A stretch of 29,207 bases of DNA from a virus, in the IMG/VR virus record IMGVR_UViG_3300047495_000018, positions 1-29,207 of that record; one strand, 5' to 3'. Shown here piece by piece: positions 1-29,207 of the stretch. The position numbers were made by a program, and so were the translations under genes. A model generated the notes under the pieces. It was not told the origin of the DNA. It did no database searches and saw only the letters and a list, made by a program, of their open reading frames with translations. Positions within the stretch are counted from its first letter, which is position 1; every line of letters begins with the position of its first letter.

Positions 1-2
1 CG

Positions 3-530
3 GAAGGCGAGGGGATGTACGCCCGGGTGGCGCCCATGCTCGTGCCGCGTGAATCGCCAATCGCCTGGTCCCATGGGACGCAGAACATGGTGGTGACTAC
101 GGGCCGGTTCGGCGGCGATGTGGTCTTCTCCGGGCATGGCGCGGGCGGAGACGCAACGGCAGTGGCGGTCGTCTCCGATCTGCTCGCGGTGGCGCAGGGT
201 GCCCGCAGCGTTTCGCTTCCGGTGCATGCGAGCGCGGTGACCGGAGACTCGGTCGCTCCGTATTATCTGAGGTTCATCGTCGACGACAAGCCCGGGATCG
301 TCTCGGCAATTGCCGGAGCGTTGTCGAAGGTGGGTGCCAACATCGACTCGCTGTTGCAGCGTCCGGGCTATCCCAAGCACCGGCTGGCCTTTGTGGTGAC
401 TACGGAGCCCTGCCTGACCAGCACGATCGATAGGGCGGTGCTCTCGATGGGGCAACTCGACTGCATGCTGGAACCTCCGTTGAGCCTGCAGATCCTGGTG
501 ATGGACGACAAGGACGAGCCGACGGCTTAG
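3..530 (+). CDS. hom: Homoserine dehydrogenase, C-terminal part (5' end outside window)
   Basis: This is the end of a host enzyme that reduces aspartate semialdehyde to homoserine on the way to threonine and methionine. The frame is already open at the first bases, so the start lies upstream. The visible part holds the end of the catalytic domain (motifs like RVAPMLVP, HGTQNMVVTT and SGHGAGGDATA, followed by a helix ending SDLLAVAQG). An ACT domain follows (YYLRFIVDDKPGIVSAIAG, then ANIDSLLQ), which normally binds threonine for feedback control. It is chromosomal and lies just outside the phage boundary. The family call is from motif recognition. Confidence 0.93.
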   Translation, partial: EGEGMYARVAPMLVPRESPIAWSHGTQNMVVTTGRFGGDVVFSGHGAGGDATAVAVVSDLLAVAQGARSVSLPVHASAVTGDSVAPYYLRFIVDDKPGIVSAIAGALSKVGANIDSLLQRPGYPKHRLAFVVTTEPCLTSTIDRAVLSMGQLDCMLEPPLSLQILVMDDKDEPTA

Positions 531-594
531 GCTAGCTCTGGCAAGTGGGAGTCCGGAAGCTGCAACTCGTCTGCATGCGACGCGTCTGGGATCG

Positions 595-623
595 AGCTGC
601 CCTTGCAACACGCGAGGGCAGCT
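595..623. terminator. Hairpin terminator between hom and the tRNA fragment
   Basis: A perfect 9-bp stem (AGCTGCCCT at 595-603, AGGGCAGCT at 615-623) with an 11-nt loop is followed by TTACTTGT. It lies 65 bp after the hom stop and before the tRNA 3' end. It could end hom transcription on the plus strand or the tRNA transcript on the minus strand. The T-rich tail is weak in both directions. Confidence 0.55.
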
Positions 624-647
624 TACTTGTCAGGTCATTGATGAGCT

Positions 648-707
648 TGGTGCCCGGAGGGGGACTTGAACCCCCACGCCGCTCTCGCAGCTGCGGATTT
701 TAAGTCC
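648..707 (-). tRNA. 3' half of tRNA-Leu(UAA); residual phage attachment site
   Basis: Read on the minus strand, this segment has the 7-nt loop CTTAAAA with anticodon TAA (700-702). It also has a long class II variable arm (GCTGC-GAGA-GCGGC), a perfect T arm (GGGGG-TTCAAGT-CCCCC), the 3' acceptor strand TCCGGGC, discriminator A and CCA. The 5' half is missing. Beyond 707 the sequence no longer pairs with the anticodon stem (only GGA pairs with TCC) and there is no D arm or 5' acceptor strand. A tRNA 3' half next to a phage is the usual remnant of tyrosine-integrase insertion. The whole tRNA would be rebuilt at the other end of the prophage. Confidence 0.85.
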
Positions 708-835
708 AATTTTGACGCGGTTGCAGGAAGTCGCAAATGATCGCAGAGTGCCGCATAAGTACCATGTAATGAAGACGTTAGAGCGAAGAGTCTCCATGCA
801 GTTGCTTGCAGCATGCCGCAGTAAAGTACACAACC

Positions 836-859
836 AACATGCACCAGAACATGCACCAG
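836..859 (+). repeat. Perfect tandem 12-bp repeat near the attachment site
   Basis: AACATGCACCAG occurs twice back to back (836-847 and 848-859), about 130 bp inside the tRNA fragment. Short direct repeats at this distance from an attachment core are typical of integrase or excisionase arm sites. The role is inferred from position only. Confidence 0.5.
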
Positions 860-904
860 AGAGACACAGCGGACTGCATAAAGCACCTCCACAGCCCTTC
901 GCCT

Positions 905-910
905 TATATT
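905..910 (+). promoter_or_regulatory. -10 box TATATT for a possibly leaderless transcript
   Basis: TATATT ends six bases before the ATG at 917. Transcription would therefore start at or next to the start codon, and there is no Shine-Dalgarno sequence. No good -35 box is seen. The same arrangement occurs at 24088-24100. Confidence 0.35.
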
Positions 911-916
911 CGCCTC

Positions 917-1288
917 ATGGGCGGAGAGCGTGCATCCACAACCAGGCAGCGGGAGTCAGGCCGCATCTGCTGCACCTGTAAGTCGTCCCTGCCCCCCGGC
1001 CCCGCCCGGGAGCGATACTGCGACCGCTGCGCTCCTCGGCGGCGGGTCTACATGCATTTCATGTTGGCCAGGGGCGGCTGGTACTGTCAGTTTCTGGAGG
1101 AAGACCTCAAGACGCCGCTACCCCGCAAGCTCACGTTCCAGGAGCCCGAGAAGGTGATCGACATGGCGAAGCGTGGCGGCGCTGTGTTCGACTTGGCGGG
1201 GAGGCAGGCGATCGAGCATGGGATCGGGATCGGACGGGGAGGGGTGTGGCTGAGCTTGATGCCGGAGCAGTACGGAAAGCTGAGGTAG
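917..1288 (+). CDS. Small zinc-ribbon-like protein, unknown function
   Basis: The 123-residue product begins MGGERASTTRQRESGR and carries a cysteine cluster near the N terminus: CCTC, then YCDRC about 20 residues later. This is a plausible single zinc-binding knuckle. The rest is basic and mixed (YMHFMLARGGWYCQFLEEDL, then a hydrophilic part with GIGIGRGGVWLSLMPEQYGKLR at the end). The ATG at 917 was chosen because the cysteine motif and a -10-like TATATT lie just around it; the frame is open further upstream, but that part crosses the 12-bp tandem repeat and reads poorly. It is the first gene inside the left border and faces inwards. I do not recognise the family. A DNA-binding or excision role is possible but unsupported. 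Confidence 0.6.
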   Translation: MGGERASTTRQRESGRICCTCKSSLPPGPARERYCDRCAPRRRVYMHFMLARGGWYCQFLEEDLKTPLPRKLTFQEPEKVIDMAKRGGAVFDLAGRQAIEHGIGIGRGGVWLSLMPEQYGKLR

Positions 1289-1371
1289 CCTACCTTCATT
1301 GCGGTGAGTGTGCCAGTAATTCGGAGGTCCTTTTTCACACGGGCGCACAGGCCGGTGGTCTGTAGACTGAA

Positions 1372-1475
1372 GGTGCGATCACCGGAGGGAGTGTTGGACG
1401 TTCCCTCCGGGGCCTAGTCGCAAGGCGAGGTGAGGCAGGTTGGGGTTGGAGCCGTTCCAATCCTCGCCTGCCCTT
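1372..1475 (+). ncRNA. Candidate structured RNA with alternative pairings
   Basis: Hairpin one is a perfect 9-bp stem, CCGGAGGGA (1382-1390) with TCCCTCCGG (1402-1410). A second element has the inner stem GGGTTGGA (1443-1450) with TCCAATCC (1456-1463; one G-U pair, loop GCCGT). It can be closed either by AGGCGAGG (1423-1430) with CCTCGCCT (1462-1469) or by GGCAGG (1434-1439) with CCTGCC (1467-1472). The two closing stems share bases and exclude each other. The strand is assumed from the neighbouring genes. No U-tract follows and I recognise no known RNA family. Confidence 0.35.
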
Positions 1476-1577
1476 ATCGTATGTCCTGCGCAGTTATCCA
1501 CTGAGACAAATCCTTGTGGGAAACGGGCTGCGTTGTGTGTGACACACGTCTAGGTGCGGTTCCGGAGGCTGAAAACA

Positions 1578-1631
1578 ATGAGCCCTATACCTGTGCTGTC
1601 GCGGGTGTTGAGGATGACATCAGAGACTTAG
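1578..1631 (+). CDS. Possible 17-residue leader peptide
   Basis: ATG at 1578 follows GGAGG (1564-1568) at a good distance (9 nt). The frame reads MSPIPVLSRVLRMTSET and stops at 1629-1631. It lies between the structured RNA candidate and the 1819 gene. Its length makes chance possible. The ribosome site is the only positive evidence. Confidence 0.2.
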   Translation: MSPIPVLSRVLRMTSET

Positions 1632-1790
1632 CCCTCCCCTGCCGCAAGCGACATCGTCACCCATCGCGATGACAGCGGTGCCACCGCTGGCGCGCTTGCC
1701 ATCGAGCTTGCGCTGGCATTAACCTGGCAGTTACCCGGCACCCGGCTTCTCGATCGAGGGGCTGGGCAATGGCGAAACCACCACCCGGCC

Positions 1791-1812
1791 CCGGACGGCT
1801 GACACCGTTCGG
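1791..1812 (+). promoter_or_regulatory. Hairpin overlapping the ribosome site of the 1819 gene
   Basis: CCGGACGG (1791-1798) pairs with CCGTTCGG (1805-1812) with one G-U pair and loop CTGACA. The 3' arm includes the first two bases of GGAGG (1811-1815). If it forms, it would reduce initiation at 1819 and leave the ATG at 1831, with its own GGAG at 1821-1824, as the better start. Confidence 0.3.
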
Positions 1813-1818
1813 AGGCTC

Positions 1819-2259
1819 ATGGAGACTGATATGAGCAGCCCCACGACCCCTCGTACCCCGATGATCGCATCGGACGCCTTCACCGCACCCTTAAACTTCG
1901 CCGAGTTCGCTGAGCGGTACCCGAATTACCTCAGCCGCTACACCTTACACCGGACCCCTGACGCCACCTCGGACGAGCGGCTCGCCTTAGTCGGTCGACT
2001 TGAGGCTCAACTCAGCTCCCCGGTTGCCGATCACCTCGATCGGGTCGCCGCCTGCACCGCAAGCGCCGAGCGGGACGGTGCCATCATTGGTGAGCGGGTC
2101 GACATCCGGAGATTCTTGGGGGCAATCAACTTCGCCCTCATGGCCGCAATGCGCCGGGCGGGTCTCCAGGGCGTACAGTCAGCAGAGCGCGACGCGGAGC
2201 TCGCCCACCTCAACTGGACGAATGCTGTTAGTGAGCCCGCTGAACTCCTAACCTGCTGA
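1819..2259 (+). CDS. Unrecognised phage accessory protein (moron-like)
   Basis: The product has 146 residues (142 if it starts at ATG 1831, which has GGAG six bases upstream; GGAGG before 1819 is only three bases away). It begins with a Ser/Thr/Pro-rich tail and continues as a mostly helical acidic protein (NFAEFAERYPNYLSRYTLHR, then DERLALVGRLEAQLSSPVAD). The end is helical as well (FLGAINFALMAAMRRAGLQG and the residues after it). No signal peptide, membrane segment or known motif is visible. It reads against the late operon and is closed by a perfect terminator, the layout of a moron expressed from the prophage. No function can be assigned. Confidence 0.65.
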   Translation: METDMSSPTTPRTPMIASDAFTAPLNFAEFAERYPNYLSRYTLHRTPDATSDERLALVGRLEAQLSSPVADHLDRVAACTASAERDGAIIGERVDIRRFLGAINFALMAAMRRAGLQGVQSAERDAELAHLNWTNAVSEPAELLTC

Positions 2260-2291
2260 GATATCACACAATCGAGTCGGTCCAGACACAC

Positions 2292-2327
2292 GTAAGCCCC
2301 CACCACGTCGCAGTGGTGGGGGCTTAC
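2292..2327 (+). terminator. Perfect intrinsic terminator after the 1819 gene
   Basis: A 15-bp perfect stem (2292-2306 with 2313-2327, core GCCCCCACCAC/GTGGTGGGGGC) and loop GTCGCA are followed by TTTCG. It lies 33 bp past the stop at 2259. The core resembles that of the terminator at 2858-2890. Confidence 0.85.
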
Positions 2328-2380
2328 TTTCGCAGCGCCAGCGAACAACTCGACTACCGGACCCAGGGTAAGGAGCTCAA

Positions 2381-2836
2381 ATGACCAACTTGACCACCAT
2401 CGCCCCCGGCGAACTCACCCCCACACTCCGCCGGATCTTCATCGAGAACGCCGGTCTCGATAATCCCTTTTTCACGAGCCATGAGGTCGACACACTCACC
2501 CAGGCGACCGACAAGGCCGGACACCCTCTCTTCCTCCGCAATCCCGAGACGGGCCGGGTCGATCGCATCATGGGTGCCGCCCTTGACCATCACCGTGACG
2601 GCAATGCCACCTGGCTCTTGAAGTCTGAACCGCATCAGGTCCTTCTGCTCGCCCTGCGCGAACTCCGCTCCAACCTGCGCGACTTCGACCGGATGGACCT
2701 CTACCCTGCTTACGAGGCGCATGTGCGCGAGATCGAGGCGCAACTGGAGACCAACCACATGTCCCTGATCGAGGCCGTAGCCGATGCAACCTCGGTAGAG
2801 GACCTCGATGCCCGGTTGAACCGGTTCGCGGAGTAG
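2381..2836 (+). CDS. Unrecognised phage accessory protein (moron-like)
   Basis: The 151-residue protein has a clear ribosome site (AAGGAG eight bases or less before ATG 2381). It begins MTNLTTIAPGELTPTLRRIF. The middle part has FLRNPETGRVDRIMGAALDH, and the C-terminal half is helical and acidic (LLLALRELRSNLRDFDRMDL, then EAHVREIEAQLE and EDLDARLNRFAE). No membrane segment or catalytic motif is evident. It lies between two intrinsic terminators, so it is probably its own unit, with any promoter in 2328-2370. The last bases converge on the end of the late operon. It is clearly protein-like in composition, but I do not recognise it. Confidence 0.75.
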   Translation: MTNLTTIAPGELTPTLRRIFIENAGLDNPFFTSHEVDTLTQATDKAGHPLFLRNPETGRVDRIMGAALDHHRDGNATWLLKSEPHQVLLLALRELRSNLRDFDRMDLYPAYEAHVREIEAQLETNHMSLIEAVADATSVEDLDARLNRFAE

Positions 2837-2857
2837 CCCGACTAATCTCCAACGAGG

Positions 2858-2890
2858 AAAGCCCCACCACGGAGACGTGATGGGGCTTTT
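2858..2890 (+). terminator. Intrinsic terminator between convergent units
   Basis: AAAGCCCCA-C-CACG (2858-2871), loop GAGA, and CGTG-A-TGGGGCTTT (2876-2889), with one C-A mismatch, end in a run of four T. The 5' flank is A-rich, so it can also stop the minus-strand late transcript that ends at 2900. Confidence 0.85.
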
Positions 2891-2899
2891 GCTATACCG

Positions 2900-3019
2900 C
2901 TACTTTTTCGGCGGCGGTGGTGGCGGTGGAGCCTTCGTCGGGGGAGCAGGCCAGCTACTGCGTTGTCCGGGATCTGGGGAAGGAGGCCGGGGTGGGGGTG
3001 AACTGGGTTCGTGTGCCAT
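2900..3019 (-). CDS. Possible small proline-rich protein at the end of the late operon
   Basis: ATG at 3019 follows the stop of the two-TM gene (TAG at 3023-3021) after a single base. The frame encodes 39 residues, MAHEPSSPPPRPPSP at the start and a run of seven prolines before the final KK. It ends ten bases from the shared terminator. Coupling, position and strong composition favour a real gene. Its short length and absence of its own ribosome site argue against. Rz1 spanins are also proline-rich and lie here, but there is no signal peptide or lipobox cysteine, so that identity is not supported. Confidence 0.35.
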   Translation of the reverse strand: MAHEPSSPPPRPPSPDPGQRSSWPAPPTKAPPPPPPPKK

Positions 3020-3020
3020 G

Positions 3021-3500
3021 CTACGAAGCATACTTCGCGCAGGTGCGATCCCACCACTTTCTCCACCGTTTGTTGTTGAGGCCAATCTCCGTTGCACCGG
3101 TCTCCGATAGATCCCGCTCCCGCTCTTGCAGGTCCTGCAATCTGCGCTCCGCATCCTCGTCTCCCGTGTGCGACCAGAGCCGGTCGTAGTCACACTCGAT
3201 GCGCTCCCATCCAAGGTGCAGCTTACCCGCCGTCTTGATCTTCGATTCCTGGTTGACTGCGATCTGATAGCCGTTCGCAATCGTTATGATCGCTGTGACC
3301 AGGATCGGAACCCATCCGGGTAGGTGCGTGGTGAGCGTCACGATCACGGCTGATCCCAGGATGAAGGTCCCGCCTGTGATGCACCGGCGTATGGTCGCTT
3401 CGTCATTCGCCACCTCGGCGAAATAGAGTGCGCGAGCCTCCGCTTCGAGCTTCCGCGTCCATAGTCTTTCAATTTGCGCATCCGTGAGCATTCTTTCCAT
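3021..3500 (-). CDS. Two-TM membrane protein with charged coiled tail (SLATT-like)
   Basis: The 159-residue protein has a helical N terminus (AQIERLWTRKLEAEARALYF), two hydrophobic segments (about 41-59 and 64-82) split by a short HLPGW turn, and a long charged tail (about 83-135, RRLQDLQERERDLSETG). This layout recalls SLATT-type two-TM proteins, some of which act as pore-forming effectors. A holin or superinfection-exclusion factor is also possible from its place after lysozyme. The start may be the second ATG (3491), which follows GGAAAG and lies just beyond a TATATA box (3503-3508), so it may have its own promoter. The topology is seen; the family name is a recollection. Confidence 0.75.
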   Translation of the reverse strand: MERMLTDAQIERLWTRKLEAEARALYFAEVANDEATIRRCITGGTFILGSAVIVTLTTHLPGWVPILVTAIITIANGYQIAVNQESKIKTAGKLHLGWERIECDYDRLWSHTGDEDAERRLQDLQERERDLSETGATEIGLNNKRWRKWWDRTCAKYAS

Positions 3501-3569
3501 CCTATATACGATTTTGCGGGTATCGCCAGTTGCAGGAGCCCTTACTAATACCTTGATAGTCCGACTCCT

Positions 3570-4004
3570 TCACGCAGCCTGAGCGAACAGCGCCGCCTCC
3601 GCCAACCGTCTCGTCCTCAGTCCCTCTACCTCTACTCCGCCCGCCTCATCCCACGACACGAACTGCGCGTCGGCGTCGGTGATCTTGCCCGCGTTCAGGT
3701 CCCGCAACAGCGTCGATGATGCCAGGTGGCCGCTCCCCACGTTGAATGTGAAGCAGACCAGCCCATCGAACTGGCACTGTGTGAGCGCCACCTTCACCAG
3801 GTGCGTCACCGCCGCCTCGGTCATCCTGAGGTCGAGCTCGAGCAAGGCATCCGCCCGCTCCTGGGTGATCGTGAGGCCGGGGTGGACATCCTTACCGGTG
3901 TGGCCATAGCCGATCGTCCAGATGCCCCGGCAGTCCTGGTATGCGTTCAGACGCACGCCTTCGAATCGCTCGATGAGAGCGAGCCCTCTGCTACCTGTAA
4001 TCAC
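3570..4004 (-). CDS. Phage lysozyme (GH24 endolysin)
   Basis: The 144-residue enzyme cleaves the glycan chain of peptidoglycan to release progeny. The T4-lysozyme triad is visible with the right spacing: Glu15 in RFEGV, Asp24 in AYQDCRG and Thr30 in WTIGYGHT (9 and 6 residues apart, as in T4). The C-terminal part has the usual DALVCFTFN-like segment (FDGLVCFTFNVGSG) and the WDEAGG...GLRTRRLAE end. It starts with GTG at 4004, preceded by AAGGAG. There is no signal peptide or SAR segment, so it needs a holin. The gene follows a membrane protein with a three-base gap. Confidence 0.95.
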   Translation of the reverse strand: MITGSRGLALIERFEGVRLNAYQDCRGIWTIGYGHTGKDVHPGLTITQERADALLELDLRMTEAAVTHLVKVALTQCQFDGLVCFTFNVGSGHLASSTLLRDLNAGKITDADAQFVSWDEAGGVEVEGLRTRRLAEAALFAQAA

Positions 4005-4007
4005 GTG

Positions 4008-4397
4008 TTACTCCTTGCCTTCGAGGCGGGGCGGCGCATCCTTGCGCATCACGTTTTCGCGCTTCCAATCGCGGAAGTCCTGCCGGAAGTCCGTGAGTTC
4101 CTGCTTCAACGCGCTGATCTCGACCGCCGCTGTCTGGAGCGAGGTCTGCTGAACCTCTAGAACCGAGACACGCGACTGCACGGACATCACCCATCCGCCA
4201 AGGGGGATGAACAGCGAGACGCATACGCCGATGATGGCCAGCGGGTTATGGACCTTTGTCGCCCGCCCAGGCGGTGGTGGGCGCTCGGTGGATACAGCAC
4301 GCATGGCCGTCGCTACAGCGCCCACCCCTTCGCGTACTGCCTGTTGCACCGCCTGGGCCATCTCGGCGCGGAAGGCGGTCATTTGTTCGTCTGTCAT
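4008..4397 (-). CDS. Single-TM coiled-coil membrane protein, holin/spanin candidate
   Basis: The 129-residue protein has an N-terminal helix (1-34), a Pro-rich linker (ERPPPPGR), one transmembrane stretch (about 51-72, PLAIIGVCVSLFIPLGGWVM) and a predicted coiled coil (about 74-112, QSRVSVLEVQQTSLQTAAVE onwards). The tail is charged. It lies directly before lysozyme, with the lysozyme ribosome site inside its last codons, so the two are translated together. A membrane protein beside the endolysin is usually the holin, and a coiled-coil one could be an inner-membrane spanin. The sequence shows topology only. Ribosome site AAAGGA. Confidence 0.7.
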   Translation of the reverse strand: MTDEQMTAFRAEMAQAVQQAVREGVGAVATAMRAVSTERPPPPGRATKVHNPLAIIGVCVSLFIPLGGWVMSVQSRVSVLEVQQTSLQTAAVEISALKQELTDFRQDFRDWKRENVMRKDAPPRLEGKE

Positions 4398-4408
4398 ACA
4401 GGGGTCCT

Positions 4409-4672
4409 TTACTTGGCTGCCTTGAAGGCGGCGACTGCGGCTGCACCGGCGGCGAGGTCCTCGGTCAGATCATGACCGTTGGCCGCCGCATACGCGGTGA
4501 TGGTCGCCTCCATGGCGTTCAGGGAGTCGACCGTAGAGGTGATCTTGTCGGCGCGGGTGGGACCGGCGCTCAACGAGAGGTAAACGTCGACGCGCTTTCC
4601 GAATGCGTCGACGAAGATGAGCTGCTCCTGGTGTTGAGCCGGGAGCAGAATTGCTTTGGCGAGTTGAGCCAT
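4409..4672 (-). CDS. Small conserved-looking late protein, unknown function
   Basis: The 87-residue protein has an excellent ribosome site (AAGGAG, eight bases before ATG). The first half looks like beta strands (ILLPAQHQEQLIFVDAFGKR), the second half like an alanine-rich helix (AMEATITAYAAANGHDLTED to the end). There is no membrane segment or known motif. It lies between the tail-tip protein and the lysis genes, 11 bp from each, so it is part of the late operon. It could be a tail accessory protein. I do not recognise it. Confidence 0.7.
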   Translation of the reverse strand: MAQLAKAILLPAQHQEQLIFVDAFGKRVDVYLSLSAGPTRADKITSTVDSLNAMEATITAYAAANGHDLTEDLAAGAAAVAAFKAAK

Positions 4673-4683
4673 CGGATGTCTCC

Positions 4684-7110
4684 TTAGTTCGGGTTCTGCT
4701 CCATGATTGGGTTCCTTCCACCACCAGGGTTCGCGCCACCGCCGCCTGCTGATCCGCCGCTCCCTGTGCCACCCGTTCCGCCGGTGTACGTGGCGACGCA
4801 GGTGACGGCGTTACCGACGAAGATGTAGGCGTCAGCCAGCGTGGAGTTGTAGTTGGTGAGCGCCTGGTATGTCCGTGAGCCGGTGTCGAAGATGACGTAG
4901 TAGCTCGTCGAGAATGCAAGGCCGGTGATGTGAGCGGCGCTCATCGTCGAGGGCACCGCGCCCACGTACCGCGTGAAGGAGCTGCCATCTCCGCCCGGCC
5001 CATACACGCGAATCGTCGCCGCGCCGTTCTCGGCGATCGAGTCGACGGTGGCGTTGTTCGAGGTGTTGTAGGGGACGTTCGGCGACTGCCCCGTCGAGGT
5101 GACCGACGAAAGCGTGAGGGTGACGGTGTAGTCGTCTTCCTCGATCCACGGACTCGCAGCGCCCTTGGGCCTGAGAGAGCGGAGCCGGAAGTTATACGGG
5201 GCACCAGCGACGACACCGGCGACGTATGCGACGTTGTTGGCTACGTCGACGAGGCCAGCGTCGATCCATGTGGTGTCACCGGCCAGCGTCGGCTGGTACT
5301 GGACCTGCACCTGCGTGACGAGGATGTCTTCTGGCGTGTTCCAGGTCACCATCACACGCGGCTGCACAACTCCATCCGCACCGGTGACCGCAGTGGATGC
5401 GCCGGAGGTCAGGGTCATGTTGGTCGGCGCAGCGGGGACGTACAGCGTCTGGCTGATCGCCGGTGCCGCGTAGATCGTCTGCTCCTCGGTGGTGGTCCAC
5501 TCGTAGACGCTCGCCGCCGTCTCTTGCACCGACATGGCGCAGAGCACGCTCTTGGTGCCATCGTGGCCATCGGAGATCTGGAAGTTGACCTGGCTGATCT
5601 CCAGGAACTTTTTCGCCCAACCCATCTCGGCGAAGGTGAACTGCATCACGTCCTGCGGCTGCATCTGCCAGGCGTTCAAGTTCATAGGGAAGGTCCCCAT
5701 GCCTTGCTGCCTGTTGCGCTCCAGGGTGATCTTCGCGATGCGCTGAGCCTGGGTCACCGAGAGCACGGTCGAGAGCGTGAGTTCCTTCGGATGGAAGACA
5801 CCACCGTCGGCGTTCAACCATTGATCGCTCGCATAGCCGTGAAGCGTGTCCTCGGCGTACTGGGGGAAGTTGGTTGGTTGGAATGCGTACCCGAAGTTGT
5901 TCTGGATCTCGCCTTGCCAGTAGCCATTCGCGTCATAGAGATTGCCTGCGATGTTGTACGGGAAGTTCGGCGCGAGATAGGTGCCGGTGACGCGGTTCAC
6001 CAGGTCCGACTCGGAGCGGTAGGCGTTCCACTCGATCGTGCCGGTGAGCGCGTTCGAGTCGAAGCTGAAGGCGGGTCCAAGCCAGGCAGCGGGCCAAATG
6101 TACCACTCGCCACCGATGCGCGAGAGACGGCCCGCAGCGCCGTCCATCATCGTCGCGAGTACGTCACCGGGGCCGGTGCCCGTGTCGTAGTGGTATGAGC
6201 AGGCGTACTGCGCTTCAGTGCCACCAGCGGCGAGGGCAATCTGTTCGTCGCAGATGTTCGCCGCCGCGATGAGCTGGTCCTGATTGACCGTGGGATCGCC
6301 GAGGCCGAACTCAGTGTTGGTGATGACATCTCCGACGATCAGCGCCCAGTTGGTGGTGAAGCCGGTGGTCCCGGTGCGTGGGTCGAAGATGTCGTTCTTG
6401 CCGTTTACGGTGAAGCGAATCTCAGGCTCGGCGGGGAAGGTGGTGGTGTTGTACTCGATCTTCAAGTACACGTAGGTGCATCCGCCGACATAGGGCAGAC
6501 CTTCCGCTGAAGGGCCCCACACCGGATCGTTCGCGTGCAACCCGGTGTCATAACCACCACCAGCCACGGTGTTGGGCTGGTTGGTCTGGTGACCCATGTA
6601 CGCCTGGCAATAAACGTTCCCAGCGCCGAAGTTGTACTTCACACCATTCGGGCCGACGTGGTCGTTGCCATCGCAATGGCCACCGAAGTTCACGCCACCC
6701 TGCGTGTAGTTGCCGACTGAGCCCTCTTGCCAGAAGACTTGTCGCCCATCGAGGTACAAATTCACGATCGCATCGCAGGGGTGACCGGCGATCACGATCA
6801 CGTAGTTCATCTGGTCATGCTTGGAGCCGGTGGTCGACTTGTATATCATCACGCCGCCGACACGCTGGGTCCCGTAGATGATCTGCCGCGCGGCTGCGGA
6901 CTGGCGCGTGGTGATGTTCATCCCGCGATTGCTTGTCAACGCAGAGGCGATCGAACCTGCCTCCATCGAGATTCCGCCGAGAGCGAGCCCTTCGAGGGCC
7001 TTGTAAAAGATCGGGTTGTTGAAGAAAGCGGCGGTACCCGGGAACAACATGAGGCCGCCTAGAATGGCAGCCCCGCCGATCATTGCGGCTCCCTCGATGG
7101 CCTTGCTCAT
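4684..7110 (-). CDS. Tail tip / host-specificity protein (gpJ-like)
   Basis: At 808 residues this is the largest protein of the tail tip, expected at the end of the tail where it touches the host surface. The N terminus has a hydrophobic Gly/Ala segment (about 5-30, AAMIGGAAILGGLMLFPG), typical of gpJ-like proteins. A middle part follows with the tail-hub fold expected in this position. A fibronectin type III-like domain comes next (about 556-655, from PAAPTNMTLTSG to SLRPKGAASPW). The C-terminal end is Gly-rich (GGTGGTGSGG). Ribosome site AAGGA at 9 bases. It follows the M-L-K-like genes in the lambda order. The call rests on order, length and the FN3 domain. Confidence 0.85.
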   Translation of the reverse strand: MSKAIEGAAMIGGAAILGGLMLFPGTAAFFNNPIFYKALEGLALGGISMEAGSIASALTSNRGMNITTRQSAAARQIIYGTQRVGGVMIYKSTTGSKHDQMNYVIVIAGHPCDAIVNLYLDGRQVFWQEGSVGNYTQGGVNFGGHCDGNDHVGPNGVKYNFGAGNVYCQAYMGHQTNQPNTVAGGGYDTGLHANDPVWGPSAEGLPYVGGCTYVYLKIEYNTTTFPAEPEIRFTVNGKNDIFDPRTGTTGFTTNWALIVGDVITNTEFGLGDPTVNQDQLIAAANICDEQIALAAGGTEAQYACSYHYDTGTGPGDVLATMMDGAAGRLSRIGGEWYIWPAAWLGPAFSFDSNALTGTIEWNAYRSESDLVNRVTGTYLAPNFPYNIAGNLYDANGYWQGEIQNNFGYAFQPTNFPQYAEDTLHGYASDQWLNADGGVFHPKELTLSTVLSVTQAQRIAKITLERNRQQGMGTFPMNLNAWQMQPQDVMQFTFAEMGWAKKFLEISQVNFQISDGHDGTKSVLCAMSVQETAASVYEWTTTEEQTIYAAPAISQTLYVPAAPTNMTLTSGASTAVTGADGVVQPRVMVTWNTPEDILVTQVQVQYQPTLAGDTTWIDAGLVDVANNVAYVAGVVAGAPYNFRLRSLRPKGAASPWIEEDDYTVTLTLSSVTSTGQSPNVPYNTSNNATVDSIAENGAATIRVYGPGGDGSSFTRYVGAVPSTMSAAHITGLAFSTSYYVIFDTGSRTYQALTNYNSTLADAYIFVGNAVTCVATYTGGTGGTGSGGSAGGGGANPGGGRNPIMEQNPN

Positions 7111-7133
7111 GGTGTGCGTCCTTACGTGCGAAG

Positions 7134-7149
7134 GCCGCCCGGAGGCGGC
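7134..7149. other. Intergenic hairpin between the peptidase and tail-tip genes
   Basis: GCCGCC (7134-7139), loop CGGA, GGCGGC (7144-7149) form a perfect short stem in the 67-bp gap. No U-tract follows on either strand. It may stabilise or process the late mRNA. Confidence 0.35.
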
Positions 7150-7177
7150 TCATGGTGGATCGTGGATGTGGCGACCG

Positions 7178-7618
7178 CTAGACGGCCCAGCTTCGTGTGA
7201 CCTTGGAGATCGGCAGTCGTACAAGTCCCTTGTCGGTAACGCTCACGACGTGGCGACCGTTGAGGTGAACCACGCCGCAGATGAGCGTGTCGCCGTTGCC
7301 GATGACGACGAGGTCACCGCGTTTCGCCATCAGCGGATGCGTGTTTTCGACCAGGCCATGTTTCGCCGCGCAATGGGCAGCGGCGTCGGCGACGGTGGTG
7401 CCACCGGTGACGCTCTTGATGAGCGCGAACGCAGAAGCCTCGTCCGTGTACTTGCCACGGAAGTCATCCGCGATGTCGACGCCGGTGTTGGTCTGGATAG
7501 CGTTTGCCGCGAAGAGACAGCAGTCGTTCACGCCCCACTCGAAGGGTGTATGCGCGTGATCGAGCAGGTAGTTGTGGAAGGCACGAGTCTGCCAGTGCTC
7601 AACTTTGGGGAGTGGCAT
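7178..7618 (-). CDS. Tail-tip cysteine peptidase (NlpC/P60-like, DUF6950-type)
   Basis: The 146-residue protein probably cuts peptidoglycan stem peptides during DNA entry, like the C-terminal part of lambda gpK. The motif FEWGVNDCCLFAANAI near the N terminus holds the likely catalytic Cys33. The later segment AKRGDLVVIGNG and GVVHLNGRHVV would supply the His. ATG 7618 was chosen because homology to the family begins there and AAAGGA lies nine bases upstream; the frame is open further upstream but reads as low-complexity. It sits between the L-like and J-like genes, the usual place for this enzyme. The catalytic assignment follows the NlpC/P60 pattern. Confidence 0.85.
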   Translation of the reverse strand: MPLPKVEHWQTRAFHNYLLDHAHTPFEWGVNDCCLFAANAIQTNTGVDIADDFRGKYTDEASAFALIKSVTGGTTVADAAAHCAAKHGLVENTHPLMAKRGDLVVIGNGDTLICGVVHLNGRHVVSVTDKGLVRLPISKVTRSWAV

Positions 7619-7650
7619 GAGGGTGATCCTTTGGGAATGTGAGGAGGGGC

Positions 7651-8205
7651 TTAGCTGCCCCAGACTAGGGCTTGATCGTTCAGGGATTCCACCCACACGA
7701 ACGCGGTGTCATCCGGGTACTTGACCCGCTGATCCGCCGATGTGTACCGGCTCATCGTGGCGCGGCCCTGGTCGATGAGGCGGTTCTCCAGGGCGAGCCG
7801 GATGGTGACCGTGTCGCCGCCGATCGAGAATGTGGGCTTGTCGATGCATCCGCTGAAGACGAGGTATGGAGCGCCGATGAGCACGCCGTTCAGCATGTTG
7901 CCGAACCACACCTTCGCCGGTGCCCCGATCTGGATGTCGGTGAGGCATTCGCCCAGGAAGACTTTGTCGATCCCGCTGAGCTCAAGCGTGGTGCCGTCCG
8001 CCTTCACGTCGGAGCCCTCGGTGATCGTGCCCAGTTTGCCAAGCGATCCAACGCCCAAGAAGCTGTTGCCGTTCCACACAAGAGTGCCCACACCGGACCA
8101 GGCGTAGCAGGTCTGCGAGCGGAACGTGAGCTGCACCAGGATGACCGGACCGATGAGTCCCGCACTGAGGCCGGTCGCAAGTTGTGGGTCAAGGTCGCGT
8201 GACAT
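7651..8205 (-). CDS. Tail-tip protein (DUF2163 / gpL-like)
   Basis: The 184-residue protein matches the DUF2163 pattern recalled from tail tips and gene-transfer agents: LTFRSQTCYAWSGVGTLVWN, then FLGVGSLGKLGTITEGSDV, TLELSGIDK, and a C-terminal SRYTSADQRVKYPDDTAFVW with ALVWG at the end. Such proteins form part of the hub between the tail tube and the host-specificity protein. Its ATG abuts the stop of the preceding gene (TAA at 8208-8206), so translation is coupled. The ending is normal for the short form of the family that lacks the extra C-terminal BR0599 domain. Confidence 0.8.
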   Translation of the reverse strand: MSRDLDPQLATGLSAGLIGPVILVQLTFRSQTCYAWSGVGTLVWNGNSFLGVGSLGKLGTITEGSDVKADGTTLELSGIDKVFLGECLTDIQIGAPAKVWFGNMLNGVLIGAPYLVFSGCIDKPTFSIGGDTVTIRLALENRLIDQGRATMSRYTSADQRVKYPDDTAFVWVESLNDQALVWGS

Positions 8206-8865
8206 TTAGCGGTACTCCTGGATGGTGAAGCTCAGGGAGGTGAGGAGAGTGGCATCGGCGGACCAGGTGCGCTTGTTACTCGCGAGCCTGAAGAGTCCCA
8301 CCGGATTGTTGAGGACGATCGGCTCCGCGTCAGTGGGCTGTTCTCGCAACGAGGGCCAGACACTGATCTGAGCTTTGCCGTTGGCGTCGGAGTTCACGCG
8401 GTCGAGCACACGATGGAGCCGGTAGCCGACTTGCATGTAGTCGCCCGGGAGCAACAAGCCGAAAGCGTTGGTTGCCCATCCGCGCGTGTAGAGCGTCTGG
8501 GCACCGGCGATGTTCATGCCCGCCGTGCTCATGTCGACCACCGGCACCGAGGAGGATGTAACGCTTCCTCGCGGCGTCCGCTTCATGGGGTCGCCAACCT
8601 GGAAGGCGTAGGCCATACCTCGCAGTTCCATCACGAACGAGATCCAGTCGTCCGCTTGATCCTGCGTAAGCGGAGGCAAGGTCAGTGTGCCGGTCCATGA
8701 ATCAGCGCCTGGCCATTGCTGCGCCTGCGTTTGACCGGTGAAGGGCGAGCTCACGATGGCGACTTGATCCGTCATCGCGAACTCGACCGACTTAAGGCCG
8801 GTGCAAGTCGGCAGGGAGACAAGCGAGATCGTCCCTCCGTTGAGGGGGATGGTGGAGGTCGACAT
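8206..8865 (-). CDS. Distal/minor tail protein (gpM position)
   Basis: The 219-residue protein is beta-rich: PLTQDQADDWISFVMELRGM, AYAFQVGDPMKRTPRG, LLLPGDYMQVGYRLHRVLDR, and SVWPSLREQ near the end. These phrases look like the family of tail proteins directly upstream of DUF2163 proteins in phages and gene-transfer agents. It would bridge tail tube and tip complex. Ribosome site AAGGA is 11 bases before ATG. It abuts the next gene. It follows the tailspike gene, an unusual order, after a gap with two hairpins. I am confident of a tail role from context, less of the exact family. Confidence 0.75.
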   Translation of the reverse strand: MSTSTIPLNGGTISLVSLPTCTGLKSVEFAMTDQVAIVSSPFTGQTQAQQWPGADSWTGTLTLPPLTQDQADDWISFVMELRGMAYAFQVGDPMKRTPRGSVTSSSVPVVDMSTAGMNIAGAQTLYTRGWATNAFGLLLPGDYMQVGYRLHRVLDRVNSDANGKAQISVWPSLREQPTDAEPIVLNNPVGLFRLASNKRTWSADATLLTSLSFTIQEYR

Positions 8866-8910
8866 GATGTACCGGGTCCTTACGGGTGGAGAGGGAGCGA
8901 GGATGGGCAG

Positions 8911-8964
8911 TTCAGCGACGTTGACGTCTGCTGAAGGAATTCAAACGCCCTGAGTTAGGGCGTT
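8911..8964 (-). terminator. Two hairpins after the tailspike gene
   Basis: On the minus strand AACGCCC-TAACTCA-GGGCGTT (8964-8944) carries the tailspike stop codon in its loop. It is followed by a second stem, TTCAGC with GCTGAA and inner GACG with CGTC (8935-8911, one bulge). Neither has a strong U-tract, so partial termination or mRNA protection fits better than full termination. Confidence 0.45.
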
Positions 8965-11309
8965 GAGCTGAGCCGCAGGTAGTACGTTGTCCCATTCAGT
9001 GTCACCGGAATGGAATGGTCACTCGCCGTGGTAGAAGCTGCCGGCGTTTGGCTTAGCCTCAATGCGCTAAATGTGCCCAGACCATTCGGCGCGTACACAG
9101 CTCCGGCGTTCAAGGTATACGGCGTGAAAATGCCATTTGAGTTGATTTGGAGAGCCTGGGTGTAGTTCTTCGTTCGGAAGTACATGCTCTTGTCGGCCAT
9201 CAAGTTGAAATAGATGTCGCCATTCAAACCCACGTAGAACGCTTGAGCGCTGCTTGAATCACTCATGTTTAGAGTTGATCCGCCGGTTGTGCCGTTCAAG
9301 CCCATCGTTGGGTTTAAGAACGTTGGGGAGCTCAGTTGGCTGATGTTGTAATTGAACGACACCATAACGCAAGAACTCCCGCCATTAAGAAAGGGAGTGG
9401 TCATGCTACTTGGGGCATGAAGTGCTCCCAAGGTGAGGGTGACCTTGTAAGCGTCAATCCCGATGGTCGTCCCTGTGGTCATAAAGTTCAGCCCATCCAG
9501 CAAGGCCGTGAAGTAGGTAGCGTCCGTTCCGGTGCTGTTATCCATGTTGACGGCCTGAGAGGAAAAGGTACCAACGAAGTCAACGTTGGTAATCTTCACG
9601 TTGCGGATACTGTTCAACACACCGTTTACCGATCCACTCGGTACAGCAAGAGCGATACCATAGGCCGCTCCGTAACCTGGGTCTGCAACGAAGGCGCTGT
9701 TGGAAATTTCAATGTTGTCAGCGCTGCCTTGCGCCTGCACGAACAAGAGTCTCCCGGTCTTCCCGCAACCATTGGTGAGGTTGTTGTAGAACTTGATGTT
9801 CTGGGAGTAGAGGAACCAAGCACTGTAGCCTTGTCCTGCGCCACCGTTGGCTGCGAGCGGGTCTCCGCCGCACATCGTAACGTTGTTCGCGACGATTCCG
9901 TTGCTGACGCCAATCTCCCACGGACCATAGCTGTAATACTGACCAGCCCCATCGACAGAGTTGCCGATCAACTGGAAGTTCATACAGTCAGGGGACACCA
10001 GCGAGGCTGCCCCGAATGCAGGGTTAGCCTGCGTGGTGTTGCTGATGATGAGTTTGTTGTAGCAAAGGGACCAGAACTTGGAAGGGGCGGTCGTCCCTGG
10101 ATCGCTTCCGATCCCGTCGTTTGGCCCGGCGTCCTGAATCAACAGGCATCCACCGCCCGTCCCAGTGTCGTTGTAGATGGTGTTATGCGAGATGTCGATG
10201 TACTGACCTTGCGTGCCTCCAGAGTTGTTCTGAACACCCACCTGACCATGGATGGTGCAGCCGATGACTCGCAAATCCGTGATGGGTCCGAGTACCTGGA
10301 TTGAGATCGAGCGCGAGACGATCTTGCACCCTGAAAAGAACACGCGGTTGTTGCCACCGAGGCGTATTCCGTATCCGGTCAGACCAGTGATGGTGCAGTT
10401 GATGAACTTGAGGTCGCTTACGTTGTAGAGGCTGAATGGGTCCACCGTGTTCGGTGTGAGCGCGGAGAAGTCCATCGTCAGGTTGCGGAACTCAACGGAA
10501 TCAATGGTGGTCGTTGAACGGAACATCGTTGCGTTCGCCGCCATCGTCAGGGACGCGCCTGCCGTACCTTCGATCACGATGTTGTTATGCGAAAGACTGA
10601 TGGGGTTGTGGATAGTGTGCGCAGCATTCACCAGGATGTGCGTGCCGTTACCACTTGCCAGCGCATTGATGACGCCCGTCTCATCGAAGACGCCGGGAGT
10701 ATTGCCCCACATTGAAGCGTTCTGAACACCGTTGGTGGTCTTGCTCGAAAGTGCACCCGGTACACTGAAGCCCCCGTTTGTTCCGGTCGCAGTGACGACA
10801 CCGGGAACCCCTGTAGCACCTTGAGGGATGTTGAAGTTGAGCACAGCAGCGGTTGCGCTGCCCGAGTTGTAGACTGTCGCCTGGGATCCCGCTGCTCCGG
10901 TTGTCACGTTTCCGACTGCAAGCGTCCCTGCGGGACCGGTCTGGACTGCTACTAGACCAGCAAGATTAGGGACACAAGCATCAAAACTCCACGCGGCACC
11001 GGATGGTTGCACGCATCCGTACCCTGGCCCGAGCAGTTGCTCGCCCGTTAGGTTATCGACCAGTGTCACGGCGTAGCCGACGTTCACTGGCGTGGTGAGG
11101 GTCGTGTCCGCCAGTTGGATGGAGAAGACACCCTGAGTCACGGTTGCGGATACATGGGTAGAGATAGTCTGTCCGCCGCCACCGGCCTTAAATGAGATCG
11201 GTACGCCCGCATTGTTCACGGGTGTGAACGTAATCGTGGCGTTGGCAACGAGAGTGCCGGTCGCATCTTTGAGCGCGGCGGCGGATACCTGAGTGTAGCC
11301 AGTTGGCAT
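8955..11309 (-). CDS. Tailspike / tail fibre with right-handed beta-helix
   Basis: The 784-residue protein would bind and possibly cut surface polysaccharide. The N terminus (1-about 105) looks like a small beta-sandwich anchor (MPTGYTQVSAAALKDATGTL). A collagen-like, fibre-type linker follows (about 125-170: GPAGTLAVGNVTTGAAGSQA, NIPQGATGVPG). A long beta-helix comes next (about 215-560) with repeated N/V/I-rich rungs such as LKFINCTITGLTGYGIRLGG and LRVIGCTIHGQVGV. The end (HSIPVTLNGTTYYLRLSSTP) is a common fibre tip. ATG 11309 has AAGGA eight bases upstream. Base composition is visibly less GC-rich than in neighbouring genes, suggesting exchange. Its place between tape measure and tail tip is unusual. 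Confidence 0.85.
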   Translation of the reverse strand: MPTGYTQVSAAALKDATGTLVANATITFTPVNNAGVPISFKAGGGGQTISTHVSATVTQGVFSIQLADTTLTTPVNVGYAVTLVDNLTGEQLLGPGYGCVQPSGAAWSFDACVPNLAGLVAVQTGPAGTLAVGNVTTGAAGSQATVYNSGSATAAVLNFNIPQGATGVPGVVTATGTNGGFSVPGALSSKTTNGVQNASMWGNTPGVFDETGVINALASGNGTHILVNAAHTIHNPISLSHNNIVIEGTAGASLTMAANATMFRSTTTIDSVEFRNLTMDFSALTPNTVDPFSLYNVSDLKFINCTITGLTGYGIRLGGNNRVFFSGCKIVSRSISIQVLGPITDLRVIGCTIHGQVGVQNNSGGTQGQYIDISHNTIYNDTGTGGGCLLIQDAGPNDGIGSDPGTTAPSKFWSLCYNKLIISNTTQANPAFGAASLVSPDCMNFQLIGNSVDGAGQYYSYGPWEIGVSNGIVANNVTMCGGDPLAANGGAGQGYSAWFLYSQNIKFYNNLTNGCGKTGRLLFVQAQGSADNIEISNSAFVADPGYGAAYGIALAVPSGSVNGVLNSIRNVKITNVDFVGTFSSQAVNMDNSTGTDATYFTALLDGLNFMTTGTTIGIDAYKVTLTLGALHAPSSMTTPFLNGGSSCVMVSFNYNISQLSSPTFLNPTMGLNGTTGGSTLNMSDSSSAQAFYVGLNGDIYFNLMADKSMYFRTKNYTQALQINSNGIFTPYTLNAGAVYAPNGLGTFSALRLSQTPAASTTASDHSIPVTLNGTTYYLRLSSTP

Positions 11310-11384
11310 GAGGAGTCCTTGAGGCGGGGCTCGGCGTCGCCCCGTGTGAGCAGGGCGATGCACGAGCGGGTGTTGTGGGGTCGG

Positions 11385-13724
11385 TTACTTGCGGCGGGAG
11401 GCGGGAGTGCGGCGGGCGTCCTCGGCTTGGGACCGTGAGCTGGCGGCGACGATGTGAGGCGCGGCGGTCGAGATACCACGCATCACGGCTGCCTCCGTCT
11501 GTGCCGGATCGGTTGATCCGGTGGCGTCGACATGGATGTGCGTGTCACCGCTGCCGCCGCCGATGCGTGAGAGCTGGTGGTTGGGCGTGATGCTTGCACC
11601 GGAGCCGAAGTATGCGACCTCCGGTCCGTGCTCACCGACAAGGGCCATCGTCCCGGGGGAGATAGCGCCGCCGCCAGCGAAGCCAGGGAGCATACCGGCG
11701 AAGGAGCTGAACCAACCGCCTACCTTGCCACCGACCGAAGACGCGATCGAGCCCACCGAACTCGCAGCGCCGCCGAGGCTATCGGCGATCCGCACATACA
11801 GCGGGTTCGACTTCGATCCATCGGCCTTGCCACCGAACCCGAGAGCGCCGAGGACGGAGCCCTCTGCCTTCTGAAGGCCGACACCGGCGACGTTGCGGAA
11901 GATGCCCGCGCCCATGTTGGAGAAGTTCGTCCGCTGACCGGAGATGGCTTTCACGATCTCGCCGTTGACCGAGTTGAGCGTCGAGGTGGTGATCTCGCGC
12001 ATCTGCCCGGCGGCGTCGCGAGTGGAGATCACGAAGTCATCGAGCGCATCCACGAAGCCGGTCGAAGCGAGAGAGCCTTTCGGGTTCATCGCCTGCTGAT
12101 CCTGCTGGACCTGGAGCTGGCGTGAGCCGTTGAGCGCGGCCATCTGGTTATCGACACCCGCGAGCTGAGCCCGACGTTGTGCGTCAGTGAGGGAGCCGTT
12201 AGCGTCAACCGCAGCACGCGCATCCCTGAGGTCCTGCATGGCCTCCACATACTGTTGCGTATGCATGTTGGCCTGGACCTGGGCCGCGTCGAGCTTGGAC
12301 ATCTGCCCGGTTGCGACGGCCATCTGGAGCGAGGCCTCGGCGACTGCGTTGGCTTGCTGCTTCTGGAGGTCGATTCCGGCGCGGAGTGAGGCGATCCAGG
12401 CGGCGTTGGTCTGCCCGTCGACGTTGACGCCCTCGACATCTTCCTTCGCCGCGCCGCCGTGGGCGTTGGTGTCGGAGATGAAGTCCTTCGCCCATACCTC
12501 ACGGGCCTCGGCGAGCTCGCGGTTGTTGGCGATGATGTCGGCGTTGACCTTCTTGGAGACGGCCTTGTAGTTGGTCGAGTTCGTGGTGAGGATGGCGAGC
12601 CTGGCGTTCCACCACCGAGCATCGTCGATGAGGGAGCGATCCTGCGCGGCCTTCCAATCAGAGTTGTCCGCCTCCCACTGTTGGAGCTGCTCAGCGGCGG
12701 CTTTCTTCTGGGCTTCAAGCGCGGCGCGGGCGGCCTGTTTGCGGGCTTCTGCCTGGGCCTTGGCGGCCTCGTCGACTTCCTTCTGATGGGTGAGCTGGCC
12801 GTTGGTGTCTTCGGACTGCTCGTTGTGTTGCCTGTTGAGCAGCACGCCCTGGAACCCAAGCAGGATCGCGCGGTTGCCGGATTGATCTCCGCCCATGATG
12901 CCGTCATCCGGACCGGCGAGAGATGGGTTGTCGGTGACGAACAGCTTGCTCTTAGCGTATTGGAGTCCGGAGTCCTGCTTCGCGGCGATCTGTTGCTTGA
13001 GAGAGTTGGCGGCGGCGGTGTCGCCCTTGGACGTGGCGACCGAGAGCGCATTGCCGAGCGCCTGAAGGTCGTTCATGTAGCTCTGAACTGAGCTGGAGAC
13101 GCTGAGCGTGTTCGCCTTTCCCATGAACTGGCCGAGGAGCCCGATCTTATTCGCGGTGAGCAGATCGTTGACCGCCTTCGCGTCGTTCCCGAGTGACGTG
13201 GCGAGCTTATCGGCTTCGACGCGGGACTCAGCGAGCGCGGTGCGGAGGTTGTTCTGGGGCTTACCTTCGAGCTTGGCGATCTCATTCGCGAGACGCGCGT
13301 TGGTCAGATCGAGCGCATCGTTGGTGGACCGCATCGAGAGGTTCAGCGAATCGAAGCCCTGCTGGAGAGCCCTGGGGACCGCACGCACCTGGTCAATAAA
13401 CTTGACGACATCCGCGCCGAGCTTGGCGATGACCATGCCCATCGCGACCGCGCCGACGACTGGGAACGCGGCCTTCATCACCGAGCTCAGGAGCTTCGAC
13501 TGGGAGAGCAGGCGCTCGATCGCGCGGGTGTTGTTGCCCAGCGGGTTTTCGAGGAGCCGGATCGAGGCGGATGCAGCCTGCATTCCTGAGACGGTGGCGT
13601 GACCGGCGGCCTTCGACTTACCTGCGAACTGGTCGAGTTGCTTCTGTGCGTCCGCCATGGCCTCGGAGAAGTTCGACTTATTCACCGAGAGAACAATGTT
13701 TACGTTACCGGCGGCTTCAGGCAT
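11385..13724 (-). CDS. Tape measure protein
   Basis: The 779-residue protein sets tail length and is ejected with the DNA. It starts with a helical part (VNKSNFSEAMADAQKQLDQF) and a hydrophobic segment at about 81-105 (FPVVGAVAMGMVIAKLG). It continues as a long alpha-helical Ala/Gln/Lys-rich rod. The end has the hallmark GFAGGGAISPGTMALVGEHG followed by PEVAYFGSGASITPNH. At the usual ratio of about 0.15 nm per residue the tail would be near 115 nm (inference). Its ATG overlaps the stop of the previous gene (TAATG). Confidence 0.92.
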   Translation of the reverse strand: MPEAAGNVNIVLSVNKSNFSEAMADAQKQLDQFAGKSKAAGHATVSGMQAASASIRLLENPLGNNTRAIERLLSQSKLLSSVMKAAFPVVGAVAMGMVIAKLGADVVKFIDQVRAVPRALQQGFDSLNLSMRSTNDALDLTNARLANEIAKLEGKPQNNLRTALAESRVEADKLATSLGNDAKAVNDLLTANKIGLLGQFMGKANTLSVSSSVQSYMNDLQALGNALSVATSKGDTAAANSLKQQIAAKQDSGLQYAKSKLFVTDNPSLAGPDDGIMGGDQSGNRAILLGFQGVLLNRQHNEQSEDTNGQLTHQKEVDEAAKAQAEARKQAARAALEAQKKAAAEQLQQWEADNSDWKAAQDRSLIDDARWWNARLAILTTNSTNYKAVSKKVNADIIANNRELAEAREVWAKDFISDTNAHGGAAKEDVEGVNVDGQTNAAWIASLRAGIDLQKQQANAVAEASLQMAVATGQMSKLDAAQVQANMHTQQYVEAMQDLRDARAAVDANGSLTDAQRRAQLAGVDNQMAALNGSRQLQVQQDQQAMNPKGSLASTGFVDALDDFVISTRDAAGQMREITTSTLNSVNGEIVKAISGQRTNFSNMGAGIFRNVAGVGLQKAEGSVLGALGFGGKADGSKSNPLYVRIADSLGGAASSVGSIASSVGGKVGGWFSSFAGMLPGFAGGGAISPGTMALVGEHGPEVAYFGSGASITPNHQLSRIGGGSGDTHIHVDATGSTDPAQTEAAVMRGISTAAPHIVAASSRSQAEDARRTPASRRK

Positions 13725-14218
13725 TACTTCCTCTTGGCTTCTCTCTCAACTTCGGTGGCGAGAGTGGTGCAGATGGCGTCGGCGACGGCCTGGCGGCTCG
13801 CCTCATAACCGGCGCGAATGAATGGGTGTGCTTGTACGGTCCCGATCTCTTTGCCGGGGCCTTTGGTCTTGCCGTTCGCGAGGACGCGGGAACGTCCACC
13901 ACGCACAAGCCGGTGGCCATACTCCACAAGCCGGGCGACCCACTTGGTGAGCTTGCCCGGGCCGACGATAGCGATGATGGTGCCCTGTTCGTCCTTGGAC
14001 ATGCGAATCGTGATGTCGCTCTTGAGAGCGCCAGCGGGAAGGATTCCCCCGGTGACATCTTTCACCGGTGCGGCTTCCTCGATCGCCGCTTTCTCGACCT
14101 CGGCACCGGCGCGGAGAGCCTTGCGGATGGCGCGGTCACCGGCTTCCTTGGTGAGGGCGTCGAGTTGCGCCTGGATGGCTGCGAGACCTTGAACGTCTAT
14201 GCTGATTCCGTCTGCCAT
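13724..14218 (-). CDS. HK97-gp10-like tail protein
   Basis: The 164-residue protein matches the HK97 gp10 pattern: a helix AAIQAQLDALTKEAGDRAIR, then ALRAGAEVEKAAIEEAAPVK, a strand pair SDITIRMSKDE and IIAIVGPGKLTKWVARLVEY, and the typical HPFIRAGYEASRQAVADAI. Members act at the head-tail junction or as tail completion proteins. ATG 14218 has AGGA six bases upstream and lies inside the end of the T frame (22-bp overlap). In most phages this gene comes before the tail tube; here it lies between GT and the tape measure. Confidence 0.85.
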   Translation of the reverse strand: MADGISIDVQGLAAIQAQLDALTKEAGDRAIRKALRAGAEVEKAAIEEAAPVKDVTGGILPAGALKSDITIRMSKDEQGTIIAIVGPGKLTKWVARLVEYGHRLVRGGRSRVLANGKTKGPGKEIGTVQAHPFIRAGYEASRQAVADAICTTLATEVEREAKRK

Positions 14219-14580
14219 GGATTTCCTGCAAAGCACATGCGCAGCGCGTCCGTAGCGGCGGCGAAGCGGTCCTGAGTCGAGACTGGTGGGGTGGGTGCCG
14301 GGTGCGTGGACTTGGCCCAGCGGGACGGCATGAAGTCGGTCGGTGTGGTCGGCTCGGCAGTCGTGCGGAAACCCGTGTTCGCCACCCAAGATGTGAGCTG
14401 CCCGAACAGCAACTCTTGTGACTCAACGTGACGCCGGTGCCGCCTGACGAGCGCATCGAACTGTCTCGGCGTGAGCGCCCAGAACTCCTCATCAGAGAGG
14501 CGGAGATCATAGCGGGCGGTAGCCCATAGGCCCATCCACATCGCTTCGGCGGAGAGCTGAGCTACTCCGCCGCCTGATCC
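14197..14580 (-). CDS. T part of the tail assembly chaperone GT, made by -1 frameshift
   Basis: This frame is read after a -1 slip in the G gene and adds 127 residues, giving a 246-residue GT fusion. The join reads VPPL then GSGGGVAQLSAEAMWMGLW. The sequence continues ATARYDLRLSDEEFWALTPR, the typical T-domain pattern. The frame is open without a stop from the slippery site to 14197. An internal ATG at 14541 exists, but has no ribosome site and would drop the conserved AQLSAEA segment. In lambda, GT recruits the tube protein to the tape measure; G and T are not part of the finished virion. Confidence 0.8.
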   Translation of the reverse strand, partial: GSGGGVAQLSAEAMWMGLWATARYDLRLSDEEFWALTPRQFDALVRRHRRHVESQELLFGQLTSWVANTGFRTTAEPTTPTDFMPSRWAKSTHPAPTPPVSTQDRFAAATDALRMCFAGNPWQTESA

Positions 14581-14936
14581 AAAGGGGGCACATCCTCCGG
14601 CTCGGCGAGGGAGGCGACGAAGGCTTCACCGATTGCCTGGTAGATGGCCGGGTAGTTGCGGAGAGTGACGAGCTTGGCGGCCTGCTCTGGCGTGATCGCC
14701 GGGTCATGCGTCAGAAGGCCTGCGTAAAGCAGGGGCACGAACTTGGTCGCGTCGAGCGAGGAGAGATCGAGAGCGGAGAGTAGGTTCACCTCAACGCCTT
14801 GCTTCCGGAACTCGGCCTCGGCGAGAGGGAGCGCGGCGAAGGTGAAACAGAGGTGATACGTGGCGCGGCCCAGCTTGAGCGGGACCTTCGGCAGCGTCGG
14901 GTCGACAGCCGGGTTATGTGCGACGGGATGGGACAT
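14562..14936 (-). CDS. Tail assembly chaperone G (short product)
   Basis: The 124-residue protein is made when no frameshift occurs, normally the majority. It starts with a linker (MSHPVAHNPAVDPTLPKVPL), then LGRATYHLCFTFAALPLAEA and helices to YPAIYQAIGEAFVASL, and ends DVPPLDQAAE. Its place directly after the tail tube and before tape measure, with the frameshift site near the end, identifies it as the G analogue. Ribosome site AAAGGA at eight bases. Confidence 0.85.
   Translation of the reverse strand: MSHPVAHNPAVDPTLPKVPLKLGRATYHLCFTFAALPLAEAEFRKQGVEVNLLSALDLSSLDATKFVPLLYAGLLTHDPAITPEQAAKLVTLRNYPAIYQAIGEAFVASLAEPEDVPPLDQAAE
14580..14586 (-). promoter_or_regulatory. -1 ribosomal frameshift site CCCTTTG
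   Basis: On the minus strand the G frame reads GTG CCC CCT TTG GAT. The heptamer C CCT TTG fits the X XXY YYZ rule, and slipping to CCC TTT opens the T frame. The G frame continues only five more codons to TAG (14562). Confidence 0.8.
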
Positions 14937-14976
14937 GCGCGTGATCCTTTGTGCAGGGAACGGTTACGAGTGAGGC

Positions 14977-15000
14977 GGCCACCTCTGACGAGAGGTGGCC
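14977..15000 (-). terminator. Strong hairpin just after the tail tube gene
   Basis: A perfect 10-bp stem (GGCCACCTCT with AGAGGTGGCC) and a four-base loop lie 7 bp after the tail tube stop at 15008. No U-tract follows on the minus strand. It may block 3' exonucleases or give partial termination, so that tube protein mRNA exceeds the downstream message. Confidence 0.5.
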
Positions 15001-15007
15001 ATCCGGC

Positions 15008-15487
15008 TTAGCTGCCTGCGGTGACGGAGTAGGCGATGAGGTCGACGGTGAACTTGAACTGCGACACCTTGTCGATGTCGACGTTGAAGTTGCCGCCCTC
15101 CGTGACGATTCCGCTGAAAAGGATGAGGTCGCCCTTCGTCACCTGGCCAATGAGTGAGTTGATCGGCAGTTGCAGCTCGAACTGGTACGATCCGCCCGCG
15201 ACGTTCGCCGCCACGCATGCGAGCTGACCGGCGTCGTTCGAGACGCGCTCAACGGTGAAGGTCGCGGTGCCGAGGTCGAGCGTGGTGCCGAGCTTCTGCA
15301 CGATTCCCAGGGAATCGAACGTTGTGGACTGCACGACAGAGCGCTTGCGACCGGCAGTGGCGAAGTCGGCGACGGCTCCGACGGTGAGCCAGGAGGGTGT
15401 GGTGCCAACGGGACCGCCGATCGAGAGGATGGAGCCGGTTCCGGCGACCTGGGCGGCGTTTTGACCTGCGGCGAGGGTAACAGACAT
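15008..15487 (-). CDS. Major tail tube protein
   Basis: The 159-residue beta-rich protein forms the stacked hexameric rings of the tail tube. Clear features are the N-terminal SVTLAAGQNAAQVAGTGSIL, a middle DLGTATFTVERVSNDAGQLA, and FNVDIDKVSQFKFTVDLIAY near the end. It lies between tail completion and G, as expected. AGGAG lies nine bases before ATG 15487. The following hairpin suggests high expression, consistent with the most abundant tail protein. Confidence 0.88.
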   Translation of the reverse strand: MSVTLAAGQNAAQVAGTGSILSIGGPVGTTPSWLTVGAVADFATAGRKRSVVQSTTFDSLGIVQKLGTTLDLGTATFTVERVSNDAGQLACVAANVAGGSYQFELQLPINSLIGQVTKGDLILFSGIVTEGGNFNVDIDKVSQFKFTVDLIAYSVTAGS

Positions 15488-15545
15488 AGGGGATTACTCC
15501 TGGTGATGAGGTGGGGTGGTGCGGAGGAAGTGGTGGAGGGGAAAA

Positions 15546-15917
15546 CTACTGGAGCGGAGCGTAGACGTAGAACTCAACCATCGCCCTGTATTGCAGTAGC
15601 TCGTAATCGAAGAAGTCGCGGGGGCCGATGATGCGCACGGTGATCGTGCCATCGGTGTAGCCGTCGAGGGCCTTGCTGACGGCGGCGCGGAGGTTCACCG
15701 CATCGGCATACGTTGCGCCCCAGCAATTGACCTCGACGCGATAGGTGCCCATGCCGCGCGTGGTGAAGGTGCCCTTCGACGTGCCGACGACAATCGAGTA
15801 GTCGACGGCGGGGAGACTCGAATCGGTGGGCACGAGCAGCGGGTAGATGCGCGTCGATGCGAGTGCGGTGACGATCGCGGCAGAACTCAGGGCGGTGTAC
15901 AGAGCAGACTCAACCAT
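15546..15917 (-). CDS. Tail completion/terminator protein (DUF3168-like)
   Basis: The 123-residue protein has the family pattern: MVESALYTALSSAAIVTALA with RIYPLLVP, SSLPAVDYSIVVGTSKGTF, YRVEVNCWGATYADAVNLRA and ALDGYTDGT. Such proteins cap the tail tube end that joins the head. It is five bases from the head closure gene (stop 15924), with GGAG nine bases before ATG. Confidence 0.85.
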   Translation of the reverse strand: MVESALYTALSSAAIVTALASTRIYPLLVPTDSSLPAVDYSIVVGTSKGTFTTRGMGTYRVEVNCWGATYADAVNLRAAVSKALDGYTDGTITVRIIGPRDFFDYELLQYRAMVEFYVYAPLQ

Positions 15918-15923
15918 GCGGGT

Positions 15924-16274
15924 CTACTCCTGAGCGCCCAGCTCGTAGCAGATGAGCGTGAGCTGACGGTTTGCGGCCTTGTCGTTGACGACGGCCTGGA
16001 TCTCGTACGTGTGGACCACGCCGGTGCTTGGCTCGGTGTACACGATGCGCTGCTTGGCGCTGATGATGACCGAGGAGGTCCAGCGGATGGTGATCCGGTG
16101 CGTGACCTTGTCCAAGAATTCGGCGGTCGAGTAGATGAGCTGAGAGGCCTGGATGTCGATGCTTGCCCAGCAGGTGTAGGTGGTGGTCCAGGTCTGCACG
16201 GGCTGCCCGAATACATCCTGCGTGGCGCTTTGCGTCTGAATGGTCACACGCTTATTGAGGGTGCCGATGTCCAT
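15924..16274 (-). CDS. Head closure protein (head-tail joining)
   Basis: The 116-residue protein begins MDIGTLNKRVTIQTQSATQD with FGQPVQTW, and continues ITIRWTSSVIISAKQRIVYT, VVHTYEIQAVVNDKAANRQL. This is the common beta-barrel family (SPP1 gp16-like / DUF phage head-tail adaptor) that seals the connector after packaging. Its ATG abuts the stop of the connector gene (16275), so translation is coupled. Confidence 0.9.
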   Translation of the reverse strand: MDIGTLNKRVTIQTQSATQDVFGQPVQTWTTTYTCWASIDIQASQLIYSTAEFLDKVTHRITIRWTSSVIISAKQRIVYTEPSTGVVHTYEIQAVVNDKAANRQLTLICYELGAQE

Positions 16275-16949
16275 CTAGCGGTACCCCACAATTTGGACCC
16301 GCTCCAGAGAGAGGAGAGCGTCGACGCCCATCGGGATCGCCTTGAGGCTCTGCGCAGAGGTGGAGGAACGGTTCTCATACCAATTTCCGATCAGGAGCAA
16401 CATCGCCATCACGATCGTTTGTGGGCACGTATTCACAGTCGCGCCATCGCCGTAGCTCCCGGCGACGTAGGTGATGCGGACTGATCCCGGCTGGTAGGCG
16501 GCGATGATCGGCCAGAAGGTTCCCTGCGTGGGAACGATGCGGGCGGGGACGGAGGTCGTGTCGACGGTGTAGGCCGATGCGGGAAGAGTCTGGGACGTAC
16601 CGGAGTTGTCGAGGTAGGTGATCGAGGTGACGCTCACCGTGCGAGGCGTCGGGAGCTCGATGGTCACCTGATCCCAGTACCATGTCCCGTAAGGCCAGGT
16701 GTGGCGTTGGGAGGGAGTGCGAGTGGCGTTGCAGTCGCCGTAGAGCGGGAAGAAGTCGAGGGTGCGCAACCAGGTTTGATTGAAGAACGCGCGTCCCGTG
16801 TACTTCTCGGCGTACTGTCGAGCAGCCGTGATGTACGCGGTGATGAGTGCGTCATCGTCGGTGAAGTCGACACGGCAATGCAGCTTCGCCTGGGCGAGCG
16901 TGACCGGCTCGACGGTAGGCGGCGTGATGAGTTGGGTGTTTAGCTGCAT
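16275..16949 (-). CDS. Head-tail connector protein (gp6-like)
   Basis: The 224-residue protein is long for HK97 gp6 but fits the phiE125 gp8-type family. It begins LNTQLITPPTVEPVTLAQAK, then LHCRVDFTDDDALITAYITA and ARQYAEKYTGRAFFNQTWLR, and ends with an amphipathic helix (TIVMAMLLLIGNWYENRSST). The first half forms the helical ring under the portal. It is the first gene after the hairpin that follows the major capsid gene. Confidence 0.88.
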   Translation of the reverse strand: MQLNTQLITPPTVEPVTLAQAKLHCRVDFTDDDALITAYITAARQYAEKYTGRAFFNQTWLRTLDFFPLYGDCNATRTPSQRHTWPYGTWYWDQVTIELPTPRTVSVTSITYLDNSGTSQTLPASAYTVDTTSVPARIVPTQGTFWPIIAAYQPGSVRITYVAGSYGDGATVNTCPQTIVMAMLLLIGNWYENRSSTSAQSLKAIPMGVDALLSLERVQIVGYR

Positions 16950-16975
16950 CGGCGAGGTTCGTCCAGGGGTGGAAG

Positions 16976-17006
16976 AAAAAGGGGCATGGAAGTTCCATGC
17001 CCCTTT
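16976..17006 (-). terminator. Intrinsic terminator right after the major capsid gene
   Basis: On the minus strand AAAGGGGCATGG, loop AACTT, CCATGCCCCTTT is a perfect 12-bp stem followed by TTCTTCC, 26 bp after the capsid stop. It sits inside the structural operon. Partial read-through would let capsid mRNA exceed tail mRNA. Confidence 0.8.
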
Positions 17007-17031
17007 CGGGGTTTATGTGTAACCTTGTGGG

Positions 17032-18210
17032 TTACTTGATCGTGATTCCGATCACCGGGGGAATGCCCGCGTTGGTAGCGACACCGCCGACACGGCAAAA
17101 CCCGATAAATCCCGTTTCAAAACCAGCTGCCAGAAGCTCATTGAGGCGGAGGATGCCGATTCCAGGCTTCTGCTGACGGAAGGTGTAGCCCTCCTTGAAG
17201 TCGCCGAACAAAACGGGGACGTTACCGGTCGCGACGATCGGGAGCTGCGTGACCAACTTGACCGGACGGCCCAGGATGGTTCCGACGAACCCGCTCGCTG
17301 CCGCGCCGTAGTCGGGCAGGAACAGAGGACGACCATTGGTGTCGACCAGGGAGATGACGTAGGCGAGCGTCGCGTTGGACATGGCCCAGACAGCGTTGGT
17401 CTGGTAGGCCGGATCGAGGGTACCGATCGCGGTGGCGAAGTCGCCGTAGCCGAGCTTGTTGGTCACGGCAGAGATGAAGCCAGCGGAGTACGCGGAGGTC
17501 AGAGAAGCGACCGAAGCCGCATCACCGGCAAGGATCAGGCTGGACGCGCCACGGTAGAAGCGCTTGAGGAACTTGTCGCGGATGAAAGCGTCCAGGTCGA
17601 AGCCCGCATCGCTCAGGAGGCCGTTGTCGACCTTGATGATCCCGGTGGTGAAGTTGTCGACCTGAAGCGTCGCGCCGGTGATGACCGGATCGACCTCGCC
17701 AGCGGAGGTTCCTACGGTGACCGGAACCAGTCCGTTCGCCGTGTCGTTGTCGTAAACCAGCTTGATTGGGTTGCCGTGATCCGTTTCCATCAGCGTCACG
17801 AGGTCATAAATCTGGCCGTAGCTCTTTTTGGCCTCAATCACCTGCGGATTGAACAGGGTCGGGATGGCCACGCCTGCGTTGACGGAGGTCAGGTCGCGGG
17901 TTTCCTTCTGGCCGGTCGCGAGATAGGTGCGGAACGAAGCCTTGGTGCGGGCATTGCGAACCTCTGCACGCTCTTCGGGGTCGTTGCTCTCACCGGGGTT
18001 GGGGCGGGGCTGGTTGACCGGCTCACGCATGGCGGCGCGGTGCTCTTCAACTGCCTTGACGCGGACGATGTCGCCGTCGATGGTGGCCACGTCGGCCAGC
18101 ATCTTGTCGAACTGGCTCCGCTGCTCGGCGGTCACTTCAGTGCCCGCCACGAGGGCCGTCGCGTCGGCCATGATCTTGTTACGATTTTCCTGCAAAGTGT
18201 TCAGAAGCAT
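17032..18210 (-). CDS. Major capsid protein (HK97 fold)
   Basis: The 392-residue protein has an N-terminal coiled, highly charged scaffold domain (about 1-95, RSQFDKMLADVATIDGDIVR), then the mature part beginning near 100-115 (VNAGVAIPTLFNPQVIEAKK). The E-loop and A-domain regions follow, with FLPDYGAAASGFVGTILGRP and VLFGDFKEGYTFRQQKPGIG at the end. No separate scaffold gene is present, in keeping with the delta-domain type cut by the adjacent protease. A 140-bp gap separates it from the protease and it has AAGGA before ATG. Confidence 0.93.
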   Translation of the reverse strand: MLLNTLQENRNKIMADATALVAGTEVTAEQRSQFDKMLADVATIDGDIVRVKAVEEHRAAMREPVNQPRPNPGESNDPEERAEVRNARTKASFRTYLATGQKETRDLTSVNAGVAIPTLFNPQVIEAKKSYGQIYDLVTLMETDHGNPIKLVYDNDTANGLVPVTVGTSAGEVDPVITGATLQVDNFTTGIIKVDNGLLSDAGFDLDAFIRDKFLKRFYRGASSLILAGDAASVASLTSAYSAGFISAVTNKLGYGDFATAIGTLDPAYQTNAVWAMSNATLAYVISLVDTNGRPLFLPDYGAAASGFVGTILGRPVKLVTQLPIVATGNVPVLFGDFKEGYTFRQQKPGIGILRLNELLAAGFETGFIGFCRVGGVATNAGIPPVIGITIK

Positions 18211-18350
18211 GGGTGTTTCCTTTTCGGTGGGTTGGTGCAGGACCGGAGGTCGCGGCGGGCGATCCGTCTCAGCTCAGGAGGCACACGACTGCGAACGAAC
18301 GCGAGCCATATGGGCGGCGTCGTCTGCCTGCTGCAAAGTTGTGGGGTGGT

Positions 18351-19082
18351 CTACCGAGTGGCGAGAAGCGCGAGCTGCATCTTCATGCGCCGGACTTCAG
18401 AGTCGGTCACCGGCTTCGAGCGTCGCTGCGCATTCGAGCATGGCTCGATGGCCGAACAGATTCCGCACGCGCCAGCGAGGCACTGGGAGCAGTCGCAATC
18501 GCATCCGTCGTCGAGGTCATCGTCGGTGGCCTCAAGGTCACGCTTGGCGATCTTGGACCTGATCTCCTTCGGTGCCGTGGGCGGTAGACTCCGCGCCTGC
18601 GTAGTCGTGCCGGAGTACGCGGGATAGGTGACCGGGCTCACGTCCAGCAACTCGTCGAACTCAAGAATGCGCCGGGTGACGGTGCCATCCGAGTTCTCCG
18701 TCCACTGGTCGCGCTTGCAGATGAAGCCGAAGGATGACTGCGTCACATCCTTGCGCCGCATCGAGATGATGAGGTCCTTCGCAAGCTGCGTGTCCGGTGG
18801 GTCGATGATGTAAGCGAGGCCACGCCCGTCGATGTTCAGATGGAGCGTCTTCGCTGTCGTGCGACCGAGGATGCAATCGGCGTTGTGGTTCCAGAGGGCG
18901 CGGCAGTCGAGCTGCGAGTTGATGAGCGCATCGAAGGCGTGCGGGTCGATCGTCTCAGTCCATCCGCCGAGATCGTCGCTAGGGGTATCGAACAGTGCGG
19001 CGTATCCGGAGATGGTGGGCTGCTCGCCCTCGGCTGACACGCGGAACTCGTGCGTGATGTTGCGGCGTTCGACCTTATGCAT
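18351..19082 (-). CDS. Prohead protease (HK97 family) with Cys-rich tail
   Basis: The 243-residue protease cleaves the capsid scaffold domain during maturation. Motifs are GYAALFDTPSDDLGGWTETI with F-AL near residue 50, WNHN (His66), QSSFGF (Ser116/117) and LLDVSPVTYPAYS, which carries the third residue as Asp147 where the family usually has Glu. After about residue 175 the protein has an unusual cysteine cluster (Cys184, 186, 188, 191, 196, 199 and 205, pattern CxCxCxxC-CxxC-C), plausible for metal binding. Its ATG overlaps the portal end by eight bases. Confidence 0.9.
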   Translation of the reverse strand: MHKVERRNITHEFRVSAEGEQPTISGYAALFDTPSDDLGGWTETIDPHAFDALINSQLDCRALWNHNADCILGRTTAKTLHLNIDGRGLAYIIDPPDTQLAKDLIISMRRKDVTQSSFGFICKRDQWTENSDGTVTRRILEFDELLDVSPVTYPAYSGTTTQARSLPPTAPKEIRSKIAKRDLEATDDDLDDGCDCDCSQCLAGACGICSAIEPCSNAQRRSKPVTDSEVRRMKMQLALLATR

Positions 19083-20706
19083 CTAGTTTCCTTTTCGCTA
19101 CGGCGGCGGAGGCGTCGCGGTAGATGGCGTAATGGAGCGAGCGGACGGCCCGTGTCAGTTCGGAACCGGCTGCCTGGTCCTTACCCTCAACCGTCCATTC
19201 GGCGGAGCGTGTGGCGGCTCCCTTGAGGTAATCGGCGGCGGGCTTGGTGGGTGTCCAATCGTCGGGGAGCTTGAACTCGGATCGTGCCTCGGTCGTGATG
19301 ATCGAGGTCATCGAGTCGAGTAGCGGAGAGAGGATAGGACCGACCGCCTCGTCACGCTTGCTTCGCGCGGTGATGCGACCGATGCCGTCGGCGAACAGAC
19401 CGCTGAAGGCCGGGACATAGTTGGCCAGGAGCGACCGCTGCTGTTCCGTTGGCGGTGTTGGCGGATCAAGCAGGGGGAGCGGCGCTGGGTCAGGTGCCTT
19501 GGGGATCAGGTTGGCCGCGTTGGTCATATTCACGGGTGCCCACAGCACATCTCCTTCAGGCCCGATGGGGTTCTCACCCAACTTTTCGAGGATGGTGTTC
19601 GTCGAGTAAAACCCCCACTGCTTACCGACGGCGAAGCCATCCATCGTGCTCTTGAAGTCACCTCTGAGCCTCTCTGAAACATCAAACTCGGCGAAGATAG
19701 AACCGTCGTCCGGAAGTAGCTTGCGGGCGATCTCTTTCTCGATCCGCACCAGGTAGGGACGAAGCGTGTCGGTCACGAGCTGGAGAGACTGCTGCTCATG
19801 GTTCGCGTTCGACAGGCGGGCAGTGTCGCCCAGCATGGATGGTGGTAGCCGATAGAGCGCGGCGATGTCCGTGCGGCTGAGCTGACGAGTTTGAAGCCAC
19901 TGACTCTCTTCAGGGGAGAGCCCGAGGGCGGTGTACTTCCAATCTTGAGGAAGGACACCCACACGGCCCTGGTTCTCACCGGAGTTGGCTCGTTCCCAGA
20001 ACTCACGGAAGTTGTTCAGCTCAGTCGGATCAACCTGACCAACGGGTGTGAGCAGACCACCTGGGCGGGAGCCGTTGCCATGGAAGCGGGCGGCGCTCTT
20101 CTCGGCGGCGCGTGCCAGGCCGATGGCATCCTTCGCCTGTTGAATCGGCGAGAGCCCCTTGAGGCCATCCCAGCTAAACAGCGGGAAATGGAGCATGTCG
20201 GCAGAGGCAATGATGCGCGTCTGGCCGTTCGTGACACCCACGGCGGTCTTGAACGCGAGCTTGCCGGTGGGAAGACGTACCGGCTCAGTCATGCGCGGGT
20301 GAAGCGGGTACAAGCCGACCGGCGACCCTTCTTTGTTGCGGAGGATCTCGACGTAGCTGTTGCCCGTGAGCGCCATGCATCCGGCGACCGATTCCCACAT
20401 CACGGGTGCGCTCATCTCATCGTTGGGTGAGATCGAGAGCATCCGGTGGATGGGGTTGTCGACCGCTTCCTTACGTCCGCGTGGCAGCCGCTGATAGGTG
20501 CGCAGCGTCATCGACCCGACGCTCTCCGCGATGATGCGGGTAGCGGCGTACACGGAGACGTGTTGCAGGGCGATCGTCTCGTTGATCGGTTCTCCGCTGG
20601 GCGTGCCATGCGTGTTGCTGAGAACGTCCCAGGCCGCCGCGAATAGACCAGTGGCGTTCGGCTGGTTGGAGCGGCGCTCGCGGCGAAAGATGGAGAATAG
20701 GTTCAA
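19075..20706 (-). CDS. Portal protein (HK97 family)
   Basis: The 543-residue protein forms the dodecameric DNA gate in the capsid vertex. Family features are ATRIIAESVGSMTLRTYQRL, VAGCMALTGNSYVEILRN, ADMLHFPLFSWDGLKGLSPI, LSRTDIAALYRLPPSMLGDT and LRPYLVRIEKEIARKLL. It starts with TTG at 20706 (minus strand); the nearest ATG is 66 codons downstream. There is no Shine-Dalgarno sequence. The TerL stop lies three codons upstream in the same frame (TAG CGA CCA ACT TTG), so reinitiation or rare readthrough is likely to matter. The C-terminal part (after about 400) is low in recognisable motifs. Confidence 0.93.
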   Translation of the reverse strand: MNLFSIFRRERRSNQPNATGLFAAAWDVLSNTHGTPSGEPINETIALQHVSVYAATRIIAESVGSMTLRTYQRLPRGRKEAVDNPIHRMLSISPNDEMSAPVMWESVAGCMALTGNSYVEILRNKEGSPVGLYPLHPRMTEPVRLPTGKLAFKTAVGVTNGQTRIIASADMLHFPLFSWDGLKGLSPIQQAKDAIGLARAAEKSAARFHGNGSRPGGLLTPVGQVDPTELNNFREFWERANSGENQGRVGVLPQDWKYTALGLSPEESQWLQTRQLSRTDIAALYRLPPSMLGDTARLSNANHEQQSLQLVTDTLRPYLVRIEKEIARKLLPDDGSIFAEFDVSERLRGDFKSTMDGFAVGKQWGFYSTNTILEKLGENPIGPEGDVLWAPVNMTNAANLIPKAPDPAPLPLLDPPTPPTEQQRSLLANYVPAFSGLFADGIGRITARSKRDEAVGPILSPLLDSMTSIITTEARSEFKLPDDWTPTKPAADYLKGAATRSAEWTVEGKDQAAGSELTRAVRSLHYAIYRDASAAVAKRKLDA

Positions 20707-20715
20707 AGTTGGTCG

Positions 20716-22383
20716 CTATATGAAGAAGGGCTTGAAGGTTGGGGCCGGTGCCGGGCGCATCAGCGAGGCTTGCTGCATGGCGAACAGGAGAGCCATTCCC
20801 GCGTCGATCTTGGCTTCGGGTCGGTCGTGTGAAGGGACCGCGAAGTTTCCCTGGGGATACTTCCGGGTCTTCATGTTCGCCAGGCAGAAGGCGAGGACTT
20901 TGTTGCCGTCGTGGTGGATTCGTCGACCGCTGATCGCGGCCTCAAGCTCAAGCATGGGTGGCGTGAGCGGCAGAGACTTCTGAGGGATCTCGGCGCGGGC
21001 GATGTTATGCGCGACTTCAAGCGTCTGGGTGATGTCCCGGGCGAAAGTGGGGTCGTAGCAGAGCGTCTGGAACTTGCATGTCGGGACGGCGGCGATGATG
21101 TCCGCACGTAAGACTGCGAGGTCTAGTTCCGAACCTTCGGTCGCGGTGATGAGTCCCTGCGATGACCAGAGCTGGAGTTGTGCGTTGGCCGGGTTGGCCA
21201 GGGCCTGCTCCGGTAAGTAGCAATGGGCGAAGGCGTAGTAGTGAGGCTTGTCTCCGCGTGAGTCATCGCGGTAGACCCGGACGACGGCGGTGAGGTCGTG
21301 GATCAGCGCAACGTCCAGGCCGAACCAGCAAGGCAGGTGTCTCACCTTGTCCTCGGTCAGGTCGGGGTCGAAGCAGGCCTGCCACTCGGATGGGTCGAGC
21401 CATGCGGAGGAGGCAGTCATCCACTGGTTCAAGTGCATCGCCCGAACGTTGTTCTGTTCGGCGGGGGACCGGGCCGCGTTCTGGATGGCCAGACGTAGCT
21501 TGACGGCGTCGTTGCTTATCCCGAGGTTGGGGTTCGCCATCCGAAGGGCTGCGTCTGAGTTCCACTCGACTGATTCGTCGGCACAGTAGATCGCGGCGAA
21601 CAGCCGGTCGTCCGGCATCGTGCCTTGCAGGGCAGATTGTGCGCGGTCCTGGAGCAGATAGCACGGGTTGTCCTGCGATGCGACACCGGCGGTGGAGATG
21701 ACGAGCAGGAGGCTGTTGAGCGTCTTGTTACAGCCCGTCTTGAACGTTCCGTATAGGTCGGCGTTGATGGCCTGGTGCAACTCGTCGAGGATGGCCAGGT
21801 AAGGGCGGGCTCCGTGGCGGCCTCGACCGATGACGGGCTGAAAGCGTGATCCGGAGGCGGAGAAGATGCTTGTCTTCTGTGCCGTGATCCCCATACGCTC
21901 GAAAGCGGGCTGGTTGTCCACGTAGTTGCGAGCCGGGGTGAAGACCTCATGTGCCTGCGTCTTGCTGAGTGCTCCGCAGTAAACCTCTGCATGACGACGC
22001 CCGTCGAAGAATGCGAACCAGAGGCCGAGGGCGGAGGCGAGTGGGCTCTTGCCGTTGCCCTTGGGAACCAGGATCAGGGCCTCGATGTGCTTGCGGAGGC
22101 CTTCGGAGTTCACCCATCCGATCAGGGATGCTACGAGCCATACCTGCCAGTCGGAGAGCTTGAAGGGGTTGCCGTTCGAGAGGGTCAAGGACTCGATAAA
22201 TGAGCAGCACCGCTCAACACGAGGGGCATCGTAGTACCACTCCCACGCATCGGTGACCGGCTTGTCGAGATCGTCGAGGTGGCGTTGGGCGGCGAGGATG
22301 ATCCACTTGCTCGCAAGCTCTTGGCGGTCGACTACGCGACGACAGTAGGCGTGTGCGCGATCACTGTACGTGGTCCGGGTCAT
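20716..22383 (-). CDS. Terminase large subunit
   Basis: The 555-residue packaging motor has an N-terminal ATPase with the P-loop VPKGNGKS (106-113) and the acidic pair of the Walker B box in LAILDELHQ (Asp200, Glu201). The C-terminal nuclease has acidic residues in FGLDVALIHDLT (Asp357, Asp363) and in CYDPTFARD. It matches the HK97-like large terminase family in length. It overlaps the small subunit end by 23 bp and is followed by the portal in the same frame. Confidence 0.95.
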   Translation of the reverse strand: MTRTTYSDRAHAYCRRVVDRQELASKWIILAAQRHLDDLDKPVTDAWEWYYDAPRVERCCSFIESLTLSNGNPFKLSDWQVWLVASLIGWVNSEGLRKHIEALILVPKGNGKSPLASALGLWFAFFDGRRHAEVYCGALSKTQAHEVFTPARNYVDNQPAFERMGITAQKTSIFSASGSRFQPVIGRGRHGARPYLAILDELHQAINADLYGTFKTGCNKTLNSLLLVISTAGVASQDNPCYLLQDRAQSALQGTMPDDRLFAAIYCADESVEWNSDAALRMANPNLGISNDAVKLRLAIQNAARSPAEQNNVRAMHLNQWMTASSAWLDPSEWQACFDPDLTEDKVRHLPCWFGLDVALIHDLTAVVRVYRDDSRGDKPHYYAFAHCYLPEQALANPANAQLQLWSSQGLITATEGSELDLAVLRADIIAAVPTCKFQTLCYDPTFARDITQTLEVAHNIARAEIPQKSLPLTPPMLELEAAISGRRIHHDGNKVLAFCLANMKTRKYPQGNFAVPSHDRPEAKIDAGMALLFAMQQASLMRPAPAPTFKPFFI

Positions 22384-22792
22384 ACGTCATCGCGCTCATG
22401 TATTCCGCCAGCGGGTCTGTTGGCTTAGGCTCCGCCGGTGGCGAGATGTGCAGGCGGGTGCGTGCCTGGGGGTCAAGGCCGAGACGGCTGAGCATCCCCA
22501 TCAGCAGCGATATTCGGGAACTCTGCATTGTGTGCCCGTTGGTCCGGAACTGATGAAGGAGGCGCGATGCGATCTCGACCGAGATGCGGTCCGACTCACC
22601 GGCGACACCGGCGGGGATAGTCGAGACCAGTTCCTTCCAGATCTTTTTCTCGGCGGCGCTGAGTGACTTCGGAGGAGGGCCGATCACGCCGGTCGTGGGT
22701 GGCGCGTCCTTGCGGTCTGCGAACCGTCCCGCGTTCACCTGTTCGGAGCCTCGTGCCTGGGCCTGGTCGAAACTGAGTCGGGGTTTGGGCAT
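22361..22792 (-). CDS. Terminase small subunit (P27 family)
   Basis: The 143-residue protein begins MPKPRLSFDQAQARGSEQVN and continues GPPPKSLSAAEKKIWKELVS, a common P27-family opening, followed by helices (ISVEIASRLLHQFRTNGHTM) and SLLMGMLSRLGLDPQARTRL. It recognises the packaging site and delivers DNA to TerL. ATG 22792 was chosen because the family starts there; the open frame upstream is low-quality. It lacks a ribosome site. A -10-like TACAAT lies 17 bases upstream, so the packaging operon may start here. Confidence 0.9.
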   Translation of the reverse strand: MPKPRLSFDQAQARGSEQVNAGRFADRKDAPPTTGVIGPPPKSLSAAEKKIWKELVSTIPAGVAGESDRISVEIASRLLHQFRTNGHTMQSSRISLLMGMLSRLGLDPQARTRLHISPPAEPKPTDPLAEYMSAMTYDPDHVQ

Positions 22793-22809
22793 GTTGACGA
22801 AAATCGGCG

Positions 22810-22815
22810 ATTGTA
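22810..22815 (-). promoter_or_regulatory. Possible -10 box in the 126-bp gap before TerS
   Basis: On the minus strand TACAAT lies 17 bases before the TerS ATG, with TCAAAT 18 bases upstream as a weak -35. The gap is AT-richer than its surroundings and would hold a late promoter if there is one. Confidence 0.3.
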
Positions 22816-22918
22816 GGAATTGCAGATGTGAAAATTTGACCGATGCTGGGTCGGCTTTTCGGTCGACCTCGACAAAGGCGACCCCCCTACCCCCTGGAGG
22901 GGTCATGGTCGATGCTGG

Positions 22919-23275
22919 TCATCCCGCCGCCTGCTTTTCGAGGTGTTCGTGACATTCGCCGCAGACGCTGAGCAGGTTGGAGAGATCGAGGCGAAGGTGA
23001 GGCGCTACCCGGATCGGCATCAGGTGATGCACGTCGCGGGCCGGAGTGACTCGACTGGCTGCTTTACACAACGGGCCTCGGCAGAGGAAGTAGTCGCGCT
23101 TGAGTGCCTGTATCCGGAGCTTCGACCACTCGTGATCGTAGCCTCGACTCGCTGCTGATCCTCGCCACCGGTCGGCCTGTTTGGTGTCGGCGGCGTGGTC
23201 CGTGCAGTAGCGTGTGCCGGTGACCAGGGCAGCGCATCCAGGGCGTCCGCATGGCTTCGGCGGTCGGGTAGGCAT
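22919..23275 (-). CDS. HNH endonuclease
   Basis: The 118-residue protein has an N-terminal zinc knuckle (Cys9, Cys14, Cys24, His27: KPCGRPGCA, TRYCTDH). It has the HNH core: RDYFLCRG and PLC (Cys65, Cys70), DVHH (81-84), DLSNLLSVCGECHE (Asn100, Cys105, Cys108, His109). HNH enzymes next to terminase often aid DNA packaging by cutting concatemers. ATG 23275 follows the methyltransferase stop after five bases and lacks its own ribosome site, so it is coupled. Confidence 0.93.
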   Translation of the reverse strand: MPTRPPKPCGRPGCAALVTGTRYCTDHAADTKQADRWRGSAASRGYDHEWSKLRIQALKRDYFLCRGPLCKAASRVTPARDVHHLMPIRVAPHLRLDLSNLLSVCGECHEHLEKQAAG

Positions 23276-23280
23276 GTCAG

Positions 23281-24126
23281 CTAGGCCGCGTCTTCGGTCG
23301 CCGTCTGTACGGGCACTGTTTGCTTCGCGATGCGCTCGGTGGCAATGCGATGATAGTCGGCGTCGCGCTCGATCATGATGTACTGGCGACCAGTGTTGAT
23401 GGCTGCTACGGCGGTCGATCCGGAGCCTGCACAACAGTCGAGGATGACTGCGTCCGGTTCCGTGTAAGTGCGAATCAGATATTCGATGAGCGCGACGGGC
23501 TTCTGTGTCGGATGCAGTCCGCGATCAGGTTTGAAGTCGAGGACGGTGATCGGGTAGCGCGAACCGTCGATGTTGATGGTGTTGGTGTCACCGAACTTTC
23601 CGTAGTTGGTGGAACGGCGACCACTCTCCCGCTTCACCCTATAGGGCTTGTGCCCGGTGGACATCTGCGGATGGTACAGCGGCGTCCGATCGCAGAAGAC
23701 CAGGATGTTCTCGTGCGACTTGAGCGGATAGCGGTTCGCGTTCAAGAAGCCCGTACCTTGCGGCTTCTGCCAGATCCATTCGCTCTTGAGCTGCCGGAGG
23801 TTGCTCGTCGCGACCGTGGTCGTGAACGGCTGCTGAGTGAACAGGATGATGGGTGCGCCGGGCTTGCAGATGCGCTTCCACGCGGACCAGAGCTGATCTA
23901 ACGGGATGACGCTGTCCCACTTGTTGGCCGTAGTGCCATATGGCAAGTCCGTGATGATCGCATCGACCGAGCCGTCAGGGATGTCATGCATCGCAACCAG
24001 GCAGTCGCCCAATGTGATCGTGTTGGGCGTGATGGTCGGGATGGCGGAGTCTCTGAAGGATCGAGGTGGTGTGGGGTGTGTAGTTGCTACACTGGCCGCA
24101 TGAAGAGCGTCCCCGAAGTTCTGCAC
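23281..24126 (-). CDS. DNA methyltransferase (N6-adenine or N4-cytosine, beta class)
   Basis: The 281-residue enzyme has the catalytic motif IV DLPYGTT (60-66) before the SAM-binding motif I ILDCCAGSGSTAV (228-240), the order of the beta class. Between them lie HENILVFC and HPTQKPVALIEYLI. The family uses the phrase DLPY in place of the more common DPPY. It probably protects phage DNA from host restriction. The start is GTG at 24126; there is no clear ribosome site (GGAT nine bases upstream) and the first 36 residues look unlike the family. The target site cannot be read from sequence. Its 5' end overlaps the plus-strand gene at 24100. Confidence 0.92.
   Translation of the reverse strand: MQNFGDALHAASVATTHPTPPRSFRDSAIPTITPNTITLGDCLVAMHDIPDGSVDAIITDLPYGTTANKWDSVIPLDQLWSAWKRICKPGAPIILFTQQPFTTTVATSNLRQLKSEWIWQKPQGTGFLNANRYPLKSHENILVFCDRTPLYHPQMSTGHKPYRVKRESGRRSTNYGKFGDTNTINIDGSRYPITVLDFKPDRGLHPTQKPVALIEYLIRTYTEPDAVILDCCAGSGSTAVAAINTGRQYIMIERDADYHRIATERIAKQTVPVQTATEDAA
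24078..24092. promoter_or_regulatory. Operator-like palindrome in front of a leaderless gene
   Basis: GTGTAG-TTG-CTACAC is a perfect 6+6 inverted repeat with a three-base centre. It contains TACACT (24088-24093), which ends six bases before ATG 24100 and so fits a -10 box for a leaderless transcript. A repressor bound here would cover the promoter. It also lies inside the first codons of the methyltransferase. Confidence 0.45.
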
Positions 24127-24306
24127 GGCTTGATCCGCGACTTACAACGAACGCACGATCAGCTCGGCAAAGACATCAAGGAGATCCACTCGTCGCCTGG
24201 TGAGAAGCGCGGTATCGGGGCTCTCTTAGCCGCTGAGTTGATGCTGGCGAGACATCTGGAGAGCCTGATGTTCGCCGCGTCGACCACCGGTGACCGTGTG
24301 CAGTAG
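24100..24306 (+). CDS. Small helical protein read against the late operon
   Basis: The 68-residue protein, MKSVPEVLHGLIRDLQRTHD at the start, reads as two amphipathic helices (DQLGKDIKEIH and LLAAELMLARHLESLMFA) joined by SSPGEKRGIG. There is no Shine-Dalgarno; a -10-like TACACT lies six bases upstream, so it may be leaderless. It overlaps the GTG of the divergent methyltransferase by 27 bases and converges on the next minus-strand gene six bases away. Its composition is protein-like, but the evidence for expression is only the promoter-like palindrome. Function unknown; a small DNA-binding or antitoxin-like regulator is one possibility. Confidence 0.5.
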   Translation: MKSVPEVLHGLIRDLQRTHDQLGKDIKEIHSSPGEKRGIGALLAAELMLARHLESLMFAASTTGDRVQ

Positions 24307-24312
24307 ACGACG

Positions 24313-24663
24313 TTACTTGATGTCGGCGTCGAGCTGCGCGACGGCAGCCTTGAGCGTGGGCAGGAAGGCCATGGCATCGGCGACCATCTTCTTGAGGTCG
24401 GCGAGCACTGGGGCAACGGCAGCCAGGTCGGCAGCGATGTTGGTCCCCTCGCTGACGACGATGGGCGACAGCGCAGTCACGATCGGCTGGAAGTCCTGGA
24501 TCAGCGTCGTGAGCTCAGCCCGGAATTCCGGGGTCATGGCCTTGGTATCGCAGAGGACCTTGAACACGTCAGAGCTGACGTGGACAACGTCTCCGAACAC
24601 GAGGGCAGTCTTCTGCTCGACTTCTACGGCGATGCTTTCCAGCTTTGCGAGAGGGTTGGTCAT
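24313..24663 (-). CDS. Small all-helical protein, unknown function
   Basis: The 116-residue protein is almost entirely alpha-helical and alanine/valine-rich (VEVEQKTALVFGDVVHVSSD; AAVAPVLADLKKMVADAM). There is no membrane segment or known motif. AGGAG lies seven bases before ATG. It lies between the sigma factor and the methyltransferase on the same strand, in a probable early or middle operon. I do not recognise it. A chaperone-like or phasin-like scaffold is conceivable from composition only. Confidence 0.75.
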   Translation of the reverse strand: MTNPLAKLESIAVEVEQKTALVFGDVVHVSSDVFKVLCDTKAMTPEFRAELTTLIQDFQPIVTALSPIVVSEGTNIAADLAAVAPVLADLKKMVADAMAFLPTLKAAVAQLDADIK

Positions 24664-24756
24664 GGTGACTCCTGATGGGGTGAGGGGTGACGACGGGAAA
24701 CACGGGGAGTATCTCGACCGTCGCCTGGTGAGGGCCGCTCTACATACTGATCCGCT

Positions 24757-25302
24757 CTAACCCAGATCAATCTGCTCACTCGCCGCAAGATATTTTGCGC
24801 CGACCCGCTTGAGGCGCTGGTTCGCCGCACGAGTTGTGATGTCCAGCGACGCGGCGGCCTTCGGTACATCCCCGAGGGCGATGACACGATCCATCAGGTC
24901 CGCGCTCGGTCCAGCGGTGTCACGGATGTCGAGGAGCAAGGTGCGGTGTGGGTCATCGCGAGGGGCGACTTCCGATGCATCCTGGTCTGCCTGGTCATCG
25001 AAGAACTTCTGCCCGTCACGTTCGGTGCGGGCCTGCTTCCGGTGTGCATCGGCGATGCGATCGAGCGTAATGCGATGCACCCAGGTCCGGAAGCTCGACT
25101 TGCGATAGTTGAACGAGTTCAGCCGCGCCCACACGGCGATCGTGACCTCCTGCGCGATGTCCTCGGCGTCGGTGGGGTTGACGTGCTCGCGGAGGCAGAC
25201 AGTGAGCGCATAATCCGTGATGGACCGGTAGAGGGTGTTGGTGGTCGAAGTCGTGATCTGGTGCGAGTACGCTGCATAGGCCGTGGCGACGTTATAGCGC
25301 AT
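24757..25302 (-). CDS. ECF-like RNA polymerase sigma factor
   Basis: The 181-residue protein has sigma region 2 at about 24-80 (PTDAEDIAQEVTIAVWARLN, then FRTWVHRITLDRIADAHRK), which contacts core polymerase and the -10 box. A region 4 helix-turn-helix lies near 145-165 (DVPKAAASLDITTRAANQRL). The linker is acidic. It lacks a recognisable anti-sigma partner nearby. GGAGG lies six bases before ATG. It is the last of four overlapping small genes and precedes the packaging genes, the place held by late activators (ArpU-like) in other phages. It could direct late transcription; the binding sites are not identified. Confidence 0.85.
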   Translation of the reverse strand: MRYNVATAYAAYSHQITTSTTNTLYRSITDYALTVCLREHVNPTDAEDIAQEVTIAVWARLNSFNYRKSSFRTWVHRITLDRIADAHRKQARTERDGQKFFDDQADQDASEVAPRDDPHRTLLLDIRDTAGPSADLMDRVIALGDVPKAAASLDITTRAANQRLKRVGAKYLAASEQIDLG

Positions 25303-25531
25303 GGGAAACCTCCGCGATGATGAGCTGGACCGCCGTGGTGAACGTCTGGCGGGGTGTGGTGAGGAGTCCTGCGGCGATGCATAGCTCGACCGCCCGGTCG
25401 CGCTGAGCGGGATCTGTGAGCGTCAGGAACGCGGCCATGTGGACGGCGTTGCGCCGGAGGTCATGTTCCCGTTCGGCGAGCTGGTGGAGGCGGTGGTCGA
25501 TGACGGAGAGGTAGGCGTGGGCGGCGCTCAT
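25292..25531 (-). CDS. Small helical protein in the sigma operon
   Basis: The 79-residue protein (LSVIDHRLHQLAEREHDLRR, then TDPAQRDRAVELCIAAGLLT) is mostly helical and charged. Its ATG overlaps the stop of the previous gene (ATGA), and its stop overlaps the sigma ATG by 11 bases, so the three are translated together. The family is unknown to me. A partner of the sigma factor is possible from coupling alone. Confidence 0.65.
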   Translation of the reverse strand: MSAAHAYLSVIDHRLHQLAEREHDLRRNAVHMAAFLTLTDPAQRDRAVELCIAAGLLTTPRQTFTTAVQLIIAEVSHAL

Positions 25532-25737
25532 GGCAGCACCTCCACCACGGTCACCGGGAACCGGAAGGCGTACGAGTCCATAATTGCGCGAGCTTCGAGA
25601 TTGCCGGTGATCGCACGCTCGACCGTGGATGCGCCTGGGTGAAGGGACTCGGGGTTGGGCCGGGCGGGGAACGTGCGGTGCAAGGCGTCTTCGTAGTCGC
25701 GCCAGGTGGGCTTGCGGGGGGACTTCGCCTTAGCCAC
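25528..25737 (-). CDS. Small basic protein in the sigma operon
   Basis: The 69-residue protein starts with GTG and is basic at the N terminus (AKAKSPRKPTWRDYEDALHR), then turns to IMDSYAFRFPVTVVEVLP at the end. The start overlaps the stop of the previous gene by eight bases (GTGGCTAA). No known motif is visible. The WRDYEDAL segment and overlaps suggest a real gene. Confidence 0.6.
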   Translation of the reverse strand: MAKAKSPRKPTWRDYEDALHRTFPARPNPESLHPGASTVERAITGNLEARAIMDSYAFRFPVTVVEVLP

Positions 25738-25933
25738 GGTTCACCGCCTTGGGGTTGCGGCTGGCGATCTCGACGCGGCTCATGTCCTTGTCGGCGAGCT
25801 CGGCGCGGTCGATGAGGCGGTTGGCGCGGCGAAGGGTGTCGCGGTTCAGAGTGGTGGCGAGGCGAAGGTTGTGCTCGGCGGCGGTGGTGGGTGACGGCTC
25901 GGGGGTTACGGGCGGGGTGGTGCGTATGGACAT
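25730..25933 (-). CDS. Small protein opening the sigma operon
   Basis: The 67-residue protein has a Thr/Pro-rich start (MSIRTTPPVTPEPSPTTAA) and a helical remainder (NLRLATTLNRDTLRRANRLI; DMSRVEIASRNPKAV). It starts at ATG 25933, placed exactly at the foot of a perfect stem whose loop holds the ribosome site (AGAGGG). It is the first gene of the minus-strand series. No family recognised. Confidence 0.6.
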   Translation of the reverse strand: MSIRTTPPVTPEPSPTTAAEHNLRLATTLNRDTLRRANRLIDRAELADKDMSRVEIASRNPKAVNRG

Positions 25934-25957
25934 GATCGGTCCCTCTACACACCGATC
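25934..25957 (-). promoter_or_regulatory. Perfect stem with the ribosome site in its loop
   Basis: On the minus strand GATCGGT, loop GTGTAGAGGG, ACCGATC is followed at once by ATG 25933. The 7-bp arms are perfect and the AGAGGG ribosome site sits in the loop. It may be a protein-bound operator in DNA or a translational control hairpin in RNA. Confidence 0.5.
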
Positions 25958-26288
25958 CCGTAGTCCGTTTCCCCAGTTCACTGTGATTCGGTCAGCGGGG
26001 AGCGCGGCCCGAGGTCTACGCCTGGCGGGATGCGACAGGGGGGGGCGTAGGCGGGCCGGTGGCAGCGGGGGTGGGCGATGGGTGCGAAGGGGCGTGCGGA
26101 GGCCATGGGGGGGCGTAATGCGTTGGGGTGGGCTACGGCAGTCAGCAGCCGTGACGGAGACGGCGAAGTCCGGCGTAGTTGCGGATGCGGTGGGGCGGAG
26201 ACGGAGGCCGGGGGTTCAGCCGAGGGTGATCGGAGCGGGAGCCTCAAACCGGAAAAACGTCAATCCAGCCATGCGGTCAACCGGTAGC
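25958..26288. other. G-rich stretch with no convincing gene
   Basis: The plus strand is purine/G-rich with several runs of six or more G. The open frames on either strand code for Pro/Arg/Ala-rich low-complexity sequence without a start signal. The region lies between the sigma operon and the origin repeats. It probably holds the promoter of the minus-strand operon. Confidence 0.5.
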
Positions 26289-26305
26289 GGTGATGAGGGT
26301 GATGA

Positions 26306-26625
26306 GGGGTGATGAGTTGGCGACTCATCGGGGGTAAACGGTTGTAAGTCATTGAGAATAAACGGCTTACAGCTCGACGACTAGGGGTGATGAGTAAAAA
26401 GAGAGAGGAAAACGGTGGGCTGTACGGTAATCGAACACCCTTATAGTTTATATAAAAATATATATATCTCTCTCTATATATAAGCACTAAGTAATTCATT
26501 CTAAAGGGTTTAGGGGTGATGAGTAGGCAAACCATCACCCTCGCCGTCATTCCCTAAGTGGTTCATTCCAAACGGGTTACCGGTCCACCGGCTGATGATG
26601 TACCGACTCATCGACTCATCACCCC
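26306..26625. repeat. Four perfect copies of the iteron GGGGTGATGAGT
   Basis: Copies lie at 26306-26317, 26384-26395 and 26513-26524 on the plus strand and 26614-26625 on the minus strand. Two further GGTGATGAG cores at 26289-26297 and 26298-26306 precede the first. The spacing to the AT-rich tract is 47 bp on the left and 10 bp on the right. The likely ligand is a phage initiator, perhaps the winged-helix protein at 26957. Confidence 0.85.
26441..26502. other. AT-rich tract (candidate unwinding element)
   Basis: The block TTATAGTTTATATAAAAATA continues as a nearly pure AT and CT run to 26484 and stays AT-rich to about 26502. It stands out in a genome of high GC. It lies between the second and third iterons. 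Confidence 0.75.
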
Positions 26626-26812
26626 CTGAAGGTCCACCGGTTAGACGCGTGCCGTCGTCCGTCTTCCGTCCAGTAGGGTGTGCCGTCCTTCCGGTTAGCG
26701 GAGTCTCCCTCCCCCCGAACGCCCCCGTACAACTTCCGTTGCTCAGACCCCCACCAGCGAACCACCCTGTTCCCGGAAAATCGCTAACCCGTTCATTCCA
26801 CGCCGGTTACCG
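26487..26812 (+). repeat. Second repeat family, TTCATTCYA ... GGTTA
   Basis: GTTCATTCCA followed by NNCNGGTTACCG is found at 26561-26582 and 26791-26812, and a divergent copy (ATTCATTCTA with GGGTTTAG) at 26494-26512. The first two of the three also share CTAAGT two bases upstream (26487-26492 and 26554-26559). GGTCCACCGG occurs at 26582-26591 and 26631-26640 among them. These are separate from the iterons. Confidence 0.7.
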
Positions 26813-26860
26813 AAAATCACAGTGAAACGGACAACCCGACTACGGTTTCGCTCCTGTGTA

Positions 26861-26904
26861 GCCCGATATTTTCCCAGAAAAGTTTCCAGGGAATATCTCG
26901 GGCG
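26861..26904. promoter_or_regulatory. Imperfect dyad upstream of the winged-helix gene
   Basis: GCCCGATATTTTCCC (26861-26875) is mirrored by GGGAATATCTCGGGC (26889-26903) with small offsets. The AT core sits about 55 bases before ATG 26957. It is a plausible operator, perhaps for the protein encoded just downstream. Confidence 0.4.
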
Positions 26905-26956
26905 CACCCTCATGCGGGTATCACCCCACATGAAGCAAAATCAGGAGCCCCGGAAG

Positions 26957-27214
26957 ATGCGTCACAAGCCAGACCTCACCCCCACTGCCCGCCTCTGCCT
27001 GCTCGTCGCAGAGCGCGAAAACAAGCCACTCACCTACCCCGAACTCGAACTGCTCACCGGCTGCGGACGTGCCGCGCTGGAGATCGGCGTACCCTCGCTC
27101 ATCGAGAAGGGACGCCTCGTCCGCATCCAGCGCAACGGTATCTCGGCCTTCATCCTCCCCGCCAACCCCGCCACCGTAGAGGCCAGTCAGCAGACCACCA
27201 ACGGTGCAGCATGA
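26957..27214 (+). CDS. Winged-helix DNA-binding protein (possible initiator)
   Basis: The 85-residue protein has helices at about 8-20 (TPTARLCLLVAERE), 25-34 (LTYPELELLTG) and 37-50 (RAALEIGVPSLIEKG, likely recognition helix), then a beta hairpin wing (GRLVRIQRNGISAFILP). This is a winged-helix pattern. AGGAG lies nine bases before ATG 26957. Upstream in-frame starts exist (GTG 26822, ATG 26912, ATG 26930), but they lack ribosome sites, and the first lies before the dyad. The gene sits beside the origin and overlaps the ATPase gene (ATGA), so it may bind the iterons or regulate the replication operon. Confidence 0.75.
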   Translation: MRHKPDLTPTARLCLLVAERENKPLTYPELELLTGCGRAALEIGVPSLIEKGRLVRIQRNGISAFILPANPATVEASQQTTNGAA

Positions 27215-28668
27215 GCACGTCCCCGATCCACCACGCCCGCCGCACCGCCCCCGCTGCCGCCTTCGCCACTTCCAAGGTCATCGAGATGCCCGCTCCGGCT
27301 CCTGAACCGGCTCCGCCTGCGGTCGAACCGGTCCTCAACCTTCCGGCTCAGCAGCCCGTCGCAGTCGACAACCATCGCCCCTCCCTCGAGGATCTCGACG
27401 CCTGGGACACGTACGACCCGCTCCCAGCCAAACACGTCAACTATGTCCCTGTGCAGACGGTCAAGAGCCACCCGCTCGACATCCCCGCAGATGCGCTCTA
27501 CGGCCCGCTTGCCGACATCGCGGCGGACACTTATGCGCCGATGAGCTGGGCTTACCCAGCGGCGCTGACCGTCTTTGCGGGCAAGGGCGTGAACGTCCAC
27601 GATCCGGCCCCTGCCACCACGCCAACTCTCATGACCATTCTTCTGGGCACGAAGGGTGATGGTAAGACGACCACCTGCACCCGTGTGGCGGCTGGCCTGG
27701 GCGTGACCGGTACCGATCACTTTCTCCCCGCTACCCCCGTCTCCGACCGGGGATGGTTCTCGCTCGCAGGCGAAAAGTTCAAGAAGGGTGAGGAATGCGT
27801 CCCCCCGCTCGTATACTTCACCGCCTATATGGACGAGTTCAAGTCGTTCTTGCTCAAGGCCCGCATCGAGGGCTCGACGCTCGCTCCAACCACGTGCCAG
27901 ATGTTCGGCCAGCGTCTCTCGATCCTCCCTGACAAGTCAGGGAAATGGGTGATGAACGCGCAGGTCTCGATCCTCGGGAACCTCCCGGTCATCGAGCCTT
28001 CCGAGTTCTCCGAGCTGTTTGGGCACGCGACCGGCCACGGCCTGTACGACCGCATGATTATCTGTCCCGGTCCGCAGGGGTGGAAGTGGGACTTCGAGTT
28101 TCGCGCCAACGCCGTCGACCTCAAGCCTTGGCCGACTGAGATCGATAAGGCTGGTCACGCCTTCCTCCGCGCGTACACGGAGCGTCGGGAGGCTGCCGGT
28201 AATCCGATCAAGCGCGTGAAGGAGGTCGCTATGCGCGTCGCTCTCATCAGCGCCTCGGCGGCGAAGGAGAGCATCGTATCGATCCCGTGCCTGGAGGCGG
28301 CCATCAAGTTCGGAGAGTGGCAGGAGCGCGTCCGCCGTGTGTACCGGATCGGTGAGGCCGAAACGCAAGAGGGTGTTGTCACCGGGGCCATCCTGGATGC
28401 ATTCAAGTTCGTCGAGGATGAGTACGAGGCGGGCCGCAACGTTTATTACGGACCGCCGAAGAATGAGCTGCCGATCGTCAAGGAGGGCGGCTGGGTGAGC
28501 TGGCGTCTCCTCGCGCAGAAGAAGGGATGGGCGACCCGCTGGGGATCAGCCGTTGTGACGCGCGTCCGCTCCGCCCTGGTACAGTCCGGCGACCTGGAGA
28601 TCGGCTGGGATGCAGGCAAGGAAGTATCCAACCACAAGTTCCGTTTGGGGGCGCAATACCATGTGTAA
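27211..28668 (+). CDS. P-loop replication ATPase (DUF3987-like helicase)
   Basis: The 485-residue protein has a Pro/Ala-rich start (1-55), then a helical part and the ATPase core: Walker A GTKGDGKTT (146-154) and a Walker B-like YMDEF with Asp208 and Glu209. A sensor-like STLAPTTCQMFGQRLSILPD and NLPVIEPSEFSELFGHATGH follow. The C-terminal part has the helical tail of DUF3987 proteins (WLLAQ-like WRLLAQKKGWATRWGS). These proteins act as replicative helicases next to a primase-polymerase. It is coupled to its neighbours on both sides (4-bp and 8-bp overlaps). Confidence 0.85.
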   Translation: MSTSPIHHARRTAPAAAFATSKVIEMPAPAPEPAPPAVEPVLNLPAQQPVAVDNHRPSLEDLDAWDTYDPLPAKHVNYVPVQTVKSHPLDIPADALYGPLADIAADTYAPMSWAYPAALTVFAGKGVNVHDPAPATTPTLMTILLGTKGDGKTTTCTRVAAGLGVTGTDHFLPATPVSDRGWFSLAGEKFKKGEECVPPLVYFTAYMDEFKSFLLKARIEGSTLAPTTCQMFGQRLSILPDKSGKWVMNAQVSILGNLPVIEPSEFSELFGHATGHGLYDRMIICPGPQGWKWDFEFRANAVDLKPWPTEIDKAGHAFLRAYTERREAAGNPIKRVKEVAMRVALISASAAKESIVSIPCLEAAIKFGEWQERVRRVYRIGEAETQEGVVTGAILDAFKFVEDEYEAGRNVYYGPPKNELPIVKEGGWVSWRLLAQKKGWATRWGSAVVTRVRSALVQSGDLEIGWDAGKEVSNHKFRLGAQYHV

Positions 28669-29083
28669 CTTCGACCTCAGCGAAGCATCCAAGTTCCTTC
28701 AGTTCGTCGCCGGAAACGGGGCGCCCCGCGAACTCCGCGTCCTGCTCCCCGGCGGTAAGGTTATGTCCGGCGTTTTCGGAGACATGCCCCGGATGGCGGC
28801 GGCGGCGGGTGCGATCGATCGCGACTACAACCCCACCGGCCTCTACTACGGCCTGCACCACATCGGCCCCCGCCACGTCCCCCACGTTGCGGCGGGTGCG
28901 ATCAACAAGATACAGCGCCAGCCGAAGCACGCGGTCAAGGCCATGCACATCGACTACGCGGGTCTCCTGTTGGTCGATGTCGACCCGCCTCGGCCATCCG
29001 GCGTCTGCTCGACGGAGGCAGAGAAGGCAGCGGCGTGGGAGGTGGCAGAGAGCGTCCGCGCGTACCTCAGCGGTAGGGGGTGA
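28661..29083 (+). pseudogene. Primase-polymerase-like gene cut by an IS21-like element
   Basis: ATG 28661 overlaps the ATPase stop by eight bases. The frame begins NFDLSEASKFLQFVAGNGAP, then GLYYGLHHIGPRHV, and reaches the catalytic-type box LLLVDVDPPRPSGV with two aspartates and EAIRAYL-like WEVAESVRAYLSGRG. The intact family continues with a Gly-rich stretch and an SGNGYHLL motif, but here the frame ends at TGA (29081-29083), at the start of the insertion-sequence end. Only 140 residues remain, so the second part of the active site is lost. The family call is from recollection of prim-pol proteins. Confidence 0.75.
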
Positions 29084-29207
29084 TTTTGGCATTATGAATT
29101 GGCCCACTCTGGCGGTTTAAGTTGGCCCACCCTGGGCAGAGCGGACTCTACCCTGTTTCTCACGCGAGTTGAGGAACGGAGGGCGAGTTGGACTGGAGAG
29201 CCAAGGT
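29081..29207 (+). mobile_element. Left end of an IS21-like insertion sequence (continues beyond window)
   Basis: The sequence after the broken prim-pol frame has two close repeats, TTGGCCCACTCTGG (29099-29112) and TTGGCCCACCCTGG (29122-29135), 23 bp apart. Multiple terminal repeats of this kind are found in IS21-group elements. The exact end (about TGATTTTGGC at 29081) is inferred. A TTG start with GGAGGG upstream follows. Confidence 0.65.
29188..29207 (+). CDS. istA: Start of IS21-family transposase (partial)
   Basis: TTG at 29188, preceded by GGAGGG (29178-29183), would begin a protein (V/M)DWRAKV, which matches my recollection of the opening of IS21-type transposases. Only seven codons are inside the window. 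Treat as a likely but unproven start. Confidence 0.4.

Follow-up and report, generated by a model that had tools for sequence, protein, structure and literature searches.

Among the sigma factors encoded by phages, gp47 of phage 7-11 is ECF-like, possesses a region 4, drives late genes from promoters of the form GTAAtg-(16)-aCTA and is proposed to regulate its own gene by feedback, and gp36 of phiEco32, which is not homologous to region 4 and relies on a single-element promoter, serves both middle and late promoters and works with a co-regulator (gp79), according to the passages on these two phages cited here from PMC8948821. In Streptococcus thermophilus phages the ArpU/Ltr genes, which have a role in late transcription, precede the gene for the terminase small subunit, TerS (PMC5601072, cited in part). 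The SigN (ZpdN) factor of the Bacillus plasmid pBS32 activates its own promoter, and its promoters largely avoid the prophage region of that plasmid (PMC6751061, cited in part); sporulation-like phage sigma factors reprogram host genes in Bacillus (from parts of PMC9429907). A phage sigma factor of the ECF type is, as such, an already known kind of protein; the part of the locus described here that appears new is a cassette of temperate Acidobacteriota phages in which the sigma gene is paired with a small gene that we call b.

The window, by which we mean the whole stretch of DNA analysed, comes from a virus record and is 29,207 bases long. Its left end is the 3′ part of a homoserine dehydrogenase gene, and this flank has DNA identity of up to 77% with genomes of one Acidobacteriota order, with matches in 223 of the 394 genomes searched. 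HK97-type portal, protease and capsid genes, recognized with NCBIfam, stand after the gene for the terminase large subunit (TerL). Because of this flank and these head genes, the likeliest reading of the sequence is that the window is an HK97-type prophage of that order; no integrase was identified in its ORF listings, and the right end of the record (29085-29207) looks to us like the end of an insertion sequence. The leftward genes that concern us are as follows, from upstream to downstream.

25730-25933, minus strand: gene a, first of the leftward operon, 67 aa if ATG 25933 is used, a start that is our choice (the listed ORF begins at GTG 25981)
25528-25737, minus strand: gene b, a 69-aa ORF that starts with GTG; conserved companion of sigma, recognized by linkage to it, with no family match
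25292-25531, minus strand: gene c, 79 aa, between b and sigma and overlapping both
24757-25302, minus strand: ECF-type sigma factor, 181 aa, with region 2 (about residues 1-96), a linker and region 4 (about 120-177); called from Pfam, NCBIfam, PHROG, a family profile against the PDB, and a model with fold comparison
24313-24663, minus strand: 116-aa ORF (d) downstream of sigma, with no assigned family
23281-24126, minus strand: DNA methylase (N6_N4_Mtase; Pfam E 1.8e-28), start codon uncertain
22919-23434, minus strand: HNH endonuclease (Pfam E 6.4e-5; PHROG 144 E 4.1e-30), start codon uncertain
22361-22906, minus strand: terminase small subunit, TerS (PHROG 83 E 3.1e-10)
20716-22383, minus strand: terminase large subunit, TerL, called from its position (synteny) and from the TerL-like relatives that it finds, with no NCBIfam match

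Reading leftward, the gene order is thus a, b, c, sigma, the 116-aa ORF, DNA methylase, HNH, TerS, TerL, portal, protease and capsid. The original prediction had described a coupled cluster of small genes placed directly ahead of the methyltransferase, HNH and terminase genes, and this arrangement is borne out: b and c overlap end to start by 4 nt, and c overlaps the start of sigma by 11 nt. Gene c is without a Pfam or PHROG match and without a counterpart among the relatives compared, and the 116-aa ORF has no Pfam or PHROG family above cut-off. The label of 'replication' given to the region at 27211-28668 has weak support, its best PHROG match being a helicase with an E-value of 0.037. We also note a small ORF on the plus strand (24100-24306), which faces the interval separating the 116-aa ORF from the methylase, has a TACACT box immediately ahead of its ATG and may be a real antisense gene, and two near-perfect, GC-rich, terminator-like hairpins at 2292-2327 and 16978-17006, the second of them in the gap after the capsid gene.

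The sigma ORF occupies exactly positions 24757-25302 of the minus strand and is intact, with 181 codons and an ATG start (ORF listing). Both sigma regions that had been attributed to it are found, by different routes. Region 2 is matched by Pfam Sigma70_r2 with 49.2 bits, where the cut-off is 24 (E 4.7e-13), the protein passes the curated superfamily cut-off of NCBIfam TIGR02937 (sigma70-ECF; 48.1 bits against 42.9), and PHROG 1740, 'RNA polymerase sigma factor', covers residues 18-176 (E 1.2e-13). Region 4 is divergent and lies below Pfam detection in the window protein, for which Sigma70_r2 is the sole Pfam match at E-values up to 5, the ArpU family being without a match. A profile made from an alignment of 17 sigma homologues and compared with the PDB nonetheless reaches into region 4 of R. 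sphaeroides SigE (2q1z, the best of the full ECF factors, at profile positions 35-155 with E 2.4e-17). Two domains are seen in the AlphaFold2 model (mean pLDDT 87.4, pTM 0.56, with values below 50 only at residues 119-125): residues 3-96 fit region 2, the -10-binding domain, of E. coli sigmaE (4lup, Z 9.8 over 91 residues), and the domain at residues 120-177 matches the -35-binding domain of SigD (3vfz, Z 7.8, rmsd 2.0, 58 residues). Because Z-scores of about 8 are common for helical models, the assignment of region 4 needs profile and fold together.

Region 2 is above the Pfam cut-off in nine of the ten homologues scanned, and region 4 (Sigma70_r4_2) is seen in six of these ten, below cut-off in every case; in a second set of six, three have region 2 above the cut-off and the remaining three score 22-24 against 24. 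Values of dN/dS are 0.24, 0.29 and 0.22 in three pairs of homologues, indicative of purifying selection, and in a fourth pair, for which dS is saturated, pN/pS is 0.41; the conservation of the slot and of the linkage to b (below), together with these ratios, excludes a chance origin of the ORF. A search of phage records for the sigma protein returned seven records, with matches to region 2 only and none spanning 80%, and none of the viral models matched it at an E-value of 0.001, the leading named ones being phage RpoE/ECF factors. On sequence and modelled structure, it is confirmed that positions 24757-25302 of the minus strand encode a real two-domain phage sigma factor of the ECF type.

The conservation of sigma in its slot was assessed from TerL relatives, drawn from viral contigs and genome contigs with sigma disregarded. 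Of 108 sequences assembled, 94 (including the window) have a TerL ORF, and 43 of these 94 have at least 4,500 nt upstream of TerL. A sigma-family ORF lies upstream of TerL, on the same strand and 1.2-4.3 kb away, in 21 of these 43 loci, a count which includes near-duplicate loci (such as L061, L062 and L063) and for which the sigma profile was refined on part of the matches. The gene is absent from the other 22, among them the fairly close TerL relatives L024/L086, L048 and L050. The sigma module is common, not universal, and because of the loci that have no sigma gene, late transcription in this lineage does not always depend on it. In prophage regions retrieved around matches, seven of eleven (L112, L113, L126-L129 and L132) have TerL downstream, in the order b-sigma-HNH-TerL, in two (L125 and L130) HNH is present and a TerL match is absent, and in two (L111 and L131) both are missing. 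In one relative without sigma (L047) a LuxR/GerE-type HTH protein (6770-7063, plus strand; 24.7 bits against 23.5) is encoded just before HNH, as if another regulator occupied the sigma slot. A search of viral contigs for closer relatives of the L113 sigma factor yielded seven stretches that fitted a pattern, none of which was confirmed.

Upstream of sigma there is a recurrent small ORF, b, which carries the motif SLRP...G...A.AI...W.F and goes unremarked in the original prediction. There are 45 distinct sigma ORFs, of which 33 are linked to TerL or to b (the 12 linked to neither are not counted), and the removal of four with less than 400 nt upstream leaves 29, of which 12 were found through b itself. 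In 28 of these 29 distinct cases b lies upstream of sigma, on the same strand and within 0.6 kb of the sigma frame; the exception is L057, in which b is about 4 kb away and on the other strand. Among the sigma ORFs found through TerL, the window included, b is present in 16 of 17, and since five of these 16 contributed to the b profile the untrained figure is 11 of 12. When b by itself was searched against 397 genomes of the order, 14 matches were obtained in 13 genomes, and a sigma-family ORF stands beside b on the same strand in 12 of the 14 (in L120 as a piece of 109 codons only). The two matches without sigma, L122 and L123, are both among the three weakest. In 396 genomes of the Acidobacteriota phylum there were three b matches, all with sigma and all contained in the 14.

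None of 13 members of the b family matches PHROGs, NCBIfam or Pfam at an E-value of 0.01. The predicted structure of b is small and helical, with moderate confidence (AlphaFold2 pLDDT 78.7, pTM 0.46), and comparison of this model with the PDB by Foldseek gave nothing meaningful (best E 7.3). No title listed in the non-subscription literature searched describes a b-sigma cassette. It is most likely that b is a controller of sigma that either restrains or assists it, and by analogy it could be an anti-sigma factor or a co-factor. Anti-sigma genes usually lie downstream of sigma genes and often encode membrane proteins. In L046 a weak b match (E 0.0047) and a cut-off sigma ORF (1-606, minus strand) are both encoded on the other strand from TerL, as though b and sigma had moved as a unit.

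The window contains a pair of sequence elements, one at the head of each of its two divergent operons:

25953-25988, minus strand: element L, AATCACAGTGAA-N11-GACTACGG, 36 nt; it heads the operon of sigma and the late genes and is a candidate for a promoter or an operator
26815-26850, plus strand: element R, AATCACAGTGAA-N11-GACTACGG, candidate of the same kind at the head of the rightward operon

L and R are identical at 28 of 36 positions, a level reached by none of 1,967 random pairs, and both contain AATCACAGTGAA and GACTACGG unchanged and equally spaced; the window has two occurrences of the core pattern, where 0.04 would be expected. From one block start to the next there are 23 nt, a distance like that in -35/-10 promoters, both elements are inside ORFs that begin with GTG in the same frame, and TCACAGTGA is palindromic around a central A. 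The elements may be promoters, operators or similar coding starts. Of the sequences found, AATCACAGTGAA-N11-GACTACGG at both operon heads is the best candidate for a sigma target, although a weak one that we treat as a lead; were it the target, positive feedback would be implied. An apparent third copy of L after the sigma stop codon (24733-24753; 17 of 21 identical) is at chance level (blast E 0.88) and was rejected. Other features of this region are an imperfect palindrome of 43 nt (26861-26903, 34 of 43) just after R and ahead of the rightward operon, which could be a hairpin or operator, and, in the divergent intergenic region at 26285-26625, five copies of (G)GGTGATGAG with others in inverted form (ACTCATCACCCC) and, around 26440-26500, an AT-rich island, which look like iterons or operators and perhaps a replication origin.

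The prophage L113, whose sigma has 30% identity, has an inverted pair of its own with one copy ahead of its b-sigma operon. The L113 pair, L and R align without gaps, and the alignment has 16 columns that are identical in all four, a number reached by 15 of 20,000 column shuffles in a comparison that was post hoc, L113 having been picked after inspection of repeats in 16 sequences and in L111-L113. The starts of small, similar ORFs overlap the L113 copies, which may therefore be duplicated stretches of coding sequence. No comparable inverted pair was seen by eye in eight further loci, and the element motif was not seen by eye in the repeats of L060, L015 and L132. The window consensus, used by itself, does not pick out the L113 sites, whose score of 18 of 28 is exceeded by six other sites with 19-20. 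In a position-weight scan, which is circular for the four sites because it was trained on them, these score 22.6-24.0 and the best other site 17.2, with no comparable site in other relatives; exact-pattern scans of viral contigs for the L/R pattern found none.

The original prediction proposed as its check a search for an unusual -35/-10 pair shared by TerS and the other late starts, and none was found. A dyad search over seven gaps (sigma-d, d-methylase, HNH-TerS, protease-capsid, after capsid, and both operon heads) had 50 as its best score where the null mean was 51.5, and at least 50 was scored by 59 of the 60 random sets, the null being random stretches of the window that are mostly coding. 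Sigma-70-like promoters numbered none in 16500-27300, where 1.8 were expected. Footprinting of L073 against L084 downstream of sigma revealed a palindrome, GGTCTCAAAAGGTTTTGAGACC (L084 9138-9159, with one change at the matching place in L073), which has a G-rich flank and is strongly conserved between HNH and TerS; we take this to be a possible cos site rather than a promoter.

Proteins with sigma regions 2 and 4 are expected to bind core polymerase and to recognize a two-part promoter. We propose that sigma and the small protein b would be produced jointly, from genes at the start of the leftward operon, that region 2 of sigma would bind the host core RNA polymerase, that it would direct the polymerase to phage promoters, and that the packaging and morphogenesis genes downstream would then be transcribed after induction or infection, with b controlling sigma by holding it off or helping it act. 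The directly supported components are the sequence and fold of sigma, the conservation of its slot, the purifying selection on it and its linkage to b; we count against a late switch the null result of the late-gap motif search, the 22 of 43 loci without sigma, the L046 cassette opposite TerL, and the divergent region 4. We consider moderately probable the model as a whole, namely that an ECF sigma factor of a temperate HK97-type Acidobacteriota phage, made with b, switches on the packaging and morphogenesis genes. Sigma probably helps to switch on the late genes of the virus, late-gene control being its likeliest role because it sits in the ArpU/Ltr late-regulator slot ahead of the packaging genes. 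The earlier interpretation is plausible and supported in part: a phage sigma factor lies ahead of HNH, TerS and TerL, much as ArpU/Ltr precede TerS in the S. thermophilus phages of PMC5601072 (cited in part), and many relatives have sigma in that slot; control of late transcription by it is a proposal, and no shared promoter pair was found at the late gaps. A late switch has precedent, since the ECF-type factors of 7-11 and phiEco32 drive late genes (in the parts of PMC8948821 cited).

An alternative that we regard as rather unlikely gives sigma a wider role, as a master lytic switch that drives both divergent operons, its own included, from L and R, with b as an anti-sigma factor that silences it in the lysogen. 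L and R are the only shared bipartite element found and stand at both operon heads, L113 also has an inverted pair with one copy ahead of its b-sigma operon, b and sigma are tightly linked, and self-activation is known for SigN of pBS32 (PMC6751061) and proposed for 7-11 gp47 (PMC8948821), both reports being cited in part; however, L and R could be operators, given the palindromic TCACAGTGA, or similar coding starts, given the GTG ORFs in the same frame, and the link to L113 is post hoc. A further formulation, tentative and somewhat short of an even chance in our estimation, is that b and sigma form a two-gene module of temperate Acidobacteriota phages, in which b would be a dedicated, undescribed partner (an anti-sigma factor or holoenzyme co-factor) and which would work as a lytic or late switch, in some phages through an AAwCAs-N17-GACTAC promoter at both operon heads.

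The remaining explanations deny that sigma switches phage promoters as a sigma factor. The protein might be a disguised activator of the region 4 type, one that no longer replaces the host sigma factor and instead binds DNA to activate the terminase promoter in the manner of ArpU/Ltr, as the shared slot (PMC5601072, cited in part) would allow and as L061, with region 2 below its Pfam cut-off and region 4 nearly at its own, would illustrate; yet region 2 is above the cut-off in the window protein and in nine of ten and three of six homologues (the rest of the six score 22-24, the cut-off being 24), and its modelled fold resembles the -10-binding domain of sigmaE, such that we judge this improbable. 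Slightly more improbable still is a host-directed factor, one that reprograms host genes in the manner of the sporulation-like Bacillus phage factors (PMC9429907, cited in part), with phage transcription independent of it. Half of the TerL-selected loci lack the gene, which accords with such an accessory function, but both its place ahead of the packaging genes and its tie to b are kept across divergent phages, and an accessory host-directed gene would need neither.

Acidobacteriota are a common soil phylum that is hard to culture, and to our knowledge transcription control in their phages has hardly been studied. A sigma factor in the slot of a late regulator, accompanied by an orphan small protein, offers a model, open to testing, of how such a phage passes from lysogeny to late gene expression. 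If b acts on sigma it would represent a kind of sigma partner not seen before, and the two proteins and their promoter could then be used for orthogonal gene expression.

Comparison with the known systems places the preferred reading, that of a late-gene sigma factor made with b, among several partial likenesses. One is gp47 of 7-11, also an ECF-type phage factor with a region 4 that is encoded near late genes, and the ACTA in elements L and R recalls the late promoter of 7-11; the gp47 gene, however, is deep in the late cluster of a lytic Salmonella phage, whereas sigma stands ahead of HNH, TerS and TerL in a phage that looks temperate, and the parts of PMC8948821 cited report no gp79-like regulator for 7-11, whereas sigma is tied to b. 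The gp36 factor of phiEco32 is without region 4 (same parts of PMC8948821), while the window protein has the region 4 fold. ArpU/Ltr genes are alike in standing just before the packaging genes (PMC5601072, cited in part), but sigma has no Pfam ArpU match and possesses region 2 as well. SigN of pBS32 is similar in being a sigma factor on a prophage-bearing mobile element (PMC6751061, cited in part). Bacterial ECF/anti-sigma pairs share with the cassette regions 2 and 4, a short linker and an adjacent small gene, and differ from it in that b is upstream of sigma and matches no described family.
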